A stretch of 64,000 nt of DNA from Prauserella alba (lineage in GTDB: Bacteria > Actinomycetota > Actinomycetes > Mycobacteriales > Pseudonocardiaceae), in NCBI RefSeq assembly GCF_024171735.1, contig NZ_JAMTCH010000005.1, positions 744,001 through 808,000 on the forward strand, written 5' to 3'. The notes below the pieces were generated by a model. That model did not search any database, was not told the DNA's origin, and worked only from the letters and a program-made list of their open reading frames with translations. Both the position numbers and the translations under genes were made by a program. Positions 1 through 64,000 of this stretch are shown piece by piece. Position 1 is the stretch's first letter, and each line of letters begins with the position of its first letter.

Positions 1-499
1 CGGCGAGTTCGGGCGTGACGATCCGGCGGGCGAACGACTCGTCGGGGCACAGCACCCGCAGCCGCTCGTCGGCGAACCCTTTCAGCGCAGGCAGCCTGCC
101 GTGGGTCTCCGGGTCGATCCCGTACCGCATGTGCTCGCCGATCATCAGATAAGGAGCGTCGGCGGGAAGCCCGCTCGGCACCTGGATGTTGCCGGTGTAG
201 TCCACCTGCACGTTGGCCCCGCCCGTGCGCCACTCGGCCGCGACGACGGGATAACCCGCATAGGTGAACTCGACCGCGTAGGTGAACGGCGCGCCGGTGT
301 AGATGTCCTTCTCGGGAAAGACGCCGAAACTGGGCCGGGTGCCCCGCTCGTAGTAGTGCTCGACCGCGCCGGTCCTGCGGGCGAACTCCGCTCGGTCGAC
401 CTTCTTCGCCGCCGCGTTGCGCCGGGACACGAGGAACGCCACGACCGCCCCCACGGCACACAGCCCCAGCAGAATCACCATCAATGTGCCCGGATGCAT
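1..499 (-). CDS. membrane-anchored hypothetical protein (C-terminus cut by window edge)
   Basis: The frame is open from the ATG at 499 down to the left edge, giving about 166 residues with the C-terminus missing. It opens with one hydrophobic segment (about residues 6-24, MVILLGLCAVGAVVAFLV) followed at once by SRRNAAAKK. By the positive-inside rule this places the rest of the protein in the cytoplasm. The soluble part is well supported by high G/C at third positions, but I recognise no catalytic motif and no family. It is transcribed divergently from the str operon. The shorter frames overlapping it are shadows. Confidence 0.6.
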   Translation of the reverse strand, partial: MHPGTLMVILLGLCAVGAVVAFLVSRRNAAAKKVDRAEFARRTGAVEHYYERGTRPSFGVFPEKDIYTGAPFTYAVEFTYAGYPVVAAEWRTGGANVQVDYTGNIQVPSGLPADAPYLMIGEHMRYGIDPETHGRLPALKGFADERLRVLCPDESFARRIVTPELA

Positions 500-546
500 G
501 CCCCTGAGACTCCCCTCGATACCGGTGCGTTCCGCCCGCGGCGGCG

Positions 547-627
547 CAGTGCCTACGCCTACGGCGGCACTGTGTTCTGCCTGCGGCGTTCTGTCTGCCG
601 CGGTTCAGTGCCTACGCCTGCGGCCGC
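547..627. repeat. imperfect 59-bp tandem duplication
   Basis: The string CAGTGCCTACGCCT begins at 547 and again at 606. In both copies it is followed by a CGGC...CTGTGT...TGCCTG segment, so the repeat period is 59 bp with several substitutions. It lies in the intergenic region and shows no coding character. Confidence 0.6.
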
Positions 628-1034
628 GCTGTGTCTTGCCTGAGGCGGCGCGCGGATCGGCGCGAGATGCTCGAAACCGGCGGCCCGTCGCGTTAGGCTG
701 AGCGTCAGCATCTCCGCGTCCGCGCGTGCACGATTCTCACGCCGACCCGGGCGGTGATCGCGGTACAGTACCCGATGACCACCGCCGTCGTCGCCGGCCG
801 CCGGGGCCGTTAGGGACCCCCGGGTCGTCGCTGTCGGCACGGGCGGGTATCTTTGACATCTGTGCCCGGCACGCTGCCGGGCTGCTCCGTGCGCCGAAGT
901 GCTCACGGGCCGGATTTTCATGTCCGGACCGCGTCAGCAGCACTCTGCAGCACAACGGTGGATCGGAGCTCCGGAAGTCATAACTCCGGAAACCCCGACG
1001 GGAGTTCACGGGTCATGATGACCCTGATGCGGGC

Positions 1035-1059
1035 CGACACGCCCGACCGCGGGGACCGG
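1035..1059 (+). promoter_or_regulatory. leader element shared with the S10 operon (copy 1)
   Basis: A 25-nt block beginning CGACACGCCCGACCGCG ends 77 nt before the rpsL start. It recurs with a single G-to-T change at 5738-5762, upstream of rpsJ. The block is G/C rich and could form a short imperfect hairpin. Its position suggests a transcribed leader or antitermination signal common to ribosomal protein operons; that function is inferred. Confidence 0.5.
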
Positions 1060-1136
1060 GGAGACAGAGCCACACACAGATAAGAGCCACAGTAAAGCTG
1101 CAGAAGCTTTTACAGACGCGAGAGAAAGCTGGTCCA

Positions 1137-1511
1137 TTGCCCACGATCCAGCAGCTGGTCCGCAAGGGCCGCCAGGACAAGGCTGCCAAGCAGAAGACCG
1201 CGGCGCTCAAGGGGAGCCCGCAGCGGCGCGGCGTGTGCACCCGCGTCTACACCACCACGCCGAAGAAGCCGAACTCCGCGCTCCGCAAGGTCGCGCGTGT
1301 CCGGCTGACCAGCGGCATCGAGGTCACCGCCTACATCCCGGGCGAGGGCCACAACCTGCAGGAGCACTCGATGGTGCTCGTGCGTGGTGGTCGTGTGAAG
1401 GACCTCCCCGGTGTCCGCTACAAGATCGTCCGCGGTTCGCTCGACACGCAGGGCGTGAAGAACCGCAAGCAGGCGCGCAGCCGGTACGGCGCTAAGAAGG
1501 AGAAGAGCTAA
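1137..1511 (+). CDS. rpsL: 30S ribosomal protein S12 (uS12)
   Basis: This 124-aa protein is the decoding-centre component of the small subunit. It has the family start [12 protein letters not shown], the [13 protein letters not shown] loop and the [13 protein letters not shown] loop. Lys43 and Lys88, where streptomycin-resistance substitutions occur in mycobacteria, are both lysine, so the allele looks streptomycin-sensitive. The start codon is TTG, which fixes the conserved MPTIQQL N-terminus. The stop overlaps the rpsG start by one base (TAATG), indicating coupled translation. It is the first gene of the str operon, with rpsG, fusA and tuf following. Confidence 0.98.
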
Positions 1512-1981
1512 TGCCCCGCAAGGGTCCGGCCCCGAAGCGGCCGCTGATCGCTGACCCGGTCTACGCATCGCCGCTCGTCACGCAGCTGATCAACAAGGTG
1601 CTGACCGACGGCAAGCGCTCGCTGGCCGAGCGCATCGTGTACGGCGCCCTGGAAGGCGCTCGCGAGAAGACCGGCACCGACCCGGTCGTCACGCTGAAGC
1701 GCGCCCTCGACAACGTCAAGCCTTCCCTCGAGGTGAAGAGCCGTCGTGTCGGTGGTGCCACGTACCAGGTGCCCATCGAGGTCAAGCCCGGTCGCTCGAC
1801 GACCCTTGCGCTCCGTTGGATGGTCACGTACGCGCGCCAGCGCCGCGAGAAGACGATGGTCGAGCGCCTGCAGAACGAGCTGCTCGACGCGAGCAACGGC
1901 CTCGGGGCCAGCGTGAAGCGCCGCGAGGACACGCACAAGATGGCCGAGTCGAACAAGGCCTTCGCGCACTACCGCTGGTGA
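1511..1981 (+). CDS. rpsG: 30S ribosomal protein S7 (uS7)
   Basis: The 156-aa product matches the usual length for S7 and begins [11 protein letters not shown]7 is the primary binder of the 3' major domain of 16S rRNA and lines the E/P site. The conserved core segments [14 protein letters not shown] and [11 protein letters not shown] are visible, along with the C-terminal [13 protein letters not shown]. Its ATG shares its first base with the last base of the rpsL stop. A 89-nt spacer separates it from fusA. Confidence 0.98.
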
Positions 1982-2070
1982 ACCGCCACCACTGAAGCAA
2001 ACCGACGCCCGGTCGACGTGAATGATCGAGCCAGTGCCGGGCCCCACGCTTGAGACAGGGGAACATTCAA

Positions 2071-4170
2071 GTGGCACGTGACGTGCTGACCGACCTGAAG
2101 AAGGTCCGCAACATCGGCATCATGGCCCACATTGACGCCGGTAAGACCACCGCTACCGAGCGGATCCTGTTCTACACGGGGATCAACTACAAGCTCGGTG
2201 AGACCCATGACGGTGCGTCGACGATGGACTGGATGGAGGAGGAGCAGAACCGGGGCATCACCATCACCTCGGCTGCCACCACCACGTTCTGGGGCGACTA
2301 CCAGATCAACATCATCGACACCCCGGGCCACGTCGACTTCACCGTCGAGGTGGAGCGCAGCCTCCGCGTGCTCGACGGCGCGGTCGCCGTGTTCGACGGC
2401 AAGGAGGGCGTCGAGCCCCAGTCCGAGCAGGTCTGGCGCCAGGCGGACAAGTACGAGGTTCCGCGCATCTGCTTCATCAACAAGATGGACAAGCTGGGCG
2501 CAGACTTCTACTTCAGCGTCGGCACCATCGAGGACCGTCTCGGTGCGAAGCCGCTCGTGCTGCAGCTGCCGATCGGTGCGGAGTCCGACTTCGAGGGCGT
2601 CGTCGACCTCGTCGCCATGAAGGCCCTGACCTGGCGCGGTGACGTCAAGAAGGGCGAGCAGTACGAGATCGAGGACATCCCGGCCGACCTGGCCGACCGG
2701 GCGGCGGAGTACCGCGAGAAGCTGATCGAGCAGGTTGCCGAGTCCGACGAGGAGCTGCTCGAGAAGTACTTCGGCGGCGAAGAGCTCACGACCGACGAGA
2801 TCAAGTCCGGCATCCGCAAGCTGACGATCGCCCGCGAGGCCTTCCCGGTGCTCGCCGGCTCCGCGTTCAAGAACAAGGGCGTGCAGCCCATGCTCGACGC
2901 GGTCGTCGACTACCTGCCGTCGCCGTCCGAGGTGCCGCCGGTCCAGGGCACGCTGCTCGACGGCGAGACGCCCGCCGAGCGCAAGCCCTCGACCCAGGAG
3001 CCCTTCGCGGCACTGGTGTCGAAGATCTCGGTCCACCCGTTCTACGGCAAGCTGACCTACATCCGGGTTTACTCCGGCAAGGTCGGCTCCGGCACGCAGG
3101 TCATGAACGCGACGCGGCAGCGCAAGGAGCGCATCGGGAAGATCTTCCAGATGCACTCCAACAAGGAGAACCCGGTCGACGACGCACAGGCCGGCCACAT
3201 CTACGCGGTTCAGGGGCTGAAGGACACCACCACCGGTGACACTCTCGCCGACCCGCAGAACCCCATCGTGCTCGAGTCGATGACCTTCCCGGAACCGGTC
3301 ATCAAGGTCGCGATCGAGCCGAAGACGAAGTCCGACCAGGAGAAGCTCTCGACCGCGATCCAGAAGCTCGCGGAGGAGGACCCGACCTTCCGGGTCAGCC
3401 AGGACGACGAGACCGGTCAGACGATCATCGAGGGCATGGGCGAGCTCCACCTCGAGGTCCTCGTCAACCGGATGAAGAGCGACTTCAAGGTCGAGGCCAA
3501 CATCGGTAAGCCGCAGGTCGCTTACCGTGAGACCATCCGCAAGACGGTGGACAAGTTCGAGTACACCCACAAGAAGCAGACCGGTGGTTCCGGTCAGTTC
3601 GCGCGGGTGATCATCAAGCTCGAGCCGTTGACCACCGGCGATGGTGCTCTCTACGAATTCGACAACCAGGTGACCGGTGGCCGCATCCCGCGGGAGTACA
3701 TCCCGTCCGTGGACGAGGGCGCGCAGGACGCCATGCAGTACGGCGTGCAGGCCGGCTACCCGCTCGTCGGGTTGAAGCTCACCTTGTTGGACGGTGCGTA
3801 CCACGAGGTCGACTCTTCGGAGATGGCCTTCAAGGTCGCCGGCTCCGTGGCGCTCAAGGACGCCGCGCGGCAGGCGAACCCGGTACTGCTGGAACCGATG
3901 ATGGCCGTCGAGGTCACCACACCCGAGGAGTACATGGGTGACGTCATCGGTGACTTGAACTCCCGCCGTGGCCAGGTCCAGGCCATGGAGGAGCGGTCTG
4001 GCACGCGCGTCGTCAAGGCGCTCGTGCCGCTGTCGGAGATGTTCGGGTACGTGGGCGACCTGCGGTCCAAGACGCAGGGTCGCGCCAACTACACGATGGT
4101 CTTTGACTCCTACGCCGAGGTTCCGTCGAACGTCGCGAAGGAGATCATCGCCAAGGCGACAGGGGAGTAA
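2071..4170 (+). CDS. fusA: translation elongation factor G
   Basis: EF-G (699 aa) is the GTPase that drives ribosomal translocation and helps recycle ribosomes. The GTP-binding motifs appear in order: G1 AHIDAGKTT (about 19-27), the switch I segment RGITITSA, G3 DTPGH and G4 NKMD. Domains II to V follow at normal length. I chose the GTG at 2071, giving [14 protein letters not shown], because it has a purine-rich site (ACAGGGGAAC) about 10 nt upstream and matches the family N-terminus. The longer frame from 2050 would add seven unsupported residues. It lies in the str operon between rpsG and tuf. Confidence 0.98.
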
Positions 4171-4296
4171 CTCCCACCAGCACCCAAAGCGGGCGGAAAA
4201 GGGGCCTCCCCTACGGTCCGCACAACCGACCAGATCGAGTCGCAATCGGCGCAGCCACGCCGGGAGCGAGCAAGTACAGTCCAGGAGGACATTCCA

Positions 4297-5490
4297 GTGG
4301 CGAAGGCGAAGTTCGAGCGGAGCAAGCCGCACGTCAACATCGGGACCATCGGTCACGTTGACCACGGCAAGACCACGCTGACCGCGGCGATCACCAAGGT
4401 GCTGCACGAGCGTTACCCGGAGCTCAACCAGTCGCGTGCGTTCGACCAGATCGACAACGCGCCTGAGGAGAAGCAGCGCGGTATCACGATCAACATCTCG
4501 CACGTCGAGTACGAGACCGAGAAGCGTCACTACGCGCACGTCGACGCCCCGGGTCACGCCGACTACGTGAAGAACATGATCACGGGTGCGGCCCAGATGG
4601 ACGGTGCGATCCTCGTGGTCGCCGCCACCGACGGCCCGATGCCGCAGACGCGTGAGCACGTGCTGCTCGCCCGTCAGGTCGGCGTGCCGTACATCGTCGT
4701 GGCGCTGAACAAGGCCGACATGGTCGACGACGAGGAGATCCTCGAGCTCGTCGAGATGGAGGTCCGGGAGCTGCTCTCCGAGCAGGAGTTCCCGGGCGAC
4801 GACGCCCCGGTCGTGAAGGTCTCGGGCCTGAAGGCGCTCGAGGGCGACGAGAAGTGGTCCGACGCCGTCATCGAGCTGATGAACGCCGTCGACGACAACA
4901 TCCCGGACCCGCAGCGTGCCGTCGACCAGCCGTTCCTGATGCCGGTCGAGGACGTCTTCACGATCACCGGCCGCGGCACGGTCGTCACCGGCCGTATCGA
5001 GCGTGGCGAGATCAAGCTGAACGAGGACGTCGAGATCGTCGGCATCCGCGAGAAGGCCACCAAGACCACGGTGACCTCGATCGAGATGTTCAACAAGCTG
5101 CTCGACTCCGGCCAGGCCGGTGACAACGCGGCGCTGCTCCTGCGCGGTATCAAGCGTGAGGACGTCGAGCGTGGCCAGGTCATCGTGAAGCCGGGCACCA
5201 CGACCCCGCACACGGAGTTCGAGGGCTCGGTCTACATCCTGTCCAAGGACGAGGGTGGCCGTCACACGCCGTTCTTCAACAACTACCGTCCGCAGTTCTA
5301 CTTCCGGACGACCGACGTGACCGGCGTCGTGACCCTCCCCGAGGGCACCGAGATGGTCATGCCGGGCGACAACACCGAGATCTCGGTGCAGCTGATTCAG
5401 CCGATCGCCATGGACGAGGGTCTGAGGTTCGCCATCCGCGAGGGTGGCCGCACCGTCGGCGCCGGCCAGGTCACCAAGATCAACAAGTAA
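4297..5490 (+). CDS. tuf: translation elongation factor Tu
   Basis: EF-Tu (397 aa) delivers aminoacyl-tRNA to the ribosomal A site as a GTP complex. It shows G1 GHVDHGKTT (about 19-27), [15 protein letters not shown]3 DAPGHADY and G4 NKAD, then the two beta-barrel domains ending [10 protein letters not shown]. The GTG start has a strong AGGAGG site about 8 nt upstream. It is the last gene of the str operon and is followed by a strong hairpin at 5553-5593. I see only this one tuf copy in the window. Confidence 0.98.
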
Positions 5491-5552
5491 TTCGCACCCC
5501 CGGGTGCGGGAGCCATATTTCGGTATGGCATCCTATTTAGGTTGCTCGACGC

Positions 5553-5593
5553 GGGGCGGCCGATTCTACGAGTACACGGGAATCGGCCGCCCC
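5553..5593 (+). terminator. hairpin terminator after tuf
   Basis: GGGGCGGCCGATT at 5553-5565 is perfectly complementary to AATCGGCCGCCCC at 5581-5593, with a 15-nt loop. There is no run of T after it, which is usual in high-GC actinobacteria. Its place about 60 nt after the tuf stop fits the end of the str operon. Confidence 0.7.
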
Positions 5594-5737
5594 GGCGCGA
5601 GCGTCCTGGGCTGACAGTGGTAATCGTCCGCTGTGAGTCGGGAGTGGTCCGCCTGTCGGTTCCGGCAGTGACCACTTCGTAGAGCAAAGACCTAGGGCAC
5701 AACAATGATCCTGCGGGATCCGTCTGCGCGACAAGGG

Positions 5738-5762
5738 CGACACGCCCGACCGCGTGGACCGG
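5738..5762 (+). promoter_or_regulatory. leader element shared with the str operon (copy 2)
   Basis: This is the same 25-nt block as at 1035-1059, beginning CGACACGCCCGACCGCG and differing at one base. It ends 99 nt before the rpsJ start. Conservation in front of two separate ribosomal protein operons, in an otherwise dissimilar sequence, argues for a functional leader RNA or DNA signal. Confidence 0.5.
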
Positions 5763-5861
5763 AGACCGGATCGTTGACGTGCGGAAACCTCCAACTGGGT
5801 CCGACAAGGACCTTGCGAGGCTTCAGACAAGCGGCACGAGACGAAGGAACGAGCTGCCACC

Positions 5862-6167
5862 ATGGCGGGACAGAAGATCCGCATCCGGCTCAAGGCCTAC
5901 GACCACGAGGCGATCGACTCGAGTGCGCGCAAGATCGTCGAGACGGTCACGCGCACCGGCGCCTCCGTGGTTGGGCCGGTGCCGCTGCCCACTGAGAAGA
6001 ACGTTTACTGCGTCATCCGCTCGCCGCACAAGTACAAGGACTCGCGCGAGCACTTCGAGATGCGCACGCACAAGCGGCTGATCGACATCGTGGACCCGAC
6101 GCCGAAGACGGTCGACGCGCTCATGCGCATCGACCTGCCGGCCAGTGTCGACGTGAACATCCAGTAA
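5862..6167 (+). CDS. rpsJ: 30S ribosomal protein S10 (uS10)
   Basis: S10 (101 aa) is a small-subunit head protein and, as NusE, also takes part in transcription antitermination with NusB. The sequence [19 protein letters not shown] and the segment [24 protein letters not shown], split by the usual loop, are diagnostic. It heads the S10 operon. The ATG has a purine-rich site (GAAGGAACGAG) upstream and a leader that contains the element shared with the str operon. Confidence 0.98.
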
Positions 6168-6198
6168 GCGTTGGGCGAGCGGCGGAGATAAGAGACTC

Positions 6199-6855
6199 AT
6201 GTCTGACAGGCAAGTGAAGGGCATTCTGGGCACGAAGCTCGGCATGACGCAGGTCTTCGACGAGAACAACCGGATCGTTCCGGTGACCGTCGTGCAGACC
6301 GGGCCGAACCTCGTGACCCAGGTGCGCAATCAGGAGAAGGACGGCTACTCGGCCGTGCAGCTGGCCTACGGTGCCATCGACCCGCGCAAGGTCAACAAGC
6401 CGGAGACGGGCCACTTCGACAAGGCGGGTGTGACGCCGCGGCGTCACGTCGTCGAGCTGCGCACGTCCGACGCGGACACCTACGAGGTCGGTCAGGAGCT
6501 GACTGCCGAGGTGTTCGAGGACGGCGCGATCGTCGACATCACCGGCACCACGAAGGGCAAGGGCTTCGCGGGCACGATGAAGCGTCACGGCTTTTCCGGC
6601 CAGGGCGCGAGCCACGGTAACCAGGCGACCCACCGCAAGCCGGGTGCCATCGGCGGTGCAGCCACCCCCGGCCGCGTGTTCAAGGGCATTCGCATGTCCG
6701 GCCGGATGGGCGGCAACCGCGTCACGACCCAGGGCCTGAAGGTCTACCAGGTGCGTGCCGACGACGGTCTGCTGCTGATCAAGGGCGCGGTTCCCGGTCC
6801 GAAGGGCGGCCTTCTCTTCGTCCGTAGCGCCGCGAAGGGTGGTGTGACCGCATGA
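6199..6855 (+). CDS. rplC: 50S ribosomal protein L3 (uL3)
   Basis: L3 (218 aa) is an early-assembly protein whose extension reaches toward the peptidyl transferase centre. The N-terminus [16 protein letters not shown] and the loop [20 protein letters not shown], where L3 is typically conserved, are both present. The stop overlaps the rplD start (ATGA at 6852-6855), so the two genes are probably translationally coupled. Confidence 0.98.
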
Positions 6856-7544
6856 CCGCGACGATCGAGGTGAAGACCCCGGAGGGCAAGGCCGACGGCT
6901 CCGTCGAGCTGCCCGCGGAGATCTTCGACGTCCAGGCGAACATTCCGCTGATGCACCAGGTCGTGGTGGCTCAGCTGGCCGCTGCCCGGCAGGGCACGCA
7001 CGACACGAAGACGCGTGGCGAGGTGTCCGGCGGTGGCCGCAAGCCGTACCGCCAGAAGGGCACCGGCCGTGCGCGTCAGGGTTCGGAGCGCGCGCCGCAG
7101 TTCACCGGCGGTGGCACCGTCCACGGGCCGACGCCGCGTGACTACGCGCAGCGCACCCCGAAGAAGATGAAGGTCGCCGCCCTGCGCGGTGCCCTCTCGG
7201 ACCGGGCGCGCAACGACCAGGTCCACGTGGTGACCGCCCTCATCGACGGTGACGCGCCGTCGACGAAGGAGGCCAAGAAGACGCTGGCCGCGCTGACGAG
7301 CGGCAAGCGCGTCCTCGTGGTCCTGCACCGCGACGAGGAAACGCAGTGGCTGTCGGCCCGCAACCTCGAGAACGTCCACCTGATCACGGCGGACCAGCTC
7401 AACACCTACGACGTGCTGGTCAACGACGACGTGGTCTTCAGCAAGGCGGCGCTGGACGTCTTCCTCGCCGGCCCGGTCAAGGGCAAGGGCGCGAAGGCGA
7501 CGGCGACCTCCGGCGAGGTCTCGGAAGGGAGTGACCAGCAGTGA
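6852..7544 (+). CDS. rplD: 50S ribosomal protein L4 (uL4)
   Basis: L4 (230 aa) binds 23S rRNA domain I and lines the exit tunnel with a long loop, seen here as [20 protein letters not shown] followed by QGS. The length is normal for actinobacteria, with a short charged tail after the core. It overlaps rplC at the start and rplW at the end by 4 bp each. In Escherichia coli L4 represses its own operon; nothing in this leader shows that here. Confidence 0.98.
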
Positions 7545-7849
7545 GCTCGGTGGCTATCCCCGACCCGCGTGACATCCTCATCGCGCCGGTGATCTCCGAG
7601 AAGTCCTACGGGCTGCTCGAGGACAACAAGTACACGTTCGTGGTCCGTCCGGACGCCAACAAGACCCAGATCAAGATCGCGGTCGAGAAGGTCTTCGGCG
7701 TCAAGGTCATCAGCGTGAACACGATCAACCGGCAGGGCAAGCGCAAGCGCACCCGGACCGGCTTCGGCAAGCGCAAGGACACCAAGCGCGCGATCGTCAC
7801 GCTGTCGCCCGAGAGCAAGCCGATCGAGATCTTCGGCGCAGGCGCGTAA
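7541..7849 (+). CDS. rplW: 50S ribosomal protein L23 (uL23)
   Basis: L23 (102 aa) sits at the exit of the tunnel and is the docking site for trigger factor and SRP. Typical segments are [15 protein letters not shown] and the [17 protein letters not shown] loop. The GTG start at 7541 overlaps the rplD stop (GTGA), which supports this start. It is followed by rplB after 14 nt. Confidence 0.97.
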
Positions 7850-7863
7850 GGGACTGAGTAGAC

Positions 7864-8700
7864 ATGGGCATCCGTAAGCACAAGCCGACCACTCCGGGCC
7901 GTCGCGGCTCGAGCGTGGCCGACTTCTCCGAGATCACTCGGTCGACGCCGGAGAAGTCGCTGGTCAAGCCGGTCAACAAGACCGGTGGTCGTAACTCCGG
8001 CGGCAAGATCACCACCCGTCACAAGGGCGGTGGCCACAAGCGCGCCTACCGGATCATCGACTTCCGTCGTAACGACAAGGACGGCATCCCCGCCAAGGTC
8101 GCGCACATCGAGTACGACCCCAACCGGTCCGCTCGTATCGCGCTCCTGCACTACGCGGACGGCGAGAAGCGCTACATCATCGCGCCGGACAAGCTGAAGC
8201 AGGGCAACACGGTGGAGAACGGCCCGTCCGCCGACATCAAGCCGGGCAACAACCTGCCGCTGCGCAACATCCCGGTCGGCACCGTGGTGCACGCGATCGA
8301 GCTTCGCCCCGGTGGCGGCGCGAAGATCGCGCGTTCGGCAGGCGCCCGGGTGCAGCTCGTCGCCAAGGACGGTCCGAACGCCCAGCTGCGGATGCCTTCG
8401 GGCGAGATCCGCAACGTGGACGTGCGCAACCGCGCCACGGTCGGCGAGGTCGGCAACTCGGAGCACTCCAACATCAACTGGGGTAAGGCGGGCCGCAACC
8501 GCTGGCGTGGCAAGCGTCCGACGGTGCGTGGTGTCGTCATGAACCCGATCGACCACCCGCACGGTGGTGGTGAGGGCAAGAGCTCCGGTGGTCGCCACCC
8601 GGTGAACCCGAACGGCAGGCCGGAAGGCCGCACCCGCCGTCGCAAGGAAAGCGACAAGATGATCGTCCGCCGCCGGAAGACCGGCAAGAAGAAGCGCTGA
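7864..8700 (+). CDS. rplB: 50S ribosomal protein L2 (uL2)
   Basis: L2 (278 aa) is one of the most conserved proteins of the large subunit and is needed for subunit joining and peptidyl transfer. The C-terminal signature [19 protein letters not shown], containing the conserved His residues, is intact. The basic C-terminus ends [10 protein letters not shown]. An 18-nt spacer carrying GGGAGGT leads into rpsS. Confidence 0.98.
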
Positions 8701-8718
8701 GCAGGGAGGTAGAAGAAC

Positions 8719-9000
8719 ATGCCGCGTAGCCTGAAAAAGGGCCCCTTCGTGGACGACCACCTGCTCAAGAAGGTGGACGCGCTCAACGAGTCGGGCAAGA
8801 AGACCGTGATCAAGACCTGGTCCCGCCGGTCCACGATCATCCCGGACATGCTGGGGCACACCCTCGCGGTGCACGACGGCCGTAAGCACGTCCCGGTTTT
8901 CGTCACCGAGGCCATGGTCGGCCACAAGCTGGGCGAGTTCGCCCCGACGCGGACCTTCAAGGGTCACGTCAAGGACGACCGCAAATCTCGTCGCCGCTGA
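8719..9000 (+). CDS. rpsS: 30S ribosomal protein S19 (uS19)
   Basis: S19 (93 aa) forms the head of the small subunit with S13. [19 protein letters not shown] and the segment [21 protein letters not shown] are classic. The ATG has GGGAGGT upstream. It stands in the usual S10-operon position between rplB and rplV. Confidence 0.98.
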
Positions 9001-9030
9001 AGCAGCGCACCTTAAGAGAAGGAAGTAACG

Positions 9031-9441
9031 ATGAACGCGCGTAACGACGCGGTAGCCGAGCAGGAAACCCTGCCGACGGCTTTCGCGCGGGCTCGCTTCG
9101 TCCGGGACTCGCCGACCAAGGTGCGCCGGGTGATCGAGCTGATCAAGGGTCAGAACGCGAACGACGCTCTGACGACGCTGAAGTACTCGCCGCAGGCTGC
9201 GGCGTACCAGCTGTCCAAGGTCCTCGCCAGCGCGATGGCCAACGCCGAGAACAACCTCGACCTGGACCCGGACACGCTGTGGGTGAAGAACGCCTACGCC
9301 GACGACGGTCCGACGCTCAAGCGTATCCAGCCGCGCGCCCAGGGGCGGGCGTTCCGGATCCGCAAGCGGACGAGCCACATCACCGTCGAGGTCGAGTCCC
9401 GTCCTGAGGCGAAGAAGAGCAAGAAGGCAGGTGGCCGGTAG
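9031..9441 (+). CDS. rplV: 50S ribosomal protein L22 (uL22)
   Basis: L22 (136 aa) contributes the beta-hairpin that narrows the exit tunnel, seen here around [20 protein letters not shown]. It carries a short N-terminal extension before [16 protein letters not shown], as usual for actinobacteria. The TAG stop shares its last G with the GTG start of rpsC. Confidence 0.97.
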
Positions 9442-10304
9442 TGGGCCAGAAGATCAACCCGCACGGCTTCCGGCTCGGGATCACCACGGACTGGAAGTCC
9501 CGCTGGTACGCCGACAAGCAGTACTCGGACTACGTGGCCGAGGACGTCAAGATCCGCAAGCTCCTGTCCACGGGCATGGAGCGGGCGGGCATCGCCAAGG
9601 TGGAGATCGAGCGCACCCGTGACCGGGTCCGCGTCGACATCCACACCGCCCGGCCGGGCATCGTCATCGGCCGTCGCGGCGCCGAGGCCGATCGCATCCG
9701 CGGTTCGCTGGAGAAGCTGACCGGCAAGCAGGTGCAGCTGAACATCCTCGAGGTGAAGAACTCCGAGGCCGACGCCCAGCTCGTTGCGCAGGGCATCGCG
9801 GAGCAGCTGTCCAACCGTGTCGCGTTCCGCCGCGCCATGCGCAAGGCGATCCAGACGTCCATGCGGTCGCCGCAGGTCAAGGGCATTCGCGTGCAGTGCA
9901 GCGGTCGTCTCGGCGGTGCCGAGATGTCCCGTTCCGAGCACTACCGCGACGGCCGGGTCCCGCTGCACACGCTGCGTGCCGACATCGACTACGGCTTCTT
10001 CGAGGCCAAGACGACGTTCGGTCGCATCGGCGTGAAGGTGTGGATCTACAAGGGCGAGCTCGTCGGTGGCCTGAAGGCCAAGGCCGAGCGTGACGCCGCC
10101 GCGGCGTCGGAGCGCCAGCCGCGCCGCGAGCGTCCGCAGCGGCGTCGTGGTGGTGCCTCCGGTACCACGCCGACGTCGACCGAGGCCGGCCGGGCTGCCG
10201 CCCAGGAGTCCGGCTCCGGTGCCGCCAAGGCCGACACAGACGTCGCGTCCGCAAGCGCCCCCGAGGTGGCTTCGCCGGACGCTGCAGAGAAGACGGAGGG
10301 CTGA
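9441..10304 (+). CDS. rpsC: 30S ribosomal protein S3 (uS3), with long C-terminal tail
   Basis: S3 (287 aa) lies at the mRNA entry channel and has helicase-type function. The start [20 protein letters not shown] and the KH RNA-binding domain ([11 protein letters not shown] at about 74-84) are clear. After about residue 220 comes a roughly 60-residue low-complexity tail: first Arg-rich ([10 protein letters not shown]), then Ala/Ser/Thr/Glu-rich. This tail is longer than in E. coli S3. The GTG start overlaps the rplV stop by one base. Confidence 0.97.
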
Positions 10305-10307
10305 GGC

Positions 10308-10727
10308 GTGCTCATCCCACGCAAGGTCAAGCACCGTAAGCAGCACGCGCCGAAGCGCAAGGGTGCCGCCAAGGGCGGCACGAAGGTCACCTTCGGTGAC
10401 TACGGCATCCAGGCGCTCGAGCACGCCTACGTGACGAACCGGCAGATCGAGTCCGCTCGTATCGCCATGACGCGCCACATCAAGCGTGGCGGGAAGATCT
10501 GGATCAACATCTTCCCGGACCGCCCGCTCACGAAGAAGCCGGCCGAGACCCGTATGGGTTCCGGTAAGGGTTCGCCCGAGTGGTGGGTCGCCAACGTCAA
10601 GCCGGGCCGCGTGATGTTCGAGATGAGCTTTCCGAACGAGGCCGTGGCCCGCGAGGCCATGCGCCGCGCGATCCACAAGTTGCCGATGAAGTGCAGGATC
10701 GTGAGCCGTGAAGGTGGTGAGTTCTGA
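10308..10727 (+). CDS. rplP: 50S ribosomal protein L16 (uL16)
   Basis: L16 (139 aa) contacts the A-site tRNA and organises the peptidyl transferase region. [19 protein letters not shown] and the segment [19 protein letters not shown] are diagnostic. The start is GTG, 3 nt after rpsC. The TGA stop overlaps the rpmC start codon (TGATG). Confidence 0.97.
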
Positions 10728-10978
10728 TGGCGGCAGCTGGAGTTGCTGCGTCGGAGCTGCGTGAGCTTACTGCGGAAGAGCTCGTGCTGCGTCTGAAGGA
10801 ATCCAAGGAGGAGCTGTTCAACCTCCGGTTCCAGATGGCGACCGGCCAGCTCGACAACAACCGCAGGCTTCGCACGGTCCGCGCGGACATCGCGCGCATC
10901 TACACGGTGATGCGTGAGCGCGAGCTCGGTCTCTCGATCGCGCCTGACGAGACTGACGAGAGTGAAGGTGCCGCATGA
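10727..10978 (+). CDS. rpmC: 50S ribosomal protein L29 (uL29)
   Basis: L29 (83 aa) sits near the tunnel exit beside L23. The helical pair is seen as [20 protein letters not shown] and [19 protein letters not shown]. About eight residues precede the core and an acidic tail follows. The start overlaps the rplP stop, and the stop overlaps rpsQ by 4 bp. Confidence 0.96.
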
Positions 10979-11256
10979 GCGAGCCGGTACAGAAGGCTGA
11001 CTCCGGTCGGAACTACCGGAAGGTCCGTGAGGGCCTGGTCGTGTCCGACAAGATGGACAAGACGATTGTCGTGGAGCTCGAGGACCGCAAGAAGCACCCG
11101 CTGTACGGCAAGGTCATGCGCTCGACCAAGAAGGTCAAGGCGCACGACGAGGAGAACACGGCCGGCGTGGGCGACCGCGTCATCGTGATGGAGACCCGCC
11201 CGCTGTCCGCCACGAAGCGGTACCGGCTGGTCGAGATCCGCGAGAAGGCCAAGTAA
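10975..11256 (+). CDS. rpsQ: 30S ribosomal protein S17 (uS17)
   Basis: S17 (93 aa) is an OB-fold protein of the small-subunit body. [19 protein letters not shown] and the core [19 protein letters not shown] fit the family. The ATG overlaps the rpmC stop (ATGA). It ends the S10 transcription block; an 81-nt spacer precedes rplN. Confidence 0.97.
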
Positions 11257-11337
11257 TCAGGGGGCGGCAACAGCCCCATTCGTTCCGCCAGGCTCGGCAC
11301 AGAACCCCGAGAACCGGCGCGACATACAGGAGTTGAC

Positions 11338-11706
11338 GTGATCCAGCAGGAGTCGCGACTGCGAGTCGCCGACAACACGGGTGCCAAGGAGATCCTGACC
11401 ATCCGCGTGCTCGGTGGCTCGGGGCGGCGCTACGCGGGCCTCGGCGACGTCATCGTCGCCACCGTCAAGGACGCCATCCCGGGCGCCAATGTGAAGCGTG
11501 GTGACGTCGTCAAGGCGGTCATCGTCCGTACAGCGAAGGAGAGGCGTCGCCCCGACGGCTCCTACATCCGCTTCGACGAGAACGCCGCGGTGCTCATCAA
11601 GAACGACAACGAGCCGCGAGGCACGCGCATCTTCGGACCGGTCGGTCGCGAGCTGCGCGACCGCAAGTTCATGAAGATCATCTCGCTGGCGCCGGAGGTG
11701 CTCTGA
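11338..11706 (+). CDS. rplN: 50S ribosomal protein L14 (uL14)
   Basis: L14 (122 aa) lies at the subunit interface and forms an intersubunit bridge. [20 protein letters not shown] is the standard N-terminus and the protein has its usual length. The GTG start is preceded by CAGGAG about 6 nt upstream. It heads the spc block, with rplX directly following. Confidence 0.98.
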
Positions 11707-12021
11707 ATGAAGGTCAAGAAGGGCGACACCGTTCTCGTCGTCGCGGGCAAGGACAAGGGTGCGAAGGGCAAGGTCATCAAGGCCGACCCGGAGCGCAGCA
11801 AGGTCCTCGTCGAGGGCGTTAACCGGATCAAGAAGCACACGCGGATCTCGCAGAACCAGCGTGGTGCCGAGTCCGGCGGCATCGTCACGCAGGAGGCCCC
11901 GATCCACGTGTCGAACGTGATGGTCGTGGACTCGGACGGCAACCCGACCCGGGTCGGCTACCGCATCGGCGAGGACGGCAAGAAGGTTCGGATCTCGCGT
12001 AAGACGGGCAAGGACATCTGA
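11707..12021 (+). CDS. rplX: 50S ribosomal protein L24 (uL24)
   Basis: L24 (104 aa) initiates large-subunit assembly through a KOW motif, seen here as [20 protein letters not shown]. It begins at the base after the rplN stop. Its stop shares a base with the rplE ATG (TGATGA), so the run of genes is tightly coupled. Confidence 0.97.
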
Positions 12022-12590
12022 TGACGACCGCAGAGACGACATACCCGACCCCGCGGCTCAAGGTCCGCTACCGCGAGGAGATCGCGGGCCAGCTGCGCGC
12101 GGAGTTCGACCTGGCGAACGTGCACCAGATCCCCGGTGTCACGAAGGTCGTCGTGAACATGGGCGTCGGCGACGCCGCCCGCGACAGCAAGCTCATCGAA
12201 GGCGCCGTGCGTGACCTGGCCGCCATCACCGGGCAGAAGCCCGAGGTTCGCAGGGCCCGCAAGTCCATCGCGCAGTTCAAGCTGCGCGAGGGCATGCCGA
12301 TCGGTGCGCGCGTGACGCTTCGCGGCGACCGCATGTGGGAGTTCCTGGACCGGCTGCTGAACATCGCGCTGCCGCGCATCCGCGACTTCCGCGGGCTGTC
12401 GAGCAAGCAGTTCGACGGGCACGGCAACTACACGTTCGGCCTGTCGGAGCAGTCGATGTTCCACGAGATCGACCCCGACTCCATCGACCGCTCGCGCGGC
12501 ATGGACATCACGGTCGTGACCACCGCCAACAACGACGACGAAGGCCGTGCGCTGCTCCGCAAGCTCGGCTTCCCCTTTAAGGAGGCGTGA
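12021..12590 (+). CDS. rplE: 50S ribosomal protein L5 (uL5)
   Basis: L5 (189 aa) binds 5S rRNA and contacts the P-site tRNA. Conserved parts include [35 protein letters not shown] and the C-terminal [20 protein letters not shown]. About ten extra residues precede the core, as is normal in actinobacteria. The rpsN start follows after 3 nt. Confidence 0.97.
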
Positions 12591-12593
12591 GCC

Positions 12594-12779
12594 ATGGCTA
12601 AGAAGTCCCTCATCGCCAAGGCCGCTCGGAAGCCGAAGTTCAAGGTGCGGGCCTACACGCGTTGCCAGCGTTGCGGCCGGCCGCACTCGGTCTACCGCAA
12701 GTTCGGCCTCTGCCGTATCTGCCTGCGGGAAATGGCGCACGCGGGACAGCTTCCCGGCGTGAGCAAGTCCAGCTGGTGA
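12594..12779 (+). CDS. rpsN: 30S ribosomal protein S14, zinc-binding type (uS14)
   Basis: This is the short, 61-aa form of S14. Its two CxxC pairs (CQRC and CRIC) coordinate a structural zinc ion. The sequence [20 protein letters not shown] followed by [10 protein letters not shown] is the zinc-type pattern, sometimes named rpsZ. A longer zinc-free paralog, used under zinc limitation in actinobacteria, is not in this window. A small hairpin lies in the spacer before rpsH. Confidence 0.97.
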
Positions 12780-12811
12780 AGGCGCCCCGATAACTCCCAC
12801 TTCGCCACAGG

Positions 12812-12828
12812 CCCCGGCAGTGCCGGGG
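12812..12828 (+). terminator. small hairpin between rpsN and rpsH
   Basis: CCCCGGC and GCCGGGG are perfect 7-bp arms around an AGT loop. The hairpin lies within the 79-nt rpsN-rpsH spacer. It may be a weak attenuator or an RNA-processing site rather than a full terminator, because the operon continues. Confidence 0.4.
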
Positions 12829-12858
12829 AACCAGGGCGAGAAAGGTTGACAGGTCACC

Positions 12859-13257
12859 ATGACGATGACCGACCCGATCGCAGACTTCCTGACACGTCTG
12901 CGGAACGCGAACTCGGCGCACCACGACGAGGTGACGCTCCCGCACTCGAAGATCAAGGAGAACATCTCCGAGATCCTCAAGCGCGAGGGTTACATCGCGA
13001 GCTACCGCACCGAGCCCGGCGAGAAGCACAAGAACCTCGTCGTGAACCTCAAGTTCGGGCCGAACCGTGAGCGCAGCATCGCCGGCCTTCGCCGCGTGTC
13101 GAAGCCGGGTCTGCGTGTGTACGCGAAATCCAACAACCTGCCGAAGGTTCTCGGTGGCCTCGGCGTCGCGATCATCTCGACGTCCGCCGGCCTCCAGACC
13201 GACCGTCAGGCCATGCGCAACGGCGTGGGCGGCGAAGTCCTCGCCTACGTCTGGTAA
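12859..13257 (+). CDS. rpsH: 30S ribosomal protein S8 (uS8)
   Basis: S8 (132 aa) binds the central domain of 16S rRNA. In E. coli it is the spc-operon repressor. [18 protein letters not shown] and the C-terminal [20 protein letters not shown] fit the family. The start codon follows a weak purine-rich site. rplF begins 16 nt after the stop. Confidence 0.98.
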
Positions 13258-13273
13258 GGGAGGGGACAAGGCA

Positions 13274-13813
13274 ATGTCACGCATTGGAAAGCTGCCGATC
13301 ACCGTCCCCTCCGGGGTCGAGGTGAACATCGACGGCCAGCACGTGTCGGTGAAGGGCCCGAAGGGCACTCTCGAGCACACCGTGCCGGAGCCGATCGTCG
13401 TCGAGCGCGACGATGACGGCGCGATCGTGGTGAATCGCCCGGACGAGGAGCGTGAGAACCGGTCGCTGCACGGCCTCACGCGGACGCTGGTGAACAACCT
13501 GGTCGTCGGCGTCAGCGAAGGCTACGAGAAGAAGATGGAGATCCACGGGGTCGGTTACCGCGTGCAGGCCAAGGGTTCGGACCTCGAGTTCGCCCTGGGC
13601 TACAGCCACCCGGTGCTGATCAAGGCTCCGGAGGGCATCACGTTCAGCGTGGAGAGCCCGACGAAGTTCTCGGTGGCCGGCATCGACAAGCAGAAGGTCG
13701 GCCAGACCGCTGCGGTCATCCGCAAGCTGCGGCGTCCTGACCCGTACAAGGGCAAGGGCCTGCGCTACGAGGGTGAGCGCATCCGTCGCAAGGTCGGAAA
13801 GACGGGTAAGTGA
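13274..13813 (+). CDS. rplF: 50S ribosomal protein L6 (uL6)
   Basis: L6 (179 aa) lies near the sarcin-ricin loop and the factor-binding site. I chose the ATG at 13274, giving [20 protein letters not shown]. It has a GGGAGGGG site upstream and matches the family, whereas the frame is open further upstream only as a shadow of rpsH. The C-terminal [20 protein letters not shown] is typical. Confidence 0.97.
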
Positions 13814-13815
13814 TC

Positions 13816-14214
13816 ATGAGCGAAACGGTTACGAAGCGCAGGCCGATCGGCAAGGACGTCTCGACCCGTCGCCGCGTGAGCAAGGCTCGCCGGCACAACC
13901 GGCTGCGCAAGAAGATCTTCGGCACCGCGGAGCGTCCGCGGCTGTCGGTGAAGCGCTCCTCCCGGCACATCTACGCGCAGCTGATCGACGACGTGGCGGG
14001 CCACACCGTGGCCGCGGCGTCGACGCTCGAGTCCGACGTGGCCGCCGTCGAGGGCGACAAGAAGGCCAAGGCCGCCAAGGTCGGCGAGCTGGTTGCCTCC
14101 CGTGCGAAGAACGCGGGTGTGGAGTCCGCGGTGTTCGACCGGGGCGGCGACGCCTACCACGGCCGGATCGCGGCGCTGGCCGACGCCGCTCGCGAAGCGG
14201 GGTTGGAATTCTGA
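13816..14214 (+). CDS. rplR: 50S ribosomal protein L18 (uL18)
   Basis: L18 (132 aa from this start) brings 5S rRNA to the large subunit. The core [20 protein letters not shown] and the segment [19 protein letters not shown] are diagnostic. I used the ATG at 13816; a GTG two codons earlier, overlapping the rplF stop as GTGA, is equally possible. It is followed by rpsE after 34 nt. Confidence 0.96.
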
Positions 14215-14248
14215 TGGTGAACAAGTTCGAGAACGGAAGGAACGCCTG

Positions 14249-14890
14249 ATGCCGGGACGTACGCGGCAATCCGGCGGCCAGGGCGGGCCCGGCGAGCAGC
14301 AGAACCGCGAGCGCGGTGGCGGCCGGGACCGCAGGGACCGTCGTGACGGTGGCCGTGGCGGGGCGGCCCAGGACAAGAACCCGCACCTCGAGCGCGTTGT
14401 AGCGATCAACCGCGTGGCCAAGGTCGTCAAGGGCGGTCGTCGCTTCAGCTTCACCGCTCTGGTCGTGGTCGGTGACGGCGACGGTCAGGTCGGCGTCGGC
14501 TACGGCAAGGCCAAGGAGGTGCCCTCGGCGATCGCCAAGGGCGTCGAGGAGGCCAAGAAGAACTTCTTCCGCGTGCCCCGCATCGCCGGCACGATCCCGC
14601 ACCCGGTTCAGGGTGAGGACGCCGCCGGTGTGGTGCTGCTCCGTCCGGCCTCCGCCGGTACCGGTGTTATCGCCGGTGGCCCGGTGCGTGCCGTGCTGGA
14701 GTGCGCGGGTGTGCACGACGTGCTGTCGAAGTCGCTGGGCAGCGACAACGCGATCAACATCGTGCACGCGACCGTGGCGGCGCTGAAGGGTCTGTCCCGT
14801 CCGGAAGAGGTGGCGGCCCGTCGCGGTCTGCCGCTCGAGGACGTCGCGCCGGCGCGCATGCTGCGTCAGCGTGCGGGTCAGGAGGTCTGA
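14249..14890 (+). CDS. rpsE: 30S ribosomal protein S5 (uS5)
   Basis: S5 (213 aa) helps decoding fidelity and sits with S4 at the mRNA entry. The ATG at 14249 has GGAAGG 8 nt upstream, so I preferred it to earlier in-frame starts. The first 45 or so residues are a Gly/Arg/Asp-rich disordered extension common in actinobacteria. The S5 core follows: [20 protein letters not shown], then [20 protein letters not shown]. Confidence 0.97.
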
Positions 14891-14891
14891 G

Positions 14892-15077
14892 ATGGCGCAG
14901 CTGAAGGTCACCCAGATCAAGGGCACGATCGGCACTCGGCAGAGCCACCGGGACACCCTGCGTACCCTGGGACTGCGGAAGATCCGCCAGTCCGTGGTGC
15001 GTGAGGACACTCCCGACGTTCGCGGCCTGGTCCGGACGGTGCGGCACCTGGTGAGCGTGGAGGAGGTCAACTCATGA
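14892..15077 (+). CDS. rpmD: 50S ribosomal protein L30 (uL30)
   Basis: L30 (61 aa) is a small large-subunit protein with an alpha-beta fold. [20 protein letters not shown] and the segment [20 protein letters not shown] are characteristic. The ATG directly follows the rpsE TGA. Its stop overlaps rplO by 4 bp. Confidence 0.97.
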
Positions 15078-15517
15078 CCATCAAGATCCATGACCTGAAG
15101 CCCGCACCCGGCGCCAAGCGCGAGAAGATGCGCGTCGGCCGTGGTGAGGGTTCGAAGGGCAAGACCGCCGGTCGCGGTACGAAGGGCACCAAGGCCCGGA
15201 AGAACGTGCCCGCCGGCTTCGAGGGTGGGCAGATGCCCATCCAGATGCGGCTCCCGAAGCTGCGCGGCTTCAAGAACCGCTTCCGTACCGAGTACCAGCC
15301 GGTGAACGTGGGCGACATCGCCCGCGTGTTCGCCGACGGCGGCGCGGTGAGCAAGGACGCTCTCGTCGAGAACGGCCTGGTTCGCAAGGGCCACCTCGTG
15401 AAGGTGCTCGGCAACGGTGACGTCGACGGCGTCAAGCTCGAGGTTTCGGCTGACGCGTTCTCCAAGAGTGCGAAGGAGAAGCTCGAGGCGGCGGGTGGCT
15501 CGGCCACCACGCTCTGA
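15074..15517 (+). CDS. rplO: 50S ribosomal protein L15 (uL15)
   Basis: L15 (147 aa) is a late-assembly protein with a long glycine-rich N-terminal arm. This is seen here as [20 protein letters not shown], followed by a [17 protein letters not shown] run. The ATG overlaps the rpmD stop (ATGA). A strong 16-bp hairpin 18 nt after the stop ends the S10/spc transcription unit, which separates secY from it. Confidence 0.97.
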
Positions 15518-15935
15518 CGCTCGAAGATTCGCGGCAGCGGCCCGTCCGGCGACAGCCGGGCGGGCCGCTGTGCGTGTGACGGGCTCGGCGGGCGAGAGGC
15601 GCGCACGGCCGGCACCCTCGCGGGACGGCGTCACCCGGGGTGCGGCCGGGGTGCGGTGTGGGGCGCGTGAAGCCACGGGTGTGGTGTTCGTCGCGTCGGC
15701 GGGGACGGGTGGGGTGCCTGCGCAACTTCCGTAGGTAGCCTGCGGTCAGTTAGGCAACTCGCTGAATCGCCAGCCTGAGCGGCTGTTAGAGTCGTCGAGG
15801 CGCCTGGGGACGTCCCGTGTCTTCAAGCGTCCGTCTGGCCAGCCCGCCAGCGAAGTGAGTCGTCCCGCCGGCGTCCGAGACCGTCGGCCAAGCCGTTCGC
15901 CGGAATCGCCGGCGACGCCTGAGGAGGTCCCCCGC
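15518..15935 (+). other. rplO-secY intergenic region
   Basis: These 418 bases hold a strong terminator near the left end and no convincing gene. The rest should carry the secY promoter. A TAGAGT at about 15787 could serve as a -10 box but has no clear partner. The secY ribosome binding site is GAGGAGGT at 15921-15928. Confidence 0.55.
15535..15570 (+). terminator. strong hairpin terminator after rplO
   Basis: A 16-bp stem pairs 15535-15550 with 15555-15570 around a GACA loop. It has a single U-G wobble and very high G/C content. It begins 18 nt after the rplO stop and has no T tract. This probably ends the ribosomal protein transcript before the secY operon. Confidence 0.75.
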
Positions 15936-17243
15936 GTGCTCAGCGCCTTCCGCTCGGCTCTTGCCACGCCGGACCTGCGCAAGAAGATCCTGTTCACGTT
16001 GATGATCGTGGCCGTGTACCGGCTCGGAGCGGTCATTCCAGCGCCTGGCGTCTCGTACATGAGCGTTCAGGCTTGTCAGGCGCAGGTCGAGGGTCAGAGT
16101 TTCTTCACGCTGCTGAACCTGTTCAGCGGCGGTGCGCTCCTTCAGCTCTCCATCTTCGCGACGGGCATCATGCCGTACATCACGGCGAGCATCATCGTGC
16201 AGCTGCTCACGGTGGTCATCCCGCACTTCGAGGAGCTGAAGAAGGAGGGCCAGTCCGGTCAGGGCAAGCTGACGCAGTACACGCGCTACCTGACGATCGC
16301 GCTGGCCATCCTGCAGGCCACCGGTGTGATCGCGCTGGCAGAGCGCGGCGGGATGTTCCCGAACTGCACCGAGTCGATCTTCCCGGACAGTAGCGTCGTC
16401 ACGATGGCCATCACGGTCCTGACGATGACCGCCGGCACGGCCATGATGATGTGGCTCGGCGAGCTGATCACCGAACGCGGTGTCGGCAACGGTATGTCGC
16501 TGCTGATCTTCCTGAACATCGCGGCGCAGATCCCGGCCGAGGGCGCCAACATCCTGAACCAGAACTCGCCGGCGGTGTTCGCGTTCGTCTGCCTGCTGGC
16601 GCTGGTCATCATCGCGAGCGTCGTCTTCGTCGAGCAGGGGCAGCGCCGGATCCCGGTGCAGTACGCCAAGCGCATGGTCGGCAGGCGGATGTACGGGGGC
16701 ACGTCGACCTACCTGCCGATCAAGGTCAACCAGGCCGGTGTCATTCCGGTGATCTTCGGCTCGTCGCTGCTGTACCTGCCGGACCTGTTGGTGAACCTCA
16801 CCGGCGACCCGCAGAACCCGGGCGGCTTCACGCAGTTCATCCAGACGTACCTGAGTGATCAGAGCAGCTGGCTGCACATGCTGCTGTACTTCGCTCTGAT
16901 CATCTTCTTCACGTACTTCTACATCACGATCACCTTCAACGTTGACGATCGCGCCGAGGAGATGAAGAAGTTCGGCGGTTTCATCCCGGGTATCCGTCCG
17001 GGTAGGCCGACCGCCGAGTACTTGCGCTTCGTGCTGAGCAGGATCACGTTGCCCGGATCGATCTACCTTGGCATCGTGGCAATCCTGCCGAACTTCTTCC
17101 TGTCCCTCACCGGCGAAGGCCAGAACCAGAACTTCCCGCTCGGCGGCACGGCGGTTCTGATCATGGTCGGTGTCGGGCTGGACACGGTGAAGCAGATCGA
17201 AAGCCAGCTCATGCAGCGCAACTACGAAGGGTTCCTCCGATGA
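15936..17243 (+). CDS. secY: preprotein translocase subunit SecY
   Basis: SecY (435 aa) forms the protein-conducting channel of the Sec system in the cytoplasmic membrane. Ten hydrophobic segments are recognisable, starting with [20 protein letters not shown]. The conserved cytoplasmic loop contains [13 protein letters not shown] and the segment [20 protein letters not shown] is present. I chose the GTG at 15936 ([18 protein letters not shown]), which has GAGGAGGT 8 nt upstream; the open frame before it lacks family similarity. The stop overlaps adk by 4 bp, forming a secY-adk-map operon. Confidence 0.98.
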
Positions 17244-17794
17244 CGCGTGTGCTCCTTGTGGGTCCTCCCGGAGCGGGCAAGGGGACGCAAGCGGTCTCTC
17301 TCTCCGAGCGACTGGGCGTCCCGCACATCTCGACAGGTGATCTGTTCCGCGCCAATGTCGGCAACGAGACCCCGCTGGGTCTCGAGGCGAAGCGGTACAT
17401 GGACGCCGGCGAGCTCGTCCCCGACTCGGTGACCAACGAGATGGTGCGCGAACGTCTGGATGAGCCGGATGCGAAGGCCGGATTCCTGCTGGACGGTTTC
17501 CCGCGCAACACCAAGCAGGCCGACGTGCTGGGCGAGATGCTCGGGGCGCAGAACACGGCCCTGGACAACGTCATCGAGCTCAAGGTCAGCGAGGACGAAC
17601 TGGTCGAGCGACTGCTCGCCCGCGGCCGCAGCGACGACACCGAGGAGATCATCCGCCGTCGCCAGGAGGTCTACCGGCAGGAGACGGCTCCACTGCTCGA
17701 GTACTACGCCGACATCCTGGTGACCGTGAACGGCATCGGTGATGTCGACGAGGTTTCGCAGCGCGTGCTGGACGCGCTCGGCAAGAGCTCGTGA
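17240..17794 (+). CDS. adk: adenylate kinase
   Basis: Adenylate kinase (184 aa) interconverts ATP plus AMP and two ADP. The P-loop is GPPGAGKGT (about residues 8-16), followed by the AMP-binding segments STGDLFR and DGFPRN. The LID region is short ([15 protein letters not shown]) and lacks the zinc-binding Cys residues of longer forms, as in mycobacterial Adk. The gene is coupled to secY by ATGA and to map by GTGA. Confidence 0.98.
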
Positions 17795-18624
17795 ATCTGC
17801 TCGGCCTGCGGATGCCGCGGTGGATGCGCCGCGGCGGTTCGATCGAGGCGAAGTCGCGTGGTGAGCTGGAGGCCATGCGCGCGGCGGGTCTTATCGTGTC
17901 GCGCACTCTGGCCGCCGTCACGGATGCGGCCAAGCCGGGCGTGAGCACGCTCGAACTCGACGCACTGGCCGAGCAACTGATCCGGGACGCCGATGCGGTG
18001 CCCTCGTTCAAGGGCTATCACGGGTTCCCGGGGTCGATCTGCGCGTCGGTGAACGACCAGATCGTGCACGGCATCCCGTCGTCGGAGCTGGTCCTCGCGG
18101 ATGGCGACCTGCTGTCGGTCGACTGCGGCGCCATCCTCGAGGGCTGGCACGGCGATTCGGCCGTGACGATCTCCGTCGGTGACGTGAGCGAGCCCGATCG
18201 GAAGCTGTCGGCGGCGACGAAGTCCGCGATGCAGGCCGGGATCGACGCGGCCCTGCTCGGGGCGCGGCTCACCGACATCTCCCACGCCATCGAGATGGAA
18301 GCCTTGCGCAGGATTCTCGAGGACGACATCGAGTACGGCATGATCGAGGAGTACGGCGGTCACGGCATCGGCCGCGAGATGCACATGGAGCCGTTCCTGC
18401 CGAACCTCGGGAAGCCGGGCCGCGGGCCCGAGCTGCGCCCCGGGGTGACCCTGGCGATCGAGCCCATGTTGACCGGCGGTTCCAGCGGTACGGTGGAGCT
18501 CGACGACGGGTGGACCGTCATCACCGACGACGGTTCTCGCGCGGCCCACTGGGAGCACACCGTGGCGGTCACCGAGGAAGGTCCGTGGGTGCTCACCGCC
18601 CCGGAGGCGGACCCGGCCGAATAG
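17791..18624 (+). CDS. map: type I methionine aminopeptidase
   Basis: This 277-aa metalloprotease removes the initiator methionine from new proteins. The dinuclear metal ligands appear in order: DCG (in [19 protein letters not shown]), the second Asp of that block, His in [10 protein letters not shown], Glu in LAIEPML and Glu in WEHTVAV. The conserved substrate-side segment [20 protein letters not shown] is present. The GTG start overlaps the adk stop. About 25 basic residues precede the catalytic core. Confidence 0.97.
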
Positions 18625-18949
18625 GCGGGCCGCTGCGTCGTCGCAGCCGAACGGCCGAGGGTCGAACGGCGGATATCCAGTATCCCCCGTGTGGGCGAGG
18701 CATCACTCACGCGGCGCACACACGCCGCACGCATCTATCACAACCGGCCCCGGTTTGGGAGCCGTGACACGAGGTGCGTAGACTGTACAGCTGGCGTGCC
18801 TTCCATGCTGTTCTCCGAAGCCCGTTCGGGGCAGGTGTGGATTCCCGGAACCGGAATCCGCCCGGCCAGTCGATGTGTTCGGACGCAGGGTGGAGTGCGC
18901 GTCAGTCCAGGTAGCACCATCGCTCAACCAATCACGAATTGCGGAGTAC
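18625..18949 (+). other. map-infA intergenic region
   Basis: No gene is seen in these 325 bases. A 6-bp hairpin (GCTGCG, TCGT loop, CGCAGC) at 18632-18647 lies just after map and may be a weak terminator. The rest is a leader of about 160 nt between a promoter-like pair near 18755-18784 and the infA start. Confidence 0.5.
18755..18784 (+). promoter_or_regulatory. possible promoter for infA and the alpha operon
   Basis: TTGGGA at 18755-18760 and TAGACT at 18779-18784 are separated by 18 nt and resemble a housekeeping sigma-factor promoter. It lies 165 nt before infA. This is assigned by eye only. Confidence 0.4.
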
Positions 18950-19171
18950 ATGGCGAAGAAAGACGGGGCCATCGAGGTAGAAGGCCGCGTGATCGAGCCG
19001 CTCCCCAACGCGATGTTCCGTGTCGAGTTGGAGAACGGCCACAAGGTCCTGGCCCACATCAGCGGCAAGATGCGGCAGCACTACATCCGCATCCTGCCTG
19101 AGGACAAGGTGGTTGTGGAGCTGTCGCCCTACGACCTGTCTCGTGGTCGCATCGTCTACCGCTACAAGTGA
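18950..19171 (+). CDS. infA: translation initiation factor IF-1
   Basis: IF-1 (73 aa) is a single OB-fold protein that binds the A site during initiation. The ATG at 18950 gives [20 protein letters not shown], and the core [20 protein letters not shown] is conserved. The longer open frame upstream is leader sequence. It is followed by rpmJ, the normal order in actinobacteria. Confidence 0.98.
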
Positions 19172-19250
19172 TCACGGAGGGCGTGGCGGATGCCTGAGGT
19201 GCCCTACCCGGTAGGGCGCGCGGTTATTCGACACGACGAAAGCAGGAGAC

Positions 19251-19364
19251 GTGAAGGTCAAGCCGAGCGTCAAGCGAATCTGCGACAAGTGCCAGGTGGT
19301 CCGGCGGCACGGCCGGATCATGGTGATCTGCGACAACCTGCGGCACAAGCAGCGGCAGGGCTGA
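19251..19364 (+). CDS. rpmJ: 50S ribosomal protein L36 (bL36), zinc-binding type
   Basis: This 37-aa protein begins [20 protein letters not shown] and continues [17 protein letters not shown]. Cys11, Cys14, Cys27 and His32 form the zinc site of the standard L36. The GTG start has CAGGAG 5 nt upstream. It is short but unmistakable, and sits between infA and rpsM as expected. Confidence 0.97.
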
Positions 19365-19461
19365 GCAGCTCGTCCACTTGTCGACAGTGACCTGACACTG
19401 TGACACCAGAGCACTGGCACATCACAAGAGAACTGTGACAGCCACAGCCTCCCCGAACCTG

Positions 19462-19488
19462 CCCTGACCGGCGACGAGCCGGACAGGG
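19462..19488 (+). promoter_or_regulatory. rpsM leader hairpin 1
   Basis: CCCTG-A-CCGGC pairs with GCCGG-A-CAGGG around a GACGA loop. That makes ten base pairs with one A-A mismatch in the middle. It lies about 100 nt after rpmJ and 120 nt before rpsM. It may be a terminator, attenuator or protein-binding leader of the alpha operon. Confidence 0.45.
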
Positions 19489-19521
19489 CCGACCTCCGGA
19501 CTTCAGGCCGGGGCCGGGACA

Positions 19522-19541
19522 CCGCCCGCGAGAGCGGGTGG
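19522..19541 (+). promoter_or_regulatory. rpsM leader hairpin 2 with GNRA-type loop
   Basis: CCGCCCGC pairs with GCGGGTGG around a GAGA tetraloop, giving an 8-bp stem with one G-U pair. GNRA loops are stabilising and often take part in RNA contacts. It lies 70 nt before rpsM, next to the first leader hairpin. Confidence 0.4.
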
Positions 19542-19610
19542 AGACGCGAGTCGTCCCGGAAGTGGTCGGGGAGCAGACCTGAAGACGAATCAGAAGGAGC
19601 ACAAGCGCCA

Positions 19611-19988
19611 ATGGCACGACTCGCTGGCGTCGATCTCCCCCGCGAGAAGCGGCTGGAGATCGCGCTGACCTATATCTACGGCATCGGCCGTACCAGCGCC
19701 AGGCAGATCGCCGTCGCGACGGAACTGAACCCGGACACCCGGGTCAAGGACCTCGGCGACGACGACCTGGTGAAGCTGCGTGACCACATCGAAGAGAACT
19801 TCAGGGTCGAGGGTGACCTCCGCCGCGAGGTGAACGCCGACATTCGCCGGAAGATCGAGATCGGGTGCTACGAGGGTCTCCGCTGGCGCCGTGGCCTGCC
19901 GGTCCGCGGCCAGCGCACGAAGACCAACGCGCGTACGCGCAAGGGCCCGAAGAAGACGGTCGCCGGCAAGAAGAAGGCGGGCCGCTGA
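19611..19988 (+). CDS. rpsM: 30S ribosomal protein S13 (uS13)
   Basis: S13 (125 aa) contacts the P-site tRNA and bridges to the large subunit. [33 protein letters not shown] and the basic C-terminus with [17 protein letters not shown] are diagnostic. Its TGA overlaps the ATG of an unrecognised 63-aa ORF (ATGA), which separates it from rpsK. Confidence 0.98.
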
Positions 19989-20179
19989 TGACCGTCGTAC
20001 GGACCAAGCGGCGCGCGATGCGCGCGGGCGTCGGCTCGCGTCGCAACCACGCGACGTCGCCGAAGTCGCTGTACGCCCGTCCGATGGCGCTGCGCGAGCT
20101 GTACTCCGACGCCGGAACGATCATCCGGCGCGGGCAGCAGGAAGCCGCCGCGGCCGCCGACGAGAAGCACTCGCGCTAA
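19988..20179 (+). CDS. unrecognised 63-aa basic protein between rpsM and rpsK
   Basis: The ATG at 19988 overlaps the rpsM TGA, and the frame runs to a TAA at 20179 with almost every third base G or C, as in real genes here. The product begins [20 protein letters not shown] and has a basic first half. A tyrosine-containing middle (SLYARPMALRELYSD) and an Ala-rich end follow. I do not recognise the family, and standard alpha operons have no gene at this point. A ribosome-associated or assembly role is only inferred from position and charge. A coding remnant or chance overlap remains possible. Confidence 0.6.
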   Translation: MTVVRTKRRAMRAGVGSRRNHATSPKSLYARPMALRELYSDAGTIIRRGQQEAAAAADEKHSR

Positions 20180-20194
20180 CGAGGAGATCACCCA

Positions 20195-20593
20195 ATGCCA
20201 CCCCGCAGTGGCGGCGCCAAGAAGGTGCGCCGCAAAGAGAAGAAAAATGTTGCCCACGGGCATGCTCACATCAAGAGCACGTTCAACAACACGATCATCT
20301 CGATCACCGACCCGAACGGTGCTGTGATCTCGTGGGCTTCGTCCGGTCACGTCGGCTTCAAGGGCTCGCGTAAGTCCACGCCGTTCGCCGCCCAGATGGC
20401 CGCCGAGAACGCGGCCCGCAAGGCCGCAGAGCACGGCATGAAGAAGGTCGACGTGTTCGTGAAGGGCCCGGGTTCGGGCCGCGAGACCGCGATCCGTTCG
20501 CTGCAGGCCGCCGGCCTCGAGGTCGGCACCATCCAGGACGTGACCCCGCAGCCGCACAACGGCTGCCGCCCGCCGAAGCGTCGTCGGGTCTGA
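20195..20593 (+). CDS. rpsK: 30S ribosomal protein S11 (uS11)
   Basis: S11 (132 aa) lies on the small-subunit platform at the E site. [20 protein letters not shown] and the C-terminal [18 protein letters not shown] are classic. The ATG has GAGGAG upstream. It is preceded by the 63-aa ORF and followed by rpsD. Confidence 0.98.
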
Positions 20594-20616
20594 GGAACGG
20601 GGAGGAGTAGACACAA

Positions 20617-21222
20617 ATGGCTCGTTACACCGGCCCCGCGACGCGTCTGTCGCGTCGCCTCAAGACCGATCTCATCGGCGGCGACCAGGCCTTCGAACGT
20701 CGTCCCTACCCGCCGGGCCAGCACGGCCGCGGCCGGGTCAAGGAGAGCGAGTACCTGCTTCAGCTGCAGGAGAAGCAGAAGGCCCGCCACACCTACGGCG
20801 TGCTCGAGCGCCAGTTCCGCCGTTACTACGAGGAAGCCGCACGGCGTTCCGGTAAGACCGGCGAGAACCTCCTGCAGATCTGCGAGTCGCGGCTGGACAA
20901 CGTCGTGTACCGCGCGGGCATCGCCCGTACCCGCCGCCAGGCCCGCCAGCTCGTGGGCCACGGCCACTTCACGGTCAACGGCAAGAACGTGAACGTGCCC
21001 AGCTACCGGGTGTCCAAGTTCGACATCATCGACGTGCGGCCGAAGTCCGCGAAGATGCTGCCGTTCGTGGCTGCCAAGGAGGCCCTGGGCGAGCGTCCGA
21101 TCCCGGCCTGGCTGCAGGTCGTGCCGTCGACGCTGCGGATCCTCGTGCACCAGCTCCCGGAGCGGGCGCAGATCGAGATCCCGGTGCAGGAACAGCTGAT
21201 CGTCGAGTACTACTCGAAGTGA
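20617..21222 (+). CDS. rpsD: 30S ribosomal protein S4 (uS4)
   Basis: S4 (201 aa) initiates small-subunit assembly by binding the 5' domain of 16S rRNA. The S4 RNA-binding domain is seen as [20 protein letters not shown], followed by [16 protein letters not shown]. The N-terminal Cys4 zinc knuckle is absent; the start is [20 protein letters not shown], the zinc-free form. The ATG follows GGGGAGGAG. It is directly upstream of rpoA. Confidence 0.98.
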
Positions 21223-21313
21223 TCGCCGGCGGCGGCGCGGCCGATCCGCGCCGCCGCTCCGCCATCCCTTTCGGCGTCATATGGCGGGCGCCGGCAGGAA
21301 AGGACAAGGAACA

Positions 21314-22393
21314 GTGCTGATTTCCCAGCGGCCGGCTCTGAGCGAAGAGACGGTCAACGAGACCCGGTCCCGGTTCACCATCGAGCCGCTCGAGCCGGGC
21401 TTCGGCTACACGCTCGGCAACTCGCTCCGGCGTACGTTGCTGTCGTCGATCCCGGGTGCCGCAATCACGAGCATCCGCATCGACGGCGTCCTGCACGAGT
21501 TCACCACCGTCCCGGGGGTGAAGGAGGATGTCACCGAGATCATCCTGAACCTCAAGGAACTCGTGGTGTCCTCCGAGGAGGACGAGCCCGTCACCATGTA
21601 CCTGCGCAAGCAGGGCCCGGGTGAGGTCACCGCGGCGGACATCGTGCCGCCGGCCGGTGTGACCGTGCACAATCCGGATCTGCACATCGGCTGGCTGAAC
21701 GACAAGGGCAAGCTCGAGGTCGAACTCGTCGTCGAGCGTGGCCGTGGCTATGTGCCCGCGCTGCAGAACAAGCAGGCGGGTGCCGAGATCGGCCGGATCC
21801 CGGTCGACTCGATCTACTCGCCGGTGCTGAAGGTGACGTACAAGGTCGAGGCCACGCGTGTCGAGCAGCGGACCGACTTCGACAAGCTGATCCTGGACGT
21901 GGAGACGAAGCCGTCGATCACGCCGCGGGACGCCGTCGCTTCGGCGGGCAGGACGCTCGTCGAGCTGTTCGGCCTCGCCCGGGAGCTGAACGTCGACGCG
22001 GAGGGCATCGAGATCGGCCCGTCGCCGCAGGAGGCGGACACCATCGCCGCCTACGCGATGCCGATCGAGGACCTGGACCTGACGGTGCGGTCCTACAACT
22101 GCCTCAAGCGCGAGGGAATTCACACGGTCGGCGAGCTGGTCTCGCGCAGCGAGGCCGACCTGCTCGACATCCGCAACTTCGGTGCGAAGTCGATCGACGA
22201 GGTGAAGATGAAGCTCGTCGGCCTCGGCCTCGCGCTCAAGGACAGCCCGCCCGGGTTCGACCCGACGACCGCGGCCGCCAACTACGACGACGGCGAGGGC
22301 TGGGGCGACGACATGTCCGTCGGCGTCCCCGGTGGTCTGTCCGACGATGGCCACGACGATGGCCAGGACTACGCAGAGACGGAGCAGTTGTAG
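21314..22393 (+). CDS. rpoA: DNA-directed RNA polymerase subunit alpha
   Basis: The 359-aa alpha subunit forms the dimer on which the polymerase core assembles. The N-terminal domain contains [19 protein letters not shown]. The C-terminal domain, which contacts UP elements and activators, contains [21 protein letters not shown] chose the GTG at 21314 ([13 protein letters not shown]) because it matches the family; the ATG at 21281 would add 11 unsupported residues. An acidic, Gly/Asp-rich tail follows the core. Confidence 0.98.
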
Positions 22394-22463
22394 GACCCGA
22401 CGACGGTGGCCGGTTCGCGCCGGCCACCGGGGCCCACGGCTGAGAAGCTAACGAGGAGAACCG

Positions 22464-23042
22464 ATGCCCACCCCCACCAAGGGACGCCGTCTCGGTGGAT
22501 CGCCGTCGCATGAGCGGCTGATGTTGGCGAACCTGGCCACGTCGCTGTTCGAGCACGGCAAGATCACGACCACCGAGGCCAAGGCCAGGCGTGTCCGGCC
22601 GCTCGCGGAGAAGCTGATCACGAAGGCCAAGCGCGGCGACGTGCACAACCGGCGTCAGATCATGCGGACCATCCGCAACAAGGACGTCGTGCACAAGCTG
22701 ATCGACGAGATCGGCCCGCACTTCTCCGAGCGCAACGGCGGCTACGTCCGCATCACCAAGACGGTGCCGCGCAAGGGCGACAACGCCCCGATGGCGGTCA
22801 TCGAACTGGTGGCGGAGAAGACCGTGACCTCGGAGGCCGAGAAGGCTCGCGGCACGAAGTTCGCCGCCGACGAGAAGGCCGCCGAGGCCGAGTCAGCGGA
22901 GAGCGCCGAGTCCGCGGACTCCGCCGACAGCGCCGACTCCGCCGATTCGGCTGACTCGGCCGAGTCAGCCGACAGCCCGGCCGCCGAGGCGGACGAGCAG
23001 GCCGACGACAAGGCCGAGTCCGAGAAGAAGGACGAAGCCTGA
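22464..23042 (+). CDS. rplQ: 50S ribosomal protein L17 (bL17) with Ser/Ala/Asp/Glu repeat tail
   Basis: L17 (192 aa) surrounds the tunnel exit. The core is complete ([20 protein letters not shown], then [20 protein letters not shown]) and ends near residue 125. The remaining 65 residues are an acidic low-complexity tail built from repeated ADS/AES triplets, much longer than in E. coli L17 (127 aa). A strong terminator-like hairpin begins 16 nt after the stop. Confidence 0.97.
22896..22975 (+). repeat. in-frame triplet repeat in the rplQ tail
   Basis: Nine-base units of the type GCC GAC/GAG TCC recur in tandem and encode the [10 protein letters not shown]-type acidic tail of L17. The units differ at synonymous sites, so the array looks old or under amino-acid-level selection. 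Confidence 0.6.
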
Positions 23043-23057
23043 CAGGCAGTCACGCAT

Positions 23058-23100
23058 CGAACGAGCCCGCCGCTCCCACTGGGGAGGGCGGGCTCGTTCG
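23058..23100 (+). terminator. hairpin between rplQ and truA
   Basis: CGAACGAGCCCGCC (23058-23071) pairs perfectly with GGCGGGCTCGTTCG (23087-23100). The loop holds a further CTCCC/GGGAG pairing, so nearly the whole 43-nt segment can fold. It would end the alpha operon, yet the right arm lies only 13 nt before the first usable truA start and encodes residues that TruA normally needs. Confidence 0.65.
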
Positions 23101-23113
23101 TCTGCGCCTCGAA

Positions 23114-23941
23114 GTGGCCTACGACGGCACGGACTTCTCCGGGTGGGCACGCCAGCCCGGCAGGCGCACCGTGCAGGGGTCGCTGGAGGAGGCGCTCGCG
23201 ACACAGCCGCCCGGTGCTTCGGCGCCGCGGTCCGTGGTCGTCGCGGGCCGTACCGACGCCGGGGTGCACGCGGCGCGGCAGGTCGTGCACGTCGACGTCG
23301 AGCCCTACGAGGGGCAGCCGACGTCGCGCAGGCTGACCGTCGACGAGCGCGGGCTGCCGGACCTGGACCGCATGCGCCACCGGTGGAATCGGCTGCTGCC
23401 ACCGGACGTGCGCGTGCTCGCGGCGGCTACCGCCCCGGACGGTTTCGATGCGCGGTTCTCCGCCGTCCGGAGGCACTACCGCTACCAGGTGTCCGACGCG
23501 CCGTGGGGCGTCGATCCGCTGCGCCGGAAGGACACGCTGGCGTGGCACCGCCCGTTGGACGTCGACGCCCTGCAGGAGGCGTCTCAGGCGCTGCTGGGGC
23601 TGCAGGACTTCGCGGCGTACTGCAAACAGCGTGAGGGCGCGACGACAGTGCGGGAACTGCAGCGGTTCACGTGGCGCCGGGTGGGCACCTACGACGTGCA
23701 CGCCGAGGTGTCGGCCGACGCGTTCTGCCACTCGATGGTGCGCAGCCTCGTCGGTGCGGTGCTGATGGTCGGCGACGGCAGGCGGGACGTCGAATGGCCG
23801 CACCGGGTGCTCGACAGTCGGGAGCGGGCCAGCTCGGTGGCACCGGCCCACGGGCTGACGCTCGTGGCGATCGACTACCCGCCCGACGACCAGCTCGCCG
23901 CCCGCGCCACCCAGACCCGCACCGTCCGCGACGCCCTCTGA
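23114..23941 (+). CDS. truA: tRNA pseudouridine synthase A (start uncertain)
   Basis: TruA converts uridines 38-40 of the tRNA anticodon arm to pseudouridine. The catalytic Asp lies in [11 protein letters not shown] (Asp48 from this start), and the family segments RRHYRYQV and DFAAYC are present. The first ATG/GTG/TTG in frame is the GTG at 23114, but it gives [12 protein letters not shown] and lacks most of the first beta strand. The codons just upstream read [11 protein letters not shown], as the family expects. The only earlier candidates in the open frame are CTG at 23102 and CTG at 23039, the latter overlapping the rplQ stop as CTGA. The true start may therefore be non-canonical. Confidence 0.9.
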
Positions 23942-23950
23942 CGCGAAAAA

Positions 23951-24103
23951 GCCCCCAAGGGCACTTTGGTTGCGTTGAGTGCGACAGAACTTCCCCTCGC
24001 ACAGGGCCGCGGCTGCGTAGGAGGGGGACCGCAGGGCAGGCCGACCGGGGCGCATGAGGGGAGGATTCGTTGCGTTGAGTGCGACCAAGGTGCCCTTGGG
24101 GGC
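23951..24103. mobile_element. MITE/REP-like element with about 50-bp inverted arms
   Basis: The left arm begins GCCCCCAAGGGCACTTTGGT and the right arm, read in reverse complement, begins GCCCCCAAGGGCACCTTGGT. The similarity extends about 50 bases inward, through a CTTCCCCTC/CCTCCCCTC block. The centre, about 50 bp, has no coding capacity. The element sits between the convergent ends of truA and the T7SS gene at 24139, where it could also act as a two-way terminator. It belongs to the repeat family found again at 39835, 52604 and 54500. Confidence 0.6.
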
Positions 24104-24138
24104 ACTCGACGAGTGCGCCCAAGGGCGGCGGCGGGTTG

Positions 24139-24858
24139 TCAGTCGCCTCGGCGGACCGGTCCGAGGAGTGCCTGCTCCTTGTTCGTCGTGACGAGTCGCA
24201 GCGGGCGCCACAGGTTCCGGCCGAGGGCCACCACCTGGTCGTCCTTCAACGTCGTCAGCTGACGGGTCATCTGCTGCGGCAGCCGCCAGATCTGTGCGGC
24301 CAGGTCGGCCTGGCCCGCAGGCAGGCGCTGCATCAGCACCAGGTCGGCACCGTTGGCGACTGCGGTGGCCTGCGGGTGCAGGTACGGCAGCACGTACACG
24401 GTCGTCTGCCACGGCGACCGCGGCGGGAACAGGTCCTGCGGTGTCGGGCCGCCGTCGTTGACGACCAGCAGCGGTGCGTCCTCCGAAGGGCGCGGCAGTT
24501 CGACGGGCGAGAGCCTGCGGATCTGCACCAGCGGGGACGGCTGGCCGTTCTGCTGCGTGCCCGCGGCCTGCTGCAGCACGTGCCACGCGGCGGGGCGGCC
24601 CGTCGCGACGATGCACCACGCACCGACCGCCATCGCCCGCATCGCGACCTGCCGGGCCAGATACAGCCCGCCGACCAGCACGATGCGGGTGGGCACCGAT
24701 CGCAGCGCGGAGACCGTCAGCGGCTCGCCCTGCAGCCCGGAGCCGAGGATGATGCCGCCGCGGTCGCCGGACGGGCTCACGGCGTCGAGCAGCGCAGGGT
24801 CGGCGACGAACTCGGGCGCGACCCCGTCGATCTTGGTGGGGTCCTGCAGTCGTGTCAT
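24139..24858 (-). CDS. T7SS-linked protein of unknown function (239 aa)
   Basis: The last gene of a minus-strand group with eccE and a micro-ORF. I do not recognise the family. It is soluble, with no obvious membrane segment. Visible parts are SGDRGGIILGSGLQGEPLTV, a hydrophobic strand PTRIVLVGGLYLARQVAMRA, and a strand followed by DGG (PLLVVNDGG). These suggest a Rossmann- or ATPase-like alpha/beta fold without a Walker A motif. The ATG at 24858 overlaps the micro-ORF stop and has GGGGAGGAAAC just upstream. A role in ESX-4 secretion is inferred from context only. Confidence 0.75.
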   Translation of the reverse strand: MTRLQDPTKIDGVAPEFVADPALLDAVSPSGDRGGIILGSGLQGEPLTVSALRSVPTRIVLVGGLYLARQVAMRAMAVGAWCIVATGRPAAWHVLQQAAGTQQNGQPSPLVQIRRLSPVELPRPSEDAPLLVVNDGGPTPQDLFPPRSPWQTTVYVLPYLHPQATAVANGADLVLMQRLPAGQADLAAQIWRLPQQMTRQLTTLKDDQVVALGRNLWRPLRLVTTNKEQALLGPVRRGD

Positions 24859-24938
24859 TGCTCGTTTCCTCCCCGCACCGCGCCTCGGGCCTGCGCGGCC
24901 CTGCGATGCTCACGGGGCGTCGTCTTCGGGCGGGTCAT
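24855..24938 (-). CDS. 27-aa micro-ORF coupled to eccE and the 239-aa gene
   Basis: The ATG (24938) overlaps the eccE stop as ATGA, and its own TGA overlaps the next ATG in the same way. The sequence is [20 protein letters not shown] and then VRGGNEQ, strongly basic. GGGAGG lies 7 nt before its start, and a second good ribosome site lies within its end for the downstream gene. It may encode a real microprotein or only carry ribosomes between two genes by reinitiation. Confidence 0.45.
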   Translation of the reverse strand: MTRPKTTPREHRRAAQARGAVRGGNEQ

Positions 24939-26728
24939 GCGGTGCCTCCCAGCGGGATCGTCGCCGCCAGTCCGTCGGTCTGCTTGCCCCGCAGCGGGGT
25001 CAGCGAGACGCCGACCTTGTCCGCCAGGGTGCCGAGCCGCTGATCGGCTGCGTCGAGTTCACGCGGATTGCGGGCGCTGACCCGGACGATGCCGCGCAGC
25101 GTGACCTTGCCTTCGTCCTCGGCGGGCGAGATCGCCATGCCGACCGTGGACGACAGCGCGCGCACGCTCGTCAGGGCGTTCAGGTTCTGCGTGACCTTGC
25201 CCTTGGGCCAGCCGGTGATGGCGTAGCTGGCGTGGCCGATGCCCGCGGCGGTGACGCCCGTCCACTTCTCCTTGAGCGACACCTTCTGGCCCGATCCCAC
25301 GACGCCGGTGAGTTCGGAGGCGGAGATGCCGGCGCGCAACAGTTCGTCGGCATCCAGCGGGCGGGTGGGGACGCCGTTCGACTCGAGGGCGTTGCGGACC
25401 CGCGAAAGCGCACCCATCAGCGCGCGGTGCGCACCGACGACACCGCCGCCACGCTCCTGCACGGCGGCGGCACAGCGCTTCGGGTCCAGCCGCAGCGAGA
25501 TCCACGTCGTCCGCCGCGCCGCGGCAGGGAGCGGGCCGAGCACCTCCATGTACGAGCTGAGCGCAGGCGAGTCGGAGGGCAGTGCCGCGCTGCCCGGGTA
25601 GCAGTGCCACGTCATCTGGATGGAGTCGAGCACCACGCCGCGGTCTTCAAGACACGGTGCGAGCGCCGACAGCGGCAGGCTGGGCGCGCCGCCCGCCTGC
25701 GTGATCAGCGCCGGGGTCGGCTCGACGAGCAGCACCGCCGTCCAGGTGCCGTCGTGCCAGGCGAGGCCTACGTCGGAGTGCTCGTGGTCGCTGCCGTGCG
25801 CGACGACCAGGCCGGGGATCGCCAGCCGCAGCAGGTTGACGCGCACGTCGTCGTCGCCGATGACCGTTTCTTCCTCGTCGGCCACGGTTTCGATGGACTT
25901 CGGGGGAGGCGGTGTCGCCGTCCTGGCGCGCGAGCGGAACGTGTACCGCGACGTCAAGCCCGCCCACTGGGTGAACCACTGGCCGTTCCAGCGCAGCAGC
26001 GCCAGGACGACCGTCACGCCGAGGACACCCGCGCCGACCCACAGCAGCGATTCGTTGATCGCCACCAGGACGAGCCCGATGGCGAGTCCGATCTCGACCA
26101 GGACGACGTTCATCACCGGCAGCGGGCCGAGGCTCGCACCGAGGGTCCGTCTGCGGGCGGGCGGTGCGTTCCGGGGTTGCGGCTCAGGAGGTTTGGGGGG
26201 TTCCGGCGGGGTCGGCTCCGGGCCTCCGGAACCGTGGGGACCACTGGGGCCGCCGGGGCCTCCCGGACCACCGGGCCCGCCGGGTCCGCTGCCGCCTCCG
26301 GGGCCCTTCGGCCCGCCGGGACCGCCGGGCCCTCCGGGGCCCTGCGGGCCGCCCGGGCCGGGGCCCTTGGGAGCGCCCTTGTCGGGTCCGGCCGGTCCGC
26401 CGGGCCCCTGGGGGTTGCCACCGGGGCCACCAGGACCCGCAGGGCCGCCAGGCTTGGGCGGTCCGCCGGGGCCTCCCGGTCCGCCCGGGCCGCCGGGGCG
26501 GGGGCGTCCAGGAGCGGGACCTCCCGGTCCGCCGGGACCTGCCGGTCGGTTCGGGCCCGCAGGTGCACCGGGTCCCCCTGGACCGGGCCTGCCGGGACCG
26601 CCGGGTCCACCGGGTCCGCCGGGGCCGGGCCGTCCGGGACCTCCGGGTCCTTGCGGGCGCTGCGGTCCCGGGCCCGGCGGCCTCCCTCCCGGAGGCGGAC
26701 CCGATGAACGTGGAGTGGTGACGGACAT
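24935..26728 (-). CDS. eccE: type VII secretion protein EccE
   Basis: A 597-aa membrane component of the ESX machinery. The first 195 or so residues are an extreme Gly/Pro-rich region of GGP-type repeats, much longer than usual. Two hydrophobic segments follow (about 206-226 and 230-250, [18 protein letters not shown] and [19 protein letters not shown]), then the large EccE soluble domain. I chose the ATG at 26728 ([12 protein letters not shown]), which has GAGGGGAAG upstream. It is transcribed divergently from eccB. EccE is absent from the classical mycobacterial ESX-4 locus, so this locus is more complete. Confidence 0.85.
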
Positions 26729-26860
26729 CCGCTGGCTTCTTCCCCTCTTGTCCCTCGCGTATGCCCGGTCGGCCGCAGGCGAAGCCTGGTTTGTCCGCTG
26801 CGGGACACGTGTGACGGTCACGCAGCGGAAACAGCCATCCCGGGGAGTCGCAGACTAGCG

Positions 26861-26882
26861 GGTGTTGGTAGAAACCAACACC
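26861..26882. promoter_or_regulatory. palindromic operator-like site upstream of eccB
   Basis: GGTGTTGGT at 26861-26869 and ACCAACACC at 26874-26882 form a perfect 9-bp inverted repeat around AGAA. It lies in the divergent eccE-eccB region. It overlaps the place where a -35 box would pair with the -10-like TATCCT at 26900-26905. This is what a repressor or activator site would look like. Confidence 0.5.
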
Positions 26883-26943
26883 AGCCGGTCCTGCACGGCT
26901 ATCCTGCGGGACCGTATCGCGATGGGGAGGCAGTGGGGCGAGA

Positions 26944-28587
26944 ATGCCGTCAACACCGACAACAAAGTCACAGGTTCAGGCGTACCGGTTCGTGCTGCGG
27001 CGCATGCAGTCGGCGTTGGTGCGCAAGGACCCGGTCATGCTGCACGACCCGATGCGGACCCATGGACGTGCCACGACGGTCGGCGTCGTCCTCGGCGCGC
27101 TCGGCTGTCTCGGTTTCCTCGTGTTCGGCATTTTCAAGCCGGCGCCGAAGGTGCCCGACAACGGCATCGTGATCAGTGAACAGTCCGGCCAGGTCTACGT
27201 CGTGCACCAGGCGCAGGGCGGCGACAAGCGGCTCATCCCGACGTTCAACGTCGCGTCGGCGAAGCTGTTGAGCATGGCTCAGGCCCAGCAGGGCAGCGAG
27301 GGCGGCGAAGGCGGGGGACAGCTGCCGCAGGCGCCCGACCCCGCCGATCTCGAACCGCAGGTCGTGCCGGATACGCAGCTGGTCGACATCGGCCGGGAAC
27401 GACTGCGGGGCATTCCGGACGGTCCGCCGCTGCTGCCGACCGGTGAGCAGACGGTGGGCCAACAGTGGGCCGTCTGCGACAACCTGAGCTACGACAGTTC
27501 GCTGCCCGATCAGACCGCGCGGCAGGAAGCCGTGGTCAAGAGCCAGGTGCTCGCGGGCGAGTCGGGCGGCACGTCGCGTGACGAGCTGCCGCGCAACCAG
27601 GCCATCCTCGCCCAGGCCTCGAAGGGCGACGACCGCGCCGTCTACCTGATCTACCGGCAGGCCGACACGCAGGCGGGCCAGGGCGATGCGGTGAAGGCCC
27701 CGGTCGACATGGCCCCCGACGACCCGATCGTGAACGCGTTCGGGCTGAGCGAGGACGGCATTCGGAAGATGTCGCCGAGCCTGCTGGAGGCGATCCCGAA
27801 CGCGTCCGGCGAGTTGATCGCCCCCGAGATTCCCGGTGCCGGCAGCTCGCCGCAGAACTTCGACGTGGCGTCGGCTCAGGTCGGATCGGTGCTCGAGGTG
27901 CAGGACGCGGGCTCGACGACCTATTACGTCGTCCTGCAGCAGGGCGTCCAGGAGATCAACGAGGGTGCGGCCAGCGTCATCCTCGCCGCCGACGAAAACG
28001 CCGCGACGGCGCGTCGCGTGGGCCCCGGTGCGATCTCCAGCGCACCCAAGGTGGCCGAGGGAGACCAGGGCTGGCGCCAGCTCGACCACCTGCCGGTGAC
28101 TGGCGACCTGGAGGTCGTCGATCAGGAGCTGACCCCGCACACCTGCCTCGGCTGGAGCGTCGAGGGCGAGGGACGTGCCCGCGACTCGGTGACGAGGCTG
28201 TACGTGCACAACACGTCGCCGCTGCCGAAGGGGGCGAACCCGATCGACGTCAGCACCCCCGCGCCCGACGGCTACAACCAGATCGACCAGTTCTACATGC
28301 AGCCGGGGCACGCGGCTGTCGTCCGCTCGGCGACCACGCGGGAGACGTTCGAGGGCGGGCCGTTGCAGTTGGTCTCCGACCGCGGGATCCGCTACAGCAT
28401 CCCGGACATGACGACGGCCGAATGGCTCGGCCTTTCCGGGAACATGTTCGCGGCGGCACCGGAGACGATCCTGAAGATGCTGCCCGCGGGGTCCTCGCTG
28501 AACTACCAGGACGTGCGGCAGACGTACGATTCGGTGCAGGTGAAGACGCCCGGCGTGGAGAACGGAGCGGCGGCCGCAGGCGGCTGA
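26944..28587 (+). CDS. eccB: type VII secretion protein EccB
   Basis: EccB (547 aa) is a single-pass protein of the ESX core complex with a large extracytoplasmic domain. The family N-terminus QAYRFVLRRMQSALVRKDPV precedes the membrane segment at about 44-64 (TTVGVVLGALGCLGFLVFGIF). The exported part contains the repeat domain with the two Cys residues in CDNLSYD and HTCLGWS. It lies alone on the plus strand between divergent eccE and convergent mycP. Confidence 0.95.
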   Translation: MPSTPTTKSQVQAYRFVLRRMQSALVRKDPVMLHDPMRTHGRATTVGVVLGALGCLGFLVFGIFKPAPKVPDNGIVISEQSGQVYVVHQAQGGDKRLIPTFNVASAKLLSMAQAQQGSEGGEGGGQLPQAPDPADLEPQVVPDTQLVDIGRERLRGIPDGPPLLPTGEQTVGQQWAVCDNLSYDSSLPDQTARQEAVVKSQVLAGESGGTSRDELPRNQAILAQASKGDDRAVYLIYRQADTQAGQGDAVKAPVDMAPDDPIVNAFGLSEDGIRKMSPSLLEAIPNASGELIAPEIPGAGSSPQNFDVASAQVGSVLEVQDAGSTTYYVVLQQGVQEINEGAASVILAADENAATARRVGPGAISSAPKVAEGDQGWRQLDHLPVTGDLEVVDQELTPHTCLGWSVEGEGRARDSVTRLYVHNTSPLPKGANPIDVSTPAPDGYNQIDQFYMQPGHAAVVRSATTRETFEGGPLQLVSDRGIRYSIPDMTTAEWLGLSGNMFAAAPETILKMLPAGSSLNYQDVRQTYDSVQVKTPGVENGAAAAGG

Positions 28588-28600
28588 CCGGCCCGCGGTG

Positions 28601-28685
28601 GACTGTGCTCCGGTTAGGACTGTGCCCCGGTGAGGACTCTGGCCCGCTGACAACTGTGGCGCGTTGACGACTGTGGCCCCGTGAG
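28601..28685. repeat. 17-bp tandem repeat, five units
   Basis: Units begin at 28601, 28618, 28635, 28652 and 28669 with consensus GACTGTGGCCCCGNTGA, exactly 17 bp apart. The last unit is also the left arm of the following hairpin. It lies between the convergent ends of eccB and mycP. Confidence 0.75.
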
Positions 28686-28714
28686 CTCGTTTCCCGAGCG
28701 GCGGGGCCACAGTC
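28669..28714. terminator. two-way terminator hairpin between eccB and mycP
   Basis: GACTGTGGCCCC (28669-28680) pairs perfectly with GGGGCCACAGTC (28703-28714), and an inner GCTCG/CGAGC pair extends the fold. Because the genes converge here, it can serve both. The left arm is the fifth unit of the 17-bp repeat array. Confidence 0.65.
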
Positions 28715-28882
28715 GTGTTCGGACCGGTTCGATCCGGACGGGCTGGCCGGCCGAGGAGGGCGGCGCGCGGTGAGCGCCGGTGCGGCACACAGTCAGAGGC
28801 CCGGGCCCCACGTGGGGCCCGGGCCGGGTGCTCGGGTGGGAACGGCCCACCGGCTACGGCCGGCAGGTATGAACCGGTCGGA

Positions 28883-30634
28883 TCAGCCGGGCGATCCGGA
28901 CGACGACGTCTTGGCCGACGGGCCGGCGGTCTTCTGCTTCCGCCGCACGGTGTGCACGACGAACATCGTCACGCCGAGGGCCACCAGTGCGCCTGCGGAA
29001 CCGGTGACGGCGACCGCGAACGGGGTCCAGTTCGGCACGTTGGCCGGCGGCAGGTCGTCGGGCAGCGGCTGCTGCTGGATCGGCTGGATGCCCATCTCCT
29101 TGGGCACGTCAGCGGTCAGCGCGGCGACGGGGTCGATGACGCCTTCGCCGATGTACTGGTCGTGGCCGTCGGGGGTGGCCGGGTGGTGCGCGGTGTACTT
29201 GATGCGGTGCATGACCTGCGTGGCATCGAGGTTGGGGTACATCTGGCGCACCAGGACGGCAAGACCCGCGACGTACGGTGCCGCGAAGCTCGTGCCCTCG
29301 ATGGGGGCCGCGTTGCCGCTGGGGTCGATCGTCTGGTTGACGATGCGGTCGGAGCCTTCCGCCGGGTCGAGGGAGATGATCTTCGTGCCGGGTGCGGCGA
29401 CGCCGACCCAGGGCCCGTTCATGCTGAACGGTGCGGTGCCTTCCTCGCCGACCGCGGCCACCGACAGCACATGGTCGGCGAACACCGGCGGCGAGACGAC
29501 CGAGTTGAGGTTGTCGGAGTCGGTGTTCTGCTGGCAGTTCTCGCCGACGTTGCCCGCCGCGGTCACGACGACGACGTTCTTCTCCTCGTGCGCGTACTTC
29601 ACGGCTGCCTGGAGCTTGCGGTTCTCGACGTCGATGTTCGGCGAGTAGCTCTGGCAGTTGTTGATGGAGACGTTCATGACGCTGCCGGGTGCCTCGTCGG
29701 CGGCCTTGATGATCGCGGCCGCGAGCGTGGCGAGCGTGCCCGCGCCCTCGTCGCTGTCGGCCTGTCGCTGTGAGGTTCCGGTGGCCGACGACTCGCCGGT
29801 CCCGGCGTCGCCGCCACCGTCGCCACCGGCACCGCCGTTCTGACCGCCGCCGTCACCACCGGAGTCGCCGCCGCCGTCGCCCGCACCGGGGTCGCCGCCG
29901 CCGTCCTGGCCGCCACCGCCGTCGCCGCCGTCGCCGCCGTTACCGCCGCCGTCGCCACCGTTCTGGCCACCGCCGGGGTTCTGCGGCTCTTCGCTCTTCT
30001 CGTAGTACTGGCTGGACTGGCGGATCGCGTTGATCTGCACGTGCGGTGCGACGCCCTGGAATCCGATGTCCGGCGGGGTGTTCGCGCCGATGATGCCTGC
30101 GACCTCGGTGCCGTGACCGTCGCAGTCGACGACGCCCGGACCGTCGTCGACCTTGACGTACTCGCCGACGCCGTTGACCCGGCTGTTGCCGTCGGGGCCC
30201 GCCAGGTACGGGTGGCCGTCCTCGACACCGGTGTCGATCACCGTCACCGTCTCGCCCGCGCCGGGTTGTTTGCCCTCGGCGGCCAGGATGCGGTGCGCCT
30301 CGTCGAGGCGCAGGTACAGCTGGCCCCACGGAGCCTGCCGGAGGCGTTCGGCCTCTTCGAGCTCGGCGGCCTGCACGCACTCGGTGTGGCGCTCGTAGGT
30401 CTCGTTCGGCCCGTCGAGTCGCAGCGAGCCCACGGGCGGCAGGCCGGTGTCGGCCGGGGGAGACCAGTCCTCCGCCTGGGCGGCCGCGGGCAGCGCCGGG
30501 ACGAACGCCGTCGTGGCGCCGATGGCCGCGGTGAGCAGCACCGCCGAGATCCGGCGCGGTAGTCCGGCACGGGAACCGGAGCCGAGCCGGGCTGCTGGTC
30601 TCGAACCGGTGATGGGTGGACCGACCGAACGCAC
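28883..30634 (-). CDS. mycP: type VII secretion-associated serine protease mycosin
   Basis: A 583-aa subtilisin-family (S8) protease anchored outside the membrane and required for ESX function. A signal peptide (about 28-52, ISAVLLTAAIGATTAFVPAL) is followed by the catalytic triad: Asp134 in TVIDTG, His174 in DGHGTEVAG and Ser449 in EGTSFAAP, with the oxyanion Asn362. Between His and Ser is a disordered Gly/Asp/Asn insertion (about 220-280) larger than in mycobacterial mycosins. A C-terminal membrane segment (about 546-566) and a basic tail complete it. It follows eccD in the same operon after 109 nt. Confidence 0.95.
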   Translation of the reverse strand: MRSVGPPITGSRPAARLGSGSRAGLPRRISAVLLTAAIGATTAFVPALPAAAQAEDWSPPADTGLPPVGSLRLDGPNETYERHTECVQAAELEEAERLRQAPWGQLYLRLDEAHRILAAEGKQPGAGETVTVIDTGVEDGHPYLAGPDGNSRVNGVGEYVKVDDGPGVVDCDGHGTEVAGIIGANTPPDIGFQGVAPHVQINAIRQSSQYYEKSEEPQNPGGGQNGGDGGGNGGDGGDGGGGQDGGGDPGAGDGGGDSGGDGGGQNGGAGGDGGGDAGTGESSATGTSQRQADSDEGAGTLATLAAAIIKAADEAPGSVMNVSINNCQSYSPNIDVENRKLQAAVKYAHEEKNVVVVTAAGNVGENCQQNTDSDNLNSVVSPPVFADHVLSVAAVGEEGTAPFSMNGPWVGVAAPGTKIISLDPAEGSDRIVNQTIDPSGNAAPIEGTSFAAPYVAGLAVLVRQMYPNLDATQVMHRIKYTAHHPATPDGHDQYIGEGVIDPVAALTADVPKEMGIQPIQQQPLPDDLPPANVPNWTPFAVAVTGSAGALVALGVTMFVVHTVRRKQKTAGPSAKTSSSGSPG

Positions 30635-30743
30635 CCGAAACCCCCTTGACGTCTGTTTCCGTGCCTGCGCGTGTCGCTGTGGCTGCAGCTGGCCGGCAGT
30701 TGTCCTGCGTGCCGGTGCGGACGGCCGGCGCCCGCACCGGGTG

Positions 30744-32138
30744 TCAGCCGAGAAGATCGAGGTGGCGGAAGAACGAGTACAGGCCCATGACCGCCAGCGC
30801 CAGCGGCAGCACGGCCGCGATGCAGACGGCCTCGAGGATGTCGACCGTGCGCCGCACCGGGGGTGAGAACCGCTGGTTGGGGATCACGACGCCCAGCACG
30901 ACCGAGCCCGCGGCGATCACGGCGAACGCGACGGTCGCCCACAGCAGCTGGTCGAACGGTTCGGCGCCCTGCAGCCAGCCGATGAGGATGCCGGCTGCCG
31001 AGACCATGCCGGTGACCAGCAGTGCGACGGCCTGGGCACCGTTGGCGTACGTGCGGGCCCGCAGCAGCAGTACGACGGTGGCGATGGCGCCGGTGAGCAC
31101 GCCCCAGATGTCGCCGGACGTCGCCGTGATCATCGCCGCGAGCGCGGTGACGGCGCCGCAGCCGACGAGCAGGCCCGTCATGTAGTTGTGCGCGGAGCTG
31201 GTGCGCTGCTCGATGTCGGAGTAGTCCGGGATCTCGGAGTCTTCCTTGAGCTCGTCGGCCGTGCCGGGAACGGTCGGCAGCGGCAGCTTCGCGAGCCAGA
31301 TCGTCGCGCGGGGGAGCATCGAGATGCAGCCGAGCGCCACGGCCGCCGTGCCCGCGGCGATCCCGGGCGCCGGGTGGTCGACGAGAGTGGCGACGAGGAA
31401 CGCGACCACGCCGAACACGCCTGCGGTCGCGGCGGCGATGAACGTCGTCAGGCCCGTGCCCATGATCATGATCGAGGCGGCGGCGACCACGACCACGAGA
31501 GCGCTGCCCAGCAGCAGGTTCGGCCGGATCGAGACGTCCAGCGGCACGATGAAGAAGCCGGCGACGAACGCCATCGGGACGCCGCCCGCGGCGGAGATCA
31601 GCACGCCCGTCGAGATCGCCTGATAAGCGCGGACCAGGGTGGCGCCCAGTGCGACGCACGCGACGGCCAGCACACCGCCGGCGATCGCGGCGAACAGGGC
31701 GTACCCGCCGATGCCGCCGAGGAACAGTGCCAGCGCGGCGAGCACGGCCGACAGGCCGCCGGCGGCGTGGCCGATCGTGCGGGCCGTTTCCTTGCTCCAC
31801 GGCCGGAACCCGTCCGGGTCGGCCTCGGCGATGGCGTCGACGACGTCGTCGTAGAGCGGCGGCGGAGGGTTCTCGTTGCGCTTGCGCAGCTGCAGCAGCT
31901 CGCCGTCGACGACACCGAGCGAAGCGAGCGTGCGGCTCGGGTCGAGCGGAGCGTCGCCCAGCTTGGCCAGTGCCCAGCCGCCGTGCCGAGCGCCGCCGTC
32001 GGGAGAGACCTCCTTGGCCATCTCCAGCAGCATCGGCATCAGGTCCGCAACGGCCACGTCGGCCGGCAGTGCGACGTCGATGCGGGTGCTCGGTGCGACC
32101 ACCGTGACCCGGCTGAATACGGTCGTGCCCGTTGCCAC
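30744..32138 (-). CDS. eccD: type VII secretion integral membrane protein EccD
   Basis: EccD (464 aa) forms the membrane channel ring of the ESX complex. An N-terminal ubiquitin-like domain of about 85 residues (VTVVAPSTRIDVALPADVAV) is followed by a cytoplasmic linker and then about eleven hydrophobic segments. It is divergent from eccC across a 285-nt region and is followed by mycP. Confidence 0.95.
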   Translation of the reverse strand: MATGTTVFSRVTVVAPSTRIDVALPADVAVADLMPMLLEMAKEVSPDGGARHGGWALAKLGDAPLDPSRTLASLGVVDGELLQLRKRNENPPPPLYDDVVDAIAEADPDGFRPWSKETARTIGHAAGGLSAVLAALALFLGGIGGYALFAAIAGGVLAVACVALGATLVRAYQAISTGVLISAAGGVPMAFVAGFFIVPLDVSIRPNLLLGSALVVVVAAASIMIMGTGLTTFIAAATAGVFGVVAFLVATLVDHPAPGIAAGTAAVALGCISMLPRATIWLAKLPLPTVPGTADELKEDSEIPDYSDIEQRTSSAHNYMTGLLVGCGAVTALAAMITATSGDIWGVLTGAIATVVLLLRARTYANGAQAVALLVTGMVSAAGILIGWLQGAEPFDQLLWATVAFAVIAAGSVVLGVVIPNQRFSPPVRRTVDILEAVCIAAVLPLALAVMGLYSFFRHLDLLG

Positions 32139-32423
32139 CTGTTGTCCCCCTACTTGGATGTGTCGCTGACCCGGTACTTATACCGCGCACGGGAACTTAC
32201 CGTTCGCCCGCCCGGACGACTACGGCTGTCTCACGCGCAGCCGCGGGTGCGTGTGCCGTTGTAGCGCACCCGGCGCCGCGATGGGACGGATTCGCTCCAG
32301 ACGGCAGTGAGTTCGCCGGTCTGTGGATCGCCGATCGCTCCGGTTCGCTACCGTGTGGTCTCGGCCAGCTCGTGGCCGGTCGCACGGCGACTTGATCAGC
32401 CGAGTTGAAGAGGGGTCTTTTCG
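32139..32423. other. divergent eccD-eccC promoter region
   Basis: These 285 bases contain no gene and separate two divergent operons, so two promoters are expected. I found no repeat of the palindrome seen upstream of eccB and no clear -35/-10 pair. Confidence 0.5.
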
Positions 32424-35400
32424 GTGAGCACGCTGCAGTTCAAGCGGTCGCCACGTCTCGCTGCGCCCCGCCCGCCGGGCGGTGAGGTCCATCTCGAGCC
32501 GCCACCCGAGGTTCCCCGGGCGATTCCGGGCAACATCATGATGAAGATCCTGCCGGTCGTCATGATCGTGGCGATGCTCGGCATGGTCGGCATGATCATG
32601 GTGCCGCGCCTGAAGGACGGCGGTGCGCCGAGTCCGTTCATGCTGATGATGCCGATGATGATGATCATGTCGATGGTCGGCATGTTCGCAGGCGGCGGCA
32701 AAGGGGGAGGCGGCCAGAAGAAGGCCGAGATGAACGAGGACCGTAAGGACTACCTGCGGTACCTCGGCCAGATGCGCGAACGCGCCCGCGAGGCGATGGA
32801 GGAGCAGCGCGCCTCGCTGGAGTGGGTGCACCCGGATCCGCAGACGCTGTGGTCGATGGCGGCCACGCGCCGGATGTGGGAGCGCAGGCAGAACGACCAG
32901 GACTTCCTCCACCTGCGGGTCGGCCGCAGTGCGCACCGGCTCGCGACACGCCTCGTGCCGCCGCAGACCGGTCCCGTCGACGAGCTGGAGCCGATCGCCA
33001 CGCTGGCGCTGCGCCGCTTCGTGCGGGCGCACTCGATCGTTCCCGACCTGCCGACGCAGATCACGCTGCGCGGCTTCGCGGCCGTCGGTGTGCAGGGGGA
33101 ACGCGAGCTCGTCCGCGGGCTGACGCGTGCGGCGCTCGCCCAGCTCGTCACGTTCCACAGCCCGGAGGACGTGCTCATCGCCGTCGCGTCGACCGGCCGG
33201 TCGAAGGCCGAGTGGGAGTGGGCCAAGTGGCTGCCCCACACGCAGCACCCGACGCTGTCGGACGGCATCGGCCAACTGCGCATGATGGCCGGTTCGCTCG
33301 CGCAGATCGAACAGTGGCTGGAGGAGGAGCTGCGCGACCGGCAGCGCTTCTCGCGCAACGCCACCCCGCCGCCGGACCAGCCCCACATCGTGATCGTGCT
33401 CGACGACGCCGACGTCACCGGCGAGGAGCGGTTGCTCCTGGAGGAGGGCCTGGTCGGCGTCACGCTCGTGGACCTGTCCGACACGATCGGCAACCTCGCC
33501 GCGCGCCGTGGGCTGCGCCTGGTCGCCGAGCCCGAGCGGCTCGGTGCGCGCAGCGCCGGCGGTGTCGAGTGGTTCGGCGCGCCCGACACTCTCAGCCTCG
33601 TCGAGACCGAGGCGCTCGCGCGGAAGCTGTCGCCATACCGCGTCGGCACGGCCGCCGCCGAGGACGGTGAGGAACAGCCGCTGCTTTCCAACCCGTCGCT
33701 GCTCGAACTGCTGGGCATTCCCGGTGACCCGATGACGTTCGACGTGCAGCAGGCGTGGCGGCCACGCCCGGTGCGCGATCGCTATCGCGTGCCGTTCGGC
33801 GTCGGTGAGATGGGCCAGGCGGTCGAGCTGGACATCAAGGAAGCCGCGATGGAGGGCATGGGCCCGCACGGCCTGTGCATCGGTGCGACCGGCTCCGGTA
33901 AGTCGGAGTTCCTCCGCACGCTCGTGCTGGGCATGCTGGCCACGCACTCGTCGACGTCGCTGAACTTCGTGCTCGTCGACTTCAAGGGTGGTGCGACGTT
34001 CCTCGGGCTGGACAAGGCGCCGCACGTGTCGGCGGTCATCACCAACCTCGCCGACGAGGTCACGCTGGTCGACCGGATGAAGGACGCGCTCGCCGGTGAG
34101 ATGAACCGGCGGCAGGAGGCACTCAAGAACGGCGGCAACTTCAAGAACGTCTGGGAGTACGAGAAGGCCAGGGAGAACGGCGCCGACCTCGACCCGCTGC
34201 CCGCGCTGTTCATCGTCGTCGACGAGTTCTCCGAGCTGCTGAGCGAGAAGCCGGACTTCATCGAGCTGTTCGTCGCCATCGGCAGGCTGGGCCGGTCGCT
34301 GCAGATGCACATGCTGCTGGCCTCGCAGCGGCTCGAAGAGGGCAAGCTGCGTGGTCTGGACTCGCACCTGTCGTACCGGATCGGCCTGAAGACGTTCTCG
34401 GCAGCGGAGTCGCGTGCGGCGATCGGCGTGCCGGACGCGTTCGAGCTGCCGTCGGTGCCCGGTGGCGGGTACCTCAAGTACGACACGTCGACGCTCGAGC
34501 GGTTCAAGGCCTCGTACGTGTCCGGTCCGTACCGGCCCGCGGGCATCAAGGCCGCGGCGCCGGGCGCGAAGGTCGTGCGCGCCGACAAGCGGCCGCAGCG
34601 GTTCGTGCCCGACTACATCGAACTGCCCAAGGAACCGGAACCCGAACCGGAGCCGGAACCGGAACCGCAGCAGCCCGAGTCCGAGGAGGCCGTCGAGCCG
34701 AGCGAGCTCGACGTCATCGTCGGCAGGCTCGTCGGCCAGGGGCCGCCCGCCCACGAGGTGTGGCTGCCGCCGCTGAACGAGCCGAACTCGCTCGACACGC
34801 TGCTGCCGAACCTCAACCCCACCGACGAACGCGGTCTTTCCCCGGTCGGGTTCTTCGGCAACGGCAAGCTGCAGGTGCCGCTCGGCATCGTCGACCGTCC
34901 CTACGAGCAGCGGCGCGACCCGATGTGGGCCGACTTCTCCGGCGGTGCCGGTCACGGCGCGATCGTCGGCGGGCCGCAGTCGGGCAAGTCGACGCTGCTG
35001 CGGACGCTGATCATGTCGATGGCGCTGACGCACACGCCGCAGGAGGCGCAGTTCTACGCGATCGACCTCGGCGGTGGCACGCTCGGCTCGCTGGACGGAC
35101 TGCCGCACGTCGGCGGTGTCGCCGTGGCGAGGCGGGATCCGGACAAGGCCCGCCGGATCGTCGCGGAGCTGACGACGCTCGCCAACGAGCGCGAGTCGCG
35201 GTTCGGCGAACTGAACGTCGACTCGATGGCCGATTTCCGCAACCGCAAGCGCCGCGGTGACATCACCGCGGACCAGGACGCGTTCGGCGATGCGTTCCTC
35301 GTCGTCGACGGCTGGCGTGCCCTGCGGGACGACTTCGAGGAACTGGAACCGCAGATCACCAAGCTCGCGGTGCAGGGTCTCGCCTACGGCGTCCACGTGG

Positions 35401-36446
35401 TCATCGCCTCGAACCGGTGGGCGGACATCCGCCCGGCGATCAAGGACATGCTCGGCACGCGGTTCGAGCTGCGGCTCGGTGACCCGAGCGAGTCCGACAT
35501 CGACCGCCGGACCGCGGTGAACATTCCCGCAGCCAGGCCCGGCCGCGGTCTGACCCGCGACAAGCTGCACTTCCTCGGCGGGCTGCCGCGCATCGACGGA
35601 TCGAGCGACGACGAGACCATCGGTGACGGTGTGAGCGACGCCGTCGCGAAGATCAACGCGGCGTGGCACGGCCCGCCCGCACCGCAGGTGCGGCTGCTGC
35701 CGGAGCTCATGCCGTACGAGGACCTGCTCGCGATGGACAACCGCCGCGAGTCGAAGCTGGTGCCGATCGGCGTCGACGAGGACGAGCTGCGGCCCGTGTA
35801 CCTCGACTTCCAGGCGGATCCGCACTTCCTGGCCTACGCCGACGGCGAGTCCGGCAAGACGAACCTGCTGCGGCAGATCGTCCGCGGCATCACCGAGCGC
35901 TACACGGCGAAGGAAGCGGTGCTGATCCTCGTCGACTACCGGCGCACGATGCTCGGGTTCGTCGAGGGCGACCAGGTGCTGTCGTACGTGGTCTCGGCCA
36001 ACCAGCTCGACGGCATCGTCAAGGAGGTGACCGGGTCGATGCAGAAGCGGCTGCCCGGTCCGGACGTCACGCCGCAGCAGCTCAAGGACCGCTCGTGGTG
36101 GCAGGGACCGGAGCTGTTCGTCGTCGTCGACGACTACGACCTCGTGGCGACGCAGCAGAACAACCCGCTGCGGCCGCTGGGCGAGTACCTGGCCCAGGCG
36201 AAGGACGTCGGCCTGCACATGATCGTCGCCCGCCGCACCGGTGGTGCCGCACGGACCGGTATGGACCCGATCCTCGGCAAGCTCAAGGAACTGGCGATGC
36301 CGGGCATCGTCATGAACGGTTCCAAGGACGAGGGCCAGCTGCTCGGCAACGTCAAGGCCGGGCCGATGCCACCGGGCCGCGGCAACCTGGTCAGCCGCAA
36401 GGTGGGTAAGCAGCTCATGCACGTGTCGTGGATCAATCCCGAGTGA
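32424..36446 (+). CDS. eccC: type VII secretion ATPase EccC (fused EccCa/EccCb)
   Basis: EccC (1340 aa) is the FtsK/SpoIIIE-type motor that recognises substrates and drives export. Two Met-rich membrane segments (about 38-60 and 71-89) are followed by three ATPase domains. Their Walker A motifs are GATGSGKSE (about 487-495), GGPQSGKST (about 849-857) and DGESGKT (about 1140-1146). Walker B of the first is ALFIVVDEFSELL. An acidic (EP)n linker lies near residue 735, between ATPases 1 and 2. The single-gene form is typical of ESX-4. The GTG start is followed by the conserved STLQFKR. Confidence 0.96.
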   Translation: MSTLQFKRSPRLAAPRPPGGEVHLEPPPEVPRAIPGNIMMKILPVVMIVAMLGMVGMIMVPRLKDGGAPSPFMLMMPMMMIMSMVGMFAGGGKGGGGQKKAEMNEDRKDYLRYLGQMRERAREAMEEQRASLEWVHPDPQTLWSMAATRRMWERRQNDQDFLHLRVGRSAHRLATRLVPPQTGPVDELEPIATLALRRFVRAHSIVPDLPTQITLRGFAAVGVQGERELVRGLTRAALAQLVTFHSPEDVLIAVASTGRSKAEWEWAKWLPHTQHPTLSDGIGQLRMMAGSLAQIEQWLEEELRDRQRFSRNATPPPDQPHIVIVLDDADVTGEERLLLEEGLVGVTLVDLSDTIGNLAARRGLRLVAEPERLGARSAGGVEWFGAPDTLSLVETEALARKLSPYRVGTAAAEDGEEQPLLSNPSLLELLGIPGDPMTFDVQQAWRPRPVRDRYRVPFGVGEMGQAVELDIKEAAMEGMGPHGLCIGATGSGKSEFLRTLVLGMLATHSSTSLNFVLVDFKGGATFLGLDKAPHVSAVITNLADEVTLVDRMKDALAGEMNRRQEALKNGGNFKNVWEYEKARENGADLDPLPALFIVVDEFSELLSEKPDFIELFVAIGRLGRSLQMHMLLASQRLEEGKLRGLDSHLSYRIGLKTFSAAESRAAIGVPDAFELPSVPGGGYLKYDTSTLERFKASYVSGPYRPAGIKAAAPGAKVVRADKRPQRFVPDYIELPKEPEPEPEPEPEPQQPESEEAVEPSELDVIVGRLVGQGPPAHEVWLPPLNEPNSLDTLLPNLNPTDERGLSPVGFFGNGKLQVPLGIVDRPYEQRRDPMWADFSGGAGHGAIVGGPQSGKSTLLRTLIMSMALTHTPQEAQFYAIDLGGGTLGSLDGLPHVGGVAVARRDPDKARRIVAELTTLANERESRFGELNVDSMADFRNRKRRGDITADQDAFGDAFLVVDGWRALRDDFEELEPQITKLAVQGLAYGVHVVIASNRWADIRPAIKDMLGTRFELRLGDPSESDIDRRTAVNIPAARPGRGLTRDKLHFLGGLPRIDGSSDDETIGDGVSDAVAKINAAWHGPPAPQVRLLPELMPYEDLLAMDNRRESKLVPIGVDEDELRPVYLDFQADPHFLAYADGESGKTNLLRQIVRGITERYTAKEAVLILVDYRRTMLGFVEGDQVLSYVVSANQLDGIVKEVTGSMQKRLPGPDVTPQQLKDRSWWQGPELFVVVDDYDLVATQQNNPLRPLGEYLAQAKDVGLHMIVARRTGGAARTGMDPILGKLKELAMPGIVMNGSKDEGQLLGNVKAGPMPPGRGNLVSRKVGKQLMHVSWINPE

Positions 36447-36498
36447 TCACCGCGATGTCGGACCGGTCACCGGTCGCCTCTGACATCGGAGGCGCCCG

Positions 36499-38667
36499 GT
36501 GACCTTTCGCGTCGCGATCGACTTCGGCACGTCGAGCACCTGTGTCGTGGCCGCGATCGGGGAACGGCAGCCGCAGGTCGTCGTGATCGACGGCCAGCCG
36601 CTCATGCCGTCGGCGGTGTATGCGCACAGCGACGGCACGGTGTTCGTCGGCCAGGAGGCGGAACGCCAGGCCGCGGTCGATCCCGCGCGGTTCGAGCCCA
36701 CGCCGAAGCGGCGTATCGACGAGGGCGAACTGCTGCTGGGCGACACGGTGCTGCCCGTCGTCGACGTGGTCCGCACGGTGTTGTCGCGGGCCGTGGGCGA
36801 GGCCCGCAGGCTGGCGGCGAACGCCGACGTCGACCTGCTCGTGCTGACCCATCCCGCCGACTGGGGTGCGGTGCGCACGCGGCTGCTGCGGCAGGCGGCG
36901 TCCGGGCTGGGCCACGAGGTGGCACTCGTGCCGGAGCCGGTGGCGGCGGCCGTGTTCCACGCGGCGACCTACACGCCCGCGAAGGGCGACAACCCGGAGA
37001 AGACGGTCGCGTTCACCGGCAGTCCCGGCGACACGCTGGCCGTGCTGGACTTCGGCGGCGGCACGATCGACGTCAGCGTGGTGCGCAGGACGGAGTCGCA
37101 GCAGCGGCGGACGGCGTTCGAGGTGCTGGCGACGCGCGGCGACCCGGGGTTCGGCGGTGCGGACATCGACCAGGCGCTACTCGAACACGTCGGGTCGCTC
37201 GTGCCCGCGCCTGACCGCGAGGCGTGGGACGAACTCGTGCAGGGCCGCGAGCTGGCGGACCGCAGGCGCAGGCGGGTGCTCCGGCAGGACATCCGCGGCG
37301 CGAAGGAGACGCTGTCGCGGCACGCCTACAGCGATGTGCCGATGCCCCCACCGTTCGCCGACGCCCACGTCACCCGTGAACAGCTGGAAGAACTGATCGC
37401 CTCGCCGCTCGGCAGGGCCGTCGAGTTGACGCTCGCGACGGTCGAGGACGCGAAGCTGCGGGCGAAGCAGCTGACGGCGATCTTCCTGGTGGGCGGTTCG
37501 AGCCGGATCCCGATGATGTCCCGGCTGGTGCACGAGCGCACCGGTGTGGTGCCCACGACGCTCGACCAGCCGGAAACGGTCGTCGCCCGCGGTGCGCTGC
37601 GGGCGGTACAGGTGATCCCGGACCGCGGCGGCGCCGTTCCGGGCGCGCTGCCGGGGCGCAGCAGTGAAACCACGACGGTGGTCGGCCGGGACGAGGCGGA
37701 CCGCGCCGTGCAGGGCAGGCAGCCTGTTTCGGGGCAGGCGGCGCCGGGTGTGCCGGGACAGGGTGTGCCGGGACAGCAGGGTGGCCCGCCGCAGGGGTGG
37801 CACGGCGGACCGAACCCGCAGGCACCACACCCGGCAGGCCCGAACCACCCGAACCAGCAGGTCGGCGGTCGGCGGGGCCCGCAGCAGGGGCCTGCCGCGA
37901 ACCCGGGGCCGAACCCGGGGCCGACTCATCAGACATCCGCGCCGAACCAGCAGGCACCGGGCCCCGCGCGGGCGTATCCGCAGAGCGGGCCGTTCCCACA
38001 GCAGCCGGGCGGCCCGCACCAGCAGTCGGGGCCGTACGGCGGATTCGGCCCCCAGCCACAGGGGTTCGGCTCTTCGCAGGGCGCGCACGCCGGTGACGGC
38101 GGTGACGGGGAGCGCAGGCCGAACCGGAGGCGCCGCGGGCTCGTGTGGGCGGCGGCCGCGGTGGTCGGGTTGCTGCTGGCGGGTGCAGCGGGCTGGTTCT
38201 TCTTCCTGCGTGACGACCGGCCGCCCGGCGCGGAGATCGCGCGGTTCTCGTACTCGTTCGTGGCGCCCGAGGGCTGGGAGAAGGTCCTCGAGGACACCCA
38301 GAACGCCCGGGTCGCGTTCGCGCCGAAAGGGTCGGACGGCGCGGACCGGGTCGTCGTCCAGCAGATCGAGCAGGACTTCGATGCGGGCACACAGCATCGC
38401 AGGCTCTACGACACCTTGCGGGCGGAGGCCGACCGGGCGAACGCGCAGAATCCCGATCGGTATCGCGGTTTCCGCCAGCACCACACCTATGCCGGCAAGG
38501 ACACCATCCACTACGAGGAATTGCCGTCCGAGGGCGTGACCATCAAGTGGTACGTCCAGGCCAACCGTGAGGCGCAGGTCAGTATCGGCTGCCGCATCGT
38601 GGAGATGAAGCAGCGGCTCGAATCGGGCTGCAGTCAGATCGTCGGCACCCTGGAGTTCACCAACTGA
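36499..38667 (+). CDS. Hsp70-like type VII secretion-associated protein (Rv3446c family)
   Basis: A 722-aa protein with an actin/Hsp70 ATPase domain at its N-terminus: phosphate 1 AIDFGTSSTCVV, connect 1 VPEPVAAAVF, phosphate 2 VLDFGGGTIDVSVV and adenosine site FLVGGSSRIP are all intact. Instead of a substrate-binding domain it has a 150-residue Pro/Gln/Gly-rich linker, a membrane segment (about 548-568) and a soluble C-terminal domain placed outside the membrane. That architecture and the position between eccC and esxU match Rv3446c of the mycobacterial ESX-4 locus. It may be a chaperone or regulator at the secretion channel. Confidence 0.88.
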   Translation: MTFRVAIDFGTSSTCVVAAIGERQPQVVVIDGQPLMPSAVYAHSDGTVFVGQEAERQAAVDPARFEPTPKRRIDEGELLLGDTVLPVVDVVRTVLSRAVGEARRLAANADVDLLVLTHPADWGAVRTRLLRQAASGLGHEVALVPEPVAAAVFHAATYTPAKGDNPEKTVAFTGSPGDTLAVLDFGGGTIDVSVVRRTESQQRRTAFEVLATRGDPGFGGADIDQALLEHVGSLVPAPDREAWDELVQGRELADRRRRRVLRQDIRGAKETLSRHAYSDVPMPPPFADAHVTREQLEELIASPLGRAVELTLATVEDAKLRAKQLTAIFLVGGSSRIPMMSRLVHERTGVVPTTLDQPETVVARGALRAVQVIPDRGGAVPGALPGRSSETTTVVGRDEADRAVQGRQPVSGQAAPGVPGQGVPGQQGGPPQGWHGGPNPQAPHPAGPNHPNQQVGGRRGPQQGPAANPGPNPGPTHQTSAPNQQAPGPARAYPQSGPFPQQPGGPHQQSGPYGGFGPQPQGFGSSQGAHAGDGGDGERRPNRRRRGLVWAAAAVVGLLLAGAAGWFFFLRDDRPPGAEIARFSYSFVAPEGWEKVLEDTQNARVAFAPKGSDGADRVVVQQIEQDFDAGTQHRRLYDTLRAEADRANAQNPDRYRGFRQHHTYAGKDTIHYEELPSEGVTIKWYVQANREAQVSIGCRIVEMKQRLESGCSQIVGTLEFTN

Positions 38668-39074
38668 CGTCCGCCGCGTCTCCGGCCGTGCTCCGTAGCG
38701 GCCGGCCGGCGGCCCACTGAGCCACTTGCGGCGCGCCGCGGGGATCGCGTTCGCAAACCGCGGGAGTCGCGTTCGCGAATCGGTGCTGTCGCTTTCGCAA
38801 ACCACGGACGGCGAACCCGGGAATCGATCGTTCACCGGTAACCCGTACGTGGTCACCGGAGGTTTCGGAAACGAATGCAAATGCCCTCACATGTGGTTCT
38901 GACCTGCGAAAATAAGGCCGGTTCCGGTTGGTTCCAACCAGTTGCGTTTACGGGAGCAACTACTTCCCGATCCGGTGGGACATCGTGGAACCGATCGTGG
39001 CAGGGTCTTCGTCGTAGGGTCAGTACCAACGAGGAAGTACTCGACCGAACCACTTACGAAGGGGGTCATTCCCA
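38668..39074 (+). other. region upstream of the WXG100 pair
   Basis: No gene is seen in these 407 bases. They hold the 22-bp repeat array at 38745-38810 and an interrupted palindrome at 38926-38939 (GGTTGG, TT, CCAACC). A TAGGGT near 39014 could be a -10 box. The ribosome site GAAGGGGG lies 8 nt before the first WXG100 gene. Confidence 0.5.
38745..38810. repeat. 22-bp tandem repeat, three units
   Basis: Units begin at 38745, 38767 and 38789, each starting TCGCGTTCGC or TCGCTTTCGC and continuing with AAACC/GAATC. The period is exactly 22 bp. It is intergenic and has no coding character. Confidence 0.7.
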
Positions 39075-39392
39075 ATGGCTGGCGGTTTTGCAGGGACACC
39101 GGAGCAGTTCCAGAAGGCGTTCCAGGACGTGTCCGAGACCAAGGGGCAGATGGACGCCAACATGCAGAAGCTGCGTTCGAACATCGAGGCCACGTCGGCC
39201 GGCTGGCAGGGCGAGGCAGCCGGTGCGTTCCAGAACGTGATGGCCGCGTTCGACGAGAAGAACCGGAAGCTGAACCAGGCGCTGCAGGACATCGCGGACC
39301 TGCTCCAGCAGTCCGGTCACAAGTACCAGCAGGCTGAGGAGGAGCAGAACTCCGCCATCAGCAACATCGGCAACGTTCTCGGCGGCCTCTGA
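39075..39392 (+). CDS. esxU: WXG100 family protein, EsxU-like
   Basis: A 105-aa helical hairpin protein secreted by ESX systems as a dimer with its partner. The turn motif is WQG (in ATSAGWQGEAAGAFQ), and the C-terminal export signal YxxxE is seen as YQQAE. It follows the Hsp70-like gene and precedes a second WXG100 gene by 60 nt. That is the esxU-esxT order of mycobacterial ESX-4, so the symbol rests on position rather than sequence comparison. Confidence 0.88.
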   Translation: MAGGFAGTPEQFQKAFQDVSETKGQMDANMQKLRSNIEATSAGWQGEAAGAFQNVMAAFDEKNRKLNQALQDIADLLQQSGHKYQQAEEEQNSAISNIGNVLGGL

Positions 39393-39452
39393 GCAGGCGC
39401 TCCCACATCCTGATCCACCGCATTTCTTAATCTTTCTGGAGGGAAGAAGACC

Positions 39453-39740
39453 ATGGCCGGAATCAAGGTCGATTACGCGACAATCCAGACGGCGGCCGAG
39501 GACTGCAAGTCCACCGGCTCGGAGCTGGAGGCCCTGTTCGAGCAGCTGAAGAGCAACCTCGCCCCGCTCACCAGCGAGTGGGAAGGTGACGCCATGGCGG
39601 CCTGGCAGGAGCTGCAGCAGAACTGGAACAACTCGCTGGACGAGCTGAAGCAGGTTCTCGCGCAGATCGCCACCGCGCTGCCGCAGATCGCCGACTCGTA
39701 CCAGGGTACGGAGCAGGGCATCAAGGGCATGTTCGGCTGA
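39453..39740 (+). CDS. esxT: WXG100 family protein, EsxT-like
   Basis: A 95-aa WXG100 protein with the motif WEG (TSEWEGDAMAAWQ) and the signal YQGTE near the C-terminus. It probably forms a heterodimer with the product of the preceding gene. The ATG has GGAGGG about 10 nt upstream. The symbol follows the gene order esxU-esxT-rplM. Confidence 0.88.
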   Translation: MAGIKVDYATIQTAAEDCKSTGSELEALFEQLKSNLAPLTSEWEGDAMAAWQELQQNWNNSLDELKQVLAQIATALPQIADSYQGTEQGIKGMFG

Positions 39741-40196
39741 GACGGCTTCGGCCGAGCAGCTGACGACGCTGTGTGAGGCGGGTCCGGCGCTGACGCCGGG
39801 CCCGCTTTCGCGTGTCCGGGGTCGTGGCCCTCGTCCCCCAAGGGCACGGTGGCATGCCCCCAAGGGCACTTTAGTGGCGTTGAACGCGCCGAATCTTCCC
39901 CTCGCTGTCGACTCGGTGTGCCCGTCGAGGGGCGGCGGGCGCCGCGGCCCGGTCGAGGTGTCCCAGGGGCTTCACTCGGCCTGGCGGTGGTGCGTAAACT
40001 TGACCGGCGCCGGATGTCGACGCGCCGGTGCGGCCTCCTCGGTGTGCGGGGCCGCCGACATTAAGATGACCGGCCCACCCGACCCCGCTTCCACGCGCTT
40101 CGAAGCGACCGGGTATCTTCGTAGTCTGTGCGCGCGCCGAGTGTTTGCGCCCAGCCCGCACTTACCCACAAGCAATCTTGACGACGAGGTAGACCC
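39741..40196 (+). other. esxT-rplM intergenic region
   Basis: No gene is seen in these 456 bases. Two half-copies of the REP family lie near 39835-39900. The rplM promoter is expected in the right half; TAGTCT near 40124 is a possible -10 box. GAGGTAG just before the TTG start is the rplM ribosome site. Confidence 0.5.
39835..39900. repeat. REP-family half elements, two in tandem
   Basis: CCCCCAAGGGCAC occurs at 39835-39847 and again at 39857-39869. The second copy continues TTTAGTGGCGTTGAACGCGC and then GAATCTTCCCCTCGC, matching the left arm of the element at 23951. The matching right arm is missing, so this looks like a degraded or partial copy. Confidence 0.6.
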
Positions 40197-40645
40197 TTGC
40201 CCACGTACAGCCCTAAGCCCGGCGATGTCACCCGTGCCTGGCACGTGATCGACGCCCAGGACGTCGTGCTCGGCCGGCTCGCGACCGAGGTTGCCACGCT
40301 GCTGCGCGGCAAGCACAAGCCGACCTATGCTCCTCACGTGGACACGGGTGACTTCGTCATCATCGTGAACGCCGAGAAGGTCGCCCTCACCGGCAACAAG
40401 CGCGAGCAGAAGTTCGCGTACCGCCACAGTGGTTACCCGGGCGGCCTGCGCAAGCAGTCGTTCGGCGAGCTGCTGGACAACAAGCCGGAGCGCCTGCTCG
40501 AGAAGACCATCAAGGGCATGCTGCCGAAGAACAAGCTCGGCCGTGCCATGGGTAAGAAGCTGAAGGTGTACGCCGGCCCGAACCACCCGCACGCCGCGCA
40601 GAACCCGCAGCCGCACGAGATCACCAAGATCGCTCAGGTGACCAA

Positions 40646-40649
<4 letters not shown>
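40197..40649 (+). CDS. rplM: 50S ribosomal protein L13 (uL13)
   Basis: L13 (150 aa) is an early-assembly protein of the large subunit. [20 protein letters not shown] and the central AVEKMLPKN-type segment, here [20 protein letters not shown], are conserved. The start is TTG. The stop overlaps rpsI by 4 bp (GTGA). Confidence 0.97.
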
Positions 40650-41134
<485 letters not shown>

Positions 41135-41184
41135 CCTGCGCGAAGGTTTCCGGTCGCGTGCGTCACATGCGTGCGCGGCAACAC

Positions 41185-41223
41185 GCGAAAGCGCCCATCC
41201 GATATACGGGTGGGCGCTTTCGC
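41185..41223 (+). terminator. hairpin terminator after rpsI
   Basis: GCGAAAGCGCCCATCC (41185-41200) pairs with GGGTGGGCGCTTTCGC (41208-41223) around a GATATAC loop. The stem has 16 base pairs including one G-U. This is the end of the rplM-rpsI transcript. Confidence 0.8.
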
Positions 41224-41245
41224 ATGTCCACCCCGGGAGCGGCTC

Positions 41246-41350
41246 GTGTTGCGCTCTCGGGAGCCCGTGTTGCGCTTTCCGGGGCGCGTGTTGCGTTCCC
41301 CGGGGCCCGTGTTGTGGCTCTGAGGGAGCGTGTTGCGGCCGACCGCCGGA
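41246..41350. repeat. 21-bp tandem repeat, five units
   Basis: Units begin at 41246, 41267, 41288, 41309 and 41330, all starting GTGTTG and mostly reading GTGTTGCGNNTTCCGGGGCC. The same unit recurs at 60820-60903. The array follows the rpsI terminator. Confidence 0.75.
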
Positions 41351-41595
41351 CCCATCGGTACCGGCGCTCGACCGTGGCTCCGGGCGTCGCTGCGCGGCGT
41401 CGATGCTGAGGTGCCGGTGGTGCACTGTGCACGGGCGCGATGCGGAACGTCGCCGTGTGAGCACCGGTAGTAGCGCTATCGGTGACCCGCCGGTATCGCC
41501 CGCGCGTGTGTCGCTAAGTTGTCCGCGCGGCGCGCAGTGCCCACCGTGGGCTCGGGAGCGTCGTGAGGCCGAGAAGTTGGCAGTTGGAGGAACGT

Positions 41596-42939
41596 ATGGC
41601 CCGCCTGTTCGGCACCGATGGCGTGCGCGGTCTCGCGAACGGTGAGCTGACGCCGGAGCTGGCGATGTCGGTGGCCGCGGCCGCCGCGGGGGTGTTGGCT
41701 GCGCACGACCGGTCGCACCGCCCGGTGGCGGTCGTGGGCCGGGATCCGCGGGCGAGCGGGGAGATGCTGGAGGCCGCGGTGACCGCGGGTCTCGCGTCGG
41801 CGGGCGCGGACGTGCTGCGGGTCGGTGTGCTGCCGACCCCGGCGGTGGCGTTCCTCGTGGGTGACCTGGGTGCGGATTTCGGTGTCATGATCTCGGCGTC
41901 GCACAACCCGATGCCGGACAACGGCGTGAAGCTGTTCGGCGAGGGTGGGCACAAGCTGCCGGACAGCATCGAGGACGAGATCGAGGCGGCGCTCGCGGGT
42001 GGCGGTCCTGGTCAGGTGCGGCCGACCGGGTCGGAGATCGGCCGGGTGACCGACGTCGACGATGCGGTGCAGCGGTACGTGGGGCATCTGGCGGCGGCGA
42101 CCCCGCATGCTCTGTCGGGGCTGAAGGTGGTCGTGGACTGTGCGAACGGTGCGGCGTCGACGGCGGCGCCGGAGGCGTACCGGAAGGCGGGCGCCGATGT
42201 CGTGGCGATCAACGCCGAGCCGGACGGGCTGAACATCAACGACGGGTGCGGTTCGACGCATCCGGAACGGCTGCAGGAGGCGGTCGTCGCTTGTGGCGCG
42301 GATCTGGGGATCGCGCACGACGGTGACGCCGACCGGTGCCTGGCCGTGGACGCCGAGGGCCGGTTGGTGGACGGCGATCAGATCATGGCGGTGCTGGCGC
42401 TGGACATGGCCGAGCGCGGCGAGTTGGCGCACACGACGCTCGTGGCGACGGTGATGAGCAACCTGGGCCTGCACCTGGCGATGAAGGAGCATGACATCAC
42501 GCTGCGCACGGCAGCGGTCGGCGACCGGTACGTGCTCGAGGAGCTGCGGGCCGGCGGGTTCGCGCTCGGCGGGGAGCAGTCGGGGCACGTGGTGTTGCCC
42601 GCGCACGCGACGACCGGTGACGGACTGTTGACGGCGTTGCGCCTGATGAGCAGGGCTGCGGCGACGGGCAAGCCCCTGGCCGAGCTGGCGGCGGTGATGG
42701 AGCGGTTGCCGCAGGTGCTGGTGAACGTGCGGGTGGCCGACAAGTCCGCGGTGGCGGCCTCGGAGGCTGTGAAGGACGCTGTCGAGGCGGTGACCGACGA
42801 GCTGGGCGAGGAGGGCCGGGTGCTGCTGCGCCCGTCGGGGACCGAGCAGTTGGTGCGGGTGATGGTGGAGGCGAAGGCCGAGGCCACCGCACAGGCCGCC
42901 GCCGACCGGCTGGCAGGCGTCGTCGCCGCCGTGGCCTGA
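41596..42939 (+). CDS. glmM: phosphoglucosamine mutase
   Basis: GlmM (447 aa) converts glucosamine-6-phosphate to glucosamine-1-phosphate on the route to UDP-GlcNAc and peptidoglycan. The phosphorylated Ser is Ser102 in ISASHNP, the metal loop is DGDADRC, the sugar loop GGEQSGH and the phosphate-binding C-terminal loop [12 protein letters not shown] chose the ATG at 41596 ([12 protein letters not shown]). GlmS, the enzyme one step earlier, lies at 54684, so the two are separated here by the T7SS cargo modules. Confidence 0.97.
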
Positions 42940-43111
42940 GGTCGGCACCCGAGACCGGTCGACCGGGCCGGCCGATTCGTCACTGAGGAGCCGAGGCTCA
43001 CGCGCATCGCGGGAGCGCCGTCGTCACGCGCCCGCGTCCGGTGAGGTACCCCTGCGGCGCTGGTCACGTACGTCCGGTGTGGTTGTTCTCGTGTCGTGGA
43101 CCCGGCCGATT

Positions 43112-43146
43112 CGGTATGTTTCGCTGTGCATCCGTAACGGCACCGG
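43112..43146 (+). promoter_or_regulatory. promoter/leader element of cargo module 1
   Basis: The segment CGGTATGTTTCGCTGTGCA and a following CGGCACCG match the element at 47408-47443 upstream of module 2, with small gaps. TATGTT here and TACATT there could be -10 boxes. The shared sequence implies common control of the two modules. Confidence 0.45.
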
Positions 43147-43219
43147 ACGTCATCGTGTTGCGTCTGAACCGTGAGGAGCACGCTCGACCTGCACGACCAT
43201 GCAACAGGGGGAGGAACCG

Positions 43220-43534
43220 ATGGCCGGTGGACAACAAGCCGACCCAGGGAAGCTGCGCGCGGCCGGTGAGGCTTACACCCAGGATGGCGAACAGCTGAAG
43301 ACGGTCGGCGGAAAGCTGGAGACTGACGTCGGTGAGGCGCAGGTCGGCAAGGCTTGGTCAGACACGGCCAAGTCCTATGCGGAGGCGATAGGAAAGTACC
43401 GCGACGCCGTGACCAAGTACGGCGAACAGACGTCTGACCTGGGCGACAAGATGAAGCAGGCCGCGAACGCGTACGAGGACGGCGAAGCCGTCAACGCGGA
43501 GACCATCGCCTCCAAGGGGGTGGGGTCCAAATGA
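43220..43534 (+). CDS. EspC/WXG100-like small T7SS protein, module 1
   Basis: A 104-aa helical protein beginning MAGGQQADPGKLRAAGEAYT. The turn region is GKAWSDTAKSYAEAI and a YxxxE export signal (YEDGE) lies near the C-terminus, the layout of ESX small secreted proteins. The ATG follows GGGGGAGG by 5 nt; an upstream in-frame ATG at 43199 would lack a ribosome site. Its stop overlaps the next gene (ATGA). It is similar to the protein at 47502, where the Trp is His. Secretion is inferred. Confidence 0.75.
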   Translation: MAGGQQADPGKLRAAGEAYTQDGEQLKTVGGKLETDVGEAQVGKAWSDTAKSYAEAIGKYRDAVTKYGEQTSDLGDKMKQAANAYEDGEAVNAETIASKGVGSK

Positions 43535-46467
43535 GCATCTTCAGTCCTGAGGCGATCCAAGAAGCCGCCCGGCACAGGTTCACCGATGCAGAGCTGAAAG
43601 AGATGAAGGCTCTGCTCGACGACCCGAATATCTCGTCGGAGAATCGTGGGCAGATGCTGATGGCTCTGTCCAATGCGGGCATGGTCAGTGATCAGGAGAT
43701 CGACAAGTACTCAAGCAAGTACGGGTACGACGCGGAAGACATCAAGGAGGGCGGCGAGGCCCCGTTTGAGAATCTTTCCAACGGGGCTACGGCTTTCCGC
43801 AGGGCAAAACGTGAATCGCATCAGGGTAAAATTTCGGATGCGAAGGACGGTCTGCAGGACCTGAAGTCATACGGCTCGTCGGACCAGATCGTCGACAAGG
43901 CGAAGCTGATCATCAAGCTCTTCAGTGAATTCCATCCGAAGTACACTGAGGTGAAATCCCTCGGGTACAATGCGGAATCGGGAGAGCAGGGGAAGCGCGA
44001 GATGCCCCGCGCCGAGGTCAACAACCCGAATTCCAGTCAAGGGAAGACGGGATCGTCCGCCAAGTATTCGGCCGATGGGAACACCCCGGACGATATCCGG
44101 AAAGGTCTGGATGAGTTTCGAGGCATCGAGTTCAGCTGCTTCTGGCAGGACGCCAATGCGCTGTCGGGTACTCATGAGAAGGTTGGCGAGATAAAGGAGT
44201 CGCTGCAAGGGGCCTGGAAGGACGGCACCGCCGAGTGGGTCGGCGACGCCAAAGATGCTGCTGCCCAGCGAAACAGTTCGATCAACAAGAATGCTGGTGA
44301 TCTCTCGCAGGCCCTCAATTCCGCGGGCGACGGTGTGATGGCGGGTATTGATGCGGTCAGGGAGTGCGTCGCCCAGTACGTCGAGGTTGTGCTGGACATG
44401 TACGGGAACGGCAGGGTCTCGGGGCTGGTTCCGTCTGATGTCGATACGCTTATCAAGGTCACTCAGGAGTTTCCTGCGGGTATTCGACGCCTCAAGGAAA
44501 TGCAAAATACCAATGGCCTAGAAAGCTTCGCGGATACGGTGATGGAATTTCAGTCCTTTGGGGTTAGTCCTGGGGTTCCGCATGGCCCGTCTTCGCTGTT
44601 CGACTTTCAAGATTACAAGTTTGCGGAATTTATTCACGGTGACAACGTCGATCAGGAGCTTGCGCGGGGTCGGCAAGCCTTGAAGGATGCCGAAGCCCAG
44701 CTGAAGGCCTTCGTCGCGGCCTACGAGCAGAAGGCTGAGCAGTTCCACGGTCTTGGGCAACAGTACGTCCAGGGTATTCAGACGAACTACTCGGACATGA
44801 TCAATGCCCTCAACAAGAACCTGGGGCAGACATTCGGCGATCAGGCAGGCAATGGTGGGGACAAGCCGGCTGTTCCCGGTGGGCAGCAGACGGCGGCGCA
44901 GACCACCAATCCTGTTCAGGGCGGGGGATCATCACCCGTGGCCGGAGGCGGCCCGCAGCAACCGGGAGGCCCGCCGACGTCGCCTCCGTCGGCGTCCGTC
45001 GATCCGGCCGCGGCGGCCGAGCACGCGCCCGGGGAAGCCGGCCAAGGAGGGAACGGTCAGCCGAAACCAGGCGAAGCAGGTGAGGGCAAGAACCCCGTCA
45101 CGGGCGGCAAACTCGAAACCGATCCGGAGACCGGCGAGCCCTACCCGATCGACCCGGCGACCGGCGAGGCCGTCAAGGACGCCACCGAGCGTGACACCCT
45201 GACCGTCGAGCAGGGTGAGAAGAAGTTCGAGTTCGCCGAGCCCGATGCCAAGGGCGAGATGGAGATCTCCGTCGACGACGGCAAGGGCCCACTGAAGGAC
45301 TACAAGCTCGACTTCGGAACCGGGGACGACGCCTCCGGCGGGGCCCAGCCGGGTGGACAGACCGACGGCGGTGCGGCATCGGGCGGTGGCCAGAGTCAGG
45401 GACAGGACTCTGGTGAACCGGGTCGCCAGGATTTCGGTCCGCAGGGCTCCGGTGACGGGGCCGACGGCGCCCAGGGCGAGAAGGTCTACACACCGGATGA
45501 GGACGGCAAGATCCGCATCCAGGACGGCGACACCGAGATCGTCGCGGAGCGGCCCGACGGTCCGGACGGGCCTACCAAGGTGACCGTCGACGACGGCACG
45601 GGCGAGCCGACCACCTACACCCTCGGTGAGGAGGACGCGGCCGACTCCGGAGCAGGCGGTGCCGGTGGCGGCGGCATGCGTGCCGGCGGAGGGGGAGCCG
45701 AGTTCGCAGACCGCGATGCGGGGGCTAACGCTGCCGACATGGGCCAGGCGGCCGCCGACGACGAAGGTGCGGCGGAAGTCGGGGTCGACGGCGGTTCCGG
45801 TGGTACGGCGCGGTTGGCGGGAGATCTTGCCACCGACGGTGAAGGCGCGGCTGCCACCCCGGCCGGCGAGGCCATGCAGGCGGATCCGGCTTCCGCTGCT
45901 GCTACGGGTGAGCCCGCTTCGACACCCGACGGCATGGGCTCAACGGGCGGTGGCTCTCCCGAATCCGATGGCGGTGCCGCGGCGCAGGCCGGCCCTGCAG
46001 GAGCGTCCGGCCAGCCGGACGTCGAACAGCCGAACGCGAACGGTGACCCCGGCGGGGAGAGCGGTTCTGACGACTCCACCACGCCGGCGTCGAGTCTCGG
46101 CTCATCCCTGGGCGACGGCGCGCTCGGCGGCGGTGCTGGCGAGGCGGACGGCAGCAGCCTCGGCGACGCAGGCATGGGTGACAGCCCGGGTGGCGATGCC
46201 GCGGCCGACACCGGTGACGGCGACAACGGGGGTCCCGGCGGTTCCGGTGACCGCGGCGGCGGCTCCGGTGGTGCCGGCATGGGCGGCGGCATGATGGGCG
46301 GAGGCATGGGCGGCGCCGGAGGTGGCGGCGGTGGCGGCGACGAGGAACGGCAGAGCCAGTTCATCCTCAACGCCGTCAGCGACCTGTTCGGCGAGGCCGT
46401 GGCCGGGAACCACATCAGCGGCACGATCGGCGAGGGCGCCGGAACCGCTGTGTCCTTCGGCCGGTGA
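43531..46467 (+). CDS. large WXG-domain T7SS substrate candidate, module 1
   Basis: A 978-aa protein of no recognised family. In order: an N-terminal helical motif LLDDPNIS (28-35), a helical domain with a WXG turn (WVGDA at 236-240), and a Pro/Gly/Gln linker from about 460. Two related beta-like boxes follow, at about 555-596 (LTVEQG...MEISVDDG) and 650-698 (IRIQDG...TKVTVDDG). A Gly/Ala/Asp-rich stretch and a C-terminal tail with HISGTIGEG end it. The same order occurs in the protein at 47828. The first 430 codons use more A/T than neighbouring genes, hinting at transfer or a distinct history. Its start overlaps the preceding small gene. Confidence 0.75.
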   Translation: MSIFSPEAIQEAARHRFTDAELKEMKALLDDPNISSENRGQMLMALSNAGMVSDQEIDKYSSKYGYDAEDIKEGGEAPFENLSNGATAFRRAKRESHQGKISDAKDGLQDLKSYGSSDQIVDKAKLIIKLFSEFHPKYTEVKSLGYNAESGEQGKREMPRAEVNNPNSSQGKTGSSAKYSADGNTPDDIRKGLDEFRGIEFSCFWQDANALSGTHEKVGEIKESLQGAWKDGTAEWVGDAKDAAAQRNSSINKNAGDLSQALNSAGDGVMAGIDAVRECVAQYVEVVLDMYGNGRVSGLVPSDVDTLIKVTQEFPAGIRRLKEMQNTNGLESFADTVMEFQSFGVSPGVPHGPSSLFDFQDYKFAEFIHGDNVDQELARGRQALKDAEAQLKAFVAAYEQKAEQFHGLGQQYVQGIQTNYSDMINALNKNLGQTFGDQAGNGGDKPAVPGGQQTAAQTTNPVQGGGSSPVAGGGPQQPGGPPTSPPSASVDPAAAAEHAPGEAGQGGNGQPKPGEAGEGKNPVTGGKLETDPETGEPYPIDPATGEAVKDATERDTLTVEQGEKKFEFAEPDAKGEMEISVDDGKGPLKDYKLDFGTGDDASGGAQPGGQTDGGAASGGGQSQGQDSGEPGRQDFGPQGSGDGADGAQGEKVYTPDEDGKIRIQDGDTEIVAERPDGPDGPTKVTVDDGTGEPTTYTLGEEDAADSGAGGAGGGGMRAGGGGAEFADRDAGANAADMGQAAADDEGAAEVGVDGGSGGTARLAGDLATDGEGAAATPAGEAMQADPASAAATGEPASTPDGMGSTGGGSPESDGGAAAQAGPAGASGQPDVEQPNANGDPGGESGSDDSTTPASSLGSSLGDGALGGGAGEADGSSLGDAGMGDSPGGDAAADTGDGDNGGPGGSGDRGGGSGGAGMGGGMMGGGMGGAGGGGGGGDEERQSQFILNAVSDLFGEAVAGNHISGTIGEGAGTAVSFGR

Positions 46468-46552
46468 GCGGGCCATCGATGTCGCGAAGGCTATTCGGTG
46501 GCGCAGACCGGCGTGCCGTTCAGTTGCTCCTTGAGGTAGAGGGGAACCAGTG

Positions 46553-47011
46553 ATGGTCGAGAGCCTAGATCCGGAACTGGCGGAGAAACTCGCCGAAAAT
46601 CGGTCACGGTTACGCGCAGCCACCGCAGAGATCAACGAATGGGCGGAGCAAGCCGAACGCGAGCGTGAAGAGGCTGCGGAAGCGCGTCGACAGGCTGCCG
46701 TGCAGCTGAACAAGGAGCTCGACGAGCAGATCGCCGCAAACAAGGAAGCCAGCGAGGATCCGAACTCGAAGAACGAGTGGTTGCAGCGGCGTGACGACGG
46801 TGGCGGCCGGACGATGGACTTCGGTCCTGCCGGCGACGAGCCGGAGCAGGCGCCGGCCGATCCGGCCCCGGCACCGCCCGCCGCCCCGGCACCGCAGCCG
46901 CCGGTCGCGGAACCTCCGCAGCAGTCCACCCAGCCGGTCCGGCGTCCCGCCCGTCCCCGGAGCGACGAGGACGACGACGAGGACTTCGCCAACCGCGACT
47001 GGTTCGTCTAA
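46553..47011 (+). CDS. small coiled-coil protein with acidic tail, module 1
   Basis: A 152-aa protein. The first half is a charged helix likely to form a coiled coil (AEINEWAEQAEREREEAAEA). A Pro-rich linker and an acidic tail DEDDDEDFANRDWFV follow. The tail closely resembles that of the 50347 protein, the third gene of module 2. The ATG at 46553 is preceded by GAGGGG; the GTG one codon earlier is possible. Function unknown. A chaperone or docking role for the large substrate is inferred. Confidence 0.7.
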   Translation: MVESLDPELAEKLAENRSRLRAATAEINEWAEQAEREREEAAEARRQAAVQLNKELDEQIAANKEASEDPNSKNEWLQRRDDGGGRTMDFGPAGDEPEQAPADPAPAPPAAPAPQPPVAEPPQQSTQPVRRPARPRSDEDDDEDFANRDWFV

Positions 47012-47501
47012 TCACTCGCGCAGGCGAGGAACTCGGTTGCCGCGTGTATCCGGCTGACGGCACGCGCTGACAACGACAGCACGTACGACGGCGGTCGTCC
47101 GGCTCACCACGGTCCGGTCGGCCGCCGCCGTCGTTTCTCCGTCATGGCCGTCCCAGCCGCGGCCATCAAACCGCAGTCCGTCCCGGCGCCGCCCCTGGAC
47201 GCCGCAGCCCGCACCGGCGCAGCCCAGGAGCCGCAGACCCCTGCACGCCGCACCTCGTCCCGGCGCCGCAGGCCTCACCGCTGCAGCCCCGAAGTCGCAG
47301 CGCACCACCTTTGCGGCAGCCACCGCCCCGGCTTGCGTCACCTCGCTCACGTCGTCGTCCCCGTCGGGTGGCGGCGCCCGTTTCGCGTTCCTCCGATCTT
47401 CCCAACCCGGTACATTTCGTGTGCAGATGCGACGGCACCGATCCGGTACTCCTCGCGTCCTAGGCGGCAGACGACCACAGACGATTCCAGGGGGTGTCGA
47501 C
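47012..47501 (+). other. region between cargo modules 1 and 2
   Basis: I see no convincing gene in these 490 bases; the open frames have poor codon bias. The right end carries the element shared with module 1 (47408-47443) and then CCAGGGGG as the ribosome site of the next gene. Confidence 0.55.
47408..47443 (+). promoter_or_regulatory. promoter/leader element of cargo module 2
   Basis: CGGTACATTTCGTGTGCAG followed by CGGCACCG matches the module 1 element at 43112. It lies 59 nt before the first gene of module 2. TACATT could be a -10 box. Confidence 0.45.
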
Positions 47502-47831
47502 GTGAGCGGGGTCAACGCGCCGCAGGGGTACACGGCCGACCAGGGTTCGATGTCGAACCAGGCCACGCGCATCAGCGATGCCGCGTCGAGTGCGCAGTCG
47601 GACGTCGCCGACGTCGGCACGTCGAACGTCGGCGAGGGCGGCTTCGGCAAGGCGCACACGGATTTCGGCGGTGACTACACCGCGGGCATCCAGACGATCG
47701 GCGAGGCGGCGCAGGCCATGTGCAGTTCGCTGACGTCGTTCGCCAGCACGATCGGTGCCGCCGGGCAGCAGTACGGCGCGGCCGAGGAAACGCAGGCACA
47801 GGCGGCCAGCCAGGCGGGGAGTGGACTGTGA
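47502..47831 (+). CDS. EspC/WXG100-like small T7SS protein, module 2
   Basis: A 109-aa helical protein beginning MSGVNAPQGYTADQGSMSNQ. The turn region GFGKAHTDFGGDYTAGI lines up with GKAWSDTAKSYAEAI of the module 1 protein, with His in place of Trp. The C-terminal YxxxE signal is YGAAE. The GTG start follows CCAGGGGG, and its stop overlaps the next gene (GTGA). The longer open frame upstream is probably leader. Confidence 0.72.
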   Translation: MSGVNAPQGYTADQGSMSNQATRISDAASSAQSDVADVGTSNVGEGGFGKAHTDFGGDYTAGIQTIGEAAQAMCSSLTSFASTIGAAGQQYGAAEETQAQAASQAGSGL

Positions 47832-50290
47832 GCGAGCACACCTGGGAAGAGACGAAGGAGATCCTCGACGATCCCTACGTCTCCGCCGACACCAAGCAGG
47901 CGGTGCTCGGCAGCTACGCCATGAACGGTGACGGGAACGAGGCCGCCGAGGCGTACTACGAGAAGTACAACGTCACGCCGCACCCGTACCCCGGGGCCCC
48001 CACCGGCGGGCCTCACAGGGGCGACCCCTATGGCGCCTGGGGCAACTACGACGGCTACGACAGTGACAAGGACCCCTACGAACGGGCGCGCGAGGAGTCC
48101 GAGGAGGGCAGCTACCGCGGCCGCCAGATCGAATCGAAGCTCGAGGACAACAGCGGCGAACTCGACCAGGCGCAGCCGCCCGGCCCGGCCTCCTCGTCGA
48201 CGACGAGCATCACCACCTCGGACGAGCTGCTCGAACTGGCCAAGGATGCGCTCGACACGTTCCACAAGTTCCTGCCGATCGACGCCGAGGTCCCCGCCGA
48301 TTCGCAGCACGTCGACGGCCCGCTCGACTACGAGTCGAACATCCGCGAACCGTACTGGGAGCAGGGCGGCATCGACTTCCAGAAGTTCCTCGACGACGCC
48401 GAGCAGCTGCGCAAGGCACACGGCACGTTGCAGGAGCTGCAGAAGAGCACCCGGCAGGACCTCAACTCGCTGTATCGCGACTGGACCGGCGACGCGGCGA
48501 ACGCGTCCTACCGGCAGTACAGCGAGGACATCGAGCCGAACTCGACCGAGCTGATCGAGCACCTGTCCGGAGCCTCCGAGGTGATCGAGACCGCCGTCCG
48601 CACGGTGTTCGACACCGTCAAGCACAAGGCCGAGCAGGTCATACAGCTCTACACCCCGACGGTCGGCCAGGCCACACCGGAAACCGCGCGGAAGGTGATG
48701 ACCCTCGCGCGCGGCGAGTTCGACAACCAGGACCAGGTGCTCGAAGTGGCCGCGTGGGTCGACTCGGTGTGCGGCTCCAACCTGGAATCCACCATCCGCG
48801 CCGACGACTGCGGCCTCAACGACGAGAACAAGGAACTCGTCGTCACCGAGTGCAAGACGTGGATCCGCGAATCGTGGAACGTCGACCTGTACGAGAACCT
48901 GTACGCGTCGTTCACATCGCTGTGCGAGTCGACGAAGGAAGCCGTCGACCAGGCCTACGGCACGCTGAACGAGTACCTCGGCGGGTACGAGAACGGCTTC
49001 CCCGCGCAACCGGGCGGACAGCAGCCGGGTGTCGACGCCGGAGTGGGGACCCCCGGAACAGGTGCCGGCACGCCGGGAGCGGGCGCGGGCTCGCCCGGAG
49101 CCGGTGCAGGAACGCCGAACGTGCCCACCCCCGGGCCGGGCGTGGGCACCCCGGGCAGCGGCAGCCCCGGTGGCGGCGCTGCGGGCGGTGGCGCCGGAGC
49201 CGGTACTCCTGCCACGCCGACGCCGGAGGTCCCGACACCCGAGGCACCGGAGATGCCGGAGTTCGAGACGCCGGGCCCCGGCACGGGCGGCCTCGGCACT
49301 GACGGTGGCGGCAGTGACGGAACGGCTCCGCAGGCTGTCGGCCCCGACGGCGAACCCGACAGCCTGCTCGCCACGCCGGGCGGCGACCGCGACAAGCTCA
49401 CGGTCGAACAGGGCGACAACAAGCTCGAGATCACCGAACCCGATGTCGACGGCCAGATGGAGATCTCCGTCGACGACGGCGAGGGCCCGCTGAAGGAGCA
49501 CCGGCTCGACTTCGGCGCCGGCGACGATGCGGCCGGTGGCGACGGCAACGCAGGCGCCGGTGGCCCCGGCGGCTTCGGGCCGACGGGCACCGGCGGCGCG
49601 GGAGACGGAGCAGCCGGGGACAAGGTGTACCGGCCCGACCCGGACGGCAAGATCCGCATCGAGGACGGCGACATGAAGATCGTCGCCGAGCGGCCCGAAG
49701 GCCCCGGCGGCCCGACGCTGGTCACCGTCGACGACGGCGACGGTGAACCGACGACGTACACGCTCGACGGGTTCGGTGACGGCTCCGACGACTCCGACGG
49801 CTCCGACGGCGGAATCGGATCGCTCTCCGACGAGTTCACGCCGTCGTCGTCGATCTCCGGTGACCTCGGCGAAGCCGCCGTCGGCGCGGGTTCGATCGGT
49901 GCGGGCGCCGGCTCCATCGGCGCCGGCGCCGGTTCGGTCGGTGGCGGAGGCGGCGGCGGGTTCTCGGCCGACGGCGAGCCGCCGCAGCCGCTCGACGAGG
50001 GTTCCCGGACGAGCGGCACGACCGGTGCGCCTCCCGCGAGCAGGGCGCCCGCGGCGGCTGCGGCCCCGGCCGGCGGTGACGCCGGCGGCGGCGCAGGCGG
50101 TGGCCGCGGTGGCATGGGCGGCATGATGGGTGCGCCGATGGGCGGTGCCGGTGCCGGTGGCCAGGGCGGCGGCCAGGAACGGACGTCGAACTACCGCATC
50201 GACGGCGGCCTGTTCGACGGCTCCGAGTCCCCGCAGGCGATCACCGGCACGATCGGCGACGACCCGCCCGCCGTCCGCTACGACAAGTGA
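47828..50290 (+). CDS. large WXG-domain T7SS substrate candidate, module 2
   Basis: An 820-aa protein, paralogous to the 43531 product. It has ILDDPYVS near the N-terminus (12-19), a WXG turn WTGDA at 219-223 within a long helical domain, and a Pro/Gly/Ala linker from about 400. The boxes are at about 522-563 (LTVEQG...MEISVDDG) and 598-647 (IRIEDG...TLVTVDDG). A low-complexity stretch and a tail with AITGTIGDD complete it. I chose the GTG that overlaps the 47502 stop. It may be exported with the small protein in front of it. No enzymatic motif is visible. Confidence 0.75.
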   Translation: MSEHTWEETKEILDDPYVSADTKQAVLGSYAMNGDGNEAAEAYYEKYNVTPHPYPGAPTGGPHRGDPYGAWGNYDGYDSDKDPYERAREESEEGSYRGRQIESKLEDNSGELDQAQPPGPASSSTTSITTSDELLELAKDALDTFHKFLPIDAEVPADSQHVDGPLDYESNIREPYWEQGGIDFQKFLDDAEQLRKAHGTLQELQKSTRQDLNSLYRDWTGDAANASYRQYSEDIEPNSTELIEHLSGASEVIETAVRTVFDTVKHKAEQVIQLYTPTVGQATPETARKVMTLARGEFDNQDQVLEVAAWVDSVCGSNLESTIRADDCGLNDENKELVVTECKTWIRESWNVDLYENLYASFTSLCESTKEAVDQAYGTLNEYLGGYENGFPAQPGGQQPGVDAGVGTPGTGAGTPGAGAGSPGAGAGTPNVPTPGPGVGTPGSGSPGGGAAGGGAGAGTPATPTPEVPTPEAPEMPEFETPGPGTGGLGTDGGGSDGTAPQAVGPDGEPDSLLATPGGDRDKLTVEQGDNKLEITEPDVDGQMEISVDDGEGPLKEHRLDFGAGDDAAGGDGNAGAGGPGGFGPTGTGGAGDGAAGDKVYRPDPDGKIRIEDGDMKIVAERPEGPGGPTLVTVDDGDGEPTTYTLDGFGDGSDDSDGSDGGIGSLSDEFTPSSSISGDLGEAAVGAGSIGAGAGSIGAGAGSVGGGGGGGFSADGEPPQPLDEGSRTSGTTGAPPASRAPAAAAAPAGGDAGGGAGGGRGGMGGMMGAPMGGAGAGGQGGGQERTSNYRIDGGLFDGSESPQAITGTIGDDPPAVRYDK

Positions 50291-50346
50291 GCGCGCGACG
50301 ACGAGTGACGCGGCGGCAGGCGAGGACATGACAGCGGGAGAGACAC

Positions 50347-50811
50347 ATGGCTGAGGGCAGGGCGGCGGCTGCACTCGCCCGGTTCGACCAGATCAACCGG
50401 GAACTGGCCGACCGGCGGGCGCTGCGCGAACGCAAGGCCGCCGAGGCGAAGCAGCGCGCGTCGGAGAACCTCGCGCGGCGCGGCGAGGTCGCGGAGCGTT
50501 CGGCGAAACACCTCATCGAGCTGGCGAAACGCCAGCGGGCGAACAGTGGTTTCGACACCGGACGTTCGCGAGAGGACGAGGAGCACGTGCTGCAGTTCGG
50601 TGTCGAGGACGAGTCGGTCGCCACCGCGGAGCCGTCGACGTACACCGCGGAGCGGCCGACGTACACCGCGGAGCGGCCCACTCAGCACACGGCACCTGCG
50701 CAGGGAGCACCTCCGCAGGCACCGCCGCCCGCACCGCAACCCGTGCGCAGGGCAGCGCCGGCTTACGACGAGGATGACGAGGACTTCTCCAACGAGACCT
50801 ATCTGAAATGA
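50347..50811 (+). CDS. small coiled-coil protein with acidic tail, module 2
   Basis: A 154-aa protein: a basic helical first half (LARFDQINRELADRRALRER), two copies of YTAERPT near residues 98-111, a Pro-rich linker and an acidic tail YDEDDEDFSNETYLK. The tail matches that of the 46553 protein. The ATG follows CGGGAGAG. Its stop overlaps the ACP start (ATGA), so the cargo module runs straight into a fatty-acid/polyketide-type gene set. Confidence 0.7.
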   Translation: MAEGRAAAALARFDQINRELADRRALRERKAAEAKQRASENLARRGEVAERSAKHLIELAKRQRANSGFDTGRSREDEEHVLQFGVEDESVATAEPSTYTAERPTYTAERPTQHTAPAQGAPPQAPPPAPQPVRRAAPAYDEDDEDFSNETYLK

Positions 50812-51110
50812 GCGTCCCCGAGATGAATGTCGACGAGAGTGCCGGCGCGCCGGCCGTGACGAATCCCGTGGTCCGCGAGCGGGCGGGGGAGATCAAGGCG
50901 TTGGTGTGCCGGGTGCTGGAGACCGAGCCGGATGCGGTGGGACTCGAGGACCGGTTCGTCGATGATCTGGGTGCGGACTCGATGAAGCTGATCGAGTTGC
51001 TGTCGCACTTGGAGATCGAGTTCGACGTCGAGATCGACGAGGACGAGCTCGACCGTCTGGTGCATCTGCGGGGCGTGTACGACGTGCTCGGCGACGTCGT
51101 CGGCGCGTAG
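50808..51110 (+). CDS. acyl carrier protein
   Basis: A 100-aa carrier with the 4'-phosphopantetheine site Ser58 in LGADSMKLIELL. The rest is the usual four-helix fold; helix 3 is acidic (DVEIDEDELDRLV). The first 20 residues form a flexible extension. Its ATG overlaps the stop of the T7SS module 2 gene, and the ketosynthase begins 2 nt after its stop. It probably carries the chain for the two ketosynthase-like proteins downstream. Confidence 0.92.
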   Translation: MSVPEMNVDESAGAPAVTNPVVRERAGEIKALVCRVLETEPDAVGLEDRFVDDLGADSMKLIELLSHLEIEFDVEIDEDELDRLVHLRGVYDVLGDVVGA

Positions 51111-51112
51111 GC

Positions 51113-52351
51113 GTGACCGGTTCGGGTTCGCGGGCGCAGCGGCGACGCGTGGTCGTGACGGGTGTCGGCGTCGTGTCGTCCATCGGCACCGGTGCCGACG
51201 CCTACGCGCGCGGGCTGCGGGAAGGCCGCAGCGGGGCGCGCCCGATCGAAGCGTTCGACACCACCGGGTTCGCGCACGCCACCGGCTGTGAGGTCGTCGG
51301 GTTCGATCCGGAGCTGTGGCTGCGTCGGGTGCCCGTCGCGGAGGCGGGCAGGGCGACCCAGTTCGCGATCGCCTCGGCCAGGATGGCGCTCGACGACGCG
51401 GGGATCGGCGAGGACGGCCTGCGTGACCGGCGCGGGCTCGTGTCCGTCGGCACCACCGATGGCGGCTCCGACGACGGTGAACGCCTCGCCGCCTCGTTCG
51501 TCCACGACGGTCCCGCCGCGGCCGACCCTGCCGCCGCGCGCCGGGTACCCGCGAGCCGCCTCGCCACCGGCGTCGCCCGCGACCTGGGGCTCGCCGACGT
51601 CGAGGTGTCGACCATCGCCACCGCCTGCGCGGCGGGCAACTACGCCATCGGCGGCGGCGTCGACGCGATCCGCACCGGCGAGGCCGACTACGCCCTCTGC
51701 GGCGGCGCCGACGCCCTGTGCCGCATGACGTTCACCGGCTTCTACCGCCTCGGCGCGGTCGACCCCGATCGGTGCCGGCCGTTCGACGTCGACCGCCACG
51801 GCATCCACACCGGCGAAGGCGGCGCCGTGCTGCTGCTCGAACCCCTCGACGACGCGCTCGCCCGCGGCGCCCGGATCTACGCGGAAGTGCTCGGCTACGG
51901 CCTCAACTGCGACGCCCACCACCAGGTCGCCCCGCACGGGGAGAGCGTCGCCCGCTGCATGGCGCTGGCCCTCGACGACGCAGGCATCTCGCCCGGCGAC
52001 GTCGACCTGATCTCCGCGCACGGCACCGGCACCAAGGCGAACGACGTCACCGAGTGCGGCGCGATCCACAGCGTGTTCGGCGCCGACGGCGACGTCCCGC
52101 CCACCGTGTCGGTGAAGTCGATGCTCGGTCACACGATGGGCGCGGCCAGTGCGCTCGGCGCGGTGGCGTGCGCTCTCGGTATCGACGGCGGCTTCATCCC
52201 GCCGACGATCAACCACACCGAGACCGACCCGGAGTGCGCCGTCGACTGCGTCCCCAACACCGCCGTGGACGCCGAGCTGGGCGTGGTGGCGAACAACGCG
52301 CTCGCGTTCGGCGGCAACAACGCGGTGCTCGTGCTGGGCAGGCCCGCATGA
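51113..52351 (+). CDS. beta-ketoacyl-ACP synthase (KS-alpha type)
   Basis: A 412-aa condensing enzyme of the FabF/type II polyketide class. The catalytic triad is intact: Cys172 in IATACAAGNYA, His303 in SAHGTGTKAND and His340 in MLGHTMGAAS. It would extend a chain bound to the neighbouring ACP with a malonyl unit. Its stop overlaps the next gene (ATGA), which encodes a partner lacking the active Cys. This is the KS-alpha/CLF arrangement of type II polyketide synthases. No ketoreductase, cyclase or tailoring gene is visible nearby, so the product is unknown. Confidence 0.93.
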   Translation: MTGSGSRAQRRRVVVTGVGVVSSIGTGADAYARGLREGRSGARPIEAFDTTGFAHATGCEVVGFDPELWLRRVPVAEAGRATQFAIASARMALDDAGIGEDGLRDRRGLVSVGTTDGGSDDGERLAASFVHDGPAAADPAAARRVPASRLATGVARDLGLADVEVSTIATACAAGNYAIGGGVDAIRTGEADYALCGGADALCRMTFTGFYRLGAVDPDRCRPFDVDRHGIHTGEGGAVLLLEPLDDALARGARIYAEVLGYGLNCDAHHQVAPHGESVARCMALALDDAGISPGDVDLISAHGTGTKANDVTECGAIHSVFGADGDVPPTVSVKSMLGHTMGAASALGAVACALGIDGGFIPPTINHTETDPECAVDCVPNTAVDAELGVVANNALAFGGNNAVLVLGRPA

Positions 52352-53508
52352 CCGGGGCGGTGATCACGGCGTGGTCGGCGATCTCGGCGTGCGGAATCGG
52401 CGCCGCCGCCCATCGCGTGGCCTACGGCGACCCGGCCCGCAGGCTCCGGCCGACCGCGGTGGGCGAGCCGGTGCCCGCCGAAGCCCACGTGGCCGCGGAC
52501 TTCGACGTCACCGAGGCCCTGGGCCCGAAGGGCACGTCGTCGATGGACCGCTGCAGCGGCCTGGCCGTCGCCGCCGCGGCCGACCTCCTCGCCCCCGGGG
52601 AACGCCCCCAAGGGCACTTTGGTTGCATTCAACGCAACCAAAGTGCCCCCGGGGGCATCGCACCACCGAGCGGGATCGGCGTGGTGCTGGGAACCACGTC
52701 GGGCAGCGCGCAGACCCAGTTCGACTTCACGCGCGAATCGCAGACCCGTTCCAAGCCGTACCGCGTCAACCCGGCGCTCATGCCGTTCGCACTGATGAAC
52801 AGCGCCGCAGGCCAGACCGCCATCTGGCACGGCCTCACCGGGCCGAACACGACCATCGCGGGCGGGCGCATGTCCGGGTTGTCGACCCTCCGCTACGGCG
52901 CGCGGCTACTAGCCACCGGCCGCGCGGACGCTGTGCTGTGCGGCGCCGTCGAGGAGTACGGCCCCGCCCGCCAAAGGCTCGCCGACCAGCGGAAACCCGA
53001 CGACGCCGACGGCCGGCCGCTGGGCGAAGGCGGTGCCGTCCTGCTGCTCGAACCCGCGGCGCACGCCCCGGCGGGCCACGTCGACCCGGACCGGACCGAC
53101 GCGAATCGGACTGACACGGACCGGACCGACGCGAATCGGCCGGGCGGGCGCGTCCCGTTGGCCGAACTGCTGGGCATCGACACGCGGGTCGCCGTCGACG
53201 ACGACCCGGCGGCGGCGCTCGAGGTCTGCATCCGCCGCACCCTCGACCGTGCCGGTGCCGCCGCGAGCGACGTGCGCACCGTCGCCGTGTCGGGCCCGCC
53301 CGGGCCGCTCGCCGGTGCCGAACGTGACGCCGTCGCGCGCACCCTCGCGCACGCCGACGTGCGCGATCCGGGCGAGATCATCGGCGACACCGGCGCCGCG
53401 ACCGGCCCGTTCCAGGTCACGCTGTTGCTCGACCGTCCCGGACTCGCCCTGACGACCGCCGTCGACGAGGACGGCACGGTCGGCTGCGGCCTGCTGCGCG
53501 TGCCCTGA
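52348..53508 (+). CDS. chain-length-factor-like ketosynthase (KS-beta), with REP-derived insert
   Basis: A 386-aa ketosynthase homolog without a catalytic Cys. The region aligning to the active site reads TTIAGGRMSGLSTL, placing Arg where the partner has Cys172. It probably forms a heterodimer with the KS-alpha and sets chain length. Codons at 52604-52656 come from a palindromic REP-family element, read in frame as RPQGHFGCIQRNQSAPGG before the strand GIGVVLGTTSG. A 30-bp duplication at 53087-53139 adds a second Asp/Arg/Thr-rich stretch. The ATG overlaps the KS stop. Confidence 0.88.
   Translation: MTGAVITAWSAISACGIGAAAHRVAYGDPARRLRPTAVGEPVPAEAHVAADFDVTEALGPKGTSSMDRCSGLAVAAAADLLAPGERPQGHFGCIQRNQSAPGGIAPPSGIGVVLGTTSGSAQTQFDFTRESQTRSKPYRVNPALMPFALMNSAAGQTAIWHGLTGPNTTIAGGRMSGLSTLRYGARLLATGRADAVLCGAVEEYGPARQRLADQRKPDDADGRPLGEGGAVLLLEPAAHAPAGHVDPDRTDANRTDTDRTDANRPGGRVPLAELLGIDTRVAVDDDPAAALEVCIRRTLDRAGAAASDVRTVAVSGPPGPLAGAERDAVARTLAHADVRDPGEIIGDTGAATGPFQVTLLLDRPGLALTTAVDEDGTVGCGLLRVP
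52604..52656. repeat. REP-family palindrome inside the CLF-like gene
   Basis: A 53-bp palindrome with 23-nt arms that differ at only two positions, starting GCCCCCAAGGGCACTTTGGT, around a 7-nt centre. It is the best-preserved full copy in the window. The reading frame stays open through it and adds about 17 residues. Confidence 0.75.
53087..53139 (+). repeat. 30-bp in-frame direct duplication in the CLF-like gene
   Basis: The 23-nt block starting CGGACCGGACCGACGCGAAT occurs at 53087 and 53117, 30 bp apart. It encodes DRTDANRTDTDRTDANR, a loop-like hydrophilic segment. Confidence 0.7.
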
Positions 53509-53550
53509 CCTCGGCCGGCCCCACCGCCGGGAACGTGCTCGGCAGCCGAG

Positions 53551-54429
53551 TCAGCTCGCCTTCGCCAGCGCGCTCCTGCCGGAACCGCCGGGCGAGTCGG
53601 TGCTCCGGTCTTCGGTGCTGGGGTCTTCGGTGTTCCGGTCGCCGAGGTCGACGATCTTGGCGGCCTTCACGCTTTCGTCGAGCAAGGGGCGATACGTGTC
53701 GGTGCCGGTCAGGTGGGTCAGGAAGAACGCCGTCAGCAATGCGCGCACGGTGCGGTGTGCCGCCCGGTTGGGCTTGCTGTGCACGAGCAGCCTGCTCCAG
53801 TGCATGCCCTCGGTGATGGCCAGGTGTGACGTCTTCGGCATGGTCCGCAGTTGCACCGGCCCCGCCCAGGCGCGGGCGATGGCCTCGGCGTTGCCCTGGG
53901 CGGGTGCGACGAGGTCGTCCTCGGCGGCCAGGTGCAGCCCGGGGCAGTGCACCTGCTGGGCCGCGGCCGACGCCGACGGGATCGTCTGGGCGGGCGCGAA
54001 CGTGCCGACCGCGCGGATCCCCGGTTCCTTCGCTGCCGTCAGCACCGCCGAGCCGCCGCCGGTGGAATGTCCGCCGACGCCGACCTTCTCCGGGTCGACG
54101 CTGATCGCGCCCGGTCCGAGCCGCACGTTGGTGATCATGTCCACGGTCGACAGCAGGTCGTCGCCCAGCAGGCGGTGCGACGGCAGCGGGCCACCCTGCG
54201 TCGCCGGTGCGGCCGCGACGATGCCCCAGCTCGCCAGGTGCCGCAGCAGCTCGCGGTACTGGCCGGTCGGCTGCAGCCACCCGTGACCGAACGCGACGGC
54301 CGGCAGTCCGAGACCCTCCTTCGGCGTGTAGACCACCCCCGGCAACCCGACCAGCGCCAGGTCGCCGCGCAGCACGTGGTGCGGTCCCGGGAAGGTGAGG
54401 TCCTCGAGCAGCTGCTTCGCCTTGGCCAT
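53551..54429 (-). CDS. alpha/beta hydrolase (dienelactone hydrolase-like)
   Basis: A 292-aa hydrolase with the nucleophile elbow GHSTGGG (Ser122), an acid in AAEDDLVAP and His in KTSHLAIT. The oxyanion region is FGHGWLQP. The sequence up to about residue 260 is complete; the end carries a Thr/Glu/Asp/Ser-rich tail with repeats (NTEDPSTEDRSTDS). The ATG at 54429 gives MAKAKQLLEDLTF. No signal peptide is visible. The substrate cannot be told. It is convergent with the CLF-like gene. Confidence 0.82.
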   Translation of the reverse strand: MAKAKQLLEDLTFPGPHHVLRGDLALVGLPGVVYTPKEGLGLPAVAFGHGWLQPTGQYRELLRHLASWGIVAAAPATQGGPLPSHRLLGDDLLSTVDMITNVRLGPGAISVDPEKVGVGGHSTGGGSAVLTAAKEPGIRAVGTFAPAQTIPSASAAAQQVHCPGLHLAAEDDLVAPAQGNAEAIARAWAGPVQLRTMPKTSHLAITEGMHWSRLLVHSKPNRAAHRTVRALLTAFFLTHLTGTDTYRPLLDESVKAAKIVDLGDRNTEDPSTEDRSTDSPGGSGRSALAKAS

Positions 54430-54499
54430 GCCGGGCAGATTACTCGACAACCTGCGCCGACGAGACAGCCGACACAGGTCCGCGATCGGCGGGGCGGAC

Positions 54500-54605
54500 G
54501 CCCCCAGGGGCACTGTGGTTGCTCCCTCCCGCCGGCCCGACCACCGCCCCTCAAGGGCACGCTGGCGCGTGGCTGCATTGAATGCAACCAAAGTGCCCTT
54601 GGGGG
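54500..54605. repeat. REP-family element with separated arms
   Basis: A left arm CCCCCAGGGGCACTGTGGTT (54501-54520) and a right arm TGCAACCAAAGTGCCCTTGG (54583-54602) flank about 60 bp. A further CCTCAAGGGCAC half-copy lies inside, near 54549. It sits between the divergent hydrolase and glmS genes, so it may affect their promoters. Confidence 0.6.
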
Positions 54606-54683
54606 ACCCACGCCGGGATGTCACCACGCCCGTTGGCCGCGGCCGGGAGGGCGTCGCTGCGTCGTGTCGATACGCTGGAGGGC

Positions 54684-56549
54684 GTGTGTGGAATCGTCGG
54701 ATACGTCGGGCACCGGGACGCACTTGATGTGGTGCTCGGTGGGCTGCGACGCATGGAGTACCGCGGCTACGACTCGGCGGGGGTCGCCGTCCTGGACGGG
54801 GCGGGCGGCCTGACCGTCGAGCGGAAGGCGGGCAGGCTCGCGAACCTGGAGGCCGCGCTGGACGAGGCCGGCCGGTCGCGGTTCGCGGGCACGTCCGGGA
54901 TGGGCCACACGCGCTGGGCCACGCACGGCCCGCCGGTGGACCGCAACTCTCACCCGCACCGGGACGCGGCCGAACGCGTCGCCGTGGTGCACAACGGAAT
55001 CATCGAGAACTTCGCCCAGCTGCAGGTCGAACTCGAGGCCGACGGGGTGGAGCTCGAGAGTGACACCGACACCGAAACGGCGGCGCACCTCATCGCGCGC
55101 GCCTACGACAAGGACCCGGAGACAGCCGGCGACCTGCCCGCCAGCGTGCGCGCGGTGTGCCGCAGGCTCGAAGGTGCGTTCACGCTGGTCGTGACGCACG
55201 CCGACCATCCGGGGCAGATCGTCGCGGCGCGCCGGTCGTCGCCGCTCGTGGTGGGCGTCGGCGAGGGCGAGACGTTCGTGGCCTCCGACGTCGCGGCGTT
55301 CATCGAGCACACCCGGGAGGCCGTCGAACTCGGCCAGGACCAGCTGGTGACGATCACCCGCGAGGGCTACGAGGTCAGTGATTTCCACGGCGAGCTCGCC
55401 CAGGGCAAGCCGTTCACGGTCGACTGGGACCTGTCGGCCGCCGAGAAGGGCGGTCACGAGTACTTCATGCTCAAGGAGATCGAGGAGCAGCCCGAGGCGC
55501 TCGCCAACTCGCTGCGCGGGCACTTCTCCGGCGGCCGGGTCGTGCTCGACGAGCAGCGCATCTCCGACCAGGACCTGCGCGACATCGACAAGGTGTTCGT
55601 CATCGCCTGCGGGTCGGCGTACCACTCGGGGCTGGTCGCCAAGTACGCGATCGAGCACTGGTGCCGGTTGCCGGTCGAGGTGGAGCTGGCCAGCGAGTTC
55701 CGCTACCGCGACCCGGTGCTGGACCGCGACACGCTCGTCGTGGCCGTCTCCCAGTCCGGCGAGACGATGGACACCCTCGAGGCCGTCCGTCACGCGCGGG
55801 AGCAGAAGGCCAGGGTGCTGGCGGTCTGCAACACCAACGGCGCGCAGATTCCCCGCGAATCGGACGCCGTGCTGTACACGCACGCGGGCCCGGAGATCGG
55901 CGTCGCCTCGACGAAGGCGTTCCTCGCGCAGATCGCCGCCAACTACCTCGTCGGTCTCGCGCTCGCGCAGGCCCGCGGCACGAAGTACCCCGACGAGGTG
56001 GGCCGCGAGTTCGCCGAACTGGAGGCCATGCCGAAGGCGGTCGAGCAGGTGCTGACGACCGTCGACCAGGTGCGTGAACTCGGTGCGCGGCTCGCCGACT
56101 CGAAGGCCGTGTTGTTCCTGGGCAGGCACGTCGGCTACCCGGTGGCGCTCGAAGGTGCGCTCAAGCTCAAGGAACTCGCGTACATGCACGCCGAGGGCTT
56201 CGCCGCGGGGGAGCTCAAGCACGGCCCGATCGCACTGATCGAGAAGGACCTTCCGGTCGTCGTGGTGATGCCGTCGCCGCGGGGCCGCGCGGTGCTGCAC
56301 GCCAAGCTGGTGTCCAACATCAGCGAGATCCAGGCGCGCGGTGCCCGGACCATCGTCATCGCCGAGGAGGGCGACGAGACGGTGCGCCCGTTCGCCGACG
56401 AGCTCATCGAGGTGCCCGCCGTGTCGACACTGCTGCAGCCGCTGGTGTCGACCGTGCCGTTGCAGGTGCTGGCCGCCGAGATCGCGCGGACCAGGGGCTT
56501 CGACGTCGACAAGCCGCGCAACCTCGCCAAGTCCGTGACGGTGGAGTAG
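54684..56549 (+). CDS. glmS: glutamine-fructose-6-phosphate aminotransferase (isomerizing)
   Basis: GlmS (621 aa) makes glucosamine-6-phosphate from fructose-6-phosphate and glutamine. The start GTG-TGT gives MCGIVGYVG, with Cys2 as the glutaminase nucleophile once Met is removed; this fixes the start. EYRGYDSAGVA and HTRWATHG complete the N-terminal domain. Two sugar-isomerase domains follow, with ACGSAYHSGLVAKY and SQSGETMDTLEA. The C-terminus DKPRNLAKSVTVE is conserved. No glmS ribozyme is evident upstream; the short upstream region is dominated by the REP element. Confidence 0.97.
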   Translation: MCGIVGYVGHRDALDVVLGGLRRMEYRGYDSAGVAVLDGAGGLTVERKAGRLANLEAALDEAGRSRFAGTSGMGHTRWATHGPPVDRNSHPHRDAAERVAVVHNGIIENFAQLQVELEADGVELESDTDTETAAHLIARAYDKDPETAGDLPASVRAVCRRLEGAFTLVVTHADHPGQIVAARRSSPLVVGVGEGETFVASDVAAFIEHTREAVELGQDQLVTITREGYEVSDFHGELAQGKPFTVDWDLSAAEKGGHEYFMLKEIEEQPEALANSLRGHFSGGRVVLDEQRISDQDLRDIDKVFVIACGSAYHSGLVAKYAIEHWCRLPVEVELASEFRYRDPVLDRDTLVVAVSQSGETMDTLEAVRHAREQKARVLAVCNTNGAQIPRESDAVLYTHAGPEIGVASTKAFLAQIAANYLVGLALAQARGTKYPDEVGREFAELEAMPKAVEQVLTTVDQVRELGARLADSKAVLFLGRHVGYPVALEGALKLKELAYMHAEGFAAGELKHGPIALIEKDLPVVVVMPSPRGRAVLHAKLVSNISEIQARGARTIVIAEEGDETVRPFADELIEVPAVSTLLQPLVSTVPLQVLAAEIARTRGFDVDKPRNLAKSVTVE

Positions 56550-56555
56550 GCCGCG

Positions 56556-58028
56556 ATGCGCGGCGTGTGGACGACCGCCGGGGTGCGGGAGGCCGAGGAC
56601 GAGGTGCTCGCCCGCACGCCCGACGGTGCGCTCATGCAACGTGCCGCGCACGCCGTCGCGAGGCGGGCGGCCGCGATGCTCACCGAGCACACCGGTGGCG
56701 TTTCCGGGCGCCGGGTGCTGCTCGTCGTCGGGGCCGGCAACAACGGCGGTGATGCGCTGTGGGCCGGCGCGTTCCTGCGCAACCGGGGCGTGGGCGTCGG
56801 TGCGGTGCTGCTGGCTCCGGAGAAGGCGCACGCCGCGGGACTGGCCGCGTTCCGCCGTTCCGGTGGCCGTGTGGTGTCCGAATCGGATGTTCCACAGTGG
56901 ACCGAACGGGCCGAACTGGTGGTCGACGGCGTTGTCGGCATCTCCGCCCGTGGCCCGTTGCGGCCCGCCGCCGCGGACGTTTTCGACCGCGTCACCGCAC
57001 CCGTGCTCGCCGTCGACCTGCCCAGCGGCGTCGACCCCGACACGGGCGCCGTCGACGGCCCCGCCGTGCACGCCACCGCCACGGTCACGTTCGGCGCCCG
57101 CAAACCGGTGCACCTGCTCAATCCCGGGCGGTGCGGCGACGTCACGCTCGTCGACCTCGGACTGCCCCTGGGTGCCGAGCACGGCCGGTCGCCGGAACTG
57201 CGGCAACTCGACGTCGCCGACGTCGCCGCTGCCTGGCCCGTGCCCGGCCCCGAGGACGACAAGTACACCCAGGGCGTGGCCGGTATCGCCGCGGGTTCGG
57301 CGACCTATCCCGGCGCGGCGGTCCTCGCCGCCGGTGCCGCCGTCCGTGCGACGTCCGGGATGGTGCGCTACGCCGGACCGGCTGCCGACGAGGTGCGCTC
57401 CTGGTGGCCCGAGGTCGTCGCGACCGGATCGGTGGCCGACGCCGGCCGGGTACAGGCGTGGGCGGCGGGCCCGGGTCTCGGCACCGGCCGCGACGGCTGC
57501 GACGTTCTCGCCCACGTCCTCGGGCAGGGCGTGCCCGTGTGCGCCGATGCCGACGCGATCACCCTCGTCGCCACCCGCCCCGAGGTCCTCGACGCCCGTG
57601 ACCCGGACACGCCGCTGGTGCTCACCCCGCACGACGGCGAGTTCGCCCGGCTGACCGGCGACCGCCCCGGCGCCGACCGCGTCGCCGCAGCCCGCGCCGC
57701 GGCTCGCCGGTTCGACGCCGTCGTGCTGCTCAAAGGCCACCACACGCTCGTCGCCGCACCCGACGGCCGGGTGCTCGTCAACCGGCCGCGCGGCGCCTGG
57801 CTCGCGACCGCGGGCTCCGGCGACGTGCTCTCCGGCATCCTCGGAGGGCTGCTCGCCGCCGGGCTCGACCCGTGGCTGGCCGCGGGCGCAGCCGCCGATG
57901 TCCACGCCCGCGCGGGGGAGATCGCCGCGGCGGGCGTGCCGACCTCCGCTTCGCAGGTGCTCATGGCCGTGCCGGAGGCGATCCGGCAGGTGCGCGCGCT
58001 GTGCGACGATGGCTCAAGCGGCGCGTGA
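56556..58028 (+). CDS. nnr: bifunctional NAD(P)H-hydrate epimerase/dehydratase
   Basis: A 490-aa repair enzyme that restores hydrated NADH and NADPH. The N-terminal epimerase (YjeF-type, to about residue 215) contains VVGAGNNGGDALWAGAFL and DLPSGVDPDTG. The C-terminal ADP-dependent dehydratase has the ribokinase-like loop LATAGSGDVLSGILGG and LTPHDGEFARLTG. It starts 6 nt after glmS. alr follows after a short repetitive spacer, the usual actinobacterial order. Confidence 0.95.
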   Translation: MRGVWTTAGVREAEDEVLARTPDGALMQRAAHAVARRAAAMLTEHTGGVSGRRVLLVVGAGNNGGDALWAGAFLRNRGVGVGAVLLAPEKAHAAGLAAFRRSGGRVVSESDVPQWTERAELVVDGVVGISARGPLRPAAADVFDRVTAPVLAVDLPSGVDPDTGAVDGPAVHATATVTFGARKPVHLLNPGRCGDVTLVDLGLPLGAEHGRSPELRQLDVADVAAAWPVPGPEDDKYTQGVAGIAAGSATYPGAAVLAAGAAVRATSGMVRYAGPAADEVRSWWPEVVATGSVADAGRVQAWAAGPGLGTGRDGCDVLAHVLGQGVPVCADADAITLVATRPEVLDARDPDTPLVLTPHDGEFARLTGDRPGADRVAAARAAARRFDAVVLLKGHHTLVAAPDGRVLVNRPRGAWLATAGSGDVLSGILGGLLAAGLDPWLAAGAAADVHARAGEIAAAGVPTSASQVLMAVPEAIRQVRALCDDGSSGA

Positions 58029-58071
58029 CCGCGGCGACATCCCCGGTCCGCAGCCACCCGTCCCCATCCTC

Positions 58072-58140
58072 GAACGACAGCCCCGAACAACAGCCCCGAA
58101 CGAGTGGCCCGACAGCAGTGATCCGACAGCAGTGACCCTG
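58072..58140. repeat. short 13-14 bp tandem repeats before alr
   Basis: GAACGACAGCCCC and GAACAACAGCCCC are adjacent (13-bp period), followed by GACAGCAGTGATCC and GACAGCAGTGACCC (14-bp period). They lie in the 183-nt nnr-alr spacer. Confidence 0.55.
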
Positions 58141-58211
58141 ACCAGCAGCACACCCACGACGGCGGCCCGCCGGCACTCGGCGGCGGCCCACGACAGCAGC
58201 GCAGGAAACTC

Positions 58212-59342
58212 ATGACCGCACACCCCCGGCCGGCGCGGGCGCTGGCGACCGTGGACCTCGGCGCGATCCGCCGCAACGTCGCGCTGCTCTCCGCGCGCGC
58301 GGCCGAGTCGGGCGCCGGGACGATGGCGATCGTCAAGGCCGACGGCTACGGCCACGGCGCCGAGCAGGCGGCCCGCGCGGCCCTGCGCGGCGGTGCGACC
58401 TGGCTGGGGGCGTGCTCGACGGCCGAGGCGCTGGCGCTGCGCGAGGCGGGGATCGACGTGCCGCTGCTGAGTTGGCTCGACGCCGTGGACACCGATTTCG
58501 CGCCGGCGCTGGAGGCGGGGATAGACGTGTCGGTGTCGTCTGCGGCCGAGCTCGCGCGTGTGTCCGCCGCCGCGGCGCGCACGGGCAGGCGGGCGCGCGT
58601 GCACCTGAAGATCGACACCGGGCTGTCGCGCAACGGCTGCCCCGCGGAACTGTGGCCCGCGCTGGTGAAATCCGCCGCCGCCGAACCGGACGTCGACGTG
58701 GTCGCCGTGTGGTCGCACCTCGCCGCGGCCGACGAACCGGGCCACCCGTCGATCGACCGGCAGGCCGCGCGGTTCGCCGACGCGTACGCCCTCGCGCGGG
58801 AGGCGGGCCTGAACCCGATGCGGCACCTGGCGAACTCGGCGGCCACGCTCACCCGACCCGACCTGCACTTCGACCTCGTCCGCCCCGGTATCGCGATCTA
58901 CGGCCTCAACCCCGTGCCGCAGCCGGAACAGCTCACCCCGGCGATGACGTTCTCCTCGCACGTCGTGCTGACCAAACGCATCGCGGCGGGCGAGTCGGTG
59001 TCGTACGGCCTCACCTGGACCGCCGACCGGGACACGACCCTCGCGCTGGTGCCCGTCGGCTACGCCGACGGCGTGCCGCGCACCCTGTCGGGCCGGATGG
59101 ACGTGTGGCTCGGCGGCCGCAGGCGTCCCGTCGTCGGCCGCGTGTGCATGGACCAGATCGTGGTCGACTGCGGTGACGACGAACCGCAGGTCGGCGCCGA
59201 GGTCGTGCTGTTCGGCACCGGTGCAGAGGGCGGTCCGACCGCGCGCGAATGGGCCGACGAGATCGGGACCATCGACTACGAGATCGTCACCGGCATGTAC
59301 CGGCCGCGGGTGCATCGCGTGTACACGGGAGCGGACTCGTGA
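58212..59342 (+). CDS. alr: alanine racemase
   Basis: A 376-aa PLP enzyme that makes D-alanine for peptidoglycan. The cofactor Lys is Lys42 in AIVKADGYGHG, and the second catalytic base is Tyr265 in VSYGLTW. The dimer-side segment VGRVCMDQIVVD is present. The ATG at 58212 matches the family start. Its stop overlaps the following hydrolase (GTGA). Confidence 0.97.
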   Translation: MTAHPRPARALATVDLGAIRRNVALLSARAAESGAGTMAIVKADGYGHGAEQAARAALRGGATWLGACSTAEALALREAGIDVPLLSWLDAVDTDFAPALEAGIDVSVSSAAELARVSAAAARTGRRARVHLKIDTGLSRNGCPAELWPALVKSAAAEPDVDVVAVWSHLAAADEPGHPSIDRQAARFADAYALAREAGLNPMRHLANSAATLTRPDLHFDLVRPGIAIYGLNPVPQPEQLTPAMTFSSHVVLTKRIAAGESVSYGLTWTADRDTTLALVPVGYADGVPRTLSGRMDVWLGGRRRPVVGRVCMDQIVVDCGDDEPQVGAEVVLFGTGAEGGPTAREWADEIGTIDYEIVTGMYRPRVHRVYTGADS

Positions 59343-60346
59343 CCGCGGAGGCCGGTCGGCAGGATTCCGGGGGTGTGCTGGGCGCGCCGGGCGACGGCAG
59401 GGTCTCGACCGTCGCCGCGGAGGACGGCACGCCGTTGATCGTCGAGGAGGTGGCGCCCTCCGGCGGCGACGCGGCGCTGGCCGTCGTGGGCGTGCACGGG
59501 TTCGCGCTCTCGCGGCGCAGCTGGCATTTCCAGCGGCAGGCGCTCACCGCACTCGACCGGCCGGGTGTCCGCCAGATCTACTACGACCACCGCGGACACG
59601 GCGAATCCGGCCTCGCCGACCCCGAAACCAGCACGATCGAACAGCTTGCCGCCGACCTGCACGTCGTGATCCGCACCGTCGCGCCGCGCGAGCCGCTCGT
59701 CCTGATGGGGCATTCGATGGGCGGCATGGTCCTGATGGAGCTCGCCCAACAGGCTCCCGAACTGTTCGCCTCCCAGGTCCGCGGTGTCGCGCTGCTGGCC
59801 ACCGCCGCCGGGGAGGTCGGCAGTCACGGACTGCCGAGATCGTTGCTGTCACGGAAGAATCCGCTCACGCGCAGTGTGGGCGAGCTCGCCGGCTGGCAGC
59901 CGGGAATCGTCGAGTTCGTGCGCGCCGCCGGTGGTCAGCTGACGCGCACCGCGGTGCGGCACCTCGCGTTCGGCAAACACGACGTGCCCTCCGAGGTCGT
60001 GTCGTTCATGCAGGAGATGCTGGCGGTGTCGTCGGTGAAACAGCTCGCCGGGTTCGCCGACACGTTCGGTACCCACGATCGGTACGCCGCGCTGGCCGGG
60101 CTGAGACACGTGCACACGCTGGTCGTCGGCGGGGACGCCGATCGCATCACTCCGCAGGCCCACACCGAGCGCATCGCCGCCGAGCTGCCGGACGCCTCGC
60201 TGCTGCGGCTGCCCGGTGCCGGCCACATGCTGCAGCTGGAGCAGCCGGACGAGGTCAACAGCCACGTGATCGAACTGGTGCAGGGGTGCGCCGGTGTCAC
60301 GGGCCAGGGGAAGGCGAAACGGAAGTCGAGGTGGTGGCGCCGGTGA
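59339..60346 (+). CDS. alpha/beta hydrolase
   Basis: A 335-aa hydrolase with the nucleophile elbow LMGHSMGGMV (Ser126), the acid in GGDADRITP and His in PGAGHMLQLE. The oxyanion segment is GVHGFALSRRSWHFQ and the strand YYDHRGHGESG is typical of the fold. I chose the GTG at 59339, coupled to the alr stop. Hydrolases at this point between alr and tsaE are common in actinobacteria, but the substrate is unknown. Its stop overlaps tsaE. Confidence 0.9.
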   Translation: MTAEAGRQDSGGVLGAPGDGRVSTVAAEDGTPLIVEEVAPSGGDAALAVVGVHGFALSRRSWHFQRQALTALDRPGVRQIYYDHRGHGESGLADPETSTIEQLAADLHVVIRTVAPREPLVLMGHSMGGMVLMELAQQAPELFASQVRGVALLATAAGEVGSHGLPRSLLSRKNPLTRSVGELAGWQPGIVEFVRAAGGQLTRTAVRHLAFGKHDVPSEVVSFMQEMLAVSSVKQLAGFADTFGTHDRYAALAGLRHVHTLVVGGDADRITPQAHTERIAAELPDASLLRLPGAGHMLQLEQPDEVNSHVIELVQGCAGVTGQGKAKRKSRWWRR

Positions 60347-60813
60347 CCATCGAACTGACCACGGCCGACGATGCGATCCGATTCGGACGGTCGTTGGGGC
60401 GGCAACTGCGTGCGGGGGACCTCGTGCTGCTGGCCGGTCCGCTCGGTGCGGGCAAGACGACGATGACCCGCGGAATCGCCGACGGCATGGGCGTTTCCGG
60501 GCGCGTCAGTTCGCCGACGTTCGTGCTCGCGCGCGTGCATTCCGCGCCCGACGACGGCTCTTCCCGGAACGGGGTCGCGCTCGTGCACGTCGACGCCTAC
60601 CGGCTCGGCGGCGATCTGTCCGAACTGGACGATCTCGACCTCGACGCGGAGCTCGAATCGTCGGCGGTGGTCGTGGAATGGGGTGAGGGGCTGGCCGAAC
60701 CGCTGTCGGAGGACCGTCTCGTCGTGCGCATCGAACGCCACCCCGACGACACCCGCACCGCCACCCTCGAACCCCACGGAACGTGGAAGACCCGCGCTGA
60801 CGCCCTCCCCTGA
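60343..60813 (+). CDS. tsaE: tRNA threonylcarbamoyladenosine biosynthesis ATPase TsaE
   Basis: TsaE (156 aa) is the P-loop ATPase of the complex that makes the t6A base at position 37 of tRNAs reading ANN codons. The Walker A motif is AGPLGAGKTT, the switch segment is SPTFVLARVH and the family block HVDAYRLGG follows, then VVVEWGEGL. The GTG at 60343 overlaps the hydrolase stop (GTGA); GTG codons at 60331 and 60334 are alternatives. The partners tsaB and tsaD do not follow here: a 21-bp repeat array and convergent genes come next. Confidence 0.95.
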   Translation: MTIELTTADDAIRFGRSLGRQLRAGDLVLLAGPLGAGKTTMTRGIADGMGVSGRVSSPTFVLARVHSAPDDGSSRNGVALVHVDAYRLGGDLSELDDLDLDAELESSAVVVEWGEGLAEPLSEDRLVVRIERHPDDTRTATLEPHGTWKTRADALP

Positions 60814-60819
60814 ACCGCC

Positions 60820-60903
60820 GTGTTGCGGATTCCGGGGCCCGTGTTGCAGTTTCCGGGGCCTGTGTTGCGGATTCCGGAGGCCGCGTTGTCGACTCGGCGA
60901 GCC
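60820..60903. repeat. 21-bp tandem repeat, four units
   Basis: Units begin at 60820, 60841, 60862 and 60883. The first three read GTGTTGCGGATTCCGGGGCC with few changes; the fourth is degraded. The same unit forms the array at 41246-41350. It starts 7 nt after tsaE, between convergent genes. Confidence 0.75.
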
Positions 60904-60939
60904 GGGTCGGCACCGTCGCCGTTGGCAGGAGTGACCCGC

Positions 60940-62280
60940 TCAGTCGACGATGCCGCGGGCGATGCCGAGGTCGACGAGGTCCTGCGGGCGCAGGCGCAGC
61001 CGGTCGGCGGTCGCGGGGACGTCGCCGGTGCCGAGTTTGAGGATCCGTGCGGCGGCTTCCGGGGACGTGACCGAGAAGTAGGCGTCGGGGGTGATCCACA
61101 TGCGGTCGGCGGACGCGAACGCCAGCGCCCCGCCGGAACCGCCCTCGCCGATGACCAACGTCGTCACCGGCACCGTCGCCGACGCCACGGCCGTGAACAG
61201 CTCGGCGATTGCCGGTCCCGCACCGGCGCGTTCGGCATCGGCGTCGTTGGCCGCGCCCGGCGTGTCGACGAGTGTCAGCATCGGGACGCGAAGCCGGTCG
61301 GCGAGCCGCACCAGCCGTGCCGCGGTGCGGAATCCGGCGGGCGTGGTCGCCGTGCCGCACTGGGCCGCGTACGCGACGGCTTCACCGTTGCGGTACCCGA
61401 AACCGCAGCGCACGCCGTCGTCGACGCCACCGCAACGGTCGCCGCGGAGCTCTTCCCGCCAGTCGAAATAGTCCTCCACATAGGACTCCGCGGGTGGTCG
61501 GCCAGCCGCTCGTGCCCTGCGCACCGCGTCCCAGCCCGTTGCGGGCGGCTCCGCCGGAGCTCCGTGCGACCCCAGCGCGCGCGGCGGGGGCTGCGGCTCG
61601 GCGGCAGGCCGCGTCAGCAGCCGCAGCCATCGTCCGAGTCGCTGCGGCAGTTGACCCGGCTCGACGATCGCGTCGACGTGGCCCGAGGCGTACTGTCCCG
61701 CCGCGGTGTAGGCGTCCGGATCACCCGGCGGTCGCACGCGGGACCCCGCGAAGCCGACCTGCGCGCCGCCGACGGCCAGCGTGACGTCGGCACCGGCGCC
61801 GATGGTCGCCCATCCGCCGCCGGTCGTGGGATTCCGCAGCACGGCGAGCTGCGGCAGGCCCTCGCGGCGCGTCAGCGCCGCCTGCCGAGCGATGCGCTGC
61901 AACTGGGTCAGCGCGCGCATGCCCTCCTGCATCCGGCTGCCACCGGTGGCGATCAGCGACACCACCGGCAGCCGCGCCCCGCGGGCACGGGCGAACGCCG
62001 CCTCGATCAGATCGCCCGTCCGCCTGCCGATCGAACCGCCGAGGAAGCCGAAGTCGAACGCGATCAGCACTGCCTCGGTCCCGTCGACCTCGCCGGTGCC
62101 CACCACCACCGACTCGTGCTCACCGGTCCGCTGCCGGGCACGGCCGCGTGCCGCGTCGTAGCCGGGCCAGCCGATCGGCCCGTCCACGTCGGATTCCGGC
62201 GAGGTGTCGGCGGGCAGCTCGGTGAACCCCGAGGCGACCAGGTCGATCACCTCCCGGCCCGAGGTCGGCAGGTCAGCCAT
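60940..62280 (-). CDS. fused carboxyltransferase (AccD-AccA type), possible malonyl-CoA decarboxylase-like role
   Basis: A 446-aa protein joining two crotonase-fold halves. The first has the beta-subunit block ATGGSRMQEGMRALTQL and NPTTGGGWATIG. The second has the alpha-subunit block IGEGGSGGALAFASADRM. The Cys4 zinc finger that starts AccD is missing. Its start overlaps the matB stop by 8 bp, so it belongs to a malonate operon. It could be the carboxyltransferase of an acyl-CoA carboxylase. Because it takes the place of matA, it could instead act on malonyl-CoA in the decarboxylating direction. The sequence does not decide this. Confidence 0.82.
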   Translation of the reverse strand: MADLPTSGREVIDLVASGFTELPADTSPESDVDGPIGWPGYDAARGRARQRTGEHESVVVGTGEVDGTEAVLIAFDFGFLGGSIGRRTGDLIEAAFARARGARLPVVSLIATGGSRMQEGMRALTQLQRIARQAALTRREGLPQLAVLRNPTTGGGWATIGAGADVTLAVGGAQVGFAGSRVRPPGDPDAYTAAGQYASGHVDAIVEPGQLPQRLGRWLRLLTRPAAEPQPPPRALGSHGAPAEPPATGWDAVRRARAAGRPPAESYVEDYFDWREELRGDRCGGVDDGVRCGFGYRNGEAVAYAAQCGTATTPAGFRTAARLVRLADRLRVPMLTLVDTPGAANDADAERAGAGPAIAELFTAVASATVPVTTLVIGEGGSGGALAFASADRMWITPDAYFSVTSPEAAARILKLGTGDVPATADRLRLRPQDLVDLGIARGIVD

Positions 62281-63709
62281 GGAGCGACCGCTTCATCAGC
62301 TTGCCCATGTCGTTACGCGGAAGCCGGTCCAGGAACCGCACGACCCGCGGCCGCTTGTGCGGCGTCAGCAGCCGGGCCACGTGGTCGGCGAGGTCCGCCT
62401 CGGCCGGTGCGGCGCCCGCGGGCACGACCCACGCCACGATCCGCTCACCGAGGTCGTCGTCCGGCTCGCCGGTCACGGCCGCCTCGGCGACACCGGGATG
62501 TTCGATGAGCGCGTTCTCGATCTCACCCGCGCCGATCTTGTAGCCGCCCGACTTGATGATGTCGGTTCCCTTGCGGCCCACGATCTTCACGTAGCCGTCG
62601 GCGTCACGGGTGGCCATGTCCCCGGTGCGGAACCACGAGTCGTGGAAGGCCTCCGCCGTGGCGTCCGGCCGGTTGAGGTACTCGGTGAACAGGTTCGGCC
62701 CGCGCACCTCGATCTCGCCGACGGTCTCGCCGTCCCACGACCGGATGGGCGTACCGGACTCGTCGACCAGCCGGAGCTCCACTCCCTGCAGCGGCACCCC
62801 GACCGTGCCCGGTTTGCGCTCGCCGTCGGCGCGCACGCTGGTGTTCATCAGCGTCTCGGACATGCCGTACCGCTCGACGACTCGCCGGCCCGTCGCGGCA
62901 TGGATGCGCTGCTGGTCGTGCACCGGCAGCGCTGCCGACCCGGACACGAGCAGCCGGGCGCCGCGCAGGGCCCCTGCCAGCGCCGGATCGGCGTCGAGTT
63001 CGTCGGCGATCCGGTGGTACATCGTGGGAACGCCGAACATCATCGTGGCGCCGCTGGTCAGCGCGCCGGCCAACGCACCGGTGGAGAACGTGCCGAGGTG
63101 CCACACCGTGCCGCCGCGGCGCAGCGGGCCGAGCACGCCGAGGATCAGCCCGTGCACGTGGAACAGCGGCAGCCCGTGCACCACGGTGTCGTCGGACGTC
63201 CACTGCCACGCGTCGCCCAGTGCATCCACAGTGGACGCTATGGCGCGGCGCGGGAGGACGACGCCCTTCGGGGCGCCGGTCGTGCCGGAGGTGTAGACGA
63301 TGAGCGCGGGCGCCTCGGTGTCCGGCTCGGCGGGCAGGTCGGCTGCGGTGGCACGGACGTCGATGTCCATGCGCGGCACGTCGGCCAGCCCCTGCGGGAG
63401 GTCGTCGCCGGCCGCGGCGAGCACCAGGCCGGGTTCGCTGTCGGACACGATGTGCGCCAGTTCGCGCTCGCCGATCTTCGGGTTCAGCGGCACGGCGGGC
63501 ACGCCCGCCAGCAGCGCGCCGACCACCGCGACGGCGGTCTCGAGGCGCGGCGTCGCCCACACCGCGACCCGGCCCGTTCCGGCCAGCCTGGCCGCAAGTG
63601 CGCCGGCGGACCCGGCCAGCTGGTCGTAGGTCAGGGTCCGCTCGCCGAATCGCGCCGCGGTCTTCGCGGGCGGCGCTGACAGGGACGGGAACAACGGCGG
63701 CACGCTCAC
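62273..63709 (-). CDS. matB: malonyl-CoA synthetase (MatB-like acyl-CoA ligase)
   Basis: A 478-aa adenylate-forming ligase that activates a dicarboxylate, probably malonate, to its CoA ester. The motifs are YTSGTTGAPKGVV (phosphate loop), LPLFHVHGLILG, YGMSETLMNT, the hinge region GRKGTDIIKSGGYKIGAGEI and the catalytic Lys in PRNDMGKLMKR. The N-terminus MSVPPLFPSLSAPP resembles streptomycete MatB. The GTG start has GAGGAG 6 nt upstream and overlaps the stop of a 30-aa micro-ORF. It lies between matC and the fused carboxyltransferase. Confidence 0.9.
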   Translation of the reverse strand: MSVPPLFPSLSAPPAKTAARFGERTLTYDQLAGSAGALAARLAGTGRVAVWATPRLETAVAVVGALLAGVPAVPLNPKIGERELAHIVSDSEPGLVLAAAGDDLPQGLADVPRMDIDVRATAADLPAEPDTEAPALIVYTSGTTGAPKGVVLPRRAIASTVDALGDAWQWTSDDTVVHGLPLFHVHGLILGVLGPLRRGGTVWHLGTFSTGALAGALTSGATMMFGVPTMYHRIADELDADPALAGALRGARLLVSGSAALPVHDQQRIHAATGRRVVERYGMSETLMNTSVRADGERKPGTVGVPLQGVELRLVDESGTPIRSWDGETVGEIEVRGPNLFTEYLNRPDATAEAFHDSWFRTGDMATRDADGYVKIVGRKGTDIIKSGGYKIGAGEIENALIEHPGVAEAAVTGEPDDDLGERIVAWVVPAGAAPAEADLADHVARLLTPHKRPRVVRFLDRLPRNDMGKLMKRSLHG

Positions 63710-63798
63710 ACGGTCTCCTCGATCGGGTCTTTCACTCGAATCCTGTCCCGGCGTCGCCGAGGTTCGACGACGCCGGGTGGGCGGTCGGGGCCGGTCAT
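63706..63798 (-). CDS. 30-aa micro-ORF between matC and matB
   Basis: The ATG (63798) overlaps the matC stop as ATGA and the TGA overlaps the matB GTG as GTGA. The product MTGPDRPPGVVEPRRRRDRI plus RVKDPIEETV is charged. It may encode a small accessory protein of the transporter or serve only to pass ribosomes from matC to matB. Its last codons carry the GAGGAG site of matB. Confidence 0.4.
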   Translation of the reverse strand: MTGPDRPPGVVEPRRRRDRIRVKDPIEETV

Positions 63799-64000
63799 CC
63801 GAACCCCGGCACGACGAGTATCAGCCACGCGACGGCCGGCGCCACGGCCACGACGAGCCCGCCGTAGATCATCAACTGCCGGAAGAACCTGTCCCGGTCC
63901 ACGTCGTCGTCGGCGTTGGCGAGCACGAGCGCACCGTTGGTGGAGAACGGGCTGACGTCCACGACGGTCGACGCGACGGCCAGCGCGCACACCATCCCGA
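63795..64000 (-). CDS. matC: C-terminus of a malonate carrier (MatC-like), cut by window edge
   Basis: Only the last 68 or so residues are visible; the N-terminal part lies beyond the right edge. The segment VDVSPFSTNGALVLANADDD, followed by RDRFFRQLMIYGG and a hydrophobic segment (LVVAVAPAVAWLILVV), fits the C-terminal end of MatC/SLC13-type dicarboxylate carriers. The position upstream of matB supports it. The Met at 63995 is internal. Confidence 0.75.
   Translation of the reverse strand, partial: GMVCALAVASTVVDVSPFSTNGALVLANADDDVDRDRFFRQLMIYGGLVVAVAPAVAWLILVVPGFG

What the first reader, a model, noticed from the sequence alone, without database searches (positions are those of the whole stretch)
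43220..50811. Duplicated three-gene cargo module attached to the ESX-4 locus
Two consecutive modules share the same plan: a roughly 105-aa EspC/WXG100-like protein with YxxxE, an 820-978 aa WXG-containing protein, and a roughly 150-aa coiled-coil protein. The first two genes overlap by 4 bp in both modules. Paralogy shows at several points. GKA(W/H)(S/T)D occurs in the small proteins. LLDDPNIS/ILDDPYVS, WVGDA/WTGDA, the VDDG boxes and a tail with GTIG occur in the large ones. A DDEDF tail occurs in the third proteins. I know of no described system with this set; it looks like a T7SS effector or surface-protein system with its own accessory protein.
Basis: partly seen in the sequence, partly recalled or inferred. 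Interest (0 to 1): 0.85.

Follow-up and report, generated by a model that had tools for sequence, protein, structure and literature searches.

The report
Conserved ESX-4 cargo module, doubled
Next to an ancient bacterial secretion machine lies a three-gene set that looks like overlooked cargo plus a helper; many related soil bacteria carry one set, this one carries two, and the second set runs into an operon with lipid-making genes.

Summary
In detail: two A-B-C modules (43220-47011, 47502-50811), with A and B overlapping by 4 bp in each. It is not a private or recent duplication. In 99 genomes tallied the large protein B was found in 67. In 48 of 53 Pseudonocardiaceae it lies just downstream of glmM, near ESX-4; in a second family it lies there in 15 of 22 genomes (12 genera); in two members of a third family it sits behind eccC instead. 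B was absent from all 7 genomes where eccC was not found. B1 and B2 fall in two old clades. A is EspC/WXG100-like with YxxxD/E. B has a WxG helical domain, Gly/Pro linkers, two copies of a beta unit without a Pfam match and a conserved tail. C is small, charged, and ends in a conserved acidic-SWL motif. I read A-B as ESX-4 cargo and C as chaperone or adaptor. New here: the beta unit, the C tail, and the coupling of module 2 to ACP, ketosynthase and chain-length-factor genes, while relatives couple the same B clade to a fatty acyl-AMP ligase and ACP. That hints at a lipid-modified or lipid-handling cargo. Secretion was not tested.

The parts
24935..32138 (.). ESX-4 core, first half: eccE (24935-26821 -), eccB (26944-28587 +), mycP subtilase (28883-30634 -), eccD (30744-32138 -)
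   Evidence: EccE 4.6e-54, EccB 2.3e-104, Peptidase_S8 7.3e-35, EccD 4.9e-86
32424..36446 (+). eccC, the secretion ATPase
   Evidence: TIGR03924 EccCa and TIGR03925 EccCb, both over cut-off
36499..38667 (+). Hsp70-like domain fused to an Rv3446c-type T7SS domain
   Evidence: HSP70 3.5e-31; TIGR03931 8.3e-18, over cut-off; one hydrophobic stretch near residue 551
39075..39740 (+). two WXG100 genes (esxT/esxU position)
   Evidence: WXG100 over cut-off
43220..43534 (+). A1: small helical partner, YEDGE near the C-terminus
   Evidence: WXG100 1.5e-7 (32 bits, cut-off 27.3); PPE 26.2 bits (cut-off 26); EspC 23.4 bits (cut-off 23.5)
43531..46467 (+). B1: large WxG cargo protein, 978 aa, beta units at residues 557-595 and 661-699
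   Evidence: 4-bp overlap with A1; Pfam WXG100 only 13.2 bits
46550..47011 (+). C1: charged protein, tail DEDDDEDFANRDWFV
47502..47831 (+). A2: small helical partner, YGAAE near the C-terminus
   Evidence: WXG100 17 bits, under cut-off; family alignment
47828..50290 (+). B2: large WxG cargo protein, 820 aa, beta units at residues 524-562 and 609-647, tail ITGTIGDD
   Evidence: TIGR03930 41.2 bits against cut-off 44.85; WXG100 27.4 against 27.3 for the N-terminal part
50347..50811 (+). C2: charged protein, tail DEDDEDFSNETYLK
50808..51110 (+). ACP, 4-bp overlap with C2, keeps the serine (ADSM)
   Evidence: PP-binding 6.4e-12; sequence printed
51113..52351 (+). ketosynthase (KS), keeps the cysteine (TACAAG)
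   Evidence: best PDB match 6kxd chain A, E 1.2e-152
52348..53508 (+). chain-length-factor-like KS partner, Gln (AAGQ) at the place of the cysteine (placement by eye), 4-bp overlap with KS
   Evidence: best PDB match 6kxd chain B, E 1.2e-49

Best explanation
Each module encodes a cargo pair of the neighbouring ESX-4 type VII secretion system plus a cytosolic helper. A (EspC/PE-like helical hairpin) pairs with the WxG helical domain of B; A's C-terminal YxxxD/E is the export signal read by the machine; the pair leaves the cell folded, and B becomes a long envelope or extracellular protein whose two beta units do the outside work. C stays inside and holds or hands over B before export, its charged helix and conserved acidic-SWL tail being the docking parts. 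Shown: gene order, domains, motifs, two-copy beta units, linkage to and co-occurrence with ESX genes. Inferred: secretion, pairing, role of C. In module 2 the coupled ACP-KS-CLF supplies an acyl chain that acts on the same cargo or at the same place (weakest step).
For: Position: B just downstream of glmM in 48 of 53 Pseudonocardiaceae, glmS seen beyond it in 43 of the 48; eccC or esx genes seen upstream in the same stretch in 41 of 43 unnamed loci. Second family: B in 17 of 22, in 15 of them downstream of glmM. Third family: G025 and G081 have A-B-C straight behind eccC and the esx genes and not at glmM, so the module goes with ESX. Co-occurrence: an eccC in 63 of 63 B-positive genomes checked (4 more not checked); B in 0 of 7 genomes without eccC. 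A: 19 of 42 match EspC and 17 of 42 WXG100 at E up to 0.01; YxxxD/E in 53 of 66, shuffle mean 9.5, maximum 22. B: WXG100 at E up to 0.1 in 24 of 28; W and G invariant in 28. A/B spacing at most 20 bp in 46 of 56, exactly -4 in 21. No membrane-like hydrophobic stretch in the six proteins. C tail in 46 of 63; in the second family 6 of 8 small same-strand ORFs behind B end in or near WL.
Against: No secretion, interaction or expression data. 25 genomes have an eccC and no B, so ESX does not need it; the eccC query finds any ESX type, and in 4 of those 25 (G032, G039, G075, G077) the match is weak (30-32%). The AlphaFold model of the B2 N-terminal part is poor (pLDDT 57) and its best fold match, PPE41, is not significant (E 0.05). 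The B profile contains a WXG domain and matches Esx proteins at E down to 1e-10; for 4 of the 17 second-family genomes (G031, G085, G139, G107) the match is no better, so these rest on position, with an A match beside it in G085 and G107. A1/A2 likeness alone is weak and A2 lies under the WXG100 cut-off. Two further genomes (G095, G101) show A without a B match. In 6 of 14 second-family B loci no C follows.
Confidence: 0.7

Rival explanations
1. A-B is a polymorphic toxin pair and C its immunity protein, as in LXG systems.
For: A WxG domain on a large protein followed by a small gene is the usual toxin-immunity order; several tandem copies in some genomes.
Against: The C-terminal part of B is not a variable toxin domain: two beta units in 59 of 68 and a conserved tail. 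No toxin family matched B1 or B2; full-length B of other genomes was not scanned except G081. C has a widely conserved tail, unlike immunity proteins that diverge with their toxin (recalled).
Confidence: 0.08
2. B is a structural or gating part of the ESX-4 apparatus, or an envelope pore of PPE type, not a released cargo.
For: Linkage to ESX genes in three families; Foldseek ranks PPE41 first, though not significantly.
Against: Absent from 25 eccC-positive genomes; no membrane-like stretch in B1 or B2; long Gly/Pro-rich stretches.
Confidence: 0.12
3. ACP-KS-CLF is an independent small polyketide locus that only happens to sit downstream of module 2.
For: Most modules have no ACP: 11 of 53 family genomes have one beside the module. 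KS-CLF resembles a solved KS pair.
Against: 4-bp overlap C/ACP in 7 of 9 loci with that order; a fatty acyl-AMP ligase plus ACP lies upstream of a module in 3 other loci, in L045 with an 8-bp overlap, a 5-bp gap and a 1-bp overlap along ligase-ACP-A-B. Of the 14 rows of the B2 clade 11 are ACP-linked; the one other ACP-linked copy (G053) was not in the tree.
Confidence: 0.45

Closest known systems
EspA-EspC-EspD of mycobacterial ESX-1 (recalled)
   Same: EspC-type small protein, larger partner and a third small protein in one operon, tied to a T7SS
   Different: Here the order is A-B-C and B is two to three times larger (recalled sizes), with two beta units; the locus is ESX-4; C matches no Pfam family and was not compared with EspD
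PE-PPE and EsxE/EsxF-CpnT cargo pairs (recalled)
   Same: Small helical partner plus a WxG helical domain at the N-terminus of a larger protein; A1 itself passes the PPE cut-off
   Different: B matches WXG100 (24 of 28) and hardly PPE (1 of 28 at 0.028); none of the six proteins is EspG-like and no toxin family matched B1 or B2
Rv3440c-Rv3439c of Mycobacterium tuberculosis (position recalled, sequences not compared)
   Same: By recall they lie between glmM and glmS near ESX-4; genus g26 shows A-B there (L126, L099; B alone called in L127), with A of L126 over the EspC cut-off
   Different: B of g26 is 439-443 aa; no beta unit was found in L099, and no C motif in L126. No call names g26. The gene names occur in 6 papers of the library; listing only
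EsxT/EsxU, the established ESX-4 cargo
   Same: WXG100 proteins of the same locus
   Different: Separate genes upstream of rplM; A-B-C lies beyond rplM-rpsI-glmM, outside the locus as described in PMC9401124 (passages)

Membership tests
T7SS cargo pair (WXG100/EspC superfamily) | small partner with YxxxD/E near the C-terminus | tested here: met
   53 of 66 A proteins, shuffle mean 9.5, maximum 22; A1 and A2 both
T7SS cargo pair (WXG100/EspC superfamily) | WxG turn in the larger partner | tested here: met
   W219 and G221 invariant in 28 sequences; WXG100 in 24 of 28
T7SS cargo pair (WXG100/EspC superfamily) | export depends on EccC | not testable with these tools
   only co-occurrence and linkage tested
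EspC family (PF10824) | match over the Pfam cut-off | tested here: inconclusive
   A1 23.4 bits, cut-off 23.5; A2 no match; 19 of 42 relatives at E up to 0.01, best 1.2e-8; A of L126 over cut-off
PPE family (PF00823) | PPE match in the large protein | tested here: not met
   1 of 28 at 0.028; A1, not B, passes the cut-off
LXG/polymorphic toxin | variable C-terminal toxin domain | tested here: not met
   conserved beta units and tail; no toxin family in B1 or B2
ESX-4 locus | eccB, eccC, eccD, mycP and two WXG100 genes near rpoA, rplM and rpsI | tested here: met
   that this neighbourhood defines ESX-4 is recalled
type II KS-CLF with ACP | KS with Cys, partner without it, ACP with Ser | tested here: met

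The most novel reading that the evidence does not exclude
Module 2 makes a lipid-modified (or lipid-carrying) type VII cargo: an acyl chain built by KS-CLF, or activated by a fatty acyl-AMP ligase in sister genera, is loaded on a dedicated ACP and placed on B (or C) before ESX-4 exports the pair, giving an envelope-anchored cargo. Two unrelated acyl sources tied to the same cargo clade would be convergent evidence.
Probability: 0.2. Interest if true: 0.85.

Novelty: new variant of a known kind. Interest (0 to 1): 0.6.

Why it matters
[quoted passage not shown] Papers tying CpnT and heme use to ESX-4 exist (listings only). A conserved cargo-plus-helper module three genes past the usual locus end makes the question directly testable. 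The two-copy beta unit of B1/B2 has no match in Pfam or NCBIfam, nor has the tail of C a Pfam family. The coupling to ACP with KS-CLF or FAAL would, if functional, be the first link I know of between T7SS cargo and acyl chemistry (searches showed none in their listings).

Tried and rejected
Scan of viral contigs with B1: none. Plasmid and phage records with the B2 N-terminal part: no match. B profile over 148 genomes drawn from the class: 4 with E up to 1e-10, all four in the order; this search scores at most 13 candidates a genome and missed G031, G085 and G139, so absence outside the order is not proved. Foldseek of the beta region (model pLDDT 66): nothing significant, best E 0.018. Considered and dropped: C as a YbaB-like protein (among 43 C proteins only stray hits to four other families in 1-2 members each); B as a toxin; a recent tandem duplication. 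In some searches I gave the hydrolase ORF in a wrong frame, so their zero result for it means nothing; the P. salsuginis copy matches a PET-hydrolase-like family over its cut-off.

Sets cut before counts: the B profile A1 used 28 of 29 N-terminal parts; later alignments used 43 of 51 C, 42 of 56 A and 23 of 49 long B proteins listed (my choice; the last alignment was not used further). The tree kept 75 of 82 B rows (domain over 150 aa). The 68 rows include a few wrong neighbours (for example L054_13, L077_6, L060_5), left in the counts; spacing counts leave out the window and the four named loci. Genes in relatives come from my own codon-score script; their starts are rough. Samples are related species, so counts are not independent trials.
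Full report
What is there. It holds an ESX-4 type locus: eccE, eccB, mycP, eccD, eccC, an Hsp70-like gene with an Rv3446c-type domain and two WXG100 genes, then rplM, rpsI, glmM, then the six genes of the finding. Coordinates, 4-bp A/B overlaps and quoted motifs are right. Module 2 runs on: C2 overlaps an ACP gene by 4 bp, KS follows after 2 bp, and KS overlaps a CLF-like gene by 4 bp. Then come a hydrolase-like ORF on the other strand (PET-hydrolase-like in the P. salsuginis copy) and glmS.

Is the likeness more than chance? For the large proteins yes: E 4e-30, carried by the VDDG region (55%), with 21% in the N-terminal part. For A1/A2 the pairwise signal is weak (0.007), for C1/C2 not significant. 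Family comparison helps. The C tail fits a strict pattern in 46 of 63 proteins against a shuffle mean of 0.02 (pattern written after seeing the tails). YxxxD/E, a known motif, is near the end of A in 53 of 66 against 9.5.

How widespread. I looked at the glmM region and at B in 99 genomes (tally). Family f1 (that of Prauserella, Pseudonocardiaceae): B domain in 45 of 53, tail only in 3, none in 5 (G008, G010, G050, G058, G069; G050 ends at a contig edge). In all 48 B lies downstream of glmM; glmS was seen beyond it in 43 and not reached or not found in 5 (for the 43 unnamed loci; window and L039-L042). In the 43 unnamed loci eccC or an esx gene is upstream in the same stretch in 41; for the other two (G014, G022) eccC lies just beyond the stretch. 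Family f8: B in 17 of 22, downstream of glmM in 15 (12 genera), upstream of rplM in G104, about 10 kb away in G135. An A match lies beside B in 11 of the 14 of these 15 that one search shows with B (G073 came). Other families: 2 of 24, both in f2. So B is in 67 of 99. Of the 17 in f8, 13 have profile matches beyond what a lone WXG domain gives (G140 only just); G031, G085, G139 and G107 do not and rest on position, with A matches in G085 and G107. The A of G085 passes the EspC cut-off on its own.

Link to T7SS. eccC was searched in 52 genomes at E up to 1e-60 and found in 45; in others it was seen in the fetched stretch. All 63 B-positive genomes checked have an eccC; 4 were not checked. None of the 7 without eccC has B at E up to 1e-7. 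25 B-negative genomes have an eccC, so the reverse does not hold; in 4 of these the eccC match is weak. The query finds eccC of any ESX type. In f2 the module sits directly behind eccC and the esx genes in G025 and G081, while G040, of the same family and without eccC, lacks it. In G107, G113 and G031 no ESX genes lie beside glmM, an eccC is elsewhere in the genome, and A-B has stayed.

Anatomy. A: 19 of 42 match EspC, 17 WXG100, 5 PPE at E up to 0.01; A1 passes the WXG100 and PPE cut-offs and misses EspC by 0.1 bit. B: helical N-terminal part with invariant W and G, WXG100 in 24 of 28; then Gly/Pro-rich stretches; then units of about 40 residues, exactly two in 59 of 68 B proteins, one in 1, none found in 8; each is predicted as four strands (pLDDT about 80 in the strands, 66 overall, 6 sequences); then a Gly/Met-rich stretch and a tail of the type GDQER..YR..G.LFD...RI.G.LGDD. 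The unit pair was found in no other protein: all 20 matches at E up to 1e-4 in 31 genomes lie in B genes of this locus (positions held); the search missed B of G011, G012 and G018, so it is not exhaustive. In f8, 5 of 12 rows outside g26 end in AELAEAGPL or close to it. C: mostly 60-235 aa, charged; among 43 only stray Pfam hits; ends in an acidic run plus FSNxSWL-like residues. In f8, 8 of 14 B rows have a small same-strand ORF behind them and 6 of these end in or near WL, four of the eight junctions... counted by eye, B/C overlap is -4 in L131, L136, L140, L141 and L142; C of G081 (f2) ends in SHWLT. In the window genome the C profile finds only C1 and C2.

Duplication. The tree (75 rows) puts B1 in one clade with single-module proteins of other genera (11 rows, 100/99) and B2 in another (14 rows, 98/100). 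More than one module at the locus is seen in 13 of the 48 family genomes with B, three copies in G014 and G052. So the modules are old lineages kept or gained side by side. Long branches make the deeper joins unsure.

Lipid genes. ACP lies beside the module in 11 of 53 family genomes: ACP-KS-CLF downstream in 8 (G000, G004, G005, G006, G015, G053, G062, G065), ACP alone in G002, ligase-ACP upstream in G021 (two loci) and G048. The C/ACP overlap is 4 bp in 7 of 9 loci of that order (window, L039, L040, L042, L043, L077, L086; not in L041 or L089 as called). The ligase of L045 is of the FAAL type: its closest solved relatives include FadD32, and it matches NCBIfam fatty-acid--AMP ligase subfamilies below their cut-offs. 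KS and CLF best match the two chains of 6kxd, which I recall as the ishigamide pair Iga11-Iga12; PMC8358021 (passages) describes that pair without the code. Of the 14 rows of the B2 clade 11 are ACP-linked; the ACP-linked B of G053 was not in the tree.

Mechanism. Best reading: A-B is exported by ESX-4 as a helical pair, A carrying the signal and B the function outside; C serves the pair inside the cell. Shown: order, motifs, co-occurrence, linkage. Inferred: export, pairing, the role of C, any acylation. By recall the plan resembles EspA-EspC-EspD of ESX-1; C was not compared with EspD.

Literature. PMC4791881 section 5 (read) describes ESX-4 clusters as eccB-D, mycP, eccC and two WXG genes, found also in non-mycolate orders; the module is not mentioned in that section. 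PMC9401124 and PMC11791044 (passages) place esxUT next to the L13 gene and call for further ESX-4 substrates. Rv3440c/Rv3439c occur in 6 papers (listing). The listings of searches showed no description of the module. Subscription papers and preprints are not held, so an earlier description elsewhere is possible.

Noticed in passing
36499-38667: Hsp70-like domain fused to an Rv3446c-type T7SS domain; a like gene lies behind eccC in many loci of the family.
   Followed up: partly
G000:C3:740145-740378 and 742778-742993, just before the window: Two further WXG-domain matches in ORFs of 372 and 507 aa on the minus strand, 1-4 kb before the window start; the second is under the family cut-off.
   Followed up: no
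L058 (G014): Three A-B-C modules, one of them between rpsI and glmM.
   Followed up: partly
50808-53508: ACP-KS-CLF with no ketoreductase or dehydratase recognised by eye between it and glmS; product unknown.
   Followed up: partly
L054 (G025) 12334-13877: A second WXG-domain protein and an EspG-family gene behind the A-B-C module in an ESX locus of another family.
   Followed up: no
L130, L133, L134, L135, L140, L157: B of several second-family genera ends in a different conserved string (AELAEAGPL-like).
   Followed up: partly
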